Part shown: positions 1-64,000 of the stretch, piece after piece | Position numbering within the stretch: the stretch's first letter is position 1 | How the letters are laid out: every line of letters starts with the position of its first letter | NCBI GenBank assembly: GCA_016218815.1 | Contig: JACRCX010000107.1 | Coordinates: 1 to 64,000 of the forward strand | Length of the DNA: 64,000 bases | Direction of reading: 5' to 3' | Origin: Deltaproteobacteria bacterium | Lineage (GTDB): Bacteria > Myxococcota_A > Polyangia > DRWM01 > JAAZOP01 | Program-made: the position numbers and the translations under genes | Notes under the pieces: model-generated | Databases searched by the model: none | What the model saw: the letters and a program-made list of their open reading frames with translations, nothing else | Told to the model about the DNA's origin: nothing

Positions 1-993
1 ACCCCTCGTCCATCGGCACGACCACGTCGTCGAGGTAGAAGTTGACCTGGTCGGGGTCGGCGGAGGGGCCGGGATCGTCGAGCACGTAGTCGCAGGTGAT
101 GACGGACGAGGCGATCGACTCCAGGGCGGCGGCGAGCCCCGGGCCGTCCTCGGCGTGCAGGAACGTCGTGAACGACGTGCCGCCGTTCGACGCGATCGCG
201 TTCAGCTCGGAGGCCAGCGTGCCGGACGTCGAGCCGAAGCCGATGGCGAACGACTTGATGCCGTGGGTCGACAGGATGTTGCGCGTGTGGGTCGTGAGGG
301 CCGAGACCGGGTCGCCGTCGAAGCACCCCTCGTCCTCGCCGTCGGAGACCACCACCAGGTAGTTGTCCCCGTCGTCGGAGTAGATCTCCGGCGCGTCGGT
401 CGGTCCGGGACCCGAGTCGTAGTACTCCATCTGGTTGACCAGCGGGGTGAACGTGCAGAACTGCGGGTAGGCGGGGTCGTTCATGTGCGCCTCGATGTCG
501 GGCGCGCCCAGGTAGCGGATGGCGACCGGCACCTGCGGCGGGAAGTTCGTCCCGCACTTGTCCTCCGGGCAACGCATGCAAAGGCCGCCGCAGTCGGCCC
601 ACAAGCCCGGGAAGCCGTCGGGGAAGGCGTCCAGGCCGAAGTACATGTCCTCGAACGCGGGATTGGCGAGCAGCTCGGAGACGGCATCGGTGGCCTGCTC
701 CCAGGGCGAACCCATCATCGACGACGACTGGTCGAGGAGCAGCATGAGGCGGACGATCTCGTGGTGTAGGTTGAAGTCCAGCTCCGCGCAGACGTTGTCG
801 TACTCATAGTCCGGGATCTCGCGGGCCTCGGGCGTCACGTCAAGGTCGGCGTCGGCGTCGGCACCATCGGTCCGTCCCGTGTCGCGGGGACCCGAGTCGT
901 CGGCGGGATCGCTGCACGCCGGCGCGCAGGCGAGAGCGGCCAGCAGCGCCGCGATCCGTGGAACCAGGTGTGCGAACCCGTGTGGATCGTCCA
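1..993 (-). CDS. vWA-domain lipoprotein, C-terminus cut by window edge
   Basis: Partial gene reading leftward off the window (331 codons present). The ATG at 993 begins a signal peptide with a basic/hydrophobic start and a cysteine near residue 23 in a lipobox-like ALAC context, followed by an Asp/Ala-rich linker. From about residue 78 a von Willebrand factor A domain is seen: LLDQSSSM is a MIDAS-type DxSxS motif, and later VVVSDGEDEGCFDGDP and FAIGFGS fit the rest of the fold. Many Cys suggest an exported, disulfide-bonded protein. Role unknown; such lipoproteins are common in myxobacteria-like genomes, presumably in adhesion or matrix binding (inference). Divergent from the beta-helix lipoprotein at 1265, with 271 bases between them. 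Confidence 0.8.
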
Positions 994-1264
994 TCTCGGC
1001 TCCTCCCTTCCCCCGGTGTCGCCGTGGAGCATACCCCGCCCGGCCCGAAGCGGCAACGAAGCGGCCTCCCTCCGGCTCCCGTTCCGTTCGGGTCCCGTTT
1101 CGCTCCCGTCCCCCGCGCGGGGATCGAATTGCGCCAAGCGCGGCTGCATCAACGAGCCCCAATCTCCGCTGCCCGGACCGCGCCCGCGCCTCCCCTACAT
1201 CTTGCAATTCCCCACCCGCCCCGGCAGTCTCCGTTTGGTGGGCGGCTGCAGGGAAGCGGGCACG
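994..1264. other. divergent intergenic region
   Basis: Spacer between two divergently transcribed lipoprotein genes, so it must hold both promoters. It contains imperfect CCCGTTTCG/CCGTTCGGG repeats around 1078-1110 but no convincing -35/-10 pair. Confidence 0.4.
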
Positions 1265-2809
1265 GTGAGACGCGGCAGATGTACGAATGTCGCAGCGGGA
1301 GCCATCGGGATGATGCTGGCGCTAGCCTGTCCGCAGAGCTATCGCACCGAAGCCGAGGAGGCCGACGGCAGCATCTCTCACGATGCGGATGTTCCACTCG
1401 ACGGCGAAAGCCGCGACGCGGCGCCGATCGAGGATGTTCCGACGGGCGATGACGATTCGATGCCCGGCGACGGGTCGGCGGTCGACGGTGCCGCCGAGTG
1501 TCCGGTGTGGGCGGTCCCTGACGGATCTCGCAGCGGCGACGGCACCGGCTCGCGCGACGACCCGGTCAACGGCGTCCAACGCGCCTTCAACGGCCGCGGA
1601 ACGTGTGAACACATCATTCTGCTCCGTTCGGCCGATACCCCGTTCTCGGCGCGGCTCGATCTTCGATTCGCCGCCGGCGGCAGCCTGGTCATCGAGGGCG
1701 ATCCGGACGATCCCTTTCGCGCGGAGCTGGATGCCGCGTCGGGGAAGGGCCTCATCGTTGCCGGCCCGCCGGACGCGGTCGCGGAGACCGTTACGCTGCG
1801 CCATCTCGCCGTTCGGCACGGCCGTGGCGACAGCGGCGGATGCCTCGAGCTGCTCGCGGCGCCTTCGAGTCCCGTCGAATTGCATCTCGAGGACACCGAG
1901 TGGACCGACTGCCACGCTTCGGTCGACGGCGGTGCCGTCAGCGTGCCGGCGGTGGCTGTCACCATCGAGGATTCCATCTTCGCCGACGACTCGGCCGGCA
2001 ACAAGGGCGGCGCAATCGACATCAACGGCATGGATCGTTACTCGGCCGATCTGGTGGTCGAGCGGTGCTGGTTCCAGCGCGACTCGGCCCGCGACGGCGG
2101 AGCGATTTCAACATGGATAGAAGGTTGGGTCGCCGGGGCGATTCGCATCGAGGACTCACGTTTCGCGGACCTTTCCGCCACCGACCTCGCCGGGGCCCTG
2201 TTGCTCGAGGCTGGGGCCGATGTGGAGATTCGTGGCAGTCGTTTCGACCGCATCGATGCCCGCGATGCAATCCTTGTCGGAGTCGTGGGGCAATTGGTGT
2301 TCGAGCACAACGTGGTCGCCGACTGCGCTCCCCGGTCCGGTTGGGCGATGGACTGCATGCGCGCCCAGTCGGCCACGAACAACATCTTCCTGCGGAGTTC
2401 TGCTCTCGACGCGAAACACGCATCGAACAACGTGCTGATCGCCACGGGCGGGACCGGGGCGATCCTTATCGGAGACGAACTCGGTCGCTCGGTCGGCAAT
2501 ATCATCGTGGATGACTGGCTCGCTGGCACTCCGGGCTGCGACTGGGTCTTTCACTACCTGGACCATTCGAACGTGTGGAAGTCCGGCGTCCCCGTCGCGG
2601 CCGATTGCCTCGACCGGGGCAACATCTCGGTTGATCCCATCTTCATGAACGCTGCGGTCGAGGACTTCCATCTGCGCCCCGGCTCGCCGTGCATCGACGC
2701 GGGTCCGCCCGAGACTGAGTTCAACGATCCGGACGGCTCGCGCAACGACATGGGCGCGTTCGGCGGGCCCGGCGGAACATGGACGCCGCTCTCCGCAACC
2801 CCACCCTAG
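1265..2809 (+). CDS. parallel beta-helix lipoprotein (choice-of-anchor Q type)
   Basis: 514 residues from a GTG chosen because it gives a good lipoprotein signal: RRGR n-region, hydrophobic stretch and cysteine at residue 22 (LALAC); ATGs at 1310/1313 would cut the signal short. After a 50-residue acidic linker comes a right-handed parallel beta-helix: repeated short strands with GGAISV/GGAIDI/GGAIST turns, typical of secreted beta-helix and choice-of-anchor proteins. The C-terminus (DFHLRPGSPCIDAG ... NDMGAFGGPGG) is the closing motif seen in choice-of-anchor Q proteins. Probably an outer-surface protein; ligand unknown. No catalytic residues of a pectate lyase are evident. Confidence 0.8.
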   Translation: MRRGRCTNVAAGAIGMMLALACPQSYRTEAEEADGSISHDADVPLDGESRDAAPIEDVPTGDDDSMPGDGSAVDGAAECPVWAVPDGSRSGDGTGSRDDPVNGVQRAFNGRGTCEHIILLRSADTPFSARLDLRFAAGGSLVIEGDPDDPFRAELDAASGKGLIVAGPPDAVAETVTLRHLAVRHGRGDSGGCLELLAAPSSPVELHLEDTEWTDCHASVDGGAVSVPAVAVTIEDSIFADDSAGNKGGAIDINGMDRYSADLVVERCWFQRDSARDGGAISTWIEGWVAGAIRIEDSRFADLSATDLAGALLLEAGADVEIRGSRFDRIDARDAILVGVVGQLVFEHNVVADCAPRSGWAMDCMRAQSATNNIFLRSSALDAKHASNNVLIATGGTGAILIGDELGRSVGNIIVDDWLAGTPGCDWVFHYLDHSNVWKSGVPVAADCLDRGNISVDPIFMNAAVEDFHLRPGSPCIDAGPPETEFNDPDGSRNDMGAFGGPGGTWTPLSATPP

Positions 2810-3177
2810 CGCACGCTGCGCACGCACAGGATCCCGAGCCAACCAGACCGACCATCTGAGCGCGCCGGGTCCGTGGGCGGGGCTGGTGCTCCCCGGGGGG
2901 CCGCCTCGGCTTCTCCCATGTGGGTCGGGTCTCAGGAGCCTCCATCGTCCCCGGTCCGACACGCGGTTCTCTGCCGACCGGCCGTCAGCCCGGCCAGACC
3001 CGACCCGTCCCGCCCTTCGCGCCGTTGGCGATCCTCTGCGCCCGGCCCAAGCAACGACGCGGCGACCTCGGCGATGCAAGGGGGCCGCCGCCGCCCGGAT
3101 ATTGCGCGCGCCGTGCAGCCGTTTTACTCTGCGAAACGCGTGCATTGCGGCGCGGCTCGGGGAGGTCGGGGCGATCC
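2810..3177 (+). other. intergenic, no gene seen
   Basis: 368 bases between two same-strand genes. Stop-free frames cross it only because GC is high; no motif-bearing protein, terminator or clear promoter was recognised. Confidence 0.4.
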
Positions 3178-5673
3178 ATGGAGCTTTGTCTGGGGTGCGG
3201 ACGGGTCTTCGGCGACGGGACGGCCAAGTGCCCGTCGGACGGGGACGAGCTCCTGCCGTACGAGTCGTCGCGTCCGGAGGGGGACGTCGTCGAGGGCGGG
3301 TACCGGGTGGTCCGCATCGTCGGCGTCGGGCAGTGCGGCGAGGTCTTCGAGTGCCGGGAGGTTTCGACCGACCGCCAGGTCGTTCTTCGCCTCATGGCCC
3401 CGGAGCTGACGGGAAGCCGGATCCCGACGGAGCTGCTGCTGCGGCACATGATGCAGCTCCGGGAGTTCCACCACGCCAACGCGGTCCAGGTGCACGACGT
3501 CCGCCTGCACGAAGGGCGACTGGCGCTCGTCCGCGACTGGGTCGACGGGGAGCGGCTGCTCGACGTGCTGCTGCGCGAGCGAGTGCTGACGATCCCCCAC
3601 TCCATCGACCTCGCCATCCAGATCGCCGAGGCGCTGGCCGCGGCGCACAAGGTCGATCTGCTGCACCTGCAGCTCCGCCCGTCCAACGTCTTCCTCGAGG
3701 TGGGCAAGGGCAGCGCGCTGGAGCAGGCTCGGCTGGTCGACTTCGGCATCGGCCCGCAGCGCAACGTCGACGGCCGCGACGTCTTCGGCACGATCCGCAC
3801 GCTGGCTCCCGAGCAGATCGAGGGCTGGGACCCGTCGCCGCGCTCGGACATCTACTCCCTGGGCCTCCTGGTCCACAGGCTCGTCACCGGCCGGCAGCCC
3901 TTCGCCGGCACCGGCGACGACGTCGTGCGGCAGGCGCTGGAGGAGGCCCTTCCGCCCATGACGTCACCGGCCGGCCGGCCCGTGCCGCCCACGCTCGACG
4001 CGCTGGTGCACGAGATGGCCGAGAAGCGGGCGTCCGAGCGGCCGCGGGGCATGGTCGAGGTGCTCGAGCGGCTGCGCCGGATCCAGGCGGAGGTCGAGGA
4101 CGACCTGCCGTTCGAGCTGGCCTTCCGCGAGGAACAGCGCCGGTCCTCGACTCCGGGCGCCCACCGCGAACAGGCCACGGTCGTGATGCGGCGTTCGAGC
4201 ATCGCGCCGCCGCCGCCCGTGCCGTCGGAGCGCGGCCGGGTGTCGTCGGCACCCGTCCCGCCGCTCTTCACGCCGCGCGGCGCGGAGAAGAAGCGACGCG
4301 AATCCCTCGCTCCGGCAGCACCCGCGGATCCCGCGCCGGAGGCGCCCGAGGGGCCGCGCCGCGAGGCGCAGACGATGATGTGGCCCGCGCTGTCCGAGAC
4401 CGTGACCAAGCTCTCCTCGCCCCAGGCCCGCGCGGTGTCCGCGGCCAAGGCCACCGCGGCGACCCCGGCCAAGGCGCAGCCAACGCCGGTCGCACCGCGC
4501 AAGCCGCAGGGTGCGCCCAAGCCTGCCGCCGCCGCGGGCCACCGGCCGCAGCGCACGCTGGTCGGCCAACCCTCCGTGGTCGTCCAGAAGCGCCCGGCGA
4601 TCGCGCCGGCGCCGGCGCCCGAGGCCGTCTCGCCCGAGGAGCCGGTCACGCTCGAGGGCATCCCGATCGCCGATTCGATCCCCACCGGGATTCCGGTCGA
4701 CGTCGTGGAGCGTGCGGAGCAGGCCGGGCCGGAGCCGTTTCCAACTCCCTCGAAGGCGCCCGAGCGGCCGATCAGCATCGAGCCGCCGCCCCTGATGGCG
4801 TTCGGGCTGGAGCCCGGGGCGATCCAGCCGGAAGCGCGCCTCGCTCCGCGGATCGCGGCGCCGCGGCGCCGGACCGCCCTGTGGCTCGCGGTCGGGGGCA
4901 TCGGCGTTGCCGCGGCGGCGACGGTCGCCGTCTGGCTGGTCTTCTTCCGCGGAAGCGGCACGGGCAGCACCGAAGGGCACGGCGCGGCGGGAAGCGCTCC
5001 GGATGCGCCGGCGATGCGCGTCTCGGCGGCCGCGCCGGTCGACGCGGGTACCGCCGCCGCGGCTGGCGCGCCGCCGGGAACTCCCGCGGACCCGGCGCGG
5101 GTGTCCGACGCGGAAGCCGACGGCGCACTCGCCGCTCCGGGAATCGACCCGCCCGTCGTGGACGGCGGCGCGACGACCGACGCTCCGCCGGACGGCATGC
5201 CCGGGACGGGTCCCGTGGACGCCGCTCCGGTGGAGGCGGCGACCGGGGACGCGGCGGCGGACGCGACGTTGGTCCGGACACCGGACGCGCCGGCGGATCC
5301 GGACGACGTTCCGACCGGGGCTTCCGCGGAGGAGCTGAAGCGCATTGCGGTGCACTGGGTGCAGCAGGGAAACACGGAGCTGCGAGGGCGGCAGTTCGCC
5401 CAGGCGCGCGCGTCGTTCGAGCGTGCTCTTCGTTTCGACCCGCGCAGCCGCGAGGCGCGCATCGGCCTGGGGCGCATCGCGTTCCAGCAGGGCCAGTTCG
5501 CGGAGGCCGTGCGGTACCTCGAGCCGATGTTCCGGGGGCGCGGCAACATGGAGCTGGGGATCGCCTACGTCCGCGTGGGCCGTCCGGGCGACGCCAAGGC
5601 GCAGTTCCAGAAGATCCTGGAGCGCGACCCGGGCAACGCCGACGCGCAGCGCGCGCTGGGCTCGTTGCCGTAG
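3178..5673 (+). CDS. membrane Ser/Thr kinase-like protein, predicted pseudokinase, with TPRs
   Basis: 831 residues from the ATG at 3178; a zinc-ribbon-like CLGC...KCPSDG motif starts at residue 4. A protein-kinase fold follows (about 38-310): glycine loop GVGQCGEV, LAPE and DIYSLG motifs, and VDFG (Asp188) are present. The beta-3 lysine is Arg71 (VVLR) and the catalytic HRDLKPxN is HLQLRPSN, so the catalytic Asp is Gln165 and the next Lys is Arg. Catalysis is therefore doubtful and a scaffold or sensor role is inferred. A long Pro/Ala linker, one transmembrane helix (about 562-590) and C-terminal tetratricopeptide repeats (about 720-831, outside the membrane) complete it. Convergent with the gene ending at 5678. 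Confidence 0.85.
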   Translation: MELCLGCGRVFGDGTAKCPSDGDELLPYESSRPEGDVVEGGYRVVRIVGVGQCGEVFECREVSTDRQVVLRLMAPELTGSRIPTELLLRHMMQLREFHHANAVQVHDVRLHEGRLALVRDWVDGERLLDVLLRERVLTIPHSIDLAIQIAEALAAAHKVDLLHLQLRPSNVFLEVGKGSALEQARLVDFGIGPQRNVDGRDVFGTIRTLAPEQIEGWDPSPRSDIYSLGLLVHRLVTGRQPFAGTGDDVVRQALEEALPPMTSPAGRPVPPTLDALVHEMAEKRASERPRGMVEVLERLRRIQAEVEDDLPFELAFREEQRRSSTPGAHREQATVVMRRSSIAPPPPVPSERGRVSSAPVPPLFTPRGAEKKRRESLAPAAPADPAPEAPEGPRREAQTMMWPALSETVTKLSSPQARAVSAAKATAATPAKAQPTPVAPRKPQGAPKPAAAAGHRPQRTLVGQPSVVVQKRPAIAPAPAPEAVSPEEPVTLEGIPIADSIPTGIPVDVVERAEQAGPEPFPTPSKAPERPISIEPPPLMAFGLEPGAIQPEARLAPRIAAPRRRTALWLAVGGIGVAAAATVAVWLVFFRGSGTGSTEGHGAAGSAPDAPAMRVSAAAPVDAGTAAAAGAPPGTPADPARVSDAEADGALAAPGIDPPVVDGGATTDAPPDGMPGTGPVDAAPVEAATGDAAADATLVRTPDAPADPDDVPTGASAEELKRIAVHWVQQGNTELRGRQFAQARASFERALRFDPRSREARIGLGRIAFQQGQFAEAVRYLEPMFRGRGNMELGIAYVRVGRPGDAKAQFQKILERDPGNADAQRALGSLP

Positions 5674-5677
5674 GACG

Positions 5678-6748
5678 CTACCGTTCCACGACGCGCACCA
5701 GCCACGGGGGAAGCCCGACGTCGATGGGCTGCGTGGTCGTCTCGACGCCGTCGAGCGTGAACAGGCGCAGCCCGGGCGCGTCGTTCGTGCGGTCGCAGAT
5801 CGCGACCCGACCCCCGTCGATCGGCACGACGCACGGGAGCAGCAGGCTCGCGCCGCTGACGATCGTCAGTCGCGACCCGTCGGCCGGGTCCCAGCGCACG
5901 ACCGACTTGACGAAGGACGGGTCTGACACGACGAGCCACACGGAGCCGTCCTCGACGGGCGCGAAGGCGGTCACGTCGCCCCCGAGCGTCGCTTCGTCGA
6001 GCAGCAGGCCGCCGGAAACGCCCGCGGCGAGGTCGACGGCCTCGAGTCCTCCGTCCAGCACGCCGAAGACCCCGACCTCGGCGACGAGCAGCCGTCCGTC
6101 GGCGGCCAACGCCATGTCGCCGTACGGGTCCGAAGCGGCAAGCTCGAAGGTCCGCTCGACCCGGTCGGTCGCCGGGTCGATCACGGCCAGGGCGCCGGGG
6201 CCGGTCGGGCGGTAGGCGTCGTCGTGGTCGAGGCGTTCGATCGCGACAACGATGCGATCGCCGACGGCGAGCATGGCGGCGGGCTCGGGAAAGCCGTCCG
6301 CGTCGGCGAGCGAGGCGAGGTCGATCGTGCCGCGCGTGGAGCCGTCGCGCGGGTCGAGGACGAGCAGGCTCGTGCTTTCCAGGCGGCTGACGTACGCCTT
6401 GTCGTCCGAGGCGAAGGCGATGTCCTGCGGGTTGGAGCCGGGCTCGGTCGAGGTCTGCCACAGGACGGAGTAGCCGCCGGCGGCGTCCAGGGCGGTGACG
6501 TTGTCCTGGCCGAGGCGGTTGACGACGTAGACGCGGCCGCCGCGGACGCGGGCGGTGGCGTCGGAGTGGACGAGTCCGACGTTGACGGCGGCCTCGCCGG
6601 TGGACGAGTCGACGATGGAGAAGGCGCCGGTTTCGAAGTCGGTTGTCAGGACGAACAGGTCGCCGGCGATCGCCGGATCGCGCACCGGCTCCGGCGCGCA
6701 CGCCGCCGCACTCAACGCCGCACAGAGGAGGACCCGGCTCGCGTGCAC
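5678..6748 (-). CDS. YncE-like beta-propeller lipoprotein, possible BtuG-type B12-binding partner
   Basis: 356 residues from a GTG at 6748 that gives a lipoprotein signal peptide (VLLCAALSAAAC, Cys at residue 17). The rest is a series of beta-propeller blades of the YncE/NHL kind (FVLTTDFETGAFSIVDSSTG, VIDPATDRVERTF, LAVGDRIVVAIE). It is the last gene of a minus-strand set behind a cobalamin riboswitch, after a BtuB-like receptor. In Bacteroides, BtuG is a seven-bladed propeller lipoprotein that caps BtuB and binds B12; the gene order suggests an analogous partner here. That assignment is inference: propellers of this type also accompany other TonB receptors. The 103-base gap to the receptor gene carries a dispersed repeat. 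Confidence 0.75.
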   Translation of the reverse strand: MHASRVLLCAALSAAACAPEPVRDPAIAGDLFVLTTDFETGAFSIVDSSTGEAAVNVGLVHSDATARVRGGRVYVVNRLGQDNVTALDAAGGYSVLWQTSTEPGSNPQDIAFASDDKAYVSRLESTSLLVLDPRDGSTRGTIDLASLADADGFPEPAAMLAVGDRIVVAIERLDHDDAYRPTGPGALAVIDPATDRVERTFELAASDPYGDMALAADGRLLVAEVGVFGVLDGGLEAVDLAAGVSGGLLLDEATLGGDVTAFAPVEDGSVWLVVSDPSFVKSVVRWDPADGSRLTIVSGASLLLPCVVPIDGGRVAICDRTNDAPGLRLFTLDGVETTTQPIDVGLPPWLVRVVER

Positions 6749-6795
6749 GCCGCACCGGCCACCGGGATCGTGCGCCCTTTCGGTCTGCCCTTCCC

Positions 6796-6829
6796 TTCCC
6801 CATCTGTGTCCATCTGTGTTCATCTGTGG
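6796..6829. repeat. short direct repeats, CATCTGTGT family
   Basis: Three tandem variants of CCATCTGTGT/TCATCTGTGG lie between two genes of the B12 operon. On the minus strand they read as the NTDGHRWG-encoding sequence that is scattered between genes in many unrelated environmental genomes. Function unknown. Confidence 0.6.
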
Positions 6830-6851
6830 TCTTCCCCTCCCCCGCTCCCCG

Positions 6852-8909
6852 TCACATCCGCAACGAGAACGAGGCGAAGAACGATCGCCCCGGCAGCGGG
6901 TAGCGGAACGCGTCGAAGGCCGGTGTGTCGACCAGGTTGCGCCCTTCCACCGTGAGCGCCAGGCCGAACGAGTCGCGGTCGAGCCGCCAGGAGGCACCGG
7001 CACCGTGCAGCAGCCGGCCGGGGACGGAGCGCAGGTTCGAGCGGTCCAGCGGCGCCTCGGCCAGGTAGTCGGCCTCGTACCACAGCTCGACGCCCCAGCG
7101 CCGGAGCGAGATGCGACTCGAGACGTCGTGCGGCGCCCGGCCGGGCAGTCGCAGCCCCGACCAGTAGGGCGCGTCGCCCGTGTCGCGGGCCTCCTGGAAC
7201 GCGTACCGCACGTCGACCGCCAGCGTGTCGTTCCACGACAGCTCGAGCGTCGCCTCCGCACCGAGCGTGCGCGAGGAACCGATGTTCTCGGCGCGGAAGA
7301 CGCTTTGCGACTGGGGGACGAAGACGATCAGCTCGTCGGCGAAGGACGCGAAGAACGCGGCCGTCGCACGCAGCCGCAGTCCCGTCGCCGCGTCGCGCCA
7401 GTGCCAGGACGGCCCGGCGTCGACGTTCCACGCCGACTCGGGCCGCAGGCCGGGGTTGCCGACGACCGTCCCGCGATCGCCGAACAGCTCGCCGAAGGTC
7501 GGCACCCGGTGGAACCAGCCGACGTTCGCCCGCAGCTCGAAGCCGTCGAAGGCCGTCCAGCGCAGGCCCGCCGAGGGCGAGAACAGGACGTCCCAGGCGG
7601 AGCCGCCGTCACCGGCCGCGGACGGGAACGCGGCGTCCCCCTCGAAGGAGTCGACGTGGGAGTCCGCCCGGAAATCGGCCAGCAGGACCAGCTCGTCGTC
7701 GAGCAGCGAGACCTCGTAGCCGGCGCCCAGCCGCAGCAGCCAGCGTCCCTGGCGCGGTCCGTCGGCCGGCGCGGGGAAGTCGTACGACGGCCGGAAGCTC
7801 TCGTAGGACGTCTCGAGCCGGGCGCGCAGCAGGTGCGAGCCGTCGCCCAGGAAGAACGTCGACGAGGCCCAGGCGCCGCCGCCGGCGGTGAGGTCGTCCT
7901 GGACCTGCCGGCCCACCCCGAGCTCGCCCGCGGGATCCGCGAACCGGTCGGCGCGGAGCGACGCGTAGACCCCGACTTCCAGCGCCAGCAGGCCGCCGGC
8001 CAGGGCGGGCGCCGAGGCGGAGAGGCGCAGCCGGGCGTCGGTCCCTTCCAGCCGCGTGCGTTCCGCCTGGTCGTAATCCAGTCCCGGGAGGCCCTGGTCG
8101 TTGCGGACCAGCGAGAGCGAGCCGTCGAGACTCCAGTGGTCGAGGGGCACGGAGAGGCGGGCGGCGGCGGAGGTCTGGAGGAAGTCGTTGTTGATGCGGC
8201 GCAGCGCGAGGTCATCGGACGGCTCGAGCGGGGTGCCGTGGTCGGAGACGAACGTGTAGTCGCCGGCGGTGCGCAGGGCGGCGAAGGTCAGGCGCAGTCC
8301 GGCGACGGGCTCGCCGGCCTGGGAGTCGGCGAGGGCGGTGCGCAGCGAGGCCCAGCCGCGCCAGGTGTCGAACGAGCCGGCCGACATCCCGCTCGACAGC
8401 TCGGCCGCCCCGCCGTCGGGCGCGGCGCGGGTCACCAGGTTGACGGCGCCGCCGATGCCGGCCTCGCCGAGGGTGGGAGGGGCGAAGCCCCGGTAGACCT
8501 CGATCCGCTCGAGGTCGACCGAGGCGAGCTGCTCCAGGCCGACCATGCCGGAGCGCGCGTCGCCGACGGGAACGCCGTCGACGAAGATCGGCACCTGCGA
8601 CGGCGACGACCCGCGGATGGAAACGACGGCGAAGGAGCCGAGTCCGCCATGGCGGCGGACGCGCACGCCGGCGACGTCCTCCACGACGTCGGCCGCGGTC
8701 TGGGCGCCTTCGCGCACGGCATCCGCATCGACGACCTCGACGAACCGCGACGGGTTCTCGGCGACCGCGGCGGGCGTCGGCTCGGCGGGGGCCTGGACGT
8801 CGATCGGCTCCAGCGCGACGACTTCCTGGTCCGGCGGGTCCTCGGCGCGCACCGCGGCCGGCGCTGCCAGCGCCACGAGCGCGAGCGTGCCGGCCCGCAG
8901 GATGTTCAC
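6852..8909 (-). CDS. btuB: TonB-dependent receptor, BtuB-like (cobalamin uptake)
   Basis: 685 residues. The GTG start overlaps the stop of the preceding gene (GTGA at 8909-8906), implying coupling. Signal peptide ends near AVRAED (residue 23). A TonB-box-like stretch, then a plug domain (about 50-160): VVEDVAGVRVRRHG, SIRGSSPSQVPIFVDGVPV, DLERIEVYRG, GAGGAVNLVT-like. The remainder is an outer-membrane beta-barrel with alternating aromatic strands ending in FFASFSLRM, a typical Omp C-terminus. About 685 residues is close to BtuB family length. Placement behind a cobalamin riboswitch points to vitamin B12 or a corrinoid as the ligand; the sequence alone would not decide between B12 and a siderophore. 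Confidence 0.85.
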   Translation of the reverse strand: MNILRAGTLALVALAAPAAVRAEDPPDQEVVALEPIDVQAPAEPTPAAVAENPSRFVEVVDADAVREGAQTAADVVEDVAGVRVRRHGGLGSFAVVSIRGSSPSQVPIFVDGVPVGDARSGMVGLEQLASVDLERIEVYRGFAPPTLGEAGIGGAVNLVTRAAPDGGAAELSSGMSAGSFDTWRGWASLRTALADSQAGEPVAGLRLTFAALRTAGDYTFVSDHGTPLEPSDDLALRRINNDFLQTSAAARLSVPLDHWSLDGSLSLVRNDQGLPGLDYDQAERTRLEGTDARLRLSASAPALAGGLLALEVGVYASLRADRFADPAGELGVGRQVQDDLTAGGGAWASSTFFLGDGSHLLRARLETSYESFRPSYDFPAPADGPRQGRWLLRLGAGYEVSLLDDELVLLADFRADSHVDSFEGDAAFPSAAGDGGSAWDVLFSPSAGLRWTAFDGFELRANVGWFHRVPTFGELFGDRGTVVGNPGLRPESAWNVDAGPSWHWRDAATGLRLRATAAFFASFADELIVFVPQSQSVFRAENIGSSRTLGAEATLELSWNDTLAVDVRYAFQEARDTGDAPYWSGLRLPGRAPHDVSSRISLRRWGVELWYEADYLAEAPLDRSNLRSVPGRLLHGAGASWRLDRDSFGLALTVEGRNLVDTPAFDAFRYPLPGRSFFASFSLRM

Positions 8910-9523
8910 TCGGGGCACGCGTGGACCGACGCGAGGGCGTCGAGGTCGAAACCGGCCGATGGGGGAGCGGGAAGGCCGAGGCCGAGGTCGCGAATGCGCA
9001 CGAAGGTCGCGTGGGAGAGGCCGACGGCGGCGAGATCGAACGCGTCCCCGCCCGCGGTCTCCGGGTCGGTCGGGTCGATGCCGTTGCCCGGCGCCGACAG
9101 GACCGGGTGCCACCCCGCGCAGCCGTCGTAGGGGTACGCGTCCGAGCGGCAGGGGAACTCGGACCAGGTCACGCCGTCGTCGCTGACGGCCACCGCGGCC
9201 GGCTCCGCGTACGGCTGGTCCGGATTGCCGCCCGCCAGGAACGCGTTCTCGAAGACGAGGAGGTCGGGACCGTCGCCGTCGGGGATCCCCTCGCCGTCGA
9301 AGGCCACGACGATCGTGCCGCCGCCGCCCAGGCTGAGCACGTCGGTCCCGCCCCGGTCCGGCCCGCCGCCGACGGGGGGGCCGAGCACGACACCGGGGAG
9401 GCCTTCGGCGCCGAAGCCGGCGCCCTCCCCCGCCGTGAAGGAGACCACGCGATCGGCGAACGGGTCGCACGGCCCGGCGTCGCCGTCCGTGCCGCACCCG
9501 GCGAAGATGAGTAGGGGCGCCAC
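8906..9523 (-). CDS. small surface lipoprotein of the B12 operon
   Basis: 205 residues from the GTG at 9523, chosen because it yields a short lipoprotein signal (VAPLLIFAGC, Cys at residue 10). Upstream in-frame codons run through palindromic repeats and are probably not translated. The body has SLGGGGTIVVAFDGEG, DLLVFENAF, VAVSDDGVTWSEFPC and GGDAFDLAAVGL, a pattern I recognise from 'cell surface protein' families next to TonB receptors; no enzyme motif is visible. First gene after the cobalamin riboswitch and coupled to the receptor by a GTGA overlap, so a corrinoid-capturing surface role is plausible but unproven. Confidence 0.7.
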   Translation of the reverse strand: MAPLLIFAGCGTDGDAGPCDPFADRVVSFTAGEGAGFGAEGLPGVVLGPPVGGGPDRGGTDVLSLGGGGTIVVAFDGEGIPDGDGPDLLVFENAFLAGGNPDQPYAEPAAVAVSDDGVTWSEFPCRSDAYPYDGCAGWHPVLSAPGNGIDPTDPETAGGDAFDLAAVGLSHATFVRIRDLGLGLPAPPSAGFDLDALASVHACPE

Positions 9524-9585
9524 GCAGCCCTGAGCGAGCGCAGCGAGTCGCAGGGCAGAGCGTCTCGGGAATCCGGAACCCCTTC

Positions 9586-9660
9586 CCGCAACCGAACCGC
9601 GCCCTTCAGGGCGCGGCTCCCGCAGCAACGGCAGCCGCGGGCTGAAGCCCGCGGTTCGGT
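9586..9660. repeat. pair of GC-rich palindromes (REP-like)
   Basis: CCGCGCCCTTCAGGGCGCGG (about 9598-9617) and CCGCGGGCTGAAGCCCGCGG (about 9635-9654) are near-perfect hairpins. The same TTCAGG/CTGAAG-centred palindromes recur at 46571-46691, so this is a dispersed element. Here it sits in the leader between riboswitch and first gene. Confidence 0.65.
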
Positions 9661-9799
9661 TCCGGACTTCCGGCGACATTGGGACTCGCGATGTTCGAAG
9701 CACGGGATACCTCGCGGGCCGCAAGCGACCCGGAACGTCCCTGCTTCGTTCCGTGGCAGAATGACCCGGCGCCCCGGCCCTCGGAGGCGTGGCCATGGA

Positions 9800-9990
9800 T
9801 TCGTCGCAGGCAGGTCTTCTGGCTCCCGGATCACCCCCCGGGCCGCGCCTTCCCGTCGCGCTCGTGCGCGGCAGTGGCCTCGTGCGGCCCGGAGTCCCCG
9901 GTCACAGCGGCGGGTCCACCCCCGACTTGCACGGGGTTCCCTTCGCCGGCCGACTCCTGCGGCAGGCGCCCAGTCGGGGCCTGCGACGCG
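9800..9990 (-). promoter_or_regulatory. cobalamin riboswitch (AdoCbl/B12 aptamer)
   Basis: Read on the minus strand, the region has the ordered conserved blocks of the cobalamin aptamer: AAGGGAACCCCGTGCAAGTC, then GGACCCGCCGCTGTGA, GGACTCCGG, GAGGCCACTG, GGGAAGGCGC, and the B12 box GGGAGCCAGAAGACCTGCCT (9808-9827). The order and sequence match the class very closely. It lies downstream of a good promoter and upstream of the lipoprotein/BtuB/propeller operon, so corrinoid binding should repress uptake. The expression platform is not obvious; about 280 bases separate the B12 box from the chosen start codon. Confidence 0.93.
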
Positions 9991-9996
9991 GGACGA

Positions 9997-10025
9997 GGAG
10001 TACCGCGTGCGGGTCGGGGTGTCAA
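9997..10025 (-). promoter_or_regulatory. sigma-70-type promoter of the B12 uptake operon
   Basis: On the minus strand, TTGACA (10025-10020), a 17-base spacer and TACTCC (10002-9997) lie just upstream of the riboswitch aptamer, placing transcription start near 9990. The -35 is a perfect consensus. Confidence 0.6.
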
Positions 10026-10067
10026 CGGCGAGAGCGGCGGAATCGGGAGCGGCGGAAGCGGGCGAGG

Positions 10068-12083
<2,016 letters not shown>

Positions 12084-12163
12084 CTGGACCGCCCTCCGAT
12101 CCCGCCCCGGCGGAAGTATGGGCCGCGCCCGATCGTCGGTCAATCCCGGCGACGCCACCGGCG

Positions 12164-12192
12164 TTGACCGCAGCCGCAGGCTCTCCTACGGT
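12164..12192 (+). promoter_or_regulatory. predicted promoter for the sulfotransferase-like gene
   Basis: TTGACC, 17-base spacer, TACGGT. The predicted start site would fall at about the ATG (12199), so the message may be leaderless. Pattern match only. Confidence 0.4.
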
Positions 12193-12198
12193 CCGGCC

Positions 12199-13119
12199 AT
12201 GCGCGACGAACGGATCGACCGGCAGGGATCGGGTCGCCGGAAGCGGCTCCCGGCGGCGGCGCGTTCCGGGTTCGAGGCACGGCTGCTGCGGACCCTCGAC
12301 CGCCTGGGCGCCGCCGACATCGGCGGTCCCGCCGGGCGACCGTTCCGGACCCGGGCCCGCAACGTCCTGGTCTGCGGCCTCCCGAAGAGCGGGTCGAGCT
12401 TCGTCACCCTCGCCCTCGCCCAGTCCCTCGGCGTCCCCCTCGTCCCGGCCGCGCTCACCCGCGGCGGCGAGGTGCTCGACCACCGCCTCAACCTCGCGCG
12501 CCTGCTGCAGCTCAAGGTCGCGCGGCGCGACAGCATCTCGGCGTTGCACGCGGTGGCCAACGCCGAGACCCTGCACCTCGTGCGCACCTTCGACCTCCGC
12601 ACCGTGGTCACCACCCGCCCGATCCTCGACGCTCTGGTCAGCCTGCGGGACCACGTGCGGCGGGACCAGCGGGACGTATCCCGTCTGTCGCTGCCGGACA
12701 CGCTGGTTTTCCTGCCGTACGCCCCGCCCCACTTCTACCGCATGCTGCTGACGCGCAAGGGAGGGGCCTTGACGGACTTGATCGTCGAGGCGTTCGCGCC
12801 GTGGTTCTTCCAGTTCCTGCTCTCGTGGGAGCATGCCCGGCGAACGAAGGCTGTGCCGGTCCACGTGATCCCGTACGGGGACCTGGCGCGGGACGAACGG
12901 TCGGCGCTCACCCGGGCGCTGGAGTACCTCGGGGTCGAGCCCGACGGCGAGCGGATCGGGGACGTGCTGCGCAACCTGCGGCGGGACGCCCCGCCGGCGC
13001 TGCTGAACGTCGGCGTCGCGGGGCGCGGCCGGCGGACCCTGACGCGGGAGCAGATCGGCCGGGTGCGCGCCATCGGCCGGCGGTTCGCCCCGCGTGAGGT
13101 CGTCGAATCGCTGCTGTAG
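12199..13119 (+). CDS. sulfotransferase-like protein
   Basis: 306 residues from the ATG at 12199. After a basic N-terminus, residues about 54-66 read VLVCGLPKSGSSFV, the 5'-phosphosulfate-binding loop (PKSGT/S) of PAPS-dependent sulfotransferases. A later TTRPILDALVSLRDHVRRD segment matches the second, 3'-phosphate-binding region (RDPxDxxxS-like), and HVIPYGDLARDERSALTRALEYLG resembles the usual 'YEDL' C-terminal part. About 300 residues is normal for the family. It would transfer sulfate to an unknown acceptor, possibly a product of the following radical SAM operon, with which it is co-directional but 76 bases apart. Confidence 0.65.
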   Translation: MRDERIDRQGSGRRKRLPAAARSGFEARLLRTLDRLGAADIGGPAGRPFRTRARNVLVCGLPKSGSSFVTLALAQSLGVPLVPAALTRGGEVLDHRLNLARLLQLKVARRDSISALHAVANAETLHLVRTFDLRTVVTTRPILDALVSLRDHVRRDQRDVSRLSLPDTLVFLPYAPPHFYRMLLTRKGGALTDLIVEAFAPWFFQFLLSWEHARRTKAVPVHVIPYGDLARDERSALTRALEYLGVEPDGERIGDVLRNLRRDAPPALLNVGVAGRGRRTLTREQIGRVRAIGRRFAPREVVESLL

Positions 13120-13159
13120 CCGGCGATGGACGGGCGCGGCGGGGCCGAGCGGCCGGTCT

Positions 13160-13188
13160 TTGCGCGGGGCCGAGCCATCTCCTATCAT
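13160..13188 (+). promoter_or_regulatory. predicted promoter of the five-gene radical SAM operon
   Basis: TTGCGC, 17-base spacer, TATCAT, with the ATG (13196) only eight bases after the -10. The same close spacing occurs at 12164-12199, suggesting leaderless transcripts. Pattern match only. Confidence 0.35.
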
Positions 13189-13195
13189 CCGCGCG

Positions 13196-14230
13196 ATGGT
13201 CGTGACGGGCCGCAGACGCTCGCTCCGCAAGCCGCTCCCGCTCCCGGGCGTTGCGGAACCTCGGGCCGTGGCGCTGCTGCTGAGCGAGCGCTGCAACAAC
13301 CGCTGCCGGATGTGCATCGATCCGGACGCGCTGCGGGGGGTGGACTGTTCCGGGCTCGTGTTGCGCCGCGGCCTGCTGCGGCACCGCGCGCTGGGCTTCA
13401 CGGCGCTGGAGATCAGCGGTTTCGAGTCGCTGGTGCGGCCCGACGCGCCCGAGCTGATCCGTTTCGCGCGCGACGTGGGGTTCGATCGCATCCACGTCAT
13501 CACGAACGCCCGCGAGCTGGCGCGGCCCGGGCTTGCCGCGGAGCTGATCGCGTCCGGCGCCGACTCGTTCACGATCTCGTTCCATGCCTCGACCGCGCGC
13601 ATGGAGGAGGCGGTGAGCGGGGTCCGCGGGGGTTTTGGCCGGAAGATGCGGGGCGTGCGCAACCTGGTCGCGGCCGCGCGCCAATCGGGGCGGGCCGTCG
13701 CGCTGCGGGCGAACGTCGTGATCCTGCGCCAGAACCATCGTTCGCTGCGCAGCATCTGCCGGCTCCTGCACCGTCTGGGCCTGCGGACGGTCCACCTCTG
13801 TTTCGTCAGCCCGCTGTCGTCGGATCTGGAGCGCTACTACGCGCAGGTCGCGCGGTACGGGCGGATCCGCGAGCCGCTGCGGGATGCGCTGGGCTTCCTG
13901 CGCGACCACGGCATGAGCTACCAGGTGGTCAACGTTCCCCACTGCCGGCTCCGTGGTTTTCCGCAGGCGTGGCTGCACCTCCGGCACGAGGCGCCGTCGC
14001 TCCGCGACACGCCGACCATCCCGCGCGTGGGCGAGACGTTTCTCCGGTGCGTCCGGACCTCGCGCAAGCGCAAGCCCGGCACGTGCGTCCGGTGCCGGTT
14101 CACGAGGGCGTGCCCGGGCGTCGACGATTGCTACCTGGAGAGGTTCGGCGCCGCGGAGCTGCGGCCGATCCCCTCTCCGGAACGCGAGCGGAACGCGACC
14201 GGCGCGGGGCGGGGACGGGTTCGGCCGTGA
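13196..14230 (+). CDS. radical SAM protein
   Basis: 344 residues. The [4Fe-4S]/SAM motif CNNRCRMC is at Cys33, Cys37 and Cys40, close to the N-terminus as usual. SISFHAS and VITNARE fit later strands of the radical SAM barrel; the GGEP position reads ISGFES, a divergent version. The C-terminus has CVRCRFTRACPGVDDCY, an extra cysteine cluster that could bind a second Fe-S centre. No cobalamin domain. First gene of an operon: its stop overlaps the next start by GTGA. Reaction and substrate unknown. Confidence 0.8.
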   Translation: MVVTGRRRSLRKPLPLPGVAEPRAVALLLSERCNNRCRMCIDPDALRGVDCSGLVLRRGLLRHRALGFTALEISGFESLVRPDAPELIRFARDVGFDRIHVITNARELARPGLAAELIASGADSFTISFHASTARMEEAVSGVRGGFGRKMRGVRNLVAAARQSGRAVALRANVVILRQNHRSLRSICRLLHRLGLRTVHLCFVSPLSSDLERYYAQVARYGRIREPLRDALGFLRDHGMSYQVVNVPHCRLRGFPQAWLHLRHEAPSLRDTPTIPRVGETFLRCVRTSRKRKPGTCVRCRFTRACPGVDDCYLERFGAAELRPIPSPERERNATGAGRGRVRP

Positions 14231-15165
14231 GGGGCGAGCGGGTGCCGCGGATCGTCGTCCTCTCGTCGTTCGGGGCGGAACTCGAGTGGCTGGGGCGCCG
14301 CACGGCGGTGCGGGACCTGCGGGCGGGGATTCCGGAGGCGCTGGTGCGGCGGAGCAGGTTCGTGGTGAGCGACGTCGAGGCGCTGGCGCCGCGGCTGGCG
14401 GCCGACGTGCGAGGCGATCCGCTCCGGGAGCGGCCGGTGCTGCTGCTGGACAGCGTGGGGCCCGCGAACCTGACCGCCGACTTCGTGCGCGCGCTGCGCG
14501 AACGCGCCAACGTGTTCGTCGGCTACGGTGTCGGCACGCACCGCGCCGGCTACCTGCGCCGCGGGCTGCCGTCCCGGCGCCTGGTCCACCTCCGGCCGTC
14601 CACGGCGTTCTTCCCGATCATGTTCCGCGACTACCGCGAGCCGGCCCGGACGTGGAAGCCGCCCGCGCGCACGCGGCTGTTCTGCGGGGGCCGGGTGTGG
14701 CGCGACTGGGGGACGCTGAAGGAGGCGTCGACCGTGCTGGGGCGGCCGATCGAGGTCGTGACCGACCTCGGCCGCGTGCGGCTCGGCGAGCCGGGCGGCC
14801 TGGTCGCGCGCGACCGCCTGCCCTTCGGCGGCTTCTGCCGCGCCCTGGTGCGGAGCAGCGTCGCGGTGATCCCGGTGCTCCCCCGGCGCAATGCGGGGCA
14901 GGCGACGCTGGTCCTGGCGATGCACCTGGGCGTGCCGCCCGTCGCGACGGCGACGGCGGCGACCAGGGAGTGCGCCCGGCACGGGCGCGACGCGCTGCTC
15001 GTCCGGCCGGGCGACCCGCGGGCCCTCGCGGCGGCCGTGAGCCGGCTCCTCGATCGTCCGGACGAGGCGGCGGCGCTCGGGCGCCGCGCGCGGGAAACGG
15101 AGCGGAGGCTCGCCCGGGAGACCGAGGCGGCGTTGGACCGGCTGCTCCGCCGGGTGGGGGCGTGA
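14227..15165 (+). CDS. GT4-like glycosyltransferase
   Basis: 312 residues from a GTG overlapping the previous stop. The C-terminal half has the GT-B pattern of family 4 enzymes: LFCGGRVWRDWGTL, VAVIPVLPRRNAGQATLVLAMHLGVPPVAT, then DALLVRPGDPRALAAAVSRLLDRPDEAAALG, the usual donor-site helix and tail. The N-terminal acceptor domain is short and divergent. Its position inside a radical SAM operon suggests it glycosylates a product made or modified by those enzymes (inference). Confidence 0.65.
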   Translation: MRGERVPRIVVLSSFGAELEWLGRRTAVRDLRAGIPEALVRRSRFVVSDVEALAPRLAADVRGDPLRERPVLLLDSVGPANLTADFVRALRERANVFVGYGVGTHRAGYLRRGLPSRRLVHLRPSTAFFPIMFRDYREPARTWKPPARTRLFCGGRVWRDWGTLKEASTVLGRPIEVVTDLGRVRLGEPGGLVARDRLPFGGFCRALVRSSVAVIPVLPRRNAGQATLVLAMHLGVPPVATATAATRECARHGRDALLVRPGDPRALAAAVSRLLDRPDEAAALGRRARETERRLARETEAALDRLLRRVGA

Positions 15166-15166
15166 C

Positions 15167-16531
15167 GTGGTGCCGGTGAACCCGATGCTCGGCCGGAAGC
15201 GATCCCCGGGGAGGAAGTCTCCGGCGACGCTCTTCGTCCAGCTCTTTGATCGCAACGACGCGTTCTCCTACTACTCGCCCGCCATCGCGACTCTCGCCGC
15301 GGTGCTCGGGCGCGCCGGGTTCCCGTCCCGGCTGCACGCCGCCGACGCGGCGGACCCGGACCGGCTGGTGGTCGAGGCGGCGCGCGCGGCCCGGGCGGCC
15401 GTCGTGGCGTTCTCGATCCTCTCGCCGTCCTGGCCGCACGCGCGCCGGCTGATCCGCGCGGTAAAGGAGGGGACCCGGGCCCTGGTGCTCGCGGGGGGGC
15501 CGCACCCGACGTTCTGCCCCGAGGCGGTCCTGGCGGAGAGCCCGGTGGACGCGATCTGTCTCGGCGAGGGCGAGCAGGCGATGTTGGAGCTGGTACGGCG
15601 GCTGGCGGCGGGACGGAAACTCACGAGCGTGCGCAACCTCTGGTTCCGCGATCCGGCGGGCGGACCGCGGGTCGTCCGCAATCCGGTGCGGCCGCTCGTC
15701 GCGGATCTCGACCGCATCCCCGACCAGGACCGCGAGCTGTTCCGGCGGGCGGAGCGGCGCACGGGCGTGCCCCGGGACGACTGGCGGATGATCGTGCAGG
15801 CCGGGCGGGGATGCCTGTTCGACTGTGCGTTCTGCGCGAACGCGGGAATGGGCGCCCTGTACGGCGGCTGCCGGGCCTTCCACCGCGTGCGCAGCGCGGG
15901 GCGGGTCGTCGCGGAGATCGCGGAGCTGGTCCGGCGGCACCCGGGCCGGGAGATCTTCTTCTCCGACGAGGTCTTCCCCCTGGCCGGCGGCTGGTTCTCC
16001 GAGTTTTCCGACGGCATGCGGCGGCTCGGCGCGCCGCCGTTCAGCGTGCTCGCCCGCTGCGAAGTGATCACGCCGGAGCGCGTGCGCCGGCTGCGCGAGG
16101 CGGGTTGCATCCGCGTGGCGATGGGGGTGGAGCACGGCAACGAGCGCTACCGGCGGGAGATGCTGGGCAAGCGGCTGTCCGACGCGGTCATCCGCCGGGC
16201 CTTCGCGGCGGTGAAGGCCGCGGGGCTGCTCACCCAGGCGTTCTGCATGGTGGGGCTGCCCTTCGAGACCGACGCGCTGGTCGACGAGACGATGCGGTTC
16301 ATGCGCGATCTGGCGCCGGACGCGGTCACCTGCCAAGTCTTCAACCCGCTGCCCGGCTCGCGCCTCCACGAGTTGTGCCGGGAGCGCGACCTGCTCCCAC
16401 CGCTCGACCCCGACCAGGATCGGCCGCCCATGCTCCGGCTCATCCGCCACGTCTCGCTGTCCGCGAGGAAGCTGGCCGAGGCGTGCCGGTTCTTCCGGAT
16501 TCCGGGACTCGAGAACGCCGGGCCGGCGTGA
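15167..16531 (+). CDS. B12-binding-type radical SAM protein
   Basis: 454 residues from a GTG one base after the previous stop. Residues about 18-160 form a Rossmann-like cobalamin-binding domain (AYYSPAIATLAAVLG-type opening, ALVLAGGPHPTFCPEA, ICLGEGEQAMLEL), without a DxHxxG motif, as in many class-B enzymes. The radical SAM domain follows: CLFDCAFC at Cys216/220/223, then IFFSDEVFP, VAMGVEHGNERY and QAFCMVGLPFET. Family members are often methyltransferases or cyclases on lipids, antibiotics or peptides; the substrate here is unknown. 57 bases separate it from the next gene. Confidence 0.85.
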   Translation: MVPVNPMLGRKRSPGRKSPATLFVQLFDRNDAFSYYSPAIATLAAVLGRAGFPSRLHAADAADPDRLVVEAARAARAAVVAFSILSPSWPHARRLIRAVKEGTRALVLAGGPHPTFCPEAVLAESPVDAICLGEGEQAMLELVRRLAAGRKLTSVRNLWFRDPAGGPRVVRNPVRPLVADLDRIPDQDRELFRRAERRTGVPRDDWRMIVQAGRGCLFDCAFCANAGMGALYGGCRAFHRVRSAGRVVAEIAELVRRHPGREIFFSDEVFPLAGGWFSEFSDGMRRLGAPPFSVLARCEVITPERVRRLREAGCIRVAMGVEHGNERYRREMLGKRLSDAVIRRAFAAVKAAGLLTQAFCMVGLPFETDALVDETMRFMRDLAPDAVTCQVFNPLPGSRLHELCRERDLLPPLDPDQDRPPMLRLIRHVSLSARKLAEACRFFRIPGLENAGPA

Positions 16532-16588
16532 CCATTTGCCCTGCGACGCGATCTTCTCCACACTGCGGTCCGGGAGGACGGTGGACGG

Positions 16589-17563
16589 GTGACGACGGAA
16601 CGAAAGCGGACTTCGACGACACGGCGCGCGCGACCGCGCAAGGGCGGCGCGGGCTCGCCGGCCTTGTTCCTCACGGGCGTGTGCCCGAACGAATGCCGGT
16701 TCTGCTTCGAGCAGAGCGAGAACGCCACGCGGTACGTCCGCGACAAGGAGGAGGTGCTCGCAGCGATCGAGTCGCTCCGGGCCGCCGGCGCCGGCTCGGT
16801 CGATCTCATCGGCGGCGAGCCGCTGCTCCACCCCGACTTCGCGGCCATCGCCCGCGCCGCCGTGGGGGCCGGGCTGCGCGTCAACGTCACGACCAACGCC
16901 CTTGCCCTGGCCGACCGCGCGTTCGCGCAGAAGGTCCTGCCGCTGCTCGACGCCGTGATCGTCTCGATCCACGCCGGCGACGCGCGCGCCTACCGCGCCC
17001 TCACCCGCAACGAGTCCGGTTTCGCCACGCTGCGCGAGGCGCTGCGCATGCTGCGCCGGATCGCGTCCGGCACCCGCGTGATGTTCAACACCACGCTCAC
17101 GCACCGCAGCCTGGGCACGCTCGAGGGGATCCTCGCGCTCGTCGCGCCGTTCCGGGGGGCCCGCTGGGACCTCACGAACCCGTTCCCGCTGGGCGGTGCG
17201 AGGGACGACTACGCCGCAATCGCCCCGCGGATCGGAGAGGCCGCGCGGGCCTTCGCCGGACTCGTCCCCAGGGCCCTGGCGGCCGGCGTCGTCGTCCGCT
17301 TCTCCTTCTTCCCCGCCTGCGCCTTCGGCTACGCGACCGAGCACAGCAACGACGTGGCGGAGCCGGACCGGGCGACCGGGTACCGCGTGGACCACACGCT
17401 GAATCCCCAGCATCCGGACGACCTCCTGTTCCGGCGCGCGTTCGGCCGGCCCTGCCGGACGTGCCGGCTGCGCCGCGACGGGACGTGCTTCGGCGTGCCG
17501 CAGGCGTACCTCGACGCGTTCGGCGACGCCGATCTGCGACCGCCCGGCAAGGAAGCTCCGTGA
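16589..17563 (+). CDS. radical SAM protein
   Basis: 324 residues from a GTG with GGAGG about 11 bases upstream. CPNECRFC places cluster ligands at Cys32, Cys36 and Cys39; DLIGGEPLLHPDF is the canonical GGE motif and VNVTTNAL, VSIHAGD match later barrel strands. The C-terminus carries CRTCRLRRDGTCFGVP, a further three-cysteine group that may hold an auxiliary cluster. Small size and architecture resemble SPASM-like peptide-modifying or MoaA-type enzymes, but no specific family is recognised. Coupled to the next gene by GTGA. Confidence 0.85.
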   Translation: MTTERKRTSTTRRARPRKGGAGSPALFLTGVCPNECRFCFEQSENATRYVRDKEEVLAAIESLRAAGAGSVDLIGGEPLLHPDFAAIARAAVGAGLRVNVTTNALALADRAFAQKVLPLLDAVIVSIHAGDARAYRALTRNESGFATLREALRMLRRIASGTRVMFNTTLTHRSLGTLEGILALVAPFRGARWDLTNPFPLGGARDDYAAIAPRIGEAARAFAGLVPRALAAGVVVRFSFFPACAFGYATEHSNDVAEPDRATGYRVDHTLNPQHPDDLLFRRAFGRPCRTCRLRRDGTCFGVPQAYLDAFGDADLRPPGKEAP

Positions 17564-19110
17564 GGGTCCTCTTCGTCTGGTTCAACTTCGATTGCCCGAT
17601 CGGCTTCAGCCACGGCCTGGCGGTACTGTCGCACGAGCTGAAGGCGGCGGGTCACTCGGTCGGGCTGCTGCACATCAACGAGGCGATGGGGATGCCGTGG
17701 AATCCATCATCCATCGTGCGAGCGATTCTGCGCGAGCATCCCGACATCGTTGGTTTCTCCTTCGGAACGAACCACGCGTGGGCCGCGCGGGAGCTGGCCG
17801 CTGCGGTGAAGCGCGCCCTCCCCGGCACCGCGCTCGTCTGCGGCGGGATCCACGCCACGATCGTCCCGGAGGAGGTCGCCGCCTGGGAAGGGGTTGACCT
17901 GGCGTTCGCGGGGGAGGCCGACGACCATCGGCTGTGCGCGATCGTCGAGCGACTGGGCAAGGGCTCGGTGCCCGTCGCCTCGCCCGGCGTGTGGACCAGG
18001 GGCCCGCGCGGCGTGCGCGGCAACCCGATGCCGCCGCCCGTGGACCTGGCGGCCGCGCCCCGCCCCGCCGACCTCGACCTGTTCGACCACCGGCGCATCC
18101 TCGAGCTGAAGCGCGGGTATGCCGACGCGATCAGCGGGCGAGGCTGCGCCTACCGTTGCACCTACTGCCACAACCAGCTCCTGCGCTCGCGCTACCTCCG
18201 CGACCTGGGATGCCCCAGGGCCGGCGACCTGGGCTACGTCCGCAAGCGTTCGGTCGACGACGTCATCGGCGAGCTGGCGGGGATGCAGCAGCGCCACGGC
18301 AAGCGGATCAAGGTCTTCTCCTTCACCGACGACATGTTCATCACGGAGAAGAAGTGGTTCAACGACTTCCTCGAGGCGTACCGCGCCGCGTTCGCCCAGC
18401 CGCTGGTCTTCTGCTCGACCGTCCACCAGATCGACGACGAGGTGGCACGGCGGGCGGCGGAGGCGGGCGTGTACATGGTGCGGCTGGGCGTCGAGAGCGG
18501 GAGCCCGCGGATCCGCCGCGAGGTCCTGGGGCGCCCCGGGTCGAACGACACGATCCGCCGGGCGGTCGGCGCGCTGAAGGCGGCCGGGGTGAACGTGCTG
18601 ACCTTCAACATGCTCGCCATCCCCGGGGAGCGGATGAGCGACGTGTGGGCGACGTTCCGTTTTGCGGCGGAGCTGCGGGCCGACGCGGTGCAGATCTCGG
18701 TTTTCTGGCCGTACCCGCACACGGCGCTGTACGAGCTGTGCCGGACGCGCGGGTTGTTGACCGAGCGCGTCGCGGTGCGCGGCAACTACCTGAGCGTGAG
18801 CCCCCTGCGCTGGCCCGCCGCGCGCGAGCGCTTCTACGACCGCATCCGTGCCTTCTACGCGGCGGCGCTCAACCGCTTCCTTCGCGGCCCCGGCCGGACG
18901 CGCTTCGGGGCCGTGCTGCGCGACATGGCCGCGATGCCGGACGAGGAGTGGGCCGCCGGCGGCGCCCGCGCGCTCGTCGCCCACGCCCGGCGGCTCGAGA
19001 AGGACCTCGGGCGGCGCGGCGGCGCGCTGTACACGACGCCGTTCCCCGAGCGCCCCGACATCCTGCTGCTCCGCGATCCGGACCGCAGGCGGCCGTTGAT
19101 CAACGTGTGA
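17560..19110 (+). CDS. B12-binding-type radical SAM protein
   Basis: 516 residues from a GTG overlapping the previous stop (17560-17563). Residues 1-165: cobalamin-binding fold (RVLFVWFNFDCPIG..., DIVGFSFGTNHAW, TALVCGGIHATIVPEE, LAFAGEADD). Radical SAM motif CAYRCTYC at Cys196/200/203, followed by FSFTDDMFI, VRLGVESGSPRIRREVLGR and NMLAIPGE, typical of BchE/HpnJ-like class-B enzymes. Last gene of the 13196-19110 operon. Substrate unknown; the family modifies lipids, tetrapyrroles and peptides. Confidence 0.87.
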   Translation: MRVLFVWFNFDCPIGFSHGLAVLSHELKAAGHSVGLLHINEAMGMPWNPSSIVRAILREHPDIVGFSFGTNHAWAARELAAAVKRALPGTALVCGGIHATIVPEEVAAWEGVDLAFAGEADDHRLCAIVERLGKGSVPVASPGVWTRGPRGVRGNPMPPPVDLAAAPRPADLDLFDHRRILELKRGYADAISGRGCAYRCTYCHNQLLRSRYLRDLGCPRAGDLGYVRKRSVDDVIGELAGMQQRHGKRIKVFSFTDDMFITEKKWFNDFLEAYRAAFAQPLVFCSTVHQIDDEVARRAAEAGVYMVRLGVESGSPRIRREVLGRPGSNDTIRRAVGALKAAGVNVLTFNMLAIPGERMSDVWATFRFAAELRADAVQISVFWPYPHTALYELCRTRGLLTERVAVRGNYLSVSPLRWPAARERFYDRIRAFYAAALNRFLRGPGRTRFGAVLRDMAAMPDEEWAAGGARALVAHARRLEKDLGRRGGALYTTPFPERPDILLLRDPDRRRPLINV

Positions 19111-19620
19111 GCTGGTTGCCGACGCGCGAGTCGGGGTCGGCTTCCGGGATGTCCGTGACCATCGAGCAGGACGCGCTTCCTCGAACGTGGTTCACGGCGG
19201 GGACCAACATCGAGTTGTGGGGACCGGCCAGAACGAGAACGTACCGGGCCGTGCCTTTCGATTTGCTGCCCGCACTGCCCGAGCATCGTGGCGGACCGCT
19301 GGACTGGCGGGGTCCGGTGGCAGAGTTTGTGCTGCGGGCCGTAACAGGCCGCCGACCGGGGGAGCAGACATCTCGACGAACAGGGCAGGTTCCGGCGCAC
19401 GCAAGCGCAGCGTCAACTCCGGCCTTCGACGTTGAGCTTCCGACTCATCGGCACGGTTCGCGTGGCCGGGGTCCCTGGTCTCTGGATGGCTGCGTGCTAG
19501 ACTCACCGGTGCGACAGGTTCCAGCGGACGGAGGCGGCCCGGATGTGCGAAACGAGAGCCGGGGTCCAGATCAGCCGCGGCGAGGACGTCGGCGATGCCG
19601 CGGGCGAGGAGGATCGTCCG
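19111..19620 (+). other. intergenic region, possible gene remnant and weak promoter
   Basis: 510 bases with no complete gene recognised. From an ATG at 19149 about 65 codons read like protein (FTAGTNIELWGPARTRTY, LLPALPEHRGGPLDWRGP) with lower third-base GC than neighbours, then dissolve into the frame of the next gene, so a decayed gene is possible. TGCTAGACT near 19495-19503 is an extended -10 that could serve the Kazal gene. Confidence 0.35.
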
Positions 19621-21015
19621 ATGGCGCGGGAACAGCGCCACTACAGCGCGTGGATCGCGGCGTGGGTGCTGGTCTCGCTGTGCTGTTCGGTCGAGGGTCC
19701 GGCCAGCGGTCCCGACGCGGCCGGGGACACCGCAGGGGACACGCCAGGGGACGCTGCGGACGGCACCGACGACGACGCGGAAGGGTGCGACGACGCGGCG
19801 TGCAGCGCTTCGTGCATGTACAGCGAGCACCTAGGCATGTGCGTCAACGGGAGTTGCGACTGCTGCTGTCCGTGGGGGACGAACGACTGCTACGAACCGG
19901 GCGACTGCCGCGGCGACATGGTCTGTGACCTGTACGACTGCGGCACCACGTCGGGAACGTGCATTGCCGTGCCGGCCACCTGCCCTGCCACATGGTCACC
20001 GGTCTGCGGCTGCGACTCGACGACGTACGCAAACGATTGCGAACGACAACGAGCCGGCGAACCACCGCGAGGGATGGGCGTCTGCCGGAACTGGGGGGCT
20101 TGCCGGTTCGACGACCCGGCGGGCGAGCCCGGCCTGGTCTGCGACGTGCGTTCTTGCGCCTCCGAGGATGGGACATGGGTCCGCCTCCAGGCCGAGTGCC
20201 CGTCGTTCTGGGCGCCGGTCTGCGGGTGCAATGGCACGACCTACGCCAACGACTGCGAGCGGATGGTGGCCGGGGCGGCCGGGCGCGACGCAGGACCCTG
20301 CGGAAGCCGAGCGGCGTGCGGAGCGGCGGGCGACCCGCCGTGCCCGGCGGACGAGGACTGCGACCGCAGGGGGTGCGAGGAGGGCTCCGCCGGGTCGTGC
20401 GTCGTCCTCCCCGCGACCTGCCCGGACGACGGACCGACCGTCTGCGGCTGCGACGGCACGACCTACGTCAGCGACTGCGAGCGAATCCGCGCCGGCGTCG
20501 CCCGGCGGTCGGTCGGGCAATGCCCCACGGTCGACACCTGCGATGCAGACGGGAACTGCGCGGACCGTACCTGGTGCAACAGGTCGGTCTGCGATGACCT
20601 TGCCGGTTTCTGCATCGGACCGGCGGACTTCTGTCCGGACGAGTGGGATCCCGTCTGCACCTGCTCGGGCCGGACGTTCGTCAACGCCTGCGAGGTCTGG
20701 CCTGCGAACTACTGGCGTTCGCAGGGCTACTGCTCCTCCGGCGTGCCGTGTTCGGGACCGTCCGGTCGGTCCGACGAGTGCGGCATGTACGAGGTTTGCG
20801 ACGTGCAGGGGTGCGCCTCGACCGAAGGGATGTGCGTCCGGATGCCGGAGGCGCGTTTTGTGGAGTGGTTCCCCTTGGGACCGTGCCCCGGGATCTGGGA
20901 CCCGGTCTGCGGCTGCGACGGCGTGACCTACTTCAACGACTGCGAGCGGATCGCGCGGCGCGCCGCCCTGGCGTCCCGCGAGCCGTGCCCCGCGGACTCC
21001 GGCGGAGCGCCGTAG
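19621..21015 (+). CDS. lipoprotein with five Kazal-type inhibitor domains
   Basis: 464 residues from the ATG at 19621 (GAGGAGG 8-9 bases upstream) which gives a lipoprotein signal AWVLVSLCC; an ATG at 19543, also with GGAGG, would add 26 residues before it. After an acidic linker there are five Kazal-like modules with the signature P-V-C-G-C-(D/N)-G-T-T-Y-x-N-D-C-E-R, near residues 130, 200, 280, 350 and 430. Kazal domains inhibit serine proteases; such multi-domain lipoproteins may protect the surface from proteases, perhaps including the secreted protease at 10068 (speculation). Confidence 0.85.
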   Translation: MAREQRHYSAWIAAWVLVSLCCSVEGPASGPDAAGDTAGDTPGDAADGTDDDAEGCDDAACSASCMYSEHLGMCVNGSCDCCCPWGTNDCYEPGDCRGDMVCDLYDCGTTSGTCIAVPATCPATWSPVCGCDSTTYANDCERQRAGEPPRGMGVCRNWGACRFDDPAGEPGLVCDVRSCASEDGTWVRLQAECPSFWAPVCGCNGTTYANDCERMVAGAAGRDAGPCGSRAACGAAGDPPCPADEDCDRRGCEEGSAGSCVVLPATCPDDGPTVCGCDGTTYVSDCERIRAGVARRSVGQCPTVDTCDADGNCADRTWCNRSVCDDLAGFCIGPADFCPDEWDPVCTCSGRTFVNACEVWPANYWRSQGYCSSGVPCSGPSGRSDECGMYEVCDVQGCASTEGMCVRMPEARFVEWFPLGPCPGIWDPVCGCDGVTYFNDCERIARRAALASREPCPADSGGAP

Positions 21016-21022
21016 CGCACCC

Positions 21023-21068
21023 GTTCTGCGGCGTCGTTTGCGGGCGTTCTGCGGCGTCGTTTGCGGGC
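21023..21068. repeat. perfect 23-base tandem duplication
   Basis: Two adjacent identical copies of a 23-base unit beginning GTTCTGCGGCGTCG, in the gap between two convergent genes. A recent duplication; no function evident. Confidence 0.75.
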
Positions 21069-21146
21069 TCGGTCGATGATGAACCGTCACACCGATCGCG
21101 ACGCCCCGGACCATCGCCGGATCGCGTCACCCCACGGCTGCTCGGA

Positions 21147-21422
21147 TCACCCGTTTCGTGAAGGAGGGCCGTCGCCGTCTCGGCCGAGTTTCTCGTGGAT
21201 CCAGAGCGCCACGAGAGCGGAGGGCGGAATCCCTCGACGCCGGGCAAGCCGCTTGAGTAGAGCCGCCGTGCGCTGGTCAATCCGAACCGGCAACGCGAGC
21301 CGCCTCGGACGCACCGCATCCAATCGAACCTCCGTCAGCTCTTCCTGATCGAGATCCTCGACGTCGTGTCGAGCCCAGAACTCGTGCTCTTCGTCTTCGG
21401 ACCGGAACTTGGGCAGCTTCAT
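21147..21422 (-). CDS. ribbon-helix-helix protein, CopG/BrnA antitoxin-like, without toxin
   Basis: 91 residues. MKLPKFRSEDEEHEFW at the start matches the CopG-antitoxin/BrnA-type family (PF12441-like), and LALPVRIDQRTAALLKRLARRRGIPPSALVALWIHEKL is a ribbon-helix-helix DNA-binding segment. In toxin-antitoxin pairs a BrnT-like toxin precedes it; here the gene upstream is instead a double radical SAM enzyme whose stop overlaps this start (ATGA, 21422-21419), and no toxin gene is seen. It may have become the operon's regulator, or be a solitary antitoxin. Confidence 0.75.
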   Translation of the reverse strand: MKLPKFRSEDEEHEFWARHDVEDLDQEELTEVRLDAVRPRRLALPVRIDQRTAALLKRLARRRGIPPSALVALWIHEKLGRDGDGPPSRNG

Positions 21423-23764
21423 GACGTTCCTCCCGCCAGCCCCGCGAACCGCGGATCCGGCCGGACGCCGTCGCGCAGGAGGCGTTTCCAGATGCCGCCG
21501 CACGCCACGCGCTCCGTGCAGCCGTCGCATTCGGGGACGTAGTCCGACAGCCGCGCCAGCATGCGGCCGAAGTTCACGCGCGAGCCGTGAGCGAAGATCA
21601 TTTCCGTGGACCGCTTGGAGCCCGTGAACTCGACCCGGCCCTCCAGCCGCGGCGCCAGGCACGGCGCCAGATTGTGCACCGCGAGTCGCGCCGGGCCCGC
21701 GGCCGACACCGCGCGGGCGATCGCACGGCGCAAGGGGGCGAGGGGCGGGAGGCGGAAGTCCGCGCGCGCCGCCAGTCCGAGCGGCACGGGGAACAGCAGG
21801 TTGACCGCCGTGCAGCCCAGCCGGGAGAGCAGGCGCACCGTCCCGGCCGTGGCGTCCAGGTTCTGCGGCACGAGCACGACGTTGCCGAACAGCTCCAGTC
21901 CCGTCGCACGCAGGTTCCCGATCCCCCGCACGGCCTCGGCGAAGCTCCCCGGCGTGCCGGTGAGGGTGTCGTGCAGCTCCGGCCCTTCGCCCAGGAGGGT
22001 GACGGCGGCGGCGTCCAGGCCGGCGGCGCGCAGGTCGCGGGCCAGGGCCGGGTAGGCGGCCATCCGGGCGTTGGTCACCAGCGTCACCCGCTCGAGGCCC
22101 GCCGCCTTCGCCGCGCCGATCAGCCGCGGCAGCTCGCGGTAGAGCGTCGGCTCGCCGCCGTCGATGTCGAGCTGGCGGGCGCCGCGCTTCCTCGCGTCGC
22201 GCAGGAGGGACACGATGCGCCGCTCCGGCGCGTCCCGCTTCGGCATCGTGTCGGTGCAGCAGAAGACGCAGCGGCTGTTGCAGCGGTACGAAGGCGCCAG
22301 GAGCACCTTGCGATGCCGCGCCTGCTCCAGGCGCCTGGCCAGCGCGTCGGCGAAGCGCCGCAGATCGCGCGGCCCGAAGGACGGCGTCCGCAAGACGCTG
22401 CGGCCGGTGAACAGCGCGCCGACCTCCAGCTCGGCCGTGTCCCTGCGCATCGCGCCGGACGCCCTCGCCTCCCGGTACAACGGCGTGCCGGGCACCGGCG
22501 TGGCGAACTGCAGGCGCGGCTCGGCCCCGAACGACTCGAACAGCGTCGCCGCGAGCTCCAGCGTGCGGTTGATCTGCGGGCGGGTCTCTCGCGGGAACCC
22601 GATCACGAAGTGCACGCGCGGCGGCATCCCATGCCGCGCGAACAGGCCGGCGGCGCGGACGACGGCCGACGGCTCGAGGCCCTTGTGGATGATGCGGGAC
22701 ACGACGACCGGGTCGCCGGACTCCGCCGACAGCGACGGGGCCGCGACGCCGGCCCGGGCCATGGAGCGCACCGCCGGCTCGGAAAGCCGATCGGCCCGGA
22801 AGCCGTTGGGCGCCTCCCACGCCGTTCCGGCGGCGGCCAGCCCCCGCGCGATGGTCTCGAAGCGCCGCCGCCCGGCGTTGATGCAATCGTCCATGAAGAA
22901 GAAGCGTTCGACGCCCCACTTGCGCCGCAACGCCGCGACCTGCCGCAGCACGGCGCCGGCCGAGCAGGCGCGCCAGCGGTGGCCGAACCCCGTGGCGCAG
23001 AACACGCAGCGGAACGGGCACCCGCGGCTGGTCACCAGCGGCAGGAAACGCCCGCCTTGCGGCACTTCGTGGATCAGATCCCGGCTCGCACCCTCGAGCT
23101 GCAGCCGGAAGTACAGCTCCAGGTCCAGCAGATGGAAGGCCGGAACCAGGTCGTCCAGATCTTCGGCGAGCGGACCGTGGACGGGGCCGCGACGGATCCC
23201 GCCCTTGGCGCGCCAGACGGCGCGCGGCAGGCCTTCGAACGGCCGGCGACCCGCCAGCGCCGCCAGCAGCCCAGGCAGCGCCGACTCGCCCTCTCCCAGA
23301 CACACGGCGTCGAGGCGAGGGGCGCGGCGCAGCACCTCGGCCGCGTCGTACGGGATGTAGTCCAGTCCGCCGACGTACGTGTCGCCCAGGACCAGCGCGG
23401 CCCGGGGGTGGCGCCGCGCCAGCGCCGCCAACAGCTCCGGGATCCGCGTGCGCGCGAGCCGGCCGGGGTGGGCGAACATCGAGGCGCCGACGACGATCAC
23501 GTCGGGCGCGGAACGCACTTCCTCGGCAACCTGCCGCGGCTCGGCCCCCACGGCGATGCCGCGCGGACCGACGGTGATCGGGAGGCGGCGCCCCGTCCCG
23601 AGGAACGCGTCCACCACCTGGACCCGCGCGCCCAGGCGCTCGACCTGGCCGGCGGCGTACAGGAGCCCGAGCGACGCGAACGTCGGGTAGTTGACGAACT
23701 TCGGCGGCAGGACGATCGGCGGGTGGACGAACGCGACCGAGATGCCGTCCAGCCCGGTTGCCAT
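21419..23764 (-). CDS. tandem (double) radical SAM protein with B12-binding-type N-terminus
   Basis: 781 residues with two complete radical SAM domains. Residues 1-200: cobalamin-binding-like fold (VAFVHPPIVLPPKFVNYPTF, VVGASMFAHPG, AALVLGDTYVGGLDYIPYDA, VCLGEGES). Domain 1: CPFRCVFC at Cys249/253/256, FFMDDCIN, LSAESGDP, HFVIGFPRET. Domain 2: CNSRCVFC at Cys495/499/502, LDIDGGEPTLY, LVTNARM, VVLVPQNL, and a C-terminal CDGCTERVACGG cysteine group. Domain 1 resembles class-B enzymes, domain 2 MoaA/SPASM-like ones, so this is a fusion of two different types. It lies 18 bases after the HxsB-type gene. A paralogue is at 26102. No characterised homologue is known to me. Confidence 0.85.
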   Translation of the reverse strand: MATGLDGISVAFVHPPIVLPPKFVNYPTFASLGLLYAAGQVERLGARVQVVDAFLGTGRRLPITVGPRGIAVGAEPRQVAEEVRSAPDVIVVGASMFAHPGRLARTRIPELLAALARRHPRAALVLGDTYVGGLDYIPYDAAEVLRRAPRLDAVCLGEGESALPGLLAALAGRRPFEGLPRAVWRAKGGIRRGPVHGPLAEDLDDLVPAFHLLDLELYFRLQLEGASRDLIHEVPQGGRFLPLVTSRGCPFRCVFCATGFGHRWRACSAGAVLRQVAALRRKWGVERFFFMDDCINAGRRRFETIARGLAAAGTAWEAPNGFRADRLSEPAVRSMARAGVAAPSLSAESGDPVVVSRIIHKGLEPSAVVRAAGLFARHGMPPRVHFVIGFPRETRPQINRTLELAATLFESFGAEPRLQFATPVPGTPLYREARASGAMRRDTAELEVGALFTGRSVLRTPSFGPRDLRRFADALARRLEQARHRKVLLAPSYRCNSRCVFCCTDTMPKRDAPERRIVSLLRDARKRGARQLDIDGGEPTLYRELPRLIGAAKAAGLERVTLVTNARMAAYPALARDLRAAGLDAAAVTLLGEGPELHDTLTGTPGSFAEAVRGIGNLRATGLELFGNVVLVPQNLDATAGTVRLLSRLGCTAVNLLFPVPLGLAARADFRLPPLAPLRRAIARAVSAAGPARLAVHNLAPCLAPRLEGRVEFTGSKRSTEMIFAHGSRVNFGRMLARLSDYVPECDGCTERVACGGIWKRLLRDGVRPDPRFAGLAGGTS

Positions 23765-23782
23765 GCCCGTTCCGTGACGGTC

Positions 23783-25330
23783 TCAGCGCTTGGCCGAGCG
23801 CCGGCGGACCGTCCTGGACTTCCCGCGCGGAGCCGCCCCCGGCACCTCGACGTTGCGTCCCTGGTAGACGCTCGAGCGGTCGCGGGACTCCGTCCAGCGC
23901 AGCAGCAGCTCCTCCATCCCGGGCTCGGAGAGCCGGCGGAACAGGTGGTCGAACATCCCCATCTGGATGCGGCAGCGGTCGTTGCCCGGGCAGCGCGCGA
24001 CGAGATCGCCCTGCTCGACGTAGTTGTACACCGGGCAGACGCCGCAGTACGGCGCGTACGCGCAGTCGGCGCAGCCGGGCAGGCACTCCAGGCACGAGGC
24101 GACGCAGAGCGACTGGACGCCGGGATGGGCGGCGATTTCGGCGTACGAGTTCTTGTGCACGTCGCCGATGCAGAACAGGTCGTCGCCCATCGCCCCGACC
24201 ATGCGGCCCTCGTCGCAGGTGTAGACCCGGCCGTCGTAGTTGTAGGCGAGCTGTCCGATGCCGGCGCCGCAGGGCGAGCGCAGGTCGGCGTAGTTCGGGT
24301 CCTTGTCGGTCAGGATCCGCGTGAGCATGAGCGAGGCCATCTTCTCCATCATCTCGACGCCCTGCCGGTTCAGCTCGATGATGTAGTCGAGGGCCTCCAG
24401 GTAGAACCGGAGGAACTCGTCGGCGGTGTAGCCCTCGCGCTGCCAGATCCGCTTGCCCATGCCGAAGGGGTTGAGCGGGCGGAGGTGGATGACCTTCTGG
24501 CCCAGCTTCACGTACTGGTCGACGATCGCCTTGGGCTGCGAGAGCGAGCTGCGGGAGACCGTGACGAGCGCATTGACGTAGGCCAGGCCCGGGTCGAGCT
24601 TCCGCTTGCGATAGGCGGCGGCGAACGCCTTCATCGTGCGCAGGGTGCGGGTGAGGCTGTGGCCGCCGGTCAAGCGGCGGTTGTGGTCGTGCAGCGCGGC
24701 GGGGCCGTCGATCGAGGTGCAGACCATGACGCCGTTGTCGACGAGGAAGTCGAGCTGCGACGCGTCGAGGGTGGTGAGGTTGCTGACGAGGCTGAACCAG
24801 AGGTTGCGTTCGCCGGAAGCGTTCCGGCAGCGCGCCTCCTCGACGACCCAGCGCAGGACGTCGAAGTTCATTCCCGGCTCGCCGCCCTGGAACTCGATCG
24901 TCAGGTCCGGCGACGGGCTCTGGAAGATCACGTCCAGGACGCGTGCCGCCGTCTCGAGGCTCATGTCGTAGCCGGCGCGTCCGGAGGGCTGGCGGCTGGC
25001 ATGGCAGTAGATGCAGCCGTGGTTGCAGCGCAGGGTGAGGATCAGGATGTGCAGTCCGGGTCCAGTGAAGACGTGGTGGCTCCGCTCGCGCACCCGCGCC
25101 GCCAGCTCGGCCTCGGTGTCCTTGCCGCGGATCATCCCCTTCCGGGCCAGCTCCCGCGACGCCCGCTTCCCCGGCGCGAGCCTCCCCGCCATCAGGTCGT
25201 CGAACTCGCCGCGGTCCAGCCACGCGTGGTCGCCGGCGTCGTTGGTCGCCAGGATCCGGCCGTCCAGCTCGCGCCAGCGCAGCGGCACCAGGCGCTTGTT
25301 GCGCACGCTCCCCGCACGTCGGGTCGTCAT
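23783..25330 (-). CDS. hxsB: HxsB-type radical SAM/SPASM peptide maturase
   Basis: 515 residues. Starts with a PqqD-like leader-binding-type region (RWRELDGRILATNDAGDHAWLDRGEFDDLM), then radical SAM motif CNHGCIYCHASRQ at Cys102/106/109, LTIEFQGGEPGMNF, VSNLTTLD, TSIDGPAALHDHNR and, from about residue 320, a SPASM-type region: SPCGAGIGQLAYNYDGRVYTCDEGRM, CLECLPGCADCAYAPYCGVCPV. The order and wording (GPGLHI..TLRCNH, FQGGEP, DEGRM, GCADCAY.PYCG) match the His-Xaa-Ser system maturase HxsB (TIGR03978). HxsB normally works with HxsC on HxsA; neither is visible here. ATG overlaps the stop of the small HxsD-like gene upstream (25330-25327). Confidence 0.8.
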   Translation of the reverse strand: MTTRRAGSVRNKRLVPLRWRELDGRILATNDAGDHAWLDRGEFDDLMAGRLAPGKRASRELARKGMIRGKDTEAELAARVRERSHHVFTGPGLHILILTLRCNHGCIYCHASRQPSGRAGYDMSLETAARVLDVIFQSPSPDLTIEFQGGEPGMNFDVLRWVVEEARCRNASGERNLWFSLVSNLTTLDASQLDFLVDNGVMVCTSIDGPAALHDHNRRLTGGHSLTRTLRTMKAFAAAYRKRKLDPGLAYVNALVTVSRSSLSQPKAIVDQYVKLGQKVIHLRPLNPFGMGKRIWQREGYTADEFLRFYLEALDYIIELNRQGVEMMEKMASLMLTRILTDKDPNYADLRSPCGAGIGQLAYNYDGRVYTCDEGRMVGAMGDDLFCIGDVHKNSYAEIAAHPGVQSLCVASCLECLPGCADCAYAPYCGVCPVYNYVEQGDLVARCPGNDRCRIQMGMFDHLFRRLSEPGMEELLLRWTESRDRSSVYQGRNVEVPGAAPRGKSRTVRRRSAKR

Positions 25331-25587
25331 GGATTCACCAGCAGACAGCTCAAGGCGTAGTTGCCGAACTCGTCGGGCAGCCGCTCGGCCGCGTCCGGGG
25401 ACACCTTGGAGAAACGGACGAGGTGACAGCGGCCCGAGCGGCGCACTTCGATCGCGGCCAGGCCCTCGAACGCCCGGCGCGCCCGCTCGATCGCCGCATC
25501 GCTGTAGACCTCGGCATCCAGCCTCAGCTCGGCCGGCTTGGTACCGCTACTTCTTCGCGCGCTTGGTCGTCTTGCGCTTTTCCCCAT
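25327..25587 (-). CDS. short HxsD-like protein
   Basis: 86 residues. After a basic N-terminus, LRLDAEVYSDAAIERARRAFEGL and DEFGNYALSCLL echo the HxsD pattern (YS..A....A...F, then EF.N.LL), but the protein stops soon after, lacking the usual final helix. Its start lies 41 bases inside the preceding HxsD-like gene and its stop overlaps hxsB. It may be a second, divergent HxsD-type partner, or conceivably the peptide substrate. Similarity is by eye. Confidence 0.6.
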   Translation of the reverse strand: MGKSARRPSARRSSGTKPAELRLDAEVYSDAAIERARRAFEGLAAIEVRRSGRCHLVRFSKVSPDAAERLPDEFGNYALSCLLVNP

Positions 25588-25999
25588 GCTTCTCCTCCCA
25601 GGGCACGGCGATGCCCAGGGGATCCTCGAGGTAGTCCAGGCACGAGGCGTCTTCGGCCGCCGGAGCGGCCGCGACGGCCTCCGCCGGCTCGGCCGAGAGC
25701 AGCGCCCGCCCGACGATCACCGCCCGGAGCTGGTCGGTCCGCTCGGCGACCTGGTGCCGCACGAGCTGGTTCACCAGCTCGTTGTGGAACTCCTCGCCCA
25801 GTCCCAGCAGCACTTCCTCGTCCAGCGGCGACTTGCCCTTGAGTCGCACGGCGAGCCGCCGTCCCGGGCGCCGTTCGAGCTGCACATAGCAGCGCTCCAG
25901 GAAACGGTAGGCGGCGGCGAGCCCGACGGGCCGCGGGAAGACTCCCTCGTCCAGCACCACGTTGACCGCGTTCGCCTGTCGATCGACCTTCGGATCCAT
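25547..25999 (-). CDS. hxsD: HxsD-like His-Xaa-Ser system protein
   Basis: 150 residues. VNVVLDEGVFPRPVGLAAAYRFLERCYVQLER, RLAVRLKGKS, EEFHNELVNQLVRHQVAERTDQLRAVIVGRAL follow the HxsD family pattern (TIGR03976, named for a LLNDYLWRE-type motif): a short strand, a helix with A-x-x-F, then EF.N.LL...R..VA..T..LR. A C-terminal Lys-rich tail (about 115-150) is extra. HxsD is a small partner of unknown function in His-Xaa-Ser peptide modification. First gene of the minus-strand operon 25999-21147, divergent from the double radical SAM gene at 26102. Confidence 0.65.
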   Translation of the reverse strand: MDPKVDRQANAVNVVLDEGVFPRPVGLAAAYRFLERCYVQLERRPGRRLAVRLKGKSPLDEEVLLGLGEEFHNELVNQLVRHQVAERTDQLRAVIVGRALLSAEPAEAVAAAPAAEDASCLDYLEDPLGIAVPWEEKHGEKRKTTKRAKK

Positions 26000-26071
26000 G
26001 TTGCTCGTTCCCTCTCGCTCGCGGACCCGTTCCGTCCGCCGAAAAAGGCAGTTTGTCGGCGGTGCGCCGGG

Positions 26072-26101
26072 TTGTCAAGCGAGGTGGCCGCATGCTATGG
26101 A
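26072..26101 (+). promoter_or_regulatory. weak candidate promoter in divergent region
   Basis: TTGTCA, 18-base spacer, TATGGA directly before the ATG at 26102. If used, the transcript would begin inside the first codons and translation might start at the GTG at 26108. The 102-base gap must also hold the promoter of the hxsD-like operon. Confidence 0.25.
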
Positions 26102-28426
26102 ATGCCAGTGGCCGTCGCCGACAACAGGCCCGCCTCCCCCCACGCCGTCGTTCTCCTCCCGCCGCTGCTCCTGTCGCGCCACTTCGTCGACGACCCGTGG
26201 CTGACGCACCTGGGCGCCTACCAGGCGGCGTCCGTGCTGCTCCGCCGCGGGTGGCGCGTCGAGGTCGTCGACGGCTTCGCTCGCCGCAGCGCCGCGCTCG
26301 TGCGCCGCGGCGAGCGGGCGTGGCTGGGCGAGCCCGCGCGGGACTACCTCCGGCGGCTTCGCGGCCTGCGCGCCGACCTTGTCGTCGTCGCCGGCAGCCC
26401 CTTCCTCACCGTCTCGCCCGGTCGCGGCTGGCTCGCGCGCCTCGTCGTCGCGGTGCCCGCGGCGGCGGGCGTCCTGGCCTACGCCGACATGGTCGTCGGC
26501 GGGATGCACTACGTCGAGTACGACGGCGAGGAGCTGCTGGCGTCCGCCCCGCGGCTCGACCTGGTCCTGCGCTACGAGTGCGAGCCGCTGCTCGAGCGCG
26601 TGGCGGCGGCGGTCGAGGCCGGAACGGCGACGTCGCGGGGAGTCCTGGAGAACCGCGTCCCCTTCCCGCTCGACAAGCTGCCCCTCCCGGCGTGGGAGCG
26701 GATGGACCTGCCGGCGTCCTTCGCCTTCCTGCGGCGCGTGCTGGGGACGCGCTGGCGGCCTGGGCCGTTCCCGCCCGAGCCCGCCGAGACCCTGCCCGTC
26801 GTCACCGCCCGCGGATGCCCGCACGGCTGCGTCTTCTGCTCGAAGAATCCCGGCCTGCCCGAGCCGCGGCGGCAGTACCGCGCGGTGCCCTGGGCGCGCC
26901 TGGAGCGCGCCATCGGGCGCTGGGTGCGCACGATGGGCGTGCGGCGGCTGGTGGTGCTGGACGAGGTGGCGAACCTGCGCGAGGAGCGGTTCGAGGCGCT
27001 GCTGGGGCTGGCGGAGCGGCGCGGGCTGCGGCTGGAGTTTCCCAACGGGCTGCGCGCCGACCGCCTGCGTCAGGAGCACGTCCGCCGGCTCCGCCCGCTG
27101 ACCAGCGCGCTCAAGGTCTCGCTGGAGAGCGCCAGCGGGCGCGTGCAGCGCCACGTCATCGGCAAGAACCTCGAGCCGGCGGCGGTGGAGCGGGTGGCGG
27201 AGTGGTGCGCGGCCGCGGAGCTGCCGCTTTTCGTGCACGGGATCATCGGCATTCCGGGCGAGCGCCGGGGCGAGATCGTGCGGACGGTCCGGGCCCTGGC
27301 CGGGCTGCACCGCCGCCACGGCGCCGTGCCGCTGCTCCAGTTCGCCACGCCCATTCCGGGAACGGCGATGGCGCGGCGCTGCCCGCCCGCGCCCGGCGCG
27401 ATCGCCGATTTGCACGAGGCGTTCCAGCATGGGGGGGTGACGACGAGCGAGTTCGACCCGGCGTTCCTGCGCCAGGCCGCGGACGTCCTGGCCTTGCACG
27501 TGGCCACGGCACGGGAGCGCAAGGTCATCGTCAACCTCACCTACCGCTGCAACAACCACTGCGTGTTCTGCGCCGTGGGCGACCGGCCCGCGCGCGACGC
27601 CCGCACGGCCGACGTCGTCGAGGCGCTGCGGCGCCACCGCGACCGCGGGTTCGACCTGCTGGACATCGACGGCGGCGAGCCGACGCTCGACCCCGAGCTG
27701 CCCGCGGTCGTCTCCGCCGCGCGCGCGATGGGCTACCGCCGGATCACGGTCGCCACCAACGGACGGCTGCTGTCCTATCCCTGGTTCGCCGACGCGCTGG
27801 TGCGCGCGGGCGTCATGGAGGTGCTGGTTTCGCTGCACGCGCCCGAGGCGCCGCTGCAGGAGCGTCTGACGCGGACGGCGGGGAGCTTCGAGCAGACGGT
27901 GGCGGGGATCCGGAACGTGCTCGCGGCGGGCGGCGGCGGCGTCGACGTGGGCGTCAACACCACCGTCGTCCGCGACAACGTGGCGGCGCTGCCCGCGATG
28001 GCGGGATTCCTCGCCGGGCTGGGCGTGGGGCACTGGACGGTCCAGGTGGTCACGCCGTTCGGGCGGGCCCGCGCGGCCCACGTGCCGTCCGCGCGCGCGC
28101 TGCGCGAGAACCTCTCCGCGGTCCTCGACCGCGCCCCCGCCGGCATGCGCATCCAGATCATCAACTGCCCGCCGTGCCTGCTGCCGGGGCACGAGTCCGC
28201 CGCGCTGACGGACTTCGGCAAGGCCGAGCGCGCGATGGTGTTCGTCGGCGAGTCGGGCGTGAACCTCCAGGAGTGGCTGGCGGGCAAGCGGCGCCGCGAC
28301 GCGCGCTGCCGCGACTGCGTGCACGCCGTGCTCTGCCCGGGCTTCTACCGCTTCGAGGGCGAGCGGCGGGGGCCGCGCACCTCGCGCAGCGGCACGAATG
28401 CGGCATCGCCCCGAACGGCGAGGTAG
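26102..28426 (+). CDS. tandem (double) radical SAM protein, paralogue of 21419-23764
   Basis: 774 residues from the ATG at 26102. Residues 1-200 form a cobalamin-binding-like domain (VVLLPPLLLSRHFVDDPW, VVVAGSPFLTVSPG, DMVVGGMHYVEYDGEE, LVLRYECEPLLE). First radical SAM domain: CPHGCVFC at Cys239/243/246, VVLDEVANL, KVSLESASGRVQRHVIGKNLEP, HGIIGIPGE. Second: CNNHCVFC at Cys483/487/490, LDIDGGEPTLD, VATNGRLLSY, LVSLHAPEAP, and C-terminal CRDCVHAVLCPGFY. Domain order equals that of the protein at 21419, also adjacent to the hxs-type genes, so one ancestral fusion probably duplicated. The last 82 bases overlap the convergent gene. Function unknown. Confidence 0.85.
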   Translation: MPVAVADNRPASPHAVVLLPPLLLSRHFVDDPWLTHLGAYQAASVLLRRGWRVEVVDGFARRSAALVRRGERAWLGEPARDYLRRLRGLRADLVVVAGSPFLTVSPGRGWLARLVVAVPAAAGVLAYADMVVGGMHYVEYDGEELLASAPRLDLVLRYECEPLLERVAAAVEAGTATSRGVLENRVPFPLDKLPLPAWERMDLPASFAFLRRVLGTRWRPGPFPPEPAETLPVVTARGCPHGCVFCSKNPGLPEPRRQYRAVPWARLERAIGRWVRTMGVRRLVVLDEVANLREERFEALLGLAERRGLRLEFPNGLRADRLRQEHVRRLRPLTSALKVSLESASGRVQRHVIGKNLEPAAVERVAEWCAAAELPLFVHGIIGIPGERRGEIVRTVRALAGLHRRHGAVPLLQFATPIPGTAMARRCPPAPGAIADLHEAFQHGGVTTSEFDPAFLRQAADVLALHVATARERKVIVNLTYRCNNHCVFCAVGDRPARDARTADVVEALRRHRDRGFDLLDIDGGEPTLDPELPAVVSAARAMGYRRITVATNGRLLSYPWFADALVRAGVMEVLVSLHAPEAPLQERLTRTAGSFEQTVAGIRNVLAAGGGGVDVGVNTTVVRDNVAALPAMAGFLAGLGVGHWTVQVVTPFGRARAAHVPSARALRENLSAVLDRAPAGMRIQIINCPPCLLPGHESAALTDFGKAERAMVFVGESGVNLQEWLAGKRRRDARCRDCVHAVLCPGFYRFEGERRGPRTSRSGTNAASPRTAR

Positions 28427-29277
28427 TCGGCGCGGGGACCCAGGCAGCGGTTCCGCGAGGAGCACGCCGCGCACCCCGGGAGGTACGCGCCGCCCTCCAT
28501 CGGCGTGCGCGCCGCGAGGAACGGCGGCCCGCCCGGAGGCACGACCAGCACGTTCCAGTCGCGCGCATGCCGGTACCGGTCGCGGTAGGCCGGGCGCAGC
28601 ACGCACGGCGGCGTGTGCAGGCTCGACGCCCCGACCCCCAGCTCGGTCGCCGTGTCGAACGCCGCCTCGAGGTGCGGGGCCACCTCGCGCAGGTCGGGGA
28701 GCAGCTCGGTCAGCTCGTCCCCTTCGAGCCCGTGCCGCGAGAAGAGCCGGAAGAGGAATGCTTGGGCCCCCCGTTTCGCGAACTGCTCCACGATCCGCGG
28801 CAAGTGCCGCGCCGAGCGCGTCGTGATCATCACGTCGGCCTCGACCCGCGTTCCCGCCGCCGCCAGGACCCGCACCCCCTCGACCAGGCGCGCGAACGAG
28901 CCCGGCACCTGCGTGATCGCATCGTGCCCGCGGGCATCGACGCCCTTGACGGAGACGGAGACCTCCGTCGCGCCCGCCTCCAGGCACGCGCGGGCGAACG
29001 CCGGGTAGGAGAAGCGCATCCCGTTGGTCTGGATGCGGATGCGGCGGTAGCCGAGCGCGCGGGCGCGGGCGACGAGCGGCACGAGGTCCGGGCGCGCCGT
29101 GGGCTCGCCGCCGCCGAACCACGCGCCGCCGATGCGCCGGCGGCGCCCCTCCTCCAGCCATCCGGCGACGTCCTCGGTGGTCATGCCGGGCGATGGGGGA
29201 AGTCTCCGGCCGGTGCAGACGACGCAGCGGCAGTTGCAGCCGAACCAGGGCAGGATTTCGATCCAGGATGGCGGCAC
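28345..29277 (-). CDS. radical SAM protein
   Basis: 310 residues from a GTG at 29277 with GGAGG about 11 bases upstream; an ATG at 29337 would overlap the divergent gene. Motif CNCRCVVC is very close to the start (Cys14/18/21), with an extra Cys at 16. GGAWFGGGEPTARPD is the GGE motif; IRIQTNGMRFS, VSVSVKGVD follow. C-terminal Cys cluster CAACSSRNRCLG could ligate an auxiliary cluster. Tail-to-tail overlap of 82 bases with the double radical SAM gene. Substrate unknown. Confidence 0.75.
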   Translation of the reverse strand: MPPSWIEILPWFGCNCRCVVCTGRRLPPSPGMTTEDVAGWLEEGRRRRIGGAWFGGGEPTARPDLVPLVARARALGYRRIRIQTNGMRFSYPAFARACLEAGATEVSVSVKGVDARGHDAITQVPGSFARLVEGVRVLAAAGTRVEADVMITTRSARHLPRIVEQFAKRGAQAFLFRLFSRHGLEGDELTELLPDLREVAPHLEAAFDTATELGVGASSLHTPPCVLRPAYRDRYRHARDWNVLVVPPGGPPFLAARTPMEGGAYLPGCAACSSRNRCLGPRADYLAVRGDAAFVPLREVRGPRRSPSKR

Positions 29278-29326
29278 TTCGACGCCCACCTCCGGCCCCC
29301 AGGGGGCATGGTACAGTGAGCCGGCG

Positions 29327-30418
29327 ATGAGGAACATCGAGATCAACATCGGCATGGTCTGCAACAACCGTTGCGTGTTCTGCGTGAACTCGCAGGTCAA
29401 CGCGGCGGGCCGCCGGTGGGTCTCCAAGGAGCGGGTGGTGGCCGAGATCGACCGGGCCGCGGCCCGCGGCTACCGGGCGCTGGGGTTCCTCGGCGGCGAA
29501 ATCACGTACTACCCGCACGCCGTCGAGGTGATCCGGCTCGCGCGCGAGAAGGGTTTCGTCCGCATCTCCCTGTGCACCAACGGTCGCCGGCTGGCCCGGA
29601 AGGAGATCCTCGACGCGCTGATCGAGGCCGGCGTGACTCGTTTCGCGGTATCGATCCACAGCCACGAGGCGGACGTGGAGGACCGGATCTGCGGCCGCAA
29701 GGGGGCCTTTGGCGAGAAGCTGGCCGGGATCGACAACCTTGTCCGGGCCGCCGCAGAGGGGCACCTGCGCGACGGCGTCTCGCTCAACTCCTGCATCCAC
29801 GGCCTGAACTGGAACCGCCTGACCGAGATGGCGCGGTTCTTCCGCGCGCGGGGCATTTCCGACATGCGCTTCAACTTCCTGCGGCCCGAGCACCAGGCGG
29901 AGGGGAACCGCGAGCTGGTGCCGCGGCTGTCGGACGCGTTGCGAGAGGTGCTGCGGCTGGTCGTCGAGAACCACCGGCGCCTGCGCATGACGATCACCTT
30001 CGGCGACATTCCCGTCTGCCTCTGGCCGCCGTCGTTCCTGGCCAACGCCGCGTTCGCGCGCCGTTACATCGGCGAGTTCCGCGACCTGGACACGGACGTC
30101 TCCGAGTTCCGCGACGCGGTCGTGCCGCACCGCTTCAACTGGCGGCGCACGCGCTCCGCCACGCTCAAGGCGCGCCTCCCGGTCTGCGGCGCCTGCGGCG
30201 CGGCCGGGATCTGCGAGGGGCCCTGGACGAAGTACGTCGCGCTCCACGGCGCGGACGAGTTCCGCGCTGTCGCGCTTGCCAAGGGCGCGAAGGAGGCAAA
30301 GGGCGCCAAGGGGAGGGAAGTTCGCGCAAAGGGCGCAAAGGACCGCAAAGGACGCCAAGAGGGTGGGTCGGGGCGGGCGAGGGCGCGAGGGAACGCCGCG
30401 AGACGGAAGCCGGCATGA
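29327..30418 (+). CDS. radical SAM protein with repeat-derived C-terminus
   Basis: 363 residues. CNNRCVFC at Cys12/16/19, then FLGGEITYYP (GGE followed by IT rather than P), LCTNGRRLA, VSIHSHEADVEDRICGRKGAFGEKLAGIDNL, a stretch typical of uncharacterised TIGR-type radical SAM proteins. C-terminal CGACGAAGICEGPWTKY is an additional cysteine group. The final 45 or so residues are Lys/Ala/Arg-rich and derive from GCAAAGG-type repeats (30285-30362); the domain itself seems complete without them. TACAGT nine bases before the ATG could be a -10. Coupled to the next gene by ATGA. Confidence 0.8.
   Translation: MRNIEINIGMVCNNRCVFCVNSQVNAAGRRWVSKERVVAEIDRAAARGYRALGFLGGEITYYPHAVEVIRLAREKGFVRISLCTNGRRLARKEILDALIEAGVTRFAVSIHSHEADVEDRICGRKGAFGEKLAGIDNLVRAAAEGHLRDGVSLNSCIHGLNWNRLTEMARFFRARGISDMRFNFLRPEHQAEGNRELVPRLSDALREVLRLVVENHRRLRMTITFGDIPVCLWPPSFLANAAFARRYIGEFRDLDTDVSEFRDAVVPHRFNWRRTRSATLKARLPVCGACGAAGICEGPWTKYVALHGADEFRAVALAKGAKEAKGAKGREVRAKGAKDRKGRQEGGSGRARARGNAARRKPA
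30285..30362 (+). repeat. GCAAAGG/GCCAAGG short-unit repeat inside a coding 3' end
   Basis: Irregular repeats of AAGGGCGC, GCAAAGG and CGCCAAG encode a Lys/Gly/Ala-rich tail. This kind of AAGG-rich repeat is dispersed in many environmental genomes. It appears to have been inserted in the 3' end of the radical SAM gene and now sits next to the ATGA junction. Confidence 0.55.
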
Positions 30419-32070
30419 CGCAACGCCGCCACCCGAGCGGAAGGGTCGTCCCGGGCTCCCCCGAGCCGCGGGTTTCGGCGAGCGGACACGCGGGGCCGGG
30501 GCATCTCGCGTTCCGCGCGGTGCGCCGCCTGGCGGCGTTCGACATCGCCGACTGTCCGTGGCGCAAGCCTGGCAAGAAGCCGCTGCGCGGGCCGGACCAC
30601 GTCGTGACGATGGCCGGAGGGCCCGCGCGCCTGTGGCGGCTCGAAGGCCGCGCGCTTGCGCCCGTGTTGCTCCACGCCAAGCTCGTGCACGGCCAGGTCT
30701 GGCTGGCGGCGGGCGGGGCGAGGCCCGTGCCGCTGGCGCTCGCGGCCCCGTGCGACGCGTGTCACCGGCTGCACGAGTGCGCCGCGTGCTTCCTGCCGCT
30801 CGAACGGGCCACCGGCCGCAGCGGGCGGCAGGACTCCGATCAGCCCACGGGGGTCGTCGTGCCCGTGCGCGAGGTCTGGCTGCTCGACGACGGGGCGGCG
30901 ATGCCGCAGCGACCGCCGCCGGCCGAGCCGGTCGAGGTGCTGCGGGGGCTGCGCCGGCGCGGACTCGTGCCGTTGGGCTACTCGCTGCCTTCGGAAGGGC
31001 GCCGGAGCGGCTTCCGCGCCGAGGTCATCGCGGCGGGCGCGGCCGACAACCCGCTGGGGGCGCGCCGGCACGAGGGAATGTCGCTGCAGGTGACCGAGTC
31101 GTGCATGTGCCGCTGCCTGATGTGCAACCTCGTCGGCTACTTCAAGCGTCCGCACATGCCGCTGCGTGAGGTGCTGCGGGTGATGGAGGAGGCCGCGCTG
31201 CTGGGCGTGCGGATGCTGGACGTGTTCGGCGGCGAGGTGACGCTGCGGCGGGACATCTTCGACCTGGTGCGCCACGCGCGATGGCTGGGCATGGAGTGCA
31301 TGTTCATCACGACCGGGTACTACGTGACGCCGGCGTATGCGCGGAAGCTGCGCGCGGCGGGGGTGAACCGGATCGTGGTGTCGCTCGACGGCTCGCGGCC
31401 GGAGATCCACGACTCGATCCGCCAGCTCCCGGGGATGTTCGAGCGGGCGGTCCGGGCGCTGAGGGCGCTGGCGGCGACGAAGGGCCTCGAGGCCTTCGCG
31501 AGCACCGTGATTCTCGAACAGAACCTGCACGACCTGGTGGACCTCGTGCGCCTCAGCGGGCGCTTGGGGATCCGGTTCCACGAGTTCTTCCTGCCGATCA
31601 GCGGGCCGGTAGCTTCAACGCTGCCTCGCTGGCCGTCGCCCGGGCAGGCGCGCGAGCTGCTGGAGACAATCGCCCCGGCGCTCGAGCGTGAGGCGGCGCG
31701 GTGGGGAGTCCAGGTGGACTTCCGGCCGGAGTTCCGGTCGTGGCCGGCGCCGCGGCGCAGGGCGATCGAGCTGATTTCCTCGGGCTGCTACAACACGCAC
31801 CATGCGAGCCGGGCGGGGCGCTGCCTGGCGGCCGGCTGGAACCTCTTCGTGACGGTGACCGGCGACGTCTACCCCTGCGACATGCCCTCGCTGATCCGCA
31901 AGGGGGGCGGGCTCGGCAACCTCCACGACGCGACGCTCCTGGACATCGTCACCGGACCCGCGATGGCGCGCTTCGAGCGCGACGCGGGACGCCACGACGG
32001 CTGTCGGATGTGCGTGGGTCGGTACGAGGCGGTGTGCGAGCCGGCGGCCCCTACTGCGACCCGGGGATGA
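30415..32070 (+). CDS. radical SAM/SPASM-like protein with Cys-rich N-terminal extension
   Basis: 551 residues from an ATG overlapping the previous stop. The first 220 residues are unlike standard radical SAM domains: VTMAGGPARLWRLEGRALAPVLL, and a likely zinc- or cluster-binding CDACHRLHECAACF at Cys113/116/122/125. Radical SAM motif CMCRCLMC at Cys230/234/237; LDVFGGEVTLRRD, ITTGYYVTP, VSLDGSRPEIHDSIR. From about 460 a SPASM-like region: CYNTHHASRAGRC, VTVTGDVYPCDMPS, GCRMCVGRYEAVC. SPASM domains hold auxiliary clusters in peptide-modifying maturases, so a peptide or protein substrate is plausible. The last 20 bases overlap the convergent lipoprotein gene. Confidence 0.82.
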   Translation: MTQRRHPSGRVVPGSPEPRVSASGHAGPGHLAFRAVRRLAAFDIADCPWRKPGKKPLRGPDHVVTMAGGPARLWRLEGRALAPVLLHAKLVHGQVWLAAGGARPVPLALAAPCDACHRLHECAACFLPLERATGRSGRQDSDQPTGVVVPVREVWLLDDGAAMPQRPPPAEPVEVLRGLRRRGLVPLGYSLPSEGRRSGFRAEVIAAGAADNPLGARRHEGMSLQVTESCMCRCLMCNLVGYFKRPHMPLREVLRVMEEAALLGVRMLDVFGGEVTLRRDIFDLVRHARWLGMECMFITTGYYVTPAYARKLRAAGVNRIVVSLDGSRPEIHDSIRQLPGMFERAVRALRALAATKGLEAFASTVILEQNLHDLVDLVRLSGRLGIRFHEFFLPISGPVASTLPRWPSPGQARELLETIAPALEREAARWGVQVDFRPEFRSWPAPRRRAIELISSGCYNTHHASRAGRCLAAGWNLFVTVTGDVYPCDMPSLIRKGGGLGNLHDATLLDIVTGPAMARFERDAGRHDGCRMCVGRYEAVCEPAAPTATRG

Positions 32071-34294
32071 CGGGCGGGACCAGGAAGTAGACGGCGCGGC
32101 TGTCCAGGATCGTGATGTGGTCCCCCAGCACCTGGACCTCGGCGCGGAAGATCTGCGGCACGGGCGCGGCGGGGACGGTGTCGTTCTGCCGCGGGATGAT
32201 ATCGAAGCAGACGAACGTCCCGGGAAGGACGTCGGCGAACGAGTCGGGCCGGGTGTCGGCGTCGTCGTCGGCGACGGCGAGCCCGCCGACGCAGACGCGG
32301 GTCGCGTCGCGCGGATCGGCGACCCCGCCGACCGGGTTGGGCTCGAGCCGGTCGATGAAGATGGTGGCGTCGACGGTGTCGGCGGGGCCATCGTCGAGGT
32401 CGACGGCCCGGGTGGAGATGTCGAGCGGGACCTGACCCGCGAGCGTCTCGATGGCGGCGACGACCTGGTCGCCCAGGCCGGTGCCGGTGCCGCTGATGGT
32501 GTAGGCCAAGGGGTTGCCCGAGACGTCGACCGAGCCGGTGGCGCGGCAGGTGTCCTGGAAGCCGGCGAGGGTCGAGCCGGAGTTGACGCCGATGAACCGG
32601 GCGTGGATGGCGTTCATCGCGGCAACGGCCACGTCGAACGTCGGGTCCGGGCAGCCGGCGTAGCTTTCCGTGTAGAAGCTCTCGTCGCCGAACATCACGA
32701 TGATCGGCACGGCGCCCGGGCGGAAGCACGGGTAGCCGATGGCTGCCGGGTCGGCGCAGCTCCGCGGCAGGGCCCTGCTCGACGGCCAGGTGCCGAGCGG
32801 ACCCGCGTTATTGCCGGTGGACAGCAGCCACAGGGACGCGATGTACGGCTCGCGCGCGCCGTTGCAGGTGCCGGACATGGCGTCGAGGGCCGCCTGGGTG
32901 AGGGCCGGATCGGAGTCGACCGACTGGAGGTTGCGGATCCAGACGGGCGTGCCGCTGGTCGTGCAAGTCGCAACCACCGGGCAGAGGTCGAAGGTCCCGA
33001 CACCGAACCAGGCGTCCGGGATGACGGCATCGACGCGCGGGACGATCGTGGTGCGCAGGGTGCTGCGCAGGTTGGCCAGCTCGCCGCCCATGGAGGCGCT
33101 GCGGTCGATCATGAAGTACACGTCGGCCTGGCGCAGCTCGGTGCCGAAGACGAGGGTATCGCGCGTCGGCTCGGGCGGCGCGGCGTAGGGCTCGAGGAAC
33201 ACGAAGTCGCCGCGCGTGCGCGGCGAGTCGTCGGGGGCGAGCGGGTCGCTGCCGTACGCGACCTCGATCATGTCCGAGACCCCGTCGGCGTCGGTGTCGA
33301 CCGCGCAGCGATCGGTGCCGCCCGGAACGGCCTCGTCCGCGTCGGCGAGTCCGTCGTTGTCGGAGTCGGTGTCGCGGAAGTCGGGCAGGGGGTCGCCGTC
33401 GCAGTTCGAGGGAGGCGTGGAGAGGTCCGCATCACCGGCCTCGAGGGCGTCGGCCACGCCGTCGGCATCGGAGTCGAGGTCCAGGTAGTCGGCGACGCCG
33501 TCGCCGTCGGTGTCGAAGTCGGTCTCGTCGGCGTCGGCGATCGTGTCGGCATCGGAATCCGCGTCGAGGGTGTCGGGGGTGCCGTCGCCGTCGGAATCGA
33601 TGGGCGGCGTGGCGGGATCGGAATCGCCGGCCTCGACCGGGTCGGCGATGCCGTCGTCGTCGGCGTCCCAGTCGCGGTAGGCGGGGCGCCCGTCGAGGTC
33701 CGGATCGGCCAGACCTTCGTCGGCGTCGCGGATGCCGTCGCCGTCAGAATCGGTGTCAAGGAAGTCCGGGAGGCCGTCGCGGTCCGAGTCGGGGGGCGGG
33801 GTGAGGGGGTCGGCGTCGACCGCCTCGACGGCATCGTCCAGGCCGTCGCCGTCGGAGTCGGCGTCCTCGGCATTGGGGACGGTGTCGCCGTCCGCGTCGC
33901 TCCAGCCTTCCACGTCGTCGGGGATCGTGTCGCCGTCGCCGTCCGGTGGTCCGCTCGACCCCTCGTCGGCGGCGTCGCCCGGCGGCGCCTCGCCGGAGTC
34001 CTCCGGGGACGCCTCGCCGGCCTCGTCCGGAGCGTCCTCGGTGGGGACGTCGGCATCCGGGGAGTCGGTGGTCGATTCCGGCTCGACGTCGGCCGCGACA
34101 TCCGCGTCGGCGGTCGAATCCGGAACGTCGGCGCCGGAGTCGGTGCAGCGGTGGTCGAGGCAGATCTGTCCGGCCGGGCAGTCGCCGGCCGTCGTGCAGG
34201 CCGGATCGCCCGAGGGGGAGCCGCCGCCACAGGACAGGAGGAACACGGCCGCCGGGATCGCGAACGCCCTGCTCCACCGACCGCGACGTCTCAT
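32051..34294 (-). CDS. vWA lipoprotein with thrombospondin type-3 calcium repeats
   Basis: 747 residues. Lipoprotein signal AAVFLLSC (Cys at residue 22), a Cys-rich CTTAGDCPAGQICLDHRC module, an acidic linker, then about ten Asp-rich DSDGDGLDD/DADDDGIAD repeats (residues about 115-340), the calcium-binding thrombospondin type-3 pattern. A von Willebrand A domain follows: YFMIDRSASMGG (MIDAS DxSxS), FGVGTFD, PIIVMFGDESFY, HARFIGVNSG. Likely a large calcium-stiffened surface adhesin or sensor; ligand unknown. Similar in style to the partial gene at 1-993. Confidence 0.87.
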   Translation of the reverse strand: MRRRGRWSRAFAIPAAVFLLSCGGGSPSGDPACTTAGDCPAGQICLDHRCTDSGADVPDSTADADVAADVEPESTTDSPDADVPTEDAPDEAGEASPEDSGEAPPGDAADEGSSGPPDGDGDTIPDDVEGWSDADGDTVPNAEDADSDGDGLDDAVEAVDADPLTPPPDSDRDGLPDFLDTDSDGDGIRDADEGLADPDLDGRPAYRDWDADDDGIADPVEAGDSDPATPPIDSDGDGTPDTLDADSDADTIADADETDFDTDGDGVADYLDLDSDADGVADALEAGDADLSTPPSNCDGDPLPDFRDTDSDNDGLADADEAVPGGTDRCAVDTDADGVSDMIEVAYGSDPLAPDDSPRTRGDFVFLEPYAAPPEPTRDTLVFGTELRQADVYFMIDRSASMGGELANLRSTLRTTIVPRVDAVIPDAWFGVGTFDLCPVVATCTTSGTPVWIRNLQSVDSDPALTQAALDAMSGTCNGAREPYIASLWLLSTGNNAGPLGTWPSSRALPRSCADPAAIGYPCFRPGAVPIIVMFGDESFYTESYAGCPDPTFDVAVAAMNAIHARFIGVNSGSTLAGFQDTCRATGSVDVSGNPLAYTISGTGTGLGDQVVAAIETLAGQVPLDISTRAVDLDDGPADTVDATIFIDRLEPNPVGGVADPRDATRVCVGGLAVADDDADTRPDSFADVLPGTFVCFDIIPRQNDTVPAAPVPQIFRAEVQVLGDHITILDSRAVYFLVPPVIPGSQ

Positions 34295-34475
34295 GGTTCA
34301 CCTCCGATCGATCCGCCGAACGGCCGGCCTGCCTCCACCGAGCCTCACCGACGCCGTGGCCGCTCACGCGGCCGCGCGCCGAATCAGGATACGGGAAGAC
34401 GGGGGGACGGTCCATCCGGCCGGAGCGGTGGGGAGGCGGAGCCGGGGGCTCGCGGCGGTGGCGCGCCGCGGTTGA

Positions 34476-35219
34476 CTACGGCATCGCGGGCATGGGCTCG
34501 ACGGTGATCGCCGGGCCGGGGTCGCCGGCACAATCGTCCTCGCTCGACGACGCCGACCCTCCGCCGCCGTACGCGCCCAGCACGTCGAGCCAGAACAACC
34601 CGCCGTCGGACGTTCCCAGGACCGTCACCGTCGCGCCGGCGCCGATCACCGTGAGGGGCTCCCCGGCGATCTCGAACGGGATCAACATGTAGAACAGCGC
34701 CCGCTCGGCGTCCGTCGCCGCCCGCGGCGCGCCGTCCGAGCCGGCCCGGGCCAGCACCGCGCGGAACCGGTCGGACTTGAGCAGCGCCCCGCGATCGGCG
34801 TCGAGAAACGTCCGGCCGTCCAGCTCCACGTAACCGTCGGCCGTCGCCACGTGCATCGTCGTCGGCAGCCCGATACCGGCCAGTGCCGGGTCGTCCTGCA
34901 ACAGGGCCCAGAGCGCCGGTCCGACAACGATGGAGTCCGAAAACAGGCCGGATGCGGCGTCGATGTTCCCCGAGACGACCGCGACGACGGCCGAGGCAAC
35001 CAGCGCTTCGTCGTCGGGCGACGGGACGGCGCGGCCCGGACCGCGCTCCGCGCCGGCCTCGGGCGTGACCACCAGCGCCGTGCCGCCGGGTTGCGTCCCG
35101 GGGCCGCCGGCAGCCGGTCCCCGCGCGGCGGGGCCGCACCCGCAGGCGAGCAGTACGACCAGCGGCCACCCGCAGACCACGGCCGGTACGGCGAGCGCGC
35201 GTTGCGGAAACTCGATCAT
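34476..35219 (-). CDS. hypothetical lipoprotein
   Basis: 247 residues from an ATG at 35219 with AAGGAAGGAGG just upstream. Signal peptide ends at LLACGC (lipobox). A Gly/Pro linker to about residue 65, then a compact domain (VVSGNIDAASGLFSDSIVVGPALWALL, FYMLIPFEIAGEPLTVIGAGATVTVLGTSDGGLFWLDVLGAYGGG) I do not recognise. A TACAGT at 35272-35267 could be its -10. Lies between a vWA lipoprotein and a radical SAM gene, divergent from the latter. Confidence 0.7.
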   Translation of the reverse strand: MIEFPQRALAVPAVVCGWPLVVLLACGCGPAARGPAAGGPGTQPGGTALVVTPEAGAERGPGRAVPSPDDEALVASAVVAVVSGNIDAASGLFSDSIVVGPALWALLQDDPALAGIGLPTTMHVATADGYVELDGRTFLDADRGALLKSDRFRAVLARAGSDGAPRAATDAERALFYMLIPFEIAGEPLTVIGAGATVTVLGTSDGGLFWLDVLGAYGGGGSASSSEDDCAGDPGPAITVEPMPAMP

Positions 35220-35399
35220 GCCGCCTCCTCCTTCCTTCGCGATGACGGAACGTCCCGATGGACCGGACTGTACCACGATCCGCGCTTGCCGCGCCGCGCG
35301 ACGCGGGATATGTCTGGCGACGTCATGGGCGCCGGACGGCACGACGACGCAGGCGAATGCGCCCCTCCCCCCGGACGCGGCGCGACGGCGGGCGCGGCG

Positions 35400-37409
35400 A
35401 TGACGCTCGGCGCCGCCCTGCGGACCGTGGCGCGGATCCGGCCGCACTTCTTCAACTCGTTCTACCGCCGCGTGCGCGTGTTCCGCGAGGCCCCGCACGC
35501 GATGGGACCCGCCGCCACGGTCGACCTGACCCACGCCTGCTCGCTGCACTGCCCGTTCTGCATCGCCGCCGGCGTGCGGGACCGCTCCGCGATGCCGCTG
35601 GAGACGTTCCGCCGCGTCGCCCGCGCGCTGTCCGGCATCGACCGCCTCACGCTGCTCGGCGGCGAGCCGTTCCTGCACCCGCAAATCGCCGCCGTGTCCG
35701 GGCTCGCCTTCCGTGCCGCACGCGAGGTCGAGATCTTCACCAACGGGCTCGTGCTGGGCATGGAACCCAGGCAGGCCGGTGGCCGCATCCACGAGCGGCT
35801 CCGCGACTGCGGGGCGGAACGGCTCACCGTCGTGCTCTCCGTCGACCCCGAGCATGCGGGCCAGATGAAGCCCGGCCGGCTGGCGCGTGCCGTCGAATGT
35901 CTGCTGGAGGCCGAACGACAGCACGTCTGCCGCGCCCGCTTCAGCATCACCCACCCTGCCCTCGCCACCGGCCGCTACATCGATGCCGCGACCGTGCGCG
36001 ACGCGATCGCCGAGGTCTCCCCCGCGCTGGGCGACCTGTTCGTCGAACGCCTGACGACGGGGGAAGCGCAGGACGCCTTCTACTTCAACCCCGTCGTCTG
36101 CTCGCGGCCGGGCGAGGGACGGGGCGCTGCGCCCGCGGCCGAGCTGCTGCGGCTGGAGGACCTCGTCTTCTCCCCGGAGCTGGCGATTACCTTCGCCTCG
36201 CGCTCCGGGGCGCCCATGCGCTCCGCGCTCGCCTCGGTCTGGTCCCGCGACCCGCCCGGGGCGACGAGGCTCGGCGATGCCCTCGGCTCCGGTGCGGGCC
36301 GCGCCGCGCTGCGCCTGGCGCTGGGCCGCGGAGCGGCGGAGCTGGCCGAGCGACCTGGCGACCGCCGCGGCGGGGCCGGCGGAGCGACTCGGACGGCCTC
36401 GTCCCGGGGCCTCGACCGCCGCTGGCTCGCCGCGTGGGACCTAGCGCAGGAGGACGGCGACGGCGACGCCCAGGCGCGGCTGCTGCGGGCGCACGACGCG
36501 TTCCGTCGGATCCTGGCCTGGGACGGCGGCGCGGCGGCCAGCCGCGAACGGGCCGGACAGGCGGCCGAATTCGTCGCCGCGGGGATCGGCGAGCGCAGCC
36601 TGCGCTGGGGCGGGGACGAGGGCGGGGGCCGGCTGGACATGGCGGTCTTCCGCGAACTGGCGGCGAAGTGCACGGCGGGGGCCTGGACGGCCGGGGCGCT
36701 GGCGTCGTGGATCGGCGGCCTGTTCCGCAACGGGACGGGCGGGCCCGCGTTGCCGATCTACTCGGGCGAGCGCGAGCTGCTCGGGCGCCGCACGCCGCTG
36801 GCGCCGGGCGAGGCGCGCGGCATCTCGCGGGTGCACCTGCCGCAGGAGCCGGGTTTCGGCGCGCGGGACGAGTTGGTCGTGCGGCCGGTGCTGGTCTTCC
36901 ACCCGGACGACCGGGTCGAGCTGTCTTTCCCCGGCATCGCGGCGGCGCCCGCCGGCGCCCGCGTCTTCGAGACGTCGGCCTCGCGATCGCTCTGCCGACT
37001 GCTGGAGCTGATCGTCGTCGCCGCCGGTCCCGCGCTGGCGCGCCGGGTCGCCCGGAAGCTCGCGCCCGATCTGCGGGCGAGGATCGGCGCGGACCCGGTC
37101 GCGACCGACGTCCGCCCTGCCCTCCCCGGCGCGGGGGACCTGCTCGCCGCGTTCGAGGAGTGCTCGTTCGACCGCAACCGGCAGCTTGCGGACGAGGACA
37201 ACGCGGAGCTGATCGCAATGGTCCTGCGTCACGCCCCGGAGCGGTTCTTGCGGGCCGAGGTCGCGAGGTTCGCCGCGCGCGCCTTCTCCTGGCTGGAACG
37301 TGCGGCGTACTCCGGCCTGTCGCGCACGACGAAGGCGCTGCTCTCGGGGGTCGAGGCGCGGGGCCCGGTGGGGCGCCGGCTGGCCCGGCTGCGGGGCTCG
37401 AGCCGCTAG
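35400..37409 (+). CDS. radical SAM protein with long unknown C-terminal region
   Basis: 669 residues from the ATG at 35400; an in-frame ATG at 35310 would add 30 low-complexity residues. Motif CSLHCPFC at Cys47/51/54, LTLLGGEPFLHP, EIFTNGLVLG and VVLSVDPEHAGQM define the radical SAM domain (about 40-250). It lacks a C-terminal Cys cluster; instead about 400 residues follow with no motif I recognise, rich in Ala/Arg helices, with one more ordered part (RPVLVFHPDDRVELSFPGIA). Roughly double the usual length of the family. Substrate unknown. Confidence 0.78.
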   Translation: MTLGAALRTVARIRPHFFNSFYRRVRVFREAPHAMGPAATVDLTHACSLHCPFCIAAGVRDRSAMPLETFRRVARALSGIDRLTLLGGEPFLHPQIAAVSGLAFRAAREVEIFTNGLVLGMEPRQAGGRIHERLRDCGAERLTVVLSVDPEHAGQMKPGRLARAVECLLEAERQHVCRARFSITHPALATGRYIDAATVRDAIAEVSPALGDLFVERLTTGEAQDAFYFNPVVCSRPGEGRGAAPAAELLRLEDLVFSPELAITFASRSGAPMRSALASVWSRDPPGATRLGDALGSGAGRAALRLALGRGAAELAERPGDRRGGAGGATRTASSRGLDRRWLAAWDLAQEDGDGDAQARLLRAHDAFRRILAWDGGAAASRERAGQAAEFVAAGIGERSLRWGGDEGGGRLDMAVFRELAAKCTAGAWTAGALASWIGGLFRNGTGGPALPIYSGERELLGRRTPLAPGEARGISRVHLPQEPGFGARDELVVRPVLVFHPDDRVELSFPGIAAAPAGARVFETSASRSLCRLLELIVVAAGPALARRVARKLAPDLRARIGADPVATDVRPALPGAGDLLAAFEECSFDRNRQLADEDNAELIAMVLRHAPERFLRAEVARFAARAFSWLERAAYSGLSRTTKALLSGVEARGPVGRRLARLRGSSR

Positions 37410-37631
37410 CGCACGGCGCCGATGTGGCGGGATTCCCCTTCCGTGCAGGCGGCCTCCGAAGGGCGCGCGATCGTTGCGGTGCTCGGACCCGGCGTCCGGA
37501 CACCGCCGCTGGGGCGGGGCAAAGCGCCCCGACGGCCGGGGGAAAAGCGTCGTCATTCCCTACCGCGGTCCCTGGCACGTCACCCGCACCCGCCGACGCC
37601 GGGGGGAGAGACCGCCGGAGGCGTTGACCGG

Positions 37632-38183
37632 ATGTCGGAATCACAGAACCTGGATCGTTCTCCCGAGCCGAGCCCCGTGTCGGACCGGCTTCACCGGCGG
37701 GTGCTGGTCGTCGCGGACGAGCAGCCACTGCGCACGGTGCTCGACTCGCTGCTCGCTGCCGGCGGCCACGAGGTCCGCTCGGTGGCCTCGGCCTGCGACG
37801 CCTTGGCGGCCTTCTGGCAGGACCCGAAGGCTTTCGACGTCGTGCTCGTCGACCTCGACCCGTATCCTGACGGCGGCTTCGCGCTGGCGGAGTACCTGCT
37901 CAACTGCCGCCCCGGACTGTCCGTCGTCTTCCTCGGCGCCTCCGACGGCGACGTCGACCGGCGGTTCGCGCACGCCGGGCGGCAGCACCGGGTGCTGCGG
38001 AAACCTTTCGAGCCGGAGGATCTGATGGTTGCGGTGGAGGAGGCGGGAGCGTTGCCCGGTCGCCCCGACCGGCCGCGCGTTCCGGCGCCGGCGGCCGAAG
38101 CCCCGGTCCGACGCCGTCCGAACCTCGATTGCGCCCAGGTGCGCCGGTTGCTGCAACAGGCGGTCGTTACCGCCTGCGAATAG
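37632..38183 (+). CDS. response-regulator receiver protein
   Basis: 183 residues. One receiver domain (about 19-140): RVLVVADEQPLRTVL, phosphoacceptor Asp in VVLVDLDPYPDGG, KP motif in RVLRKPFEPEDL. The acidic pair is reduced (ADE). The C-terminal 45 residues (NLDCAQVRRLLQQAVV) contain no DNA-binding domain, so output is probably by protein contact. Followed after 9 bases by another receiver gene, with an AGGAG before its ATG. Confidence 0.8.
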   Translation: MSESQNLDRSPEPSPVSDRLHRRVLVVADEQPLRTVLDSLLAAGGHEVRSVASACDALAAFWQDPKAFDVVLVDLDPYPDGGFALAEYLLNCRPGLSVVFLGASDGDVDRRFAHAGRQHRVLRKPFEPEDLMVAVEEAGALPGRPDRPRVPAPAAEAPVRRRPNLDCAQVRRLLQQAVVTACE

Positions 38184-38192
38184 GAGTACACG

Positions 38193-38675
38193 ATGGCCTT
38201 CGAGACCGGGGCCTGCGGCCCCTCGGATCACGTCCCTCCGTCTCCCGCGGCGGCATCCGAGACGCCGGCGCGGGGGTGGGTCCTGCTGGCCGAGGACGAC
38301 GACGAGATGCGCACGCTGATGGCCGAGGCCCTGCGCGCGGGCGGGTACGGCGTGGAGGAGGCGATCAACGGCGCCGATCTGCTGGCCAAGGCCGGGCGCA
38401 CGCTGCTGGGCCAGGGACGGCAGGAGATCGGAGTTGTCGTCACCGACATCCAGATGCCCGGCTTCACGGGACTCGAGGTGCTGGCGGCGCTGCACTCGGT
38501 GGCGCCGGGGATGCCGGTGATCGTCGTCACGGCGTTCAGCAACGCCGAGAGCCGCGCGGAGGCCCAGACCTTCGGCGCGCGCAACTTCCTTGAGAAGCCC
38601 CTGGACATGGACGAGTTGCGCGCCGCGGTGGATGCGGCGATGCCGGCGTCGAACCCCGCGAGACCGCGCCCGTAG
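38193..38675 (+). CDS. single-domain response regulator
   Basis: 160 residues with TAGGAG six bases before the ATG. CheY-like receiver: VLLAEDDDEMRTL, VVVTDIQMPGFTGLEVL (phosphoacceptor Asp), VTAFS, FLEKPLDMDEL. No output domain. In one unit with the receiver upstream; its stop abuts the stop of the convergent hybrid kinase at 38676. Confidence 0.87.
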   Translation: MAFETGACGPSDHVPPSPAAASETPARGWVLLAEDDDEMRTLMAEALRAGGYGVEEAINGADLLAKAGRTLLGQGRQEIGVVVTDIQMPGFTGLEVLAALHSVAPGMPVIVVTAFSNAESRAEAQTFGARNFLEKPLDMDELRAAVDAAMPASNPARPRP

Positions 38676-40265
38676 TCAGCCCGCCGCCCCGCGGCCGCCC
38701 GCGAGCAGCCGGTCGATCACCGCCATGTCCGGCGGCTTGGCCAGATGGCAGTCGAAGCCCGACTCCAGCGCCCGCGCCGCGTCCTCGACCCCCGCGTAGC
38801 CGGTCAGGGCGACCAGCAGGACGCCGTGGAGGTCTGGTTCGGCCCGCATCGCCCGCGCGACCTCGTAGCCGTCCATCCCCGGCAGTCCGATGTCGCACAG
38901 CACGGCATCGGGGCGGAACGAACGGGCCTTGGCGATGCCGCCCGGGCCGTCGAGGGCGATCTCCACCTCATGTCCGGCGATGGCCAGCGCGTCCCGGAGG
39001 CTCTCCGCCGCGTCCTGGACGTCATCGATCAGCAGCACGCGCCGGTGGGTCGCCGTCGAGGGGGCGCAATCCTCCGGCTCGCAACCGGCCGCCGGTCCCG
39101 ACGCCATCGGCAGGCGGACGCAGAACTCCGCACCTCGTCCCGGTCCCTCGCTGGCCGCCGTCGAGCTCCCGCCGTGCAGCTCGGCCAGGCCCCGGACCAG
39201 GGCGAGGCCCAGGCCGAGGCCGCCCGAGCTGCGATCCAGGGTGGCGTCGGCCTGCATGAACGGCTGGAACAGGTGCGGCAGCACGTCCCGCGGGATGCCG
39301 GCGCCGGTGTCCGTCACGCGCACGACCGCCTCCTTGCCGCCTTCGACGGCGAGGGACACGACGACCGCGCCGCCGGACGGCGTGAACTTGGCGGCGTTGT
39401 GGAGCAGGTTGCCGACGACCTGGGCCAGGCGCGTCGGGTCCCCGGTGACGACGATCGGCGTGGACGGGAGGTCGACGTCGAGCGAGATGCCGCGGTCGGC
39501 GAATTGCGCACGATGGTCGTCGACGGTCCGCCGGACGAGAGTGGACAGGTCGAGCCGCTCGGGCTTCAGCCGGACCTTGCCCCGGGCGATGCGCGTCACG
39601 TCCAGGAGGTCCTCCACGAGCCGTGTCAGGTGCGCCGCCTGGCGATCGATGACGTCCAGCGCGCGCCGGGCCTGCTCGCCCCCGGGCGGCGAGCGCCCGA
39701 GGATGTAGACCCCGTTGCGGATGGGCGCCAGCGGGTTGCGCAGCTCGTGGGACAGGACGGCGAGGAACTCCGTCTTGCGGCGATCGGCCTCCCGCAGCGC
39801 CTCTTCGGCGCGCCGCTGCTCGTCGTGTGCGACGTCGAGATCGAGGAACGCGGTCCGGAAGGCGGCGCACAGCAGGGCGACGATCTCCGCGCTGACGCAG
39901 AATGCACCGGTCGCGAGCAGCGCGCTCGGACTCCCCGACCACTCCCGGAAGGGGGCGATGAAGAAGAAGTTGCCGGCCAGGGCGGACAGGACCACCGCGA
40001 GCGTCCCCGGCACGAGGCCCGCGAACCAGGAGACGACGGCGACGGCGGTGAAGAAGAAGAGGTACGGCGCAACGTGCGGCCTGGGCATCACCAGTTCCTG
40101 GAAGAGGACCGTGAGGCCGACGACGACCGGCGCGCTGAGCAGGCCCAGAGGAGCCGTGATCCGCGGCGGTCGGGGGGCGCGCAGCGCGCGACCCACGCGC
40201 CGCCACCAAGGCGCTCGCTCCCTCGACGCGCCGCCCGTTGCCGCTACGGCTCCCCGTTCGATCAT
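38676..40265 (-). CDS. membrane hybrid histidine kinase (DUF4118-like, HisKA, HATPase, REC)
   Basis: 529 residues from the ATG at 40265. Four hydrophobic helices (about 28-115: LLSAPVVVGLTVLF, PYLFFFTAVAVVSWFAGL, LAVVLSALAGNFFF, FCVSAEIVALLCAAF) resemble the DUF4118/KdpD membrane region. Then HisKA with FLAVLSHELRNPLAPIRN (phosphoacceptor His), HATPase with NLLHNAAKF, DTGAGI and GLGLGLALV, and a C-terminal receiver (VLLIDDVQDAAES, VLCDIGLPGMDGYEVAR, LAKPPDM). No periplasmic sensor domain. Similar to the C-terminal part of the kinases at 40381 and 57886. Confidence 0.87.
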   Translation of the reverse strand: MIERGAVAATGGASRERAPWWRRVGRALRAPRPPRITAPLGLLSAPVVVGLTVLFQELVMPRPHVAPYLFFFTAVAVVSWFAGLVPGTLAVVLSALAGNFFFIAPFREWSGSPSALLATGAFCVSAEIVALLCAAFRTAFLDLDVAHDEQRRAEEALREADRRKTEFLAVLSHELRNPLAPIRNGVYILGRSPPGGEQARRALDVIDRQAAHLTRLVEDLLDVTRIARGKVRLKPERLDLSTLVRRTVDDHRAQFADRGISLDVDLPSTPIVVTGDPTRLAQVVGNLLHNAAKFTPSGGAVVVSLAVEGGKEAVVRVTDTGAGIPRDVLPHLFQPFMQADATLDRSSGGLGLGLALVRGLAELHGGSSTAASEGPGRGAEFCVRLPMASGPAAGCEPEDCAPSTATHRRVLLIDDVQDAAESLRDALAIAGHEVEIALDGPGGIAKARSFRPDAVLCDIGLPGMDGYEVARAMRAEPDLHGVLLVALTGYAGVEDAARALESGFDCHLAKPPDMAVIDRLLAGGRGAAG

Positions 40266-40380
40266 CGCCAACCCTCGGCCGACACCTGCACGGCGCCCCC
40301 GCACGCCGCTCTTCTTCCGGCCCCGCCGCGCGCGGACGATCGACCATAGGCGCTCGCCCGCGGGATTCGCAAGCGCCGGT

Positions 40381-41655
40381 CTACAACCGGGCCAGCAGTT
40401 CCTCCAGTTTCTCGAGGGACGGCGGCTTGGCGAGGTGCTGATCGAACCCGGCATCCATCGCCTGCCGCAGGTCCTCGGGCTGAGCGTAGCCGCTGAGCGC
40501 GACGAGGCGGACCATGCCGAGGGAGCGATCGGCGCGCAAGCGGCGCGCGACCTCGTAGCCGTCGATCCCGGGCAGTCCGATGTCGCACAGCACGACCTCG
40601 GGCCGGAATTCGCGCACGCCCGCGATGCCTGCCGGCCCGTCGAGCGCGATCTGGACCTCGTGTCCGCCCAGCCGCAGCACGTCGCGCAGGGTCTCGGCGG
40701 CATCGACGTTGTCCTCGACAATGAGCACGCGCCGCCGCACGCAGGGCACGGACGCCGGCACGGGGACGGGTCCGCAGGTCGCGTCGGGCACCAGCGGCAG
40801 GCGGACGGTGAACTCGGTGCCCTGCCCCGGTCCGGCGGAGGTCGCGCCCACCTTCCCGCGGTGCAGCCCGACCAGGCCCTTGACGAGCGTCAGGCCCAGT
40901 CCGAGTCCGCGGCGGGTGCGATCGAGGGTGCGGTCGGCCTGCGTGAAGGGCTCGAACAGACGCGACAGCAGGTCGGGTTCCAGGCCGACGCCCGAATCGC
41001 GCACTCGGAGCACCGCCTCGCCCGCGCCGCGGTCGGCCGCGGCGGAGACGAGCACGCGCCCCCCGCGCGGAGTGAACTTGACCGCGTTGACCAGGAGGTT
41101 GTCGAGCACCTGGGCCAGCCGCACCGGATCGCCGTCGACGCACGCCTCGCGTCCGGGCGCGCGCACCTCCAGCACCAGGCCCGCCTCCGAGAACCTCGAG
41201 CGGTGGTCCTCCACCACGCGGCCGATCACATCCGCCAGGTCGACGCGCTCGAGCTGCAGCCGGACCTTGCCGTTCGAGATGCGCGTCAGGTCGAACAGGT
41301 CGTCGATCATGCGGCCGAGGTGGCGCACCTGGCGGTCGATGACGCCCACGGCCCGCCTGGCCTCCTCGCTGCCCGGGGCGGCGTGCGCCAGGACGTACAC
41401 GCTGTTGCGGATCGGGGTGAGCGGATTGCGCAGCTCTTCCAGCAAGCGCTGCAGCTCGACGTCCGTCGACGGGAGGGTGTCGGTCAAGGTCCGGCTACGG
41501 CCCGTCCCGGAGGGAGGGGTCGGAGGCGGAGAGGGCGGGCGGTCCGGTCCTCCCGAGCGCGATCGCGCGGGTGGATGGACCCCCCATACGGGCGTGGTCC
41601 CCGATTGCCGAGGGCGGGGCAAGCGTACCGGGCGATCGAGGGCGGGACAGGGCAC
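40381..41655 (-). CDS. hybrid kinase-like protein lacking the phosphoacceptor His
   Basis: Up to 424 residues; the first 56 from the ATG at 41655 are Pro/Arg-rich and the true start may be later (for example the TTG at 41487). The HisKA motif reads LLEELRNPLTPIRN where relatives have LSHELRNP, so Glu73 replaces the histidine. HATPase boxes (NLLVNAVKF, DSGVGL, GLGLGLTLVKGL) and the receiver (VLIVEDNVDAAET, VLCDIGLPGIDGYEVARR, LAKPPSLEKL) are intact. It may signal through the receiver alone or be phosphorylated by another kinase. Confidence 0.78.
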   Translation of the reverse strand: MPCPALDRPVRLPRPRQSGTTPVWGVHPPARSRSGGPDRPPSPPPTPPSGTGRSRTLTDTLPSTDVELQRLLEELRNPLTPIRNSVYVLAHAAPGSEEARRAVGVIDRQVRHLGRMIDDLFDLTRISNGKVRLQLERVDLADVIGRVVEDHRSRFSEAGLVLEVRAPGREACVDGDPVRLAQVLDNLLVNAVKFTPRGGRVLVSAAADRGAGEAVLRVRDSGVGLEPDLLSRLFEPFTQADRTLDRTRRGLGLGLTLVKGLVGLHRGKVGATSAGPGQGTEFTVRLPLVPDATCGPVPVPASVPCVRRRVLIVEDNVDAAETLRDVLRLGGHEVQIALDGPAGIAGVREFRPEVVLCDIGLPGIDGYEVARRLRADRSLGMVRLVALSGYAQPEDLRQAMDAGFDQHLAKPPSLEKLEELLARL

Positions 41656-42411
41656 GGGTGAAGTACCGCCGCTCGACCATCCGGTTCGACCACAGCCTGC
41701 GCATCCCGCTCGAGCCGCGGCCGTTGCACCGCCCGTCCTCCCCGCCTCCGATAATCGGCGGCCCCAACGCGCGGACTAGGGATGGAGGACCCGCTGGGAG
41801 CGGGCTTTCCCTGCGCGCCGGCAGCCACCGATGGCGAGACCGAAACTTCCTGCTCACGAGCCGAGGACGGCGGATGGCTCGCGAGGAACGCGACGCGGGA
41901 CGAACCGGCGATGAAGAGCGGTTCGATCGGCGAGCGGAATGCTCCCCCCCATGACCGACCATCGTTCGATCCGCCGGCGGCAACGATGCCTCTCCCCCCC
42001 CGGGAGTCGCCGTGAACGGCGACGGCATCGCTGTCTCCCCCCAGCCGACGGATCCGGCGCCCGGCGGCGGCATCGCTGCCCCCCACCGCCGTCGAGCGCC
42101 GCGACGGGCAGCCGCATGGCTCCCCCCCGCTCGCTGGCGCTCGAACCACTTCATCGCCGGTCCATCTCCGCGTCACGGCCGACCCGCAAAGCGGAAGTCG
42201 TGCCAACGCGGAACTCGCGTCATTCCTGCCCTTCCGCTCGCGGGACCGAGGGACATCCCGCCCCACGCGCGGGAACGCGCGCGGCCGGGACCTCCGAAAT
42301 CGAGCATGCTCCGCGGCATTAGCGCCGATCGGGCGACGCACGTGGCATTCTGCCACCCGGGGCGGGCCGCCCGCCGCGCTGCGCCCCCGCGCGGTTCGTC
42401 CCGGCTGGCGG
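41656..42411. other. large intergenic region
   Basis: About 750 bases with many stop-free frames but no recognisable protein. It includes the poly-C repeat array at 41938-42130. The rest is GC-rich sequence without visible motifs. Confidence 0.4.
41938..42130. repeat. degenerate repeat array, about 43-base unit with C6-C8 core
   Basis: Five copies of a loose unit, (GGCGGC)ATCGCTG-(C6-8), have C-runs starting at about 41944, 41994, 42037, 42079 and 42122 (spacing 50, 43, 42, 43). Flanks share CGGCGGCATCG and GTCGCC/GCCGTC pieces. Too degenerate for CRISPR. Confidence 0.6.
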
Positions 42412-42440
42412 TTGGCGCGGCCCGTTTCGAGTGTTACAAG
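42412..42440 (+). promoter_or_regulatory. weak candidate promoter for the two-component operon
   Basis: TTGGCG, 17-base spacer, TACAAG, about 33 bases before the ATG at 42473. Imperfect match. Confidence 0.3.
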
Positions 42441-42472
42441 GTGCGCGCGAAGCGACTCGTGGCGAGGAAGCG

Positions 42473-43249
42473 ATGGACAGGGAACATCCGGAAGTCGAGA
42501 TCGATCCGGGCTCGGACGGGACGGCGGCGGCCGCCGCGGCGCCGGAGCGGGTCCGCCACGCGGATCGGGTCGCCACGGTCGGCAAGGCGGCGGCCGGGTT
42601 CGCCCGCGGCCTTGCCGGGCCGACGGCCGCGATCGCGGAACGCGCGGGCCGGATCGCGTCCGGGGCCGTGCCTCCGTCGGAATTCGCGGCGGAGGCCCGC
42701 CGGATCGCGGAGCTGGGAGACGGCATCGTCGCGGACCTGCGCCGCCTGGTCGACTTCGTCCGCGGTCCCTCCCCCGGGCGCGGGCCGGTGGAGGTCGTCT
42801 CGGTCGTCGAGGAGGTCCTTGCGCTCCTGGCGCCGCTGGCCGCCGAGCGCGGAGTGAAGCTGCGCCGTACCGGCGAGAAGGGCCCCCTTCGGCCGCGTCT
42901 GGACGTGGCGGGCCTTCGCCAGGTCGTCGCCGCCCTGGTCCACAACGGCATCCAGGCGATGCCCGGCGGCGGCGAGCTTACGGTCGAGCTACGCCTGGAG
43001 GCGCCGGCGGGCGCGGAGGCCACGCTGGTGCTGCGCGTGCGCGACCGGGGCGAGGGCATCCCGGCGCAGGCGGGCGAGCGGATCTTCGACCACTTCTACA
43101 CGACGCGCGACCCCGGCCGCGCTGCGGGACTCGGCCTCGCCGCGGCCCGGGACATCGTCGTGGGCGCCGGCGGCCGGATCGAGCTGGAGCCCGTCGAGGC
43201 GCCGGGGAGTTGCCTTTTGGTCCGTCTGCCGCTAGAGGCCGCGTCATGA
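42473..43249 (+). CDS. histidine kinase-like ATPase, NtrB-type, phosphoacceptor His missing
   Basis: 258 residues with GAGGAAG before the ATG. No transmembrane or sensor domain. The dimerisation region reads GFARGLAGPTAAI (residues 43-55) where NtrB-type kinases have GxAHELNNPLAAI, so Arg45 stands at the histidine. The HATPase domain is good: VHNGIQAMPGGGEL, DRGEGIP, FDHFYTTRDPGRAAGLGLAAARDIV. Coupled to the NtrC-type activator by ATGA, so they form a cognate pair; the protein may act as a phosphatase or need a different phosphodonor. Confidence 0.8.
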   Translation: MDREHPEVEIDPGSDGTAAAAAAPERVRHADRVATVGKAAAGFARGLAGPTAAIAERAGRIASGAVPPSEFAAEARRIAELGDGIVADLRRLVDFVRGPSPGRGPVEVVSVVEEVLALLAPLAAERGVKLRRTGEKGPLRPRLDVAGLRQVVAALVHNGIQAMPGGGELTVELRLEAPAGAEATLVLRVRDRGEGIPAQAGERIFDHFYTTRDPGRAAGLGLAAARDIVVGAGGRIELEPVEAPGSCLLVRLPLEAAS

Positions 43250-44685
43250 GCGAGCGCATCCTGATCGTCGACGACGACGAGACCCAGTGCGACTTCTTGC
43301 GCGACGGACTCGGCTCCCGCGGCTACGAAGTCCGGACGTGCCTGTCGGGCGAGCGGGCGCTCGAGGCCCTGGCGGCCGGCGACGTCGAGCTCGTGGTCAC
43401 CGACTTGAACCTGGGCGGAATGGACGGCATCGCCCTCTGCGAGCGGATCGTCTCGTCCGCGCCCGACGTCATGGTCCTCGTCGTCACCGGATTCGGCAGC
43501 ATCCAGAGCGCGGTTGCCGCGGTCCGTGCGGGCGCCTACGACTTCATTCCCAAGCCCGTGGACCTCGAGGCCCTCGACCTCACGCTCAAGCGCGCTCTGC
43601 GCCATCGTGCGCTGCGGGTCGAGGTCACGCAGCTCCGCCGGACGGTGGCGGACGCGCAGGGCTTCGGCGAGTTTCTCGGGACCAGCCCGGCAATGAACAA
43701 GGTCTACGACCTGCTGGAGCGGGCGGCGGATTCCGACGCCACGGTGCTGGTGACGGGGGAGAGCGGGACCGGCAAGGAACTGGCGGCGCGGGCGCTGCAC
43801 GAGCGCAGCCGCCGGCGCAACGGCCCGTTCGTAGCCGTCAACTGCTCGGCCATCCCCGAGACGCTGCTGGAGGGCCAGCTCTTCGGCCACGTCAAGGGTG
43901 CGTTCACCGACGCGAGGGAGAGCCGGACCGGCCTGTTCGTCCAGGCCACGGGCGGCACGCTGTTCCTGGACGAGATCGCCGAGATGCCCCTGGCCCTGCA
44001 GCCCAAGCTGCTCCGGGCCCTGCAGGAGCGCACGGTGCGGCCGATCGGAGGGGCCTCGGAAGTGCCGTTCGACGCGCGGCTCGTGGCCGCGTCGAACCGG
44101 GACCTGGAATCGGCGGTGGAGGAGGCGCGGTTCCGCGAGGATCTGCTGTTCCGCATCGACGTCGTGCGCATCGCCCTGCCGCCGCTGCGGGCCCGCGGCG
44201 GCGACTCGCTGCTCCTGGCGGGCAAGTTCGTGGAGCGGTTCGCGCAACGCGACCGCAAGACGATCGACGGCCTTTCGGCCAAGGCGGCGGAGAAGATCCT
44301 CGCGTACGCCTGGCCGGGCAACGTGCGGGAGCTGCAGAATTGCATCGAGCGCGCCGTGGTGCTCGCCCGATCCGAGAAGATCGACGTCTCGGACCTTCCG
44401 GCGCGCGTCCGCGAGTTCCGCAGCTCGCACGTCGTCGTGGCCGGCGACGACCCGAGCGAGCTGCCGCCGATGGAGGAGGTCGAGCGCCGCTACGTGCTGC
44501 GGGTGCTCCAGGCCGTCGGCGGCAGCAAGGTCCTCGCCGCCAAGGTCCTCGGGTTCGACCGCAAGACGCTGTACCGCAAGCTCCAGGGCTACGGGGCGGC
44601 CGGCGAGGCGGCCGAGCGGGACGACGGACGGGGCGAGCCTGCCGCCCGCGGCAATCTGCCCCGACGCCCTTCGAAACCCGTCTGA
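43246..44685 (+). CDS. NtrC-family sigma-54-dependent response regulator
   Basis: 479 residues. Receiver (1-120): ILIVDDDETQ, VVTDLNLGGMDG, VTGFGS, FIPKPVDL. AAA+ domain (about 145-380): Walker A GESGTGKE, sigma-54 contact loop GAFTDA (classical GAFTGA with Gly to Asp), Walker B GGTLFLDEI, arginine motif FREDLLFRIDV, WPGNVRELQN. C-terminal Fis-type helix-turn-helix: VGGSKVLAAKVLGFDRKTLYRKL. Activates sigma-54 promoters when phosphorylated; the targets are not evident here. Confidence 0.93.
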   Translation: MSERILIVDDDETQCDFLRDGLGSRGYEVRTCLSGERALEALAAGDVELVVTDLNLGGMDGIALCERIVSSAPDVMVLVVTGFGSIQSAVAAVRAGAYDFIPKPVDLEALDLTLKRALRHRALRVEVTQLRRTVADAQGFGEFLGTSPAMNKVYDLLERAADSDATVLVTGESGTGKELAARALHERSRRRNGPFVAVNCSAIPETLLEGQLFGHVKGAFTDARESRTGLFVQATGGTLFLDEIAEMPLALQPKLLRALQERTVRPIGGASEVPFDARLVAASNRDLESAVEEARFREDLLFRIDVVRIALPPLRARGGDSLLLAGKFVERFAQRDRKTIDGLSAKAAEKILAYAWPGNVRELQNCIERAVVLARSEKIDVSDLPARVREFRSSHVVVAGDDPSELPPMEEVERRYVLRVLQAVGGSKVLAAKVLGFDRKTLYRKLQGYGAAGEAAERDDGRGEPAARGNLPRRPSKPV

Positions 44686-44873
44686 GCCGCCGCGGATCGC
44701 GGAAAACCTCCCGAACGATCTCCTGGTCACGGCGAAATGGGGCGGAATGCGCCATGGGCCGCGCGTTCCGGCGCAAGGATCCCCGTCGTTTTCCCCTGGC
44801 ACGCCGCGTGCTTGCGTCCGACGAGCCGAGAAGACGGTCGCCAAGGCACGGGCCGTCGGGGAGGAATGGCAAC

Positions 44874-45722
44874 ATGGCCGGGATCGGCACGATCGTCCAT
44901 TCGACCGCCTGCCGGTCGGATACCCGGACCGCGCTGGAGACGGATCTCGACCGCGCCATGGAGAGCGACGAGTTCGTCCTGCACTACCAGCCGATCATCG
45001 ACCTGCGGACGGGCGAGATCCGCGCCGCGGAAGCCCTCGTCCGCTGGCAGCACCCGCGCCTCGGCCTGCTGGCCCCGGATTGCTTCATTCCGCTGGCCGA
45101 ACAGACGCGGCTGATCGCCCCGCTGGGCGACGTCGTGATGCGCCGCGCGTTCCACGCCGCCCGCTCGTGGCGTCGCGCGGGCCTGCCACCGATCGCCGTC
45201 ACGGTCAACGTCGCGCCGCAGCAGCTCGAGCGCCCGCAGCCGGCGTCACGGGTGGCATCCCTGCTGGCCGAGGCGAAGCTGGAGCCGAGTGCGGTGCTGC
45301 TCGAGCTGACGGAGAGCGCCGCGGTGCGCGACCTGGACGCGGCGGCCCGGGCGATGCACGAGTTGCGGGAGCTGGGGGTGCGGTTCGCCATCGACGATTT
45401 CGGCACCGGCTACGCGTCGCTGGACTACCTCCGGCGCTTCCCCGTCGCGGTGCTCAAGCTCGGCTGCGGCCTGGTCCGGACCGTGGTCGAGGACGCGGGC
45501 GCCGCGACGATCGCCTCCGCCGTTGTGACGCTGGCTCACGACCTCGGACTGGACGTGGTTGCCGAGGGGGTCGAGACGGCGGAGCAGTTCGAGTTCTTCC
45601 GCGACCGCGCCTGCGACATGATCCAGGGCCGGGGGAGCGGTGCGCCGATGCCGGACGAGCTGTTCCGCCGGCTGCTCGCCGGGGCGCCGGCCCGGGCTCC
45701 GGCGCCCGCCTTCGACGCGTGA
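44874..45722 (+). CDS. EAL-domain protein (cyclic-di-GMP phosphodiesterase)
   Basis: 282 residues from the ATG at 44874. A single EAL domain spans most of it: AAEALVRWQHP (EAL), VTVNVAPQQLE (Asn), LLELTES (Glu), FAIDDFGTGYASLDYL (metal-binding DDFGTG), VLKLGC (catalytic Lys), VVAEGVET. The residue after LK is Gly rather than the usual Asp, but the metal ligands look intact, so activity is likely. No sensor or GGDEF domain. Between the NtrC-type regulator and a histidine kinase, probably co-regulated. Confidence 0.88.
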   Translation: MAGIGTIVHSTACRSDTRTALETDLDRAMESDEFVLHYQPIIDLRTGEIRAAEALVRWQHPRLGLLAPDCFIPLAEQTRLIAPLGDVVMRRAFHAARSWRRAGLPPIAVTVNVAPQQLERPQPASRVASLLAEAKLEPSAVLLELTESAAVRDLDAAARAMHELRELGVRFAIDDFGTGYASLDYLRRFPVAVLKLGCGLVRTVVEDAGAATIASAVVTLAHDLGLDVVAEGVETAEQFEFFRDRACDMIQGRGSGAPMPDELFRRLLAGAPARAPAPAFDA

Positions 45723-45801
45723 CCGCCCGGGTTGGTGCGAGGCGGACGTTCGTGCTACCGATGGCCTTCGCGGCCGCCGTGGCCGCCGGGAGCATCGGCG
45801 C

Positions 45802-46578
45802 ATGACGATCGGCTCGGCGAACCGGAACCCGTCGCCCGCAGCGGCGCAGCTCCGCCACGCCGACCGCTGGGCGATCGTCGCCCGCCTGCTGCCAGGGATC
45901 GCCCACGACCTCAGCACGCCGCTCAACGTGGTCGTCGGCCGTGCGCGCCTGATCGCGTCCGGGTCGCTGGACGAGGCGCAGGTCGAGCGCAGCGCACGGA
46001 TCGTCGCCGAGCAGTCCGCGAAGATGGCGGCGATTGTGGTTCCGCTGCTCGACTTCGCACGCGACGAGCCGGCCGGCGCGGCGGCCGTCGACCCGGCCGC
46101 GGCCGTCGACCGCGTGCTCGAGCTGCTGGCGCCGTTCGCGCACGAGCGACGGGTGACGGTGACCCGGGCGGGCGGGGGAGAGTCGATCCGGCTCCACGCG
46201 GATTGCGCCCTGCTCCGGCACCTCCTGGCCGCCGTCGTCGTCAACGCCATCCAGGCGACTCCGCGCGGCGGCGCCGTGACGATCGAGGTTCATCGGGAGC
46301 ACGCGGCGCCGCCGGGCGACTCGAGCGGGGCGGCGGAGGAGGTCGCGCGGCTCGTGGTGCAGGACGGGGGGTCCGGCATTCCGCCGGCCGTGCTGCCTGG
46401 AATCCTGCTGCCGTTCGTCTCGACCCGGCCGCCCGGGGACGGCGCCGGGCTCGGCCTTGCCGTGGCCGCCGGCATCGCGCGGGAGCACGGCGGCTGGGTC
46501 GCGGCGCACTCCGACCCCGGCTGCGGCGCCCGGATCGAGGTCTTCCTGCCGTTGGCGCGGGGAACGTCCCGGGGCTGA
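45802..46578 (+). CDS. soluble histidine kinase
   Basis: 258 residues. HisKA: LLPGIAHDLSTPLNVVVGRARL, with the phosphoacceptor His present, unlike the similar protein at 42473. HATPase: VVVNAIQATPRGGAV, DGGSGIPP, GAGLGLAVAAGIAREHGG. No membrane or sensor part. The stop codon (TGA at 46576-46578) lies inside a dispersed palindrome (GGGGCTGAAGCCCC), so the last residues ARGTSRG are repeat-derived. Confidence 0.85.
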   Translation: MTIGSANRNPSPAAAQLRHADRWAIVARLLPGIAHDLSTPLNVVVGRARLIASGSLDEAQVERSARIVAEQSAKMAAIVVPLLDFARDEPAGAAAVDPAAAVDRVLELLAPFAHERRVTVTRAGGGESIRLHADCALLRHLLAAVVVNAIQATPRGGAVTIEVHREHAAPPGDSSGAAEEVARLVVQDGGSGIPPAVLPGILLPFVSTRPPGDGAGLGLAVAAGIAREHGGWVAAHSDPGCGARIEVFLPLARGTSRG

Positions 46579-46693
46579 AGCCCCGGGCTGCACCACGAAG
46601 CCCGCTTCGCGGGCTGGCCGGAAGGGAACTTGCGTCCTCTTGAAGCCTGCGGAGCAGGCTTCATGGTGCAGCCGGCGCCTTCAGGCGCCGGTC
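46567..46693. repeat. cluster of four palindromes (REP-like element)
   Basis: GGGGCTGAAGCCCC (46571-46584), AAGCCCGCTTCGCGGGCT (46599-46616), TGAAGCCTGCGGAGCAGGCTTCA (46641-46663) and CCGGCGCCTTCAGGCGCCGG (46672-46691) stand in series between convergent genes. Same family as at 9586-9660. May end transcription from both sides. Confidence 0.7.
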
Positions 46694-46713
46694 GGCGGCT
46701 TTTCGGATGAGCC

Positions 46714-47241
46714 CTACCCGGCGCAGGCCGGAGCCGATCCGGGGACCAGCTCGGCGACGGTCTCGCAGAGATGGACGGGATCGATCGGCTTGTCCATCAC
46801 CGCGCGGACGCGAAGCCGGGCGGCCTCCGCCTGAAGCTCGTCGCTGCCGTTGGCCGTGATCACGATCACGGGGATGTTGATGCCGGCCTTGCGCAGGGCG
46901 TCGAGCACGTCGAACCCGGACCAGCCGGGCATCCCGTAGTCGGTGATCAGGACGTCCGGCCGGGGGACGGGGGCGTCGGCGGCGAGCGAGCGGCGGACGT
47001 AGGCCAGGACTTCCGCCCCGTCGCGCGCCTCGACCACCAGCAGGCCCGAGCGGCGCAGGACGAATGCGAGAAGCTCGCGCAGCTCGTCGTCGTCGTCGGC
47101 CAGCAGCACGCAACGCCGAGCCTGCGGGCGCGCGAGCGGCATCTTGCGGCCGGTCGCCGCGGCGCGGGCCCGGGTCGCCGCCCCACGCCGAACCGCCGTC
47201 ACGGCCGGGCGGATCCGGGCGAGCGGCGTCCTGGCGGGCAC
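46714..47241 (-). CDS. response regulator, receiver domain with basic N-terminal tail
   Basis: 175 residues from a GTG at 47241 that has GGAGAGG 8 bases before it; an ATG at 47142 (142 residues) lacks a ribosome site. Receiver: CVLLADDDDELREL, VLITDYGMPGWSGFDVLDAL (phosphoacceptor Asp), VITANGS, VMDKPIDPVHL. The 45-residue Arg/Ala-rich N-terminus has no known fold. Start is 5 bases after the stop of the 68-residue gene, so the two are probably coupled. Confidence 0.8.
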   Translation of the reverse strand: MPARTPLARIRPAVTAVRRGAATRARAAATGRKMPLARPQARRCVLLADDDDELRELLAFVLRRSGLLVVEARDGAEVLAYVRRSLAADAPVPRPDVLITDYGMPGWSGFDVLDALRKAGINIPVIVITANGSDELQAEAARLRVRAVMDKPIDPVHLCETVAELVPGSAPACAG

Positions 47242-47245
47242 GGGC

Positions 47246-47452
47246 CTACCTCTCCGGCGCCGGGGAGTTGAACGCGGGCACGAGCAGCAGCGGAACGGGC
47301 GCAGGGCCGAGCTGCAGCATCGCGTCCCGGGCGCCGAGACGCCGCGGGTCGAGCGAGCGCAGGGCGTTGGCGACGGCGAGCAGCTGCCGATCCAGCGTCG
47401 CGCGCGGTTCGCGGTTTCGTACCATCCCACCGGAGCTCAATTCGTATTCCAT
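47246..47452 (-). CDS. 68-residue protein of unknown function
   Basis: Starts with an ATG at 47452 preceded by GGGAGGGACCC, a strong ribosome site. Sequence MEYELSSGGMVRNREPRAT then a Leu/Ala/Pro-rich body (LLAVANALRSLDPRRLG, VPLLLVPAF). No homology recognised. The ribosome site is half of a perfect 8-base hairpin (47457-47478), and the stop is 5 bases before the response regulator start. It follows the U32/radical SAM fusion gene on the same strand. A role as a regulatory or modified peptide is possible but unsupported. Confidence 0.55.
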   Translation of the reverse strand: MEYELSSGGMVRNREPRATLDRQLLAVANALRSLDPRRLGARDAMLQLGPAPVPLLLVPAFNSPAPER

Positions 47453-47456
47453 GGGT

Positions 47457-47478
47457 CCCTCCCGTGCTTCCGGGAGGG
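47457..47478 (-). promoter_or_regulatory. hairpin masking the ribosome site of the 68-residue gene
   Basis: On the minus strand CCCTCCCG-GAAGCA-CGGGAGGG is a perfect 8-base stem; its right arm is the GGGAGGG ribosome site five bases before the ATG. No T-run follows, so translational control seems likelier than termination. Confidence 0.45.
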
Positions 47479-47517
47479 TGCGATGCAGGTGCCGTGCCAG
47501 GGCGAAACGCGCGTGAT

Positions 47518-49941
47518 TCAGGAAGTGCGAGGGCGGAGGGCCCCGTAGCGTTCCGCCCCGTCGCCCGAAGTTGCCCCTGCACCGGCCGCCGGGGACGACA
47601 GGCACCAGGTCGGTACGCCGAGGCAGATCGGCCGCAAGGCGCACGCGTGGCACGCCGGAGAGAACCCCATCCCCTCCCGTTGCGTCGCACGCAGCGCTTC
47701 GCGGTAGATCGCTCGACCGGGCCACCGTTCGGCCGCGTCGTCCGCGACGCAACGCGGCAGGCCGTAGAAGTGCAGCTCGCACGACCGCGCGCACGCCGTC
47801 CCCAGCGCCGCCGCGAACGCCGCGATCGCCGGGACAATCGCCCCCAGAGGCGCCGCTTCCGCCGGCGCCGCAGCGTCGGGGCCAAGGGCGAAGTGCAGGT
47901 GGACGCGCTCCGCGCGCAACAGGCGCGCCATCGGCGCCAGCCGCGGCAGCGTCGGCGCCAGGGCGACGGTCGACAGCTCGAGCGCCACGCCGGCGCGCCG
48001 GAGGCGACGGACGGCCGAGAGCGACTCGGCGAAGGCGCTCGGACGCCCGACCAGCCGGTCGTGGACAGCCGCGTGGTCGGAGACGAGCGAGATGGCGGCG
48101 TGGGTCAGTCCGGCGGCCCGCAGGCGCGCCGCCCATCCCGGCGCGGAGAGCGCGTTGGCGGGACCGAGCACAACGACCTGCCGGTAGCCCGCGCGGCGCG
48201 CGGCGGCAAGCAGCTCCGGGAGGTCGGCACGCCTCGCCGGATCCTCGCCCGTCAGCTCGAGCCGCGGAACGGCGCGCCGGCCGCGAGGAACGTGGCGGCC
48301 CGCCAGCAGCTCGACGAGCGCGCGCGTCTCCGCCGGGTGCACCAGGCGCGGATCGGGGGCGGGGTCCTCCGCTTCGCCCGCCGCCGCGGCAGCCGAGGGG
48401 ACAATTTCGCGCAGAGGCGCAGAGGCGCAGAGAAGGGAATCGCGGCGGCCACCGGCGTGCGGCGAGTCGCAGAACACGCAGTGCTGGACGCAGAAACCGC
48501 CGACCTCGAGGCGGTCGAGCGCGGAGGGGGGGGGGCGAGCGGACGAGCGGGCAGGCGGGCGAGCGGACGAGCGGACGAGCGGACGAGCGGACGAGGGGGC
48601 GTGGGGTCGGGCGGGCGGGGGGGCCGCGCCGTCGGCTTCGTCGAGCGCGGCGAGCCGTTCGCACAGGCGTCCCAGGTCGGCCAGCAGGCCCGGCGGCGCC
48701 TTCACCTCCTCGAACAGGTAGCAGAGGCACAGCGTGCGCGTGCGCAGGAAGCAGGGGCCGTCGAGCGCGCTGCCGCGGGCGGCAAGCCGCAGGCGGTACG
48801 GGCCACCACCCCGCCAGCGCAGGTCGACCTCGACCGCGGCGGCGTCGTGAACGACGCGGCTGGCGGCGACGGCGAACCCGAACCGATCCGCGCCGGCGAA
48901 CAGGCGCGGCAGGCGCGCCGCGGGCGGCAACGCGCCCGAGACCGGAGGCGTCGGCAGATCCGGACACAGCACCTGCCGAGCGACCTGCGGCGGCTCGGCC
49001 GCTTCCGGCGCGTAGAAGCGGAAGTTCGCGGCGCACCAGCCGCAGGCGTGGCAGCGGTGGTCGCAGTGCGCCAGCACGTCGAAGGCCCCCGCCGGCTCGA
49101 CGTACCACGGGAAGTACGCCCAGCTCGCCAGCGCGAGCGTGTCGCGGGCGTCGTCGACGAGCTGCCGGGTCGGCCAGTTGCGGCCGTCGAGCTTGACGAT
49201 GTCGACGAGTCCCCGGAGGCGCGGCAGGAGCGCGGGCGGCAGCGTGATCGGGGCAGTGCGCCACGGCTCGCGTCGGATGTCCTGGCCGCAGCGGGCGGAG
49301 ATCTCGCGATCCGCCTCCTCGCGGCCTTCCCGGAGGGCCGCGCAGGCCAGGTGGGCGGCGCAGCGCAGCGAGTGGATGGCGCAGCGGTTGTTGATGATGA
49401 TCTTGAGGCGCACGCCGAGCGCCTTGAGCTCGGCCAGCTCGCGCGGGCGGCGCAGGAGCAGCTTGTCGGGGTGGATGATCCGCGCGCCGGCCCGCTCGAC
49501 CCACGCTCGCGCCTGGCCGAGGCCGCGGATGCCGCAGGCGAGCGAGGTGCCGATCTCTACGTCGGGCAGGGCGGCATGGATGGCGACGCCCAGGTCGAAG
49601 GACGCGACGGTGACCGATGCCTTGCCGGCCAGCCGCAGCTCGGCCTCCAGGAATCGCAGGATGCGCGCCTCCCCGCCCGGGTAGTGCGGCGCGTTGAACA
49701 CGTAGCAGAGGCCGGCGCCGTGCGGCGCGAGCGCCTCGCGCAGCCGCCGCCGCTCGCGCGCGTAACCGCGCGCGTCGCCGGCGAAGCTCTTGAGCGAGAC
49801 CGCGACCTCGGGGGGGGGAGCCAGATATACGTCGTTGGTCGCATGGAAGAACGGCGCCATCCGCGCGAGGTAGTCCGGCTGGTGGTTGTACGGGAGCGAG
49901 AGGAGCATCCCGAGGTCGGTGAGTTGCGGGCCGGCGCCCAT
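47518..49941 (-). CDS. U32 peptidase-like / radical SAM fusion protein
   Basis: 807 residues from the ATG at 49941 (another at 49959). Residues 1-340: U32-like TIM-barrel (LSLPYNHQPDYLARM, KIIINNRCAIHSLRCAAHLAC, VDIVKLDGRNWPT, CDHRCHACGWCAANFRFY), as in the YhbU/U32 family, here with its cysteines. A Pro/Arg/Ser linker (about 435-475) is encoded by simple repeats. Then radical SAM motif CVQHCVFC at Cys484/488/491, LELTGEDPARR (GGEP-like), LVSDHAAVHDRL, and a C-terminal CHACALRPICLGVPTWC group. U32 proteins work with hydroxylation or RNA/peptide modification; this fusion is unusual. Two insertions of dispersed repeats lie in the coding sequence (48401-48436; 48526-48595). Confidence 0.78.
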   Translation of the reverse strand: MGAGPQLTDLGMLLSLPYNHQPDYLARMAPFFHATNDVYLAPPPEVAVSLKSFAGDARGYARERRRLREALAPHGAGLCYVFNAPHYPGGEARILRFLEAELRLAGKASVTVASFDLGVAIHAALPDVEIGTSLACGIRGLGQARAWVERAGARIIHPDKLLLRRPRELAELKALGVRLKIIINNRCAIHSLRCAAHLACAALREGREEADREISARCGQDIRREPWRTAPITLPPALLPRLRGLVDIVKLDGRNWPTRQLVDDARDTLALASWAYFPWYVEPAGAFDVLAHCDHRCHACGWCAANFRFYAPEAAEPPQVARQVLCPDLPTPPVSGALPPAARLPRLFAGADRFGFAVAASRVVHDAAAVEVDLRWRGGGPYRLRLAARGSALDGPCFLRTRTLCLCYLFEEVKAPPGLLADLGRLCERLAALDEADGAAPPPARPHAPSSARPLVRSSARPPARSSARPPPSALDRLEVGGFCVQHCVFCDSPHAGGRRDSLLCASAPLREIVPSAAAAAGEAEDPAPDPRLVHPAETRALVELLAGRHVPRGRRAVPRLELTGEDPARRADLPELLAAARRAGYRQVVVLGPANALSAPGWAARLRAAGLTHAAISLVSDHAAVHDRLVGRPSAFAESLSAVRRLRRAGVALELSTVALAPTLPRLAPMARLLRAERVHLHFALGPDAAAPAEAAPLGAIVPAIAAFAAALGTACARSCELHFYGLPRCVADDAAERWPGRAIYREALRATQREGMGFSPACHACALRPICLGVPTWCLSSPAAGAGATSGDGAERYGALRPRTS
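48401..48436. repeat. GCAGAGGC-type short repeat inside the fusion gene
   Basis: CGCGCAGAGGCGCAGAGGCGCAGAGAAGG, a dispersed repeat seen in intergenic regions of many genomes, here in frame in the radical SAM part of the fusion gene (residues about 502-514, SLLCASAPLREI). Confidence 0.55.
48526..48595. repeat. G10 tract plus 8-base tandem repeats within a coding region
   Basis: A run of ten G (48526-48535) is followed by degenerate and then four perfect tandem GAGCGGAC units (48561-48592). Both tracts are in the linker of the U32/radical SAM fusion gene, and neither unit length is a multiple of three. A change in copy number would shift the frame. Confidence 0.75.
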
Positions 49942-49989
49942 CGGGCGCGAGAGTAGCACGGCGGCCGCCCACCGCGCACGCGGATCGGG

Positions 49990-49995
49990 TACACT
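49990..49995 (+). promoter_or_regulatory. weak -10 element before the radical SAM gene at 50003
   Basis: TACACT seven bases before the ATG; no good -35 seen. The spacing suggests a leaderless transcript, as at 12199 and 13196. Confidence 0.3.
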
Positions 49996-50002
49996 ATCCG
50001 CG

Positions 50003-51130
50003 ATGTCCTTTCGGCGCCCGCCGCGCGCGACAGCCCGATCCGAATCGCCGAGCGACGGGGCCGTCCTGCACGGACCGCTCCCGGGCCTCGCCGACCATCC
50101 CCTGCGCGTGGACTACGAAGCGCTGGCCCCGCCCCGCGACCTCGCCGTCAACGTCGCCAAACGGGTTGCGCGCACGGGCCGTCGCGGCGGCGGCGACGCA
50201 CGGTTCCTCTTCGAGACGATCGCAGGGACGGTGACGCTTCCGTGGACGATGCGCTGCAACCAGCGCTGCCGCTACTGCGCGGTGCGGGGCGGCGGGACGC
50301 CGCCCTTGGATCCCTCCGAAGCGTACCTTGCCGCGCTGGCCGCGGACGCGAAGAAGGGGGGCTTCCGCAAGGCGTTCCTGGTCGGCGGCGAGCCGACCGT
50401 GCGCCCGGGGCTGGCGGCGTTCGTGCGGCGACTCCGGACGCTGGGCATGGAAGGCGTGGCGCTGGGCACCAACGCCCTCGCGCTGGCGAGCGTTTCCGCG
50501 ACGGAGCGCCTGGTCGAGGCCGGGGTCGACGCGTTCTCGTTGTCGCTGGACAGCCCGGACGAGGCGGTGCAGGCGTTCCTGACCAGGAACCCCGCGAACC
50601 CGGCGCGAGTGGCGCGGGCCGTCGAGGCGATCGCGTGCCACGGGCACGTCGTGCTGCTCTTCTTCGCGCTCGTCTGCCGGCAAACGCTGCCCGGCCTGGT
50701 GCGGCTGGTGGAGCACGTCGATGCGGTGCGCGGGCGCGCGAGGGCCCGGGTCGCGCTGTGCCTCACGGGGCTCAAGCCGGTGGGCGCGGCGGCACGGCAC
50801 CCCGAGCTGCACGCGCGCTTCTGGGAGATGCGGCCGCCCTGGGAGGCGGCGCTGCGGCGCGCGGACGCCCTGGGACTGCCGCTCCTCGACTTCAACCTGC
50901 CGGCGTGCGTCTTCCGGGGCAACGAGGATCGCCGCTGGGAGCACAACATCGAGGAAGCCGTCTGGAACGCGGACCTCGGCATCCTGTTCCGCGCTCCGGC
51001 GTACGAGCGCGACCACGTGCGTCTCCCGGTCTGTGCGCGATGCGTGTTCGAGGAGTGCCCCGGCGTGTACCGGGGCTACGTGGAGCGCTGGGGCGCCACG
51101 GAATTCCACGCGCGCCGGAGGCGGAGGTAG
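50003..51130 (+). CDS. radical SAM protein
   Basis: 375 residues from the ATG at 50003. N-terminal 80 residues precede the motif CNQRCRYC at Cys85/89/92; KAFLVGGEPTVRPGL, LGTNALALA and FSLSLDSPDEAV are the following barrel elements. C-terminal CARCVFEECPGVYRGYVERWG holds another Cys cluster and resembles the tails of the genes at 13196 and 26102. Small single-domain enzyme of MoaA/SPASM-like type; substrate unknown. Divergent from the U32/radical SAM fusion gene (61 bases apart) and convergent with the U32-like gene ending at 51168. Confidence 0.83.
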   Translation: MSFRRPPRATARSESPSDGAVLHGPLPGLADHPLRVDYEALAPPRDLAVNVAKRVARTGRRGGGDARFLFETIAGTVTLPWTMRCNQRCRYCAVRGGGTPPLDPSEAYLAALAADAKKGGFRKAFLVGGEPTVRPGLAAFVRRLRTLGMEGVALGTNALALASVSATERLVEAGVDAFSLSLDSPDEAVQAFLTRNPANPARVARAVEAIACHGHVVLLFFALVCRQTLPGLVRLVEHVDAVRGRARARVALCLTGLKPVGAAARHPELHARFWEMRPPWEAALRRADALGLPLLDFNLPACVFRGNEDRRWEHNIEEAVWNADLGILFRAPAYERDHVRLPVCARCVFEECPGVYRGYVERWGATEFHARRRRR

Positions 51131-51167
51131 GCGCCTGCCCTGTCTCGGGGAACGGCACGGAGCCCGA

Positions 51168-52445
51168 TCAGCCTTTTCGGAATCCGCCCGGCAGCGGTCC
51201 CGCGGCGGCCGCCGCGAGCCCCTCCGCGACGCGACCGCCGGCCTTCTCCAGCCGCTCGGCGATGCGTCCGAGCACCGCTTCCACGACGGCGCCGTCCACG
51301 GCGCCGTCCGCGCGGTAGTACAGGCCCATCCCGCCGGCCGCGCACAGGGGCGGCCGATCGGGGTGGACGGGGCCGAGCGTCACGCGGATTCGCGCGCCGC
51401 GCGGACCCCGGAGGTCGATGCTCGGCCGGCCCGGCGCGCCGCGGGGACCCGCGTCGTCGTCACCGGCGAAGAGCGGAGCGAGCGTGCGCAGGTGGTCGGC
51501 GCACCAGGAACAGCGGTGGCACTCGCGGTCGCAGGCCGCGATCCGCCTCCACGCCCCGGGCGGCTCGGAATACAGGTCGCTGGGGTGATCGAGCGAGCGC
51601 GCCTCGAGGTAGAGGCGCAGCCGCCGAAGCACCTCGGCGGTCTCCTGATCGCGCCCGCTGATCTTCACCTCCTCGACGAGCCCGGCGAGGTGGCGAAGGT
51701 GTCCGGGAAGGATCTCCTTCTGGGCGAGCAGCCAGGGCCGCGCGCGCCGCAGTTCCCCGGCCAGGCAGCGGGGCGAGGTGGCCCAACCGCGACGGCGGCC
51801 TCCCGGCCGGTCCGGGAGCACGTGGGTGAGCCGGAACTGACACCCGGGCACGCAGTCGTCATAGCTCACGACGCCCAGCCGCAGCCCAGTCGCTGCCAAT
51901 CGCGCCAGCGCGTCCGGACGGCGGTTCACCTCGCGGCTGACCGTGAGGAACGTCGCCCCGACTTCGTCCCGCCACCAGCAGGCCTCGACGGGGGTGCGAA
52001 CGTCCGCCAGGGTCGAGACGCCGATCGCCAGCCACGGCGCCGCCTCGCGCACGCGACGCGCGGCCGCCAGATCCGCGAGCGTGACGCGTAGCCGGTCGAC
52101 CTCGCCGCGGAGCGCCGCCGCCGTCCGCGCGACCGCCCGGGAATCGACGGCCCAGCCGGGGACGTTGGCCAGCAGAGAGAGTCCCAGGCCCATCCGACGG
52201 CAGCGTCGCGCGACCCGCCGCAACTCGGCGAGGTAGGCCGCGGGCGACGCGGGGCCCCGGAAGGCCCGGCCGCTCGCCGCCGCCGTGGGGTGCACGGGCA
52301 GGTAGATCCCGGCCAGATGGGCCGCGACGGGCTCGATCGCGTCGAGCAGCGCGGGATCGTGGTTGTAGGGCACGGAGAGCCGGATGCCGGCGGGCAGCCC
52401 GACGCGGACCCCTTCGAGCGTCGCGGCGGCGATTCGCGCGCTCAC
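51168..52445 (-). CDS. U32 peptidase-like protein, stand-alone
   Basis: 425 residues from a GTG overlapping the previous stop (GTGA, 52445-52442). LSVPYNHDPALLDAIEP and the C-terminal CDRECHRCSWCADHLRTL pair with LSLPYNHQPDYLARM and CDHRCHACGWCAANFR of the fusion protein at 47518, so the two are paralogues. Between them lie a TIM-barrel-like series (VSTLADVR, FLTVSREVNRRPDAL, GVVSYDDCVPGCQFRLTHVLPDRPGG, VEEVKISGRDQETA). It probably folds as the U32-type barrel with an extra four-cysteine cluster. Last gene of the operon 56027-51168. Role unknown. Confidence 0.7.
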   Translation of the reverse strand: MSARIAAATLEGVRVGLPAGIRLSVPYNHDPALLDAIEPVAAHLAGIYLPVHPTAAASGRAFRGPASPAAYLAELRRVARRCRRMGLGLSLLANVPGWAVDSRAVARTAAALRGEVDRLRVTLADLAAARRVREAAPWLAIGVSTLADVRTPVEACWWRDEVGATFLTVSREVNRRPDALARLAATGLRLGVVSYDDCVPGCQFRLTHVLPDRPGGRRRGWATSPRCLAGELRRARPWLLAQKEILPGHLRHLAGLVEEVKISGRDQETAEVLRRLRLYLEARSLDHPSDLYSEPPGAWRRIAACDRECHRCSWCADHLRTLAPLFAGDDDAGPRGAPGRPSIDLRGPRGARIRVTLGPVHPDRPPLCAAGGMGLYYRADGAVDGAVVEAVLGRIAERLEKAGGRVAEGLAAAAAGPLPGGFRKG

Positions 52446-53821
52446 GGCTTCTCCTCGGGGGGATCCACGGAATCCCCCGGACGATGCGGTCCCGCGAGGT
52501 ACCAGTCGTGCTCCCGCTCGAACGCCTGGCGCGCGTCGCGCGGGAGCTCCGCCGCCAGTCGGGCGGCGCGCCGCGGGTCGGATTGGTTGATGAGTGCGAA
52601 CACCCGGTCATAGAGCCGCACGTGGGCGCGGGACGGGAGCGCCGGCCACAGGTGCCCGTTCAGCTCGGACAGGTCCTTCCCCCGCAGGAACGGCTCGTGC
52701 CGGGTGTACTCGCGCGTTCCCGGCGCCGGACTGATCGGGAACGGCGTCGGCCGCCCGCCCGACTTGAGCACGCCGAAGTAGGTGCGGAAGACGTGGCGCC
52801 AGCTCTCGTCACGGAGCCCCACGACCCAGGTGCAATGGAAGCGCGAGGTGTCGAAGCCGGCCTCGCGAGCGAGGGCGACGGCGTCCATCGCGTCCTTCAT
52901 GCGGTACGGCTTGCCGAAACGCCGCATCATCGCCGGCTCGGCACTCTCGAAGGGGATGGTCATCGCGACCACACCCGCGGCCCGCATCCGCGCGAGGATC
53001 CGCGGAGTCAGGCGGTCGGGCTGGATCCCCATCTCGAACTTGAGCGGCGCGGGCGCGCCCGCCGCGGCCATTCTTCCCAGGAACGACTCGAGCACCTTCT
53101 CCTGGAGCATCACGTTGGGGTCCCAGTTGGAGAACTCCGGCACCCCCCACCGCGCCCGGAGCCGGAGGATCTCGCGGGCCACCGCCGCCGGCTCGAAGAT
53201 CACCTCCGAGCGGTGCAGGGCATTGCTGCAGTACGAGCAGCGGTAGCGGCAGCCCAAGGCGAGGCGGAAGATCCAGATCGGCGGGCGCGACTCGAGCAGG
53301 TCGATGGCCGGGAAGACGCCGTCCGCCGGTGCGTAGTAGCCGCGATACACCTCGTCCGCCCCCGACGCCCCCGCCTGCTCCGGGAACTGCGACGGGTAGA
53401 ACCCGCCGAAGCGGATCCGCGCGCGGGGGAAGCGCTCCCGGCACAGCCGGATGACCTCGTGCGCCGGCTCGAAGTTGAACGCGATGCAGCACGTGACCCA
53501 CACCTCGTCGGGCGCGGCGGTCCCGGCCAGCCGCCGCTGGAGCCAGCGCCTCGAGCGCCCGTAGAGGAAGACGTCCCGCCGCAGGCGCGTCGCGTTGTCG
53601 CCGGCCGGCTTGCTGCCCCAGCGCCTCGCGGGTCGCAGCGCCCCGGCCGCGTCCCGGTCCGGGTAGCCCATCAGGTCGATGAACTCGACGTCGGCCCCGC
53701 CTGCCCGCAGGTGCGCGGCGATCTGCAGCAACCCGAACGGCAGCGCCTCGGCGTACAACCCCACCTGCACGCGGTCGACCGCGAGCACCGGGGGATTGAC
53801 CAGCAGGATACGGCGCCTCAC
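52442..53821 (-). CDS. B12-binding-type radical SAM protein
   Basis: 459 residues. N-terminal cobalamin-binding-like fold: ILLVNPPVLAVDRVQVG, PFGLLQIAAHLRAGGADVEFIDLMGYPD, VWVTCCIAFNF, RIRFGGFYPSQFPE. Radical SAM motif CRYRCSYC at Cys191/195/198, NWDPNVMLQEKVL, TIPFESAEPAMMRRFGKPY, CTWVVGL. Start overlaps the preceding gene's stop (53821-53818). Typical length and order for class-B enzymes; substrate unknown but likely shared with its operon partners. Confidence 0.85.
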   Translation of the reverse strand: MRRRILLVNPPVLAVDRVQVGLYAEALPFGLLQIAAHLRAGGADVEFIDLMGYPDRDAAGALRPARRWGSKPAGDNATRLRRDVFLYGRSRRWLQRRLAGTAAPDEVWVTCCIAFNFEPAHEVIRLCRERFPRARIRFGGFYPSQFPEQAGASGADEVYRGYYAPADGVFPAIDLLESRPPIWIFRLALGCRYRCSYCSNALHRSEVIFEPAAVAREILRLRARWGVPEFSNWDPNVMLQEKVLESFLGRMAAAGAPAPLKFEMGIQPDRLTPRILARMRAAGVVAMTIPFESAEPAMMRRFGKPYRMKDAMDAVALAREAGFDTSRFHCTWVVGLRDESWRHVFRTYFGVLKSGGRPTPFPISPAPGTREYTRHEPFLRGKDLSELNGHLWPALPSRAHVRLYDRVFALINQSDPRRAARLAAELPRDARQAFEREHDWYLAGPHRPGDSVDPPEEKP

Positions 53822-54876
53822 CTTGCCTCCCTCCGCCGGGGCGGGTCGAGCAGCACGTAGTACACGCTGAGCTTGGACGAGCCCGCCACGGGGAACGAGA
53901 TCCTCGTCGCCGTCCAGCGATGACCGGCGAGGGCCGTCCGGCGGAACCCATCGAACGCCTTCCCGACCGCCCGGCGGGCGAAAGCCCCTCGCACGTCGTC
54001 CCAGCCCAGGCCGTTGGCGCGGAGGCCGAGGTCGATTTCCGAGACCGGCGGACCGTCCGGCTCGCCTCCGGGACCCAGGCGGGTGATCAAGACGACGTCA
54101 TCCAGCGCCGCCGGCCGCCCCCGGTCGGCCAGGTGCGCGAAGAGCCCCGCTCGCGGGAAGGCCCGTCGGAGACCGGCCAACGCGACCCGCGAACGCAGGT
54201 AGTACAGCTTGGCGCCGACCACGCCGCCCGCGCGGAAATCGATCCCGAGCAGGTGCAGCCGCTCGGGTGCGTCGGCGAGTCGCCGGGTCGCCGGCAGCGG
54301 CAGGCTCCTGGAAAGCAAACCTAGCTTCTCACGAGCCATTCCCTCGTGGAATTGAAGGTAGAGCTTCAAGCGCAGGTTCGCTCGCCCCGCGTCGAGGCCG
54401 AAGAGGATCTGGGCCACGAGCGGGGGACGCGCGAGGGCGAGCACCGCGTCCGCGACCCGGCGCGCGCCGGCGCCGAACGGCTCGACCAGCGTCCCGCACG
54501 CCTTCGCTTCGGCCCGCGCCCGGCCCATCCCGAACGCCGGGAACGAGTAGGAGAAGCGGTAGGGGGACGCCGTCCGTCCGCGCGCGGAGAAGGAGAACTC
54601 GAGGATGTCGGAGTAGCGTCGCATGGCGCGGGCGAAGTGTGCGAGGAGGTTCGCCTCCATCGCGGGGAGCGAGGCGCCGCGAAGGGCCGCGGCGCGCCGA
54701 AGGCCGCGAAAGTGCGCGCGAACGCGCTCGAGCTCGAGCTGCCGGCGGGGACGGAAGCAGCCCTGGCGGCCGGACGCGGCGGGCGAGCGTTCCGGACAGT
54801 CTTCCCACGAGTCGCAGACCTCGCAGGGCTCCGGACGTCGGCTCGCGAGGCTGGGCTCCCGGGTCATTCGTCTCAT
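53818..54876 (-). CDS. unknown protein; weak similarity to TruF/PatF-like ABBA prenyltransferases
   Basis: 352 residues from an ATG overlapping the upstream stop (ATGA, 54876-54873). N-terminal Cys cluster CEVCDSWEDCPE and GCF (residues 18-43). Repeated beta-strand motifs follow: ILFGLDAGRANLRLKLYLQF, LLGIDFRAGGVVGAKLYYLRS, FPVAGSSKLSVYYVLLD. The alternating R/K-x-K-x-Y strands resemble the cyanobactin prenyltransferase PatF (GIDLRTNLAESSLKIHI, LIGFDFYFNGKSEIEIYAEV), an ABBA-barrel family with RxKxY sites. Similarity is by eye and could be chance. Operon with a B12-binding-type radical SAM and a U32-like gene. Confidence 0.55.
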   Translation of the reverse strand: MRRMTREPSLASRRPEPCEVCDSWEDCPERSPAASGRQGCFRPRRQLELERVRAHFRGLRRAAALRGASLPAMEANLLAHFARAMRRYSDILEFSFSARGRTASPYRFSYSFPAFGMGRARAEAKACGTLVEPFGAGARRVADAVLALARPPLVAQILFGLDAGRANLRLKLYLQFHEGMAREKLGLLSRSLPLPATRRLADAPERLHLLGIDFRAGGVVGAKLYYLRSRVALAGLRRAFPRAGLFAHLADRGRPAALDDVVLITRLGPGGEPDGPPVSEIDLGLRANGLGWDDVRGAFARRAVGKAFDGFRRTALAGHRWTATRISFPVAGSSKLSVYYVLLDPPRRREAR

Positions 54877-56027
54877 GACGTCGGCGCCAGGCCGCGGTTG
54901 CGCTCGGCGTCCGGCAGGACGAGCCGCCCCGGATCGAAGATGCCGGAGGCGTCCAGGAGCTGGTCCAGGACGCGTCGTGCCGCGGCTTCGCACGTCGGGC
55001 CGGACTCGGGTGCGGCGACCCATTCGCGCAGCAGCGCAGCGAGGGCGTCGGGCGCGTCGGCCCCGGATTCCTCTGGTCCGAGCAGGGCGTGGACCAGGGC
55101 GCCGCACGTGGTCCGGCGCCACTCGCCCTGGAAGGCCGTGCAGCGGGACGCGTCGCGGGCGGCCACGGAGCGGCAGAGCGGCAACGCCCAGTGGTCGGGG
55201 GAGCCGGGCACCGCAAGCCGGTCGCACCAGGATTCGGGGAGGCCGCGCAGGGCCACCTGCCAGATGAGGTCGGCGGCCGCGGCTTCGTCCTGCCAGCCGA
55301 GCGTCAGGGTCAGGAAGCTGCGCAGGCCGATCGTCCCGGGACGCTCGCGCGCCAGCTCCAGCAGGCGTACGGTGGCGCGGCAGTTCCCGGGGTCGCCGAA
55401 CGCCGCGGCATCCGGGCGATCGCACTCCTGCGGTCCGGCGCGCAGGGCGCGGCAGAGCACGGCGACGGACGCCGCCTGGTGCAGGAGGACGGCGAGCGAG
55501 CCGGCACCGGCCCGTTCCCCGCCGTGCAGCGCGACGAGGCGGGGGACGAACTCCGCGGCAACCGCATCGATGACCTCGAGCGACAGGTCGGCGAGGATGC
55601 CGGTCGTCCGCGTCTCGAACTCGTCGCGCAGGGCGCTCAGCCGCTCGGTCGCCTGCGCGTGCCGGTCGGCCATCTCCCGCATCTGGCGGCGCGCGACGTC
55701 GCGTTCGGGCGGCTCGAGGCAGTGGCTGTTGTAGCCGGTGTCGAAGGCGTCGCCGGCCGGCGCTTCGGCGGCGTCGGGCGCCGGGCCGGCATCATCCGGC
55801 CCGGGCATTTCGCCGGTCTCGTCCGCGCCCGCGGCGCCGGTCCCGTCGCCTGGCACGATGCCGCCGGGCCGTTCGGCCGGGACGACGGCGTCGCCGGCGT
55901 CGCCCGAGGCCGCAGGATCGGCGGTCGCGTCCGGGGGCGGCGGCGCGCTCGGTCGGGCGCGTTGACACGCGCCGACCGCGACGACCAACGTCAGGAGTGC
56001 CCCGGACCAGCTCGGCGAACTTCGCAT
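54873..56027 (-). CDS. hypothetical lipoprotein
   Basis: 384 residues. Signal peptide with lipobox VVAVGAC (Cys at residue 21), then a Pro/Ala/Asp linker to about residue 90 and an all-helical domain with scattered Cys (CLEPPERDVARRQM, VLCRALRAGPQEC, WCDRLAVPGSPDHW, CRSVAARDASRC, TCGALVHALL). Family not recognised. First gene of a minus-strand operon, coupled by ATGA to the unknown protein at 53818. Confidence 0.7.
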   Translation of the reverse strand: MRSSPSWSGALLTLVVAVGACQRARPSAPPPPDATADPAASGDAGDAVVPAERPGGIVPGDGTGAAGADETGEMPGPDDAGPAPDAAEAPAGDAFDTGYNSHCLEPPERDVARRQMREMADRHAQATERLSALRDEFETRTTGILADLSLEVIDAVAAEFVPRLVALHGGERAGAGSLAVLLHQAASVAVLCRALRAGPQECDRPDAAAFGDPGNCRATVRLLELARERPGTIGLRSFLTLTLGWQDEAAAADLIWQVALRGLPESWCDRLAVPGSPDHWALPLCRSVAARDASRCTAFQGEWRRTTCGALVHALLGPEESGADAPDALAALLREWVAAPESGPTCEAAARRVLDQLLDASGIFDPGRLVLPDAERNRGLAPTS

Positions 56028-56123
56028 CGTCCCCGTTCCCCCGGAGGCGATGATAGCCCAGCGGCGCGGGAGCGCAAACCGGCCGTGACTCGTGGGGGAT
56101 GCCCCCCGACGGTCAGAATGTGC

Positions 56124-56151
56124 TTGACGCCCGAGCCGCGGTTGGTACCAT
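56124..56151 (+). promoter_or_regulatory. predicted promoter of the Ser/Thr kinase gene
   Basis: TTGACG, 16-base spacer, TACCAT. Transcription would start near 56158, about 65 bases before the start codon. Reasonable sigma-70 match. Confidence 0.45.
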
Positions 56152-56221
56152 GCGCTTGGGGGGTTGTCGTGGGGTCACGGCAAGGTCCTCCCCCCTTCAT
56201 CCCTCCGAGGTGGTGTAGCCG

Positions 56222-57889
56222 TTGCGTGAATCGCGGTCGTGCGCCGCATCCCCGCCCGAGTCCGGGTTCCCCGACGTCCCGGGGTACAGGCTGCGCCGGC
56301 TGGTCGGCGCCGGCGGAATGGGCTCGGTCTACGAAGCCGAGAGGCTGGTGACGCGAGAGTGTTTCGCGGTCAAGGTGATCTCCGGACACCTGGCGAGCGA
56401 CCCCGACGGGGTGCTCCGTTTCCGCCGCGAGGTCAAGGCGCTGCGCGACATCCGGCACCCCAACGTGGTCGAGATCTTCGACTGGTACCTGCCGCCGCGC
56501 GGCGATGCGCGACGCCCGTTCATCGTGATGGAGCTGCTGCCTGGGGAAACCCTGGCTGCGCTGCTCAAGCGTGAACGATGCCTCTCGCCGTCCCGCGCCG
56601 CGGCGATCATGCTCCAGGTGCTCGACGGCCTGGCCGCCGCACACCGGGTGGGCGTCCTGCACCGGGACCTGGGACCGGCCAACGTGTTCCTGGTGCCGCG
56701 CCCGAACGGCGGCACGCGCGTCAAGCTCCTCGATTTCGGCCTCGCCCGCCCGATCGTCGGCGACGACTCCGTCGACACGGTCACGCAGCGCGGCACGTTC
56801 CTGGGCAAGCCGGCCTACGCGGCACCGGAGCTGTTCCAGGAGCTTCCGCTCGGCCCGCCGTCCGACGTCTTCTCGGCCGGCCTGTTGCTCTACCGGATGC
56901 TGGCCGGACGCTTGCCGCACGAGGCGGTTTCGGGCGAGATGCTGTGGGTCGAGCGGCTCGGTGATCGCCGGTCCGTCGCCGACTACCCGTCGCCCAGCAA
57001 GTTCGCGCCGCACCTGCCGAAAGCGCTGGCCGAGCTGGTCTCGCACGCCGTGCGCAAGCGGGTGGGCGAGCGCATCCAGACGGCCGGCGAATTCCAGCGC
57101 CGGCTCCTCGCGCTGGACCTGCCTGCGGCCGATGACGCGGCGGCTGCCGACGTGCGCCGCGGGATCGTCGAATCGGACGACGATCCGCCGTCGGTCGAGG
57201 AGCCCGTCGATTCCGCCTCGGCCGCGCGGGCCGCACAGGCGCGCGGCCGTCGCCTGTTGCCGCTTGCGGCCGGGCTGACCGCGACGGCGGCGGCCCTGGT
57301 GATCCTCGCGTTCACGTTCGGGGTGGTGCTCCGGCACGGGGGCCGGACGAGCTGGTCGGGCGGTTCGAGTCCCGGCCGCCTCGACGGCCCTGCAGCGGCC
57401 GCAAGTCCGTCCCGCCTCGAAGCGCCCGACCCCGTGCCGGCACGGCCGGCGCCCCGCGATTGCGGCCTGCCGGCTGGGGCGACGCCCCCGGCGGGACCGG
57501 TGACCCGTTCGCCGGCGATCGTGGGACCTCTTCCGGCGATCGAAGCGCTTCCACCGACCGGAGGCGGGGGCACGGCGAACGCGCCGGGCGAGAGGTGGGT
57601 ACGGATGACGTTCGTCGACCTGCCGCGGCGCGCCATCGCGTTCGTCGGCGGGCGCCGGGCGGACGCGGCCGGCGTCGTGCTGGTGCCGTGGTCGGAGGAA
57701 CCGACCGAGGTGCTCGTCGACGCCCCCGGCAGCGGGTATCGCACGTACGTGGGCCGGGTGCTGCCGGACCGGGATCGGTTCATCCGCCCCTTCGCGCACC
57801 GGCGTGGCGGGTCGCGTGCCGCGCGGCCGGCGCCCCCAGCCGTGGTGCGGGACGCGGCACTCCGCGAGAACGCGCCGTTGCCCGACTAG
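56222..57889 (+). CDS. membrane Ser/Thr protein kinase
   Basis: 555 residues from a TTG start with GAGGTGG about 9 bases upstream. Kinase domain (about 20-290): GAGGMGSV, FAVKVI (catalytic Lys), HRDLGPANVFL (catalytic Asp; the following Lys is Gly), LLDFGLARP, AYAAPELF, DVFSAGLLLYRML. Then an Ala/Arg linker, one transmembrane helix (about 345-367: LPLAAGLTATAAALVILAFTFGVVL) and an external Pro-rich segment ending in a small beta domain (WVRMTFVDLPRRAIAFVGGRRADAAG). Catalysis is likely since Lys, HRD and DFG are present. Its stop shares the CTAG palindrome with the convergent gene's stop. Confidence 0.85.
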   Translation: MRESRSCAASPPESGFPDVPGYRLRRLVGAGGMGSVYEAERLVTRECFAVKVISGHLASDPDGVLRFRREVKALRDIRHPNVVEIFDWYLPPRGDARRPFIVMELLPGETLAALLKRERCLSPSRAAAIMLQVLDGLAAAHRVGVLHRDLGPANVFLVPRPNGGTRVKLLDFGLARPIVGDDSVDTVTQRGTFLGKPAYAAPELFQELPLGPPSDVFSAGLLLYRMLAGRLPHEAVSGEMLWVERLGDRRSVADYPSPSKFAPHLPKALAELVSHAVRKRVGERIQTAGEFQRRLLALDLPAADDAAAADVRRGIVESDDDPPSVEEPVDSASAARAAQARGRRLLPLAAGLTATAAALVILAFTFGVVLRHGGRTSWSGGSSPGRLDGPAAAASPSRLEAPDPVPARPAPRDCGLPAGATPPAGPVTRSPAIVGPLPAIEALPPTGGGGTANAPGERWVRMTFVDLPRRAIAFVGGRRADAAGVVLVPWSEEPTEVLVDAPGSGYRTYVGRVLPDRDRFIRPFAHRRGGSRAARPAPPAVVRDAALRENAPLPD

Positions 57890-60800
57890 CCCGGCAGGCT
57901 CGCCAGCAGCTCCGCGATCTTCTCCAGGCTCGGCGGCTTGGGGATGTGGTGCGCGAAGCCGGCCTCCCGCGCCAGCAGGATGTCCTCGGGCAGCGCGTAC
58001 CCGCTCAGCGCCACCAGACAGGTGCCGCGCAGCGTCTCGTCACCGCGAAGGACCCGGGCGACGTCGTACCCGTCCATCCCGGGCAGGCCGATGTCACAGA
58101 GCACCACCTCGGGCCGGAACTCGCGTGCCTTGCCGATCCCGTCCGGACCGTTGTTCGCGACCGCCACCTCGTGGCCGCCGAGCTGCAGCACGTCCCGCAG
58201 GCTGTCCGCCGCGTCGACGTTGTCCTCGATGATGAGCACGCGCCGCCGGCACGAGGGCCGGACGGCGGCTTCGGGCACGCATTCCGGACGAGCCGCGGGG
58301 TCGAGCGGCAACCGCACGACGAACTCGGCCCCCTTTCCCAGCCCCTCGCTGTGCGCGGTGACCTCGCCGCCGTGCAGCCCGACCAGGCCTTTGACCAGCG
58401 CCAGACCGAGCCCGAGGCCTCCCTTGCCGCGATCGAGCGTATGGTCGGCCTGGACGAACGGCTGGAACAGGCCGGCCAGGGTCTCGGGCGTCATCCCGAT
58501 GCCGGTGTCGGTCACCCGCACCACGGCCTGGACGCAGGACGGATCGCTGGACACGTGGACGCGCGTCACCCCACCCCGCCCCGTGAACTTGGCCGCGTTC
58601 TGCAGCAGGTTGGCGACGGCCTGCGCGACGCGCGTCGGATCCGCGTTCAGGATCAACGGGCCGGCCGGGATCTCCGACAGCAGTCGGACCCCGCCGCGCT
58701 CGAACAGCGAGCGCTGGTCCTCCGCGACCCGTCGCACGACGTCGCACAGGTCCATCCGGTTCCGCCGGATCTGGATCTTGTTGCGCGAGATGCGCGTCAC
58801 GTCGAGCAGGTCATCGACCAGGCAGGACAGGTGGCCGACCTGTCGCGCGATGACCTCCCTGGCCCGCTTCGCCCGGTCGCCGTCCTCGCCGGCGCGGTCG
58901 AGCACGAACAGGCTGTTGCTGATTGGCGCCAACGGATTGCGCAGCTCGTGCGACAACATGGCCAGGAACTCGTTCTTGCGCGTGTCGGCCTCGCGCAAGG
59001 CCGTCTCCGCCTCCACCAGTTTCCCCACGTCGATGACGTGGACGACGACGCCGCGGATGCGCCCGGCGGCGTCCCGGTCGGGCGTCAGCGTGGCGTACAC
59101 CCAACGGCTCCCGCCGGGATAGGGCATTTGCCGCTCGTACGTGACCGTCTCTCCCGCCAGCGCGCGATCCACGTCCCGGCGCACCGCCACCCACCCCGCC
59201 TCACCCACGACCTCGCGCGCGTGCCGGTCGCGGATCCACTCCGGGCTGAGCCCGAACCACTGTTCGTAGGTCCGGTTGACCAGACGGTAGCGGTACTCCC
59301 GGTCGACGTAGGCGATGCAGGCAGGGATCGAATCAATGATGAGCTGCAGCAGCCGCCGTCCCTCCTGGACGGCCTCTTCGGCCTTGCGCGCCTGGGTGAC
59401 GTCACGGAAGACGAGCACGACGCCGAGCGTCCGGCCGTCGGCGCCGCGGATCGGCGAGGCGCTGTCGGCGATGGAGAGGAGGCGGCCGTCGCGGGCGACG
59501 AGCGCGGTGTGGTTGGCGAGACCGGCGACGACGCCCGTCTCCAGCACCTTGCGCACGGGATCCTCGGCGGACGCCCCGGTCTGTTCGTTGACGATGCGGA
59601 AGACCTCGGCGAGCGGCTTGCCGGAGGCTTCGGCCTGGGGCCACCCGGTCAGCTCCTCCGCCACGCGGTTGAGCATCACGATGCGGCTGCCGGTGTCGGT
59701 GGCGATGACGGCGTCGCCGATGCTGTGCAGGGTCACGGCGAGGTGCTCGCGTTCCGCGGACAGGGCCTCCTCGGCCCTCTTCATCTCCTCGACGAGCCGG
59801 GCGTTCTCCAGCGAGATCGCCGCCTGCGCCGCGAGCAGCTCGGTGGTCTGGACCCCGGCGGGCGTGAACATCGCGGGCGCCAATCGATTCTCGAGGTACA
59901 GCACGCCGACCAGCCGTGCCTGCTTGACCACCGGCAGGCACAGCAGGGAACGAATCCCGAGGGCCTGCACCTGCGGGTTGTCCTTGAACTCGCCCTCCCG
60001 CACCGCGTCGGCCAGGACCAGCCGCTGGCCCGTCCGGAACGCGTAGCGCGCCACGGCCGTGCAGATGTCCCCCGCGTCCTCCAGCCGCCGGCCGACGATC
60101 CGCACCGTCTCGCCGCCGCCCGCGTGACCCTCGGCACGGACCCACAGGTGGTCCCCGTCGGCGACGAGCAGGTAGCCGTGCTGCGCGCCGGAGCTCTCGA
60201 GCACCGTCTGCAGGATGCGGCGCAGGAGCGCCTCCTGCTCGATCTCGGCGGAGATCGCCAGCGCCGAGCGCATGAGGTAGCCGACGTCGAGCTGCGGCAG
60301 GGCAAAGGCGTCCGTGGCGGGCGCCTCGACCGTCGACTCGACGGGTGCCTGGCCGAGGCCGGGACCGGGCGCCTCGCGCGCGGCGGGGGCCGGCGTGGCG
60401 GGCGCCGCGAACAGCTCCGGGTGGCGTTCCTGGACGCGCAGCTCCTTGCGCTCCGCGCGGCAGGCGCCGTAGAGCCGGGCCGCCTCGAGCAGGAACGGCC
60501 GGGCCTGGCCGCGTCCGCCGGCCAGCAGCATCTCGCCCAGGGATTCGTTGAGGTGGCCCTCCAGGAAGGTGTAGCCGTGGTCGTGGGCGCAGTCGATGGC
60601 GTCGAGGTAGAGCCCGCGGGCGCGCTCGAACGAGCCGGTCACGCGCTCGCGCTCGGCGTGGAGGAACGCCAGGTAGGGCTGGAGCAGCGGTCCGAGCGCG
60701 GCCCACGTCTCGATCTTGGCGACGAGCGGGGCGAGCTCGGCCAGCACGGCCTCCCGGCCTGCGTTGCCGGCGTCCGGCCGTCGTTCGTGGAGCTTGAGCG

Positions 60801-63800
60801 CGTTGAGCGCCTGGAAGACGTACCACTGCCGCTTGAGGACGTTGTCGGTGAGGCCGGAGAGGTAGCGGCGGACGCCTTCCAGCGCCTCCGTCGCCTGCTC
60901 GTGCTCGCCGAAGTAGTAGTGGCTGAACGCGAGGTGGGCGTAGTAGCTGCCGGCGGCGGCGACGTGGTTGTCCTTCTCCCACTGCGCCACCCGGTCGGCC
61001 ATGGGGATTGGCGCGTAGCCCTTCTTCATCGGGGCGATCCAGCCGGCCTGCACGGCCTCCGCCAGCCGGACCGAGAACGAAAGGTTGTTGCGCTCGGAGA
61101 AGCGCTGGCACTCGCGCGCGGCCTCGTCGATCGCCGCGAGGTCGCGGCCCTGCACCTGGAGGTTCCACATGAGGGGACCGTAGGAGAGGCCGGCGTTGTA
61201 CAGGTCGCCGCAGTTCCTGCCGCACTGGATGCCGCGCCGGCAGTACTCGACGATCTCCTCCGGTCGGCTGCGCGAGTGCATGTTGCACCAGACGATGCCG
61301 TTCATGCCCCGCGTCGCGCCGAACGTGTCGGGGTGGCGCGCCGACAGCTCGCGCGCCAGATCCTCGTAGCGGAAGGCCTGCTCGAACTCCTCCTGCTCGC
61401 CGAGCTGCAGCCCCATGATGCTGAAGGAGTAGATCACGGACTCGTCCATGCCACCGTCCAGGCAGTGCTGCGTGGACTGCACGGCGGAGAGGTAGAGCTG
61501 GGGCACGAGCCCGGACATGTACAGGTCCGGGATGAGCTCGCTGTAGAACGCGAGCTCGATCTTGCTCTTGCGATCCCGGGTGAAGGGCATGTCGAGGATC
61601 TCGCGCCACACGTCGGGATGGGCCGCCCGGATCCGCTCCAAGAGGCCGATGCGGCGCCGGTTCGCATCCTCGGGATCGTCGGGCAAGGACTGCTCGAAGA
61701 ACGCCAGGCCGCGGTTCGCGGTCGCGATCGCCTTGATGAAGTTGCCGATCGAGGAGAGCGACGTGGTCTGCTCGGCCAGGGCTTCGGCCCGGTCGAGGTC
61801 GGTGCGCGCGTGCTGGAGCAGGGCGGCGAGCAGCGCGTCGGATTGCTCGGGGTGCCCGCACATCAACTCCGCCTTCGCCGCCTTCTTGTAGGTCCGGAAG
61901 GTCTTCTCGTACTCGGCCTCCCAGCAGTCGGCGGGGAGCAGGCTCTTGCTCTTGGCGAAGAACTCGTTGGCCGCGGTGGTCGCCAGCGAGTTGAGCGCCT
62001 TCTCGCCGGCGTGGAAGTTGAGGTCGGCGAGCCGCCACGACTCGGCGGACTCGAGCCGCTGGGGCCGGCCGAGATTGAGGTGCGCCGCGATGGCGAAGAG
62101 GTTGTCCAGGGTCTCCAGATCCGCGCCCTCGGGCACCGCGGCGAGCAGCTTCCCGCCGACGCGCCAGTGGATCTCGCGGCGCCGCTCGGCGGGGATGGCC
62201 GTGAGCACGGCCTCCTGCACGCGGTCGTGGATGAACTGGAGGTTGTCCCGGTTCTCGATCACCAGCCCCTGGGCCAGCGCGGGCTTGAGGGTCCGGAAGA
62301 CCTCGAGCAGGGGCAGGTCCGCGACCCGCGCCAGGTCCGCGGGCGGCACGGTATTGCCCATGCAGGCGGCGGTCTCGAGCAGGTCGACGGCGGGCCGCGG
62401 CAGCCGGCCGATCTTCGCGCTGAACAGGGCGACGACGGTCGACGGCATGTTCGACTTGCGGATGCGCTCGAGGTCCCAGCGCCATTGCAGCTCGTCGTCG
62501 ACGTACAGCAGATCCTCGTTGTAGAGGTAGGAGAGGCTCTCGCTGACGAACAACGGGTTGCCTTCGGTCAGGTCGGCGAGGAACGCCGCCAGCGCCTCGG
62601 TGTGCTCGAGCGGCGCGTCCAGGATGTAGGAGACCATCTCGTGGCAGTGCTTCGGCTCGAGCGGTCGCAGCCGGAGCTCCTCGAGCGGCCGGCGGTCCGC
62701 CTGCACCTTGGCGATGAGCCTGGCCAGCGGGTGGCCGGAGTCGACCTCGTTGTGCCGGTAGGCGCCCAGGAGCAGCAGGTAGGGATGCTCCTCCGGGTTG
62801 GCGAAGACGGTCTGGAGGAAATCGAAGGAGGCGACGTCGCACCACTGCAGGTCGTCGATGAACAGGGTCAGCGGGGACTCGGCCGTGGCGAGGCAGCCCA
62901 GGAAGCGATCGAAGAGGCCGTGGAAGCGATTGCGCGCCTCGACCGGCGGCAGCGGCGGAACGGCAGGCTGCGGGCCGAGCAGCGCTTCCAGCTCGGGGAT
63001 GACGTCGATGATCACGCGACCGTTCGGGCCGACCGCGTCGAGGATGCGCTGCTTCCAGGCCGCGACCCGCTCCGGGCTCTCGGTCAGGAAGGTGCGGACG
63101 AGGTTGCGCAAGGCCTGGAGCAGCGAGCTGTAGGGGATGTTCTTCTGGTAGATGTCGAACTTGCCCGACGTGAAGTAGCCGCGGTGGCGGACGATCGGCT
63201 GCTGCAGCTCCTGGATCAGTCGCGTCTTGCCGATGCCGGGCAGGCCGGAGATGAAGACGGCGCGGAAGCCGCCGCGCGTCACCGGCTCGAACGCGTCCAG
63301 CACGGTGCACGCCTCGTGGTCGCGGCCGACCATCTTCGAGATGAACACGACGCGGCGGCTGCGATCCTGCGTGGCGAGCGCGAAGCGGCCGATCGAGCGT
63401 CCCGCGTCCCATTCGCTGCGGCAGCGGACCAGATCGGCGAGCAGCCCGCGGCCGCTCTGGTAGCGCTTCTCGGGGTGCTTGAGCGTGAGCTTGGCGACCA
63501 GCCGGCCGAGCGCCGCCGGAATCTCCGGATTGACCTCGTGGATCGGCGGCGCCTCCTCCGCCAGGTGCTGGTGGATCAGCGCCAGCGGATCGGTGGAGCG
63601 GAAGGGCAGGCGGCGCGCCAGCAGCTCGTAGAACACGATCCCGAGCGAGTACAGATCGGAGGAGAAGCCCACCACGTGGTGGATCCGCCCGGTCTGTTCG
63701 GGCGAGGTGTAGGCGAGCGTCCCGGAGACGAACGCGGGGTCGAAGATGAAGTGGCTGACGTCGCGCACGTCGAGCGGGGTGACGAAGCCGGTCAGGCGGA

Positions 63801-64000
63801 TCTCGAGATTGTCCGGGCGGACGAGGACGTTGTGCGGCTTGACCCCGCCGTGCACGATGCCCGCGTCGTGCACCTTGTCCAGCGCGGCGGCGAGTTGGCA
63901 GGCGATGGCGAAGAAGGCGTCCAGGGAGACCGCGGTCTGGCGGCGCGCCCATTCGTCGAGCGACAGGCCTTCGAAGTAGTCCTGGACGATGAAGGGCACG
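57886..64000 (-). CDS. multi-sensor kinase: Ser/Thr kinase-like, AAA/TPR, GAF, PAS, hybrid histidine kinase (N-terminus cut by window edge)
   Basis: At least 2037 residues. Order: kinase-like domain with degenerate active site (HGGVKPHNVLV for HRDxKPxN, LTGF for DFG); an ATPase of the predictive/NACHT-like type (ISGLPGIGKTRLI Walker A, LFIDDLQWCD Walker B); long helical repeat region (about 600-1200); GAF domain (LLCLPVVKQARLVGVLYLENRLAPAMF); two PAS domains; HisKA with LAMLSHELRNPLAPI; HATPase (NLLQNAAKF, DTGIGM, GLGLGLALVKGL) and REC (VLCDIGLPGMDGYDVARVL, HIPKPPSLEKIAELL). This architecture is known in myxobacteria and cyanobacteria. The start is outside the window. Confidence 0.88.
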   Translation of the reverse strand, partial: VPFIVQDYFEGLSLDEWARRQTAVSLDAFFAIACQLAAALDKVHDAGIVHGGVKPHNVLVRPDNLEIRLTGFVTPLDVRDVSHFIFDPAFVSGTLAYTSPEQTGRIHHVVGFSSDLYSLGIVFYELLARRLPFRSTDPLALIHQHLAEEAPPIHEVNPEIPAALGRLVAKLTLKHPEKRYQSGRGLLADLVRCRSEWDAGRSIGRFALATQDRSRRVVFISKMVGRDHEACTVLDAFEPVTRGGFRAVFISGLPGIGKTRLIQELQQPIVRHRGYFTSGKFDIYQKNIPYSSLLQALRNLVRTFLTESPERVAAWKQRILDAVGPNGRVIIDVIPELEALLGPQPAVPPLPPVEARNRFHGLFDRFLGCLATAESPLTLFIDDLQWCDVASFDFLQTVFANPEEHPYLLLLGAYRHNEVDSGHPLARLIAKVQADRRPLEELRLRPLEPKHCHEMVSYILDAPLEHTEALAAFLADLTEGNPLFVSESLSYLYNEDLLYVDDELQWRWDLERIRKSNMPSTVVALFSAKIGRLPRPAVDLLETAACMGNTVPPADLARVADLPLLEVFRTLKPALAQGLVIENRDNLQFIHDRVQEAVLTAIPAERRREIHWRVGGKLLAAVPEGADLETLDNLFAIAAHLNLGRPQRLESAESWRLADLNFHAGEKALNSLATTAANEFFAKSKSLLPADCWEAEYEKTFRTYKKAAKAELMCGHPEQSDALLAALLQHARTDLDRAEALAEQTTSLSSIGNFIKAIATANRGLAFFEQSLPDDPEDANRRRIGLLERIRAAHPDVWREILDMPFTRDRKSKIELAFYSELIPDLYMSGLVPQLYLSAVQSTQHCLDGGMDESVIYSFSIMGLQLGEQEEFEQAFRYEDLARELSARHPDTFGATRGMNGIVWCNMHSRSRPEEIVEYCRRGIQCGRNCGDLYNAGLSYGPLMWNLQVQGRDLAAIDEAARECQRFSERNNLSFSVRLAEAVQAGWIAPMKKGYAPIPMADRVAQWEKDNHVAAAGSYYAHLAFSHYYFGEHEQATEALEGVRRYLSGLTDNVLKRQWYVFQALNALKLHERRPDAGNAGREAVLAELAPLVAKIETWAALGPLLQPYLAFLHAERERVTGSFERARGLYLDAIDCAHDHGYTFLEGHLNESLGEMLLAGGRGQARPFLLEAARLYGACRAERKELRVQERHPELFAAPATPAPAAREAPGPGLGQAPVESTVEAPATDAFALPQLDVGYLMRSALAISAEIEQEALLRRILQTVLESSGAQHGYLLVADGDHLWVRAEGHAGGGETVRIVGRRLEDAGDICTAVARYAFRTGQRLVLADAVREGEFKDNPQVQALGIRSLLCLPVVKQARLVGVLYLENRLAPAMFTPAGVQTTELLAAQAAISLENARLVEEMKRAEEALSAEREHLAVTLHSIGDAVIATDTGSRIVMLNRVAEELTGWPQAEASGKPLAEVFRIVNEQTGASAEDPVRKVLETGVVAGLANHTALVARDGRLLSIADSASPIRGADGRTLGVVLVFRDVTQARKAEEAVQEGRRLLQLIIDSIPACIAYVDREYRYRLVNRTYEQWFGLSPEWIRDRHAREVVGEAGWVAVRRDVDRALAGETVTYERQMPYPGGSRWVYATLTPDRDAAGRIRGVVVHVIDVGKLVEAETALREADTRKNEFLAMLSHELRNPLAPISNSLFVLDRAGEDGDRAKRAREVIARQVGHLSCLVDDLLDVTRISRNKIQIRRNRMDLCDVVRRVAEDQRSLFERGGVRLLSEIPAGPLILNADPTRVAQAVANLLQNAAKFTGRGGVTRVHVSSDPSCVQAVVRVTDTGIGMTPETLAGLFQPFVQADHTLDRGKGGLGLGLALVKGLVGLHGGEVTAHSEGLGKGAEFVVRLPLDPAARPECVPEAAVRPSCRRRVLIIEDNVDAADSLRDVLQLGGHEVAVANNGPDGIGKAREFRPEVVLCDIGLPGMDGYDVARVLRGDETLRGTCLVALSGYALPEDILLAREAGFAHHIPKPPSLEKIAELLASLPG

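Follow-up and report, generated by a model that had tools for sequence, protein, structure and literature searches.

His-Xaa-Ser systems have been known from bioinformatics for more than a decade, and the canonical HxsABCD system was reportedly described by Haft and Basu in 2011. The canonical system has in common with the locus considered here HxsB, HxsD, a precursor with His-Xaa-Ser repeats and more than one radical SAM enzyme; the present locus differs in having neither the HxsA of model TIGR03979 nor the HxsC of model TIGR03977. Closer to it is the HxsA4/HxsC4/HxsD-like system, which is already known from curated models (NF038313, TIGR03978, NF038315, and NF038332). HxsB, the HxsD-like protein, and HxsA4 all score above the curated cut-offs here, and the gene order in relatives is the same. 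However, HxsA4 lies 44 kb from HxsB, no HxsC4 above the cut-off was found (best tested protein 150.7 bits against 500), and extra conserved radical SAM partners are present for which there is no model of their own. A literature search found no paper identifying an Hxs product, nor its biochemistry, nor the function of HxsA, HxsB, HxsC, or HxsD.

Related chemistry is represented by the maturases of triceptides (three-residue cyclophanes), in whose cross-links both His C2 and Ser C-beta are known to take part (PMC11002830). HaaB, YhhB, MscB, and OscB are radical SAM/SPASM enzymes, like the HxsB class, and act on aromatic-x-x triplets; the HxsB of this locus is nevertheless far below the family models of triceptide maturases (FxsB 34, YhhB 39, and GrrM/OscB 49 bits).

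The window is the whole stretch of DNA that was analysed, 64,000 nucleotides long; the contig to which it belongs (C61, 113,840 bases) was also read past the window end. A preliminary description of the window had proposed a variant Hxs locus, lacking HxsA and HxsC and joined to two double radical SAM proteins. The comparisons reported here lead with good confidence to a different reading: the core in the window belongs to an HxsA4-type His-Xaa-Ser system, for which a maturation pathway is proposed below, and from which HxsA4 and its convergent neighbour (r67332) have been split off by rearrangement.

The HxsB and HxsD Proteins

The HxsB-type maturase and the two HxsD-type proteins named in the preliminary description were borne out by the family models (Table 1). 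The match of HxsB to TIGR03978 spans the full length of the model in a profile search, and the protein shares 70% identity with its counterpart in the same genus and 43-52% with the best sequences of other Myxococcota. Both HxsD and the HxsD-like protein are encoded upstream of HxsB. HxsD, HxsD-like, HxsB, and double protein 1 follow each other on one strand, either overlapping or separated by 18 bases, and from this arrangement they look like a single operon.

Table 1: Features of the Hxs core, its precursor, and the surrounding radical SAM genes (window positions; C61 marks contig positions).
Feature	Position	Strand	Remarks
HxsC4-like radical SAM protein, presumed member	13268-14230	+	NF038332 82.3 bits, cut-off 500
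Radical SAM protein	16664-17563	+	Reciprocal hits 122-129 bits
B12-binding radical SAM protein, presumed member	17560-19110	+	PF02310 and PF04055; L273 911 bits
Double radical SAM protein 1	21419-23764	-	Paralogue of protein 2; 18 bases downstream of HxsB
HxsB, SPASM-type radical SAM maturase	23783-25330	-	TIGR03978 515.8 bits, cut-off 370
HxsD-like small protein	25327-25587	-	NF038315 62.4 bits, cut-off 41; overlaps both neighbours
HxsD	25547-25999	-	TIGR03976 44.8 bits, slightly below cut-off 50
Double radical SAM protein 2	26108-28426	+	Two Radical_SAM domains, two CxxxCxxC motifs
HxsC4-like radical SAM protein	28345-29427	-	NF038332 84.9 bits, cut-off 500; relatives in L078, L101
HxsC4-like radical SAM protein r29327	29327-30418	+	Reciprocal best hits 37-41%, 5 HxsB loci
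Radical SAM/SPASM protein	30520-32070	+	PF04055 and PF13186; membership presumed from position alone
Radical SAM-methyltransferase r67332	C61:67332-69284		Convergent neighbour of HxsA4
HxsA4, 146 residues	C61:69157-69597	-	NF038313 (NCBIfam HxsA4) 66.3 bits, cut-off 55

The AlphaFold2 model of HxsD (mean pLDDT 84) consists of an alpha/beta domain with a long helix and a disordered tail. This C-terminal tail, DDPLGIAxPWEEK, has low model confidence, and D126, L128, I130, and W134 are invariant in the alignment (A2); it is perhaps a docking motif. HxsD was also considered as a PqqD-type recognition element, but the predicted model gives no PqqD-like match. The model resembles, weakly (E about 5e-3), the dimerising Rpb11/Pcc1 folds. 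This likeness and the constant pairing of the two small proteins give rise to the low-confidence idea that HxsD and HxsD-like may form a heterodimeric adaptor.

The HxsA4 Precursor

In the preliminary description no HxsA was seen, and the target was supposed to be encoded elsewhere or to be one of the small proteins of the locus. There is indeed none in the window. However, an HxsA4 above the cut-off is encoded on the same contig beyond the window end, so the claim of an absent HxsA, natural enough from the window alone, does not stand; the target does lie elsewhere, and not among the small proteins of the window. The small open reading frames of the window were rejected as precursors, as the gaps in the locus measure only 18 bases (HxsB to double protein 1) and 108 bases (HxsD to double protein 2). 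At least three consecutive His-Xaa-Ser triplets occur at a sole location of the 7.3 Mb genome (C61:69164-69279) in a pattern search, and HxsA4 is the sole His-Xaa-Ser repeat protein found in it. The model of canonical HxsA has no match in the genome (best 14.2 bits against 121.65).

The HxsA4 gene is preceded by a ribosome-binding-like site. Its product carries a twin-arginine-like segment, TRRDLLSSSWKVALLAAGAALLPRQALA, and terminates in HCS(HGS)12W, that is, HCS, 12 HGS units, and W. The N-terminal part is 43-46% similar to HxsA4 proteins which adjoin HxsB in other genomes, and an HxsA4 fragment is found in a genome of the same genus (G203). The length of HxsA4 proteins varies, and the twin-arginine-like signal is limited to a part of them. 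Common to nearly all of them are a stretch of the leader, for example LPTFKRDAEGMLSRTE or FPKPEKTTEMFLTEKE, and a repeat region that starts with HCS or HAS, continues with HGS repeats, and finishes with a terminal W; the number of repeats ranges from 9 to 59 across loci. A leader motif fits 19 of 21 HxsA4 leaders, whereas shuffled sequences give a mean of 0.5; this result shows conservation and is not an independent test, as the motif was written from the same 21 sequences.

The open reading frame of r67332 extends for 128 bases into the HGS repeat on its antisense strand, and the repeat DNA is open for reading in both directions.

Proposed Maturation of the HGS Repeat

In the proposed pathway, HxsB would bind the conserved leader of HxsA4 in the cytoplasm, perhaps via the HxsD/HxsD-like pair. 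HxsB and its partner radical SAM enzymes, among them the double protein, the families r82767 and r77005 (described below), and others, would then modify one repeat after another of the C-terminal HCS(HGS)nW core. The precursor is probably exported after modification, because a twin-arginine-like signal is present in some species, this one included.

As to the chemistry, the most likely candidate is a three-residue cross-link from His to Ser within the HGS units, a guess that we regard as doubtful; the remaining enzymes would add further changes. Radical SAM/SPASM enzymes are able to join residues i and i+2; examples are bonds from His C2 to C-beta of either Ala or Arg, and from Phe to C-beta of Ser (PMC11002830), and the period of three of the HxS repeat fits this geometry. 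It is possible, though on the unlikely side, that the main role of HxsA4 is to bind metal or to serve as a structural repeat protein, the enzymes building a cofactor or single-residue changes and not cross-links. Such a role would suit a repeat that is rich in His, opens with a single Cys (HCS), and closes with Trp, and HxsB does score with the models of a quinohemoprotein maturase (91.8 bits) and a sulfatase maturase (84.1 bits). Nevertheless, its best non-Hxs models are the peptide maturases PapB (107.8 bits) and nif11 (101.7 bits), and the wide range of repeat numbers is unlike a fixed cofactor site.

Gene Order in Relatives and the Question of HxsC

In a survey of 379 Myxococcota genomes, HxsB was detected in 125 and HxsA4 (E <= 1e-10) in 122, and the two occur together in 117 (p=9e-81, Fisher test ignoring phylogeny). 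The order HxsD, HxsD-like, HxsB is common among 60 HxsB neighbourhoods, 46 of which have HxsD matches, most of these with the HxsD/HxsD-like gene pair; the two-HxsD layout is the normal arrangement in Myxococcota. HxsA4 with HGS repeats is found directly after HxsB in 25 of the 60 loci of other genomes; the preliminary description had itself named an HxsA/HxsC pair just outside the locus in other genomes as speaking against a new variant. Adjacency of HxsA4 and HxsB is common in HxsA4-type systems but does not define them, and it is not seen here.

Among named genomes, the nearest relative (locus L273) has a double protein 91% identical to that of the window and the same layout. Three compact loci (L276, L277, and L293) contain HxsD, HxsD-like, HxsB, HxsA4, a convergent r67332-type gene, and the double protein, the last being 51%, 49%, and 40% identical, respectively, to that of the window. 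On C61, HxsA4 and the convergent r67332 gene remain paired, at their distance from HxsB. As the core is compact and accompanied by HxsA4 in other myxobacteria, with the double protein beside it, the window is read as a rearranged HxsA4-type system, and a rearrangement in its genus would be the simplest reading of the separation, judged from gene order.

It is very improbable that HxsB and HxsD form a new Hxs variant acting on another small protein, with the double proteins in place of HxsC. In favour of such a variant, HxsA4 is not next to HxsB in the genus of the window, and in two further loci (L274 and L275) HxsD, HxsD-like, HxsB, and the double protein are present and no HxsA4 was found within the fetched flank. 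Against it stand the HxsA4 above cut-off on the same contig, the fragment in the same genus, the almost complete lack of space for a small gene in the gaps given above, and the occurrence of the double protein alongside HxsC4.

The absence of HxsC was correctly noted for the window but is not distinctive, since 46 of 50 tested HxsB genomes are without canonical HxsC. With TIGR03977 no canonical HxsC was found here (best 92.7 bits against 267.9); it is above the cut-off in the other 4 of these 50 genomes, and in 3 of the 4 (G341, G372, and G067) an HRSHSS-type canonical repeat lies beside HxsB. HxsC4 has no match at 1e-60 in this genome and is missing at the same threshold from 74 of the 125 HxsB genomes. 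Because the genome is 83% complete, HxsC4 could be absent from the assembly only. The suggestion that the double proteins replace HxsC did not hold: among the genomes with the family, HxsC4 is present too in 49 and lacking in 34, so that the family is not merely an HxsC4 substitute, and the co-presence rules out a simple stand-in.

The Double Radical SAM Proteins

Double radical SAM proteins flank the core on both sides, as first described, each with two Radical_SAM domains and two CxxxCxxC motifs. Their place in the Hxs locus was also confirmed: in a full-length search the family is present in 83 of the 379 genomes, 80 of which have HxsB (p=4e-45, Fisher test ignoring phylogeny). Where both lie on the same contig, they are 1.6-28 kb apart in 15 of 18 genomes and 454-675 kb apart in 3. 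Protein 2 is transcribed divergently from the core, and its true start lies not at 25538 but near 26108, the point from which homologues can be aligned. The two proteins are 34% identical to each other; protein 1, kept at the same place in the sister-species locus (L273), is a second, lineage-specific copy.

In 29 aligned double proteins, C690, C734, C737, C743, and both CxxxCxxC motifs are invariant, and both Cys motifs are likewise invariant across 29-32 sequences. The AlphaFold2 model of protein 2 has a pLDDT of 89.5 and a pTM of 0.87. By Foldseek and profile searches, the first half matches the cobalamin-type (class B) radical SAM enzymes MgmA, AprD4, TsrM, CysS, and TokK (Foldseek E about 1e-16 to 1e-10), whose fold and CxxxCxxC motif it shares, and the second half matches BlsE, SuiB, SkfB, viperin, and PqqE. 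On its predicted structure, the double protein joins a radical SAM fold of the cobalamin type to a radical SAM domain like that of HxsC and SuiB. Unlike class B enzymes, it adds a second, peptide-maturase-like radical SAM domain, and cobalamin binding is only putative: the B12-binding domain PF02310 scores 19.6 bits in protein 1, below the cut-off of 32.1, and a Pfam search gave no such match in protein 2. AprD4 suggests that a cobalamin-type fold can occur without the cofactor.

The double protein is a new conserved family, fused from two radical SAM types and previously without a name. It shares with r82767 and r77005 only partial NCBIfam matches, far below the cut-offs, and an incomplete literature search found no paper on any of the three. 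Relatives of the double protein, r77005, r82767, and r83743 are also found in a locus titled Nanoarchaeota archaeon CSMAG_2465 (L281), and a contig titled as a Klebsiella pneumoniae MAG (L291) carries a double protein; both are probably misassigned myxobacterial contigs.

Radical SAM Genes around the Core

Nineteen genes with a CxxxCxxC motif extend over about 72 kb (C61:13268 to 85140). Five single-domain families of this island, named by their start on C61 (r29327, r67332, r77005, r82767, and r83743), form well-supported clades with genes that adjoin HxsB in other families. Orthologues of r29327 come after HxsA4 in other families (clade support 100/99). The protein at 28345-29427 is not HxsC4 itself, given its low score. 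Weak relatives of the gene at 16664 adjoin HxsA4 in two loci (L145 and L152), and the gene at 17560 keeps the same neighbour in the sister species (L273). For the genes starting at 13268, 30520, 35400, 47518, 50108, and 52442, no HxsB-linked orthologue was found in the HxsB loci compared, and these may be unrelated to the Hxs system. In the tree of HxsC-like domains, in which two rows labelled HxsC4 came from a neighbouring ORF, the families are supported and the deeper forks unresolved. Clustering of neighbouring ORFs was dominated by antisense shadow ORFs of the GC-rich DNA.

Two families are linked to HxsB almost without exception: r82767 and r77005 are each present in 39 of 40 HxsB-positive and 1 of 40 HxsB-negative genomes (p=3e-20 each, Fisher tests ignoring phylogeny), the lone HxsB-negative genome with them (G140) having a weak HxsA4 match. 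The density of island-related radical SAM genes is 1.06 per 10 kb in the vicinity of HxsB, compared with 0.08 for 40 regions placed arbitrarily in the same genomes. It is highly improbable that HxsB lies by chance in a hotspot where unrelated radical SAM enzymes gather, and as regards the double protein, r82767, and r77005 the evidence is strongly against it. In favour of a hotspot, some island genes have long tree branches and no HxsB-linked orthologues, and the neighbouring genes are a mixture. Against it, the density is 13-fold that of random regions, both Cys motifs of the double protein are invariant, and three families show near-perfect presence/absence linkage to HxsB.

This strict linkage indicates that one repeat protein is probably served by at least four radical SAM enzymes. 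That HxsB, the double protein, r82767, and r77005 constitute a conserved team of at least four which densely modifies one HGS repeat protein of Myxococcota is a plausible reading, held tentatively. If true, few radical SAM peptide pathways would be richer in enzymes, and the double protein would represent a type of bifunctional radical SAM maturase new to description. The fusion of cobalamin-type and peptide-maturase-type radical SAM domains in one conserved protein is unusual by itself. Together with a recognisable leader, the three families that are strictly linked to the system make a defined, testable enzyme set, for which sources are the three compact operons (L276, L277, and L293) and the clusters of cultured Plesiocystis, Enhygromyxa, Nannocystis, and Minicystis.

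Other genes were noticed in these regions. A radical SAM family (L149:5636-6610, minus strand) has relatives in 11 HxsB loci and a Tat-signal protein (L132:6423-7253, plus strand) in 9; both may be further Hxs partners. A cobalamin riboswitch (window 9792-9999, minus strand; Rfam RF00174, 68.9 bits) lies upstream of a gene pair at 6852-9523, with a receptor-like protein at 6852-8909, which looks like B12 uptake. Between the radical SAM genes of the window, a secreted Kazal-like repeat protein with many Cys and CPATWSPVCGCDSTTYANDCERQRAG-type units is encoded at 19543-21015 (plus strand). Farther along the contig (C61:75081-82688; L026/L027), island radical SAM genes are interspersed with genes for three secreted, Cys-rich proteins, which have CNGxDDDCDG-type repeats and could be ordinary myxobacterial surface proteins.
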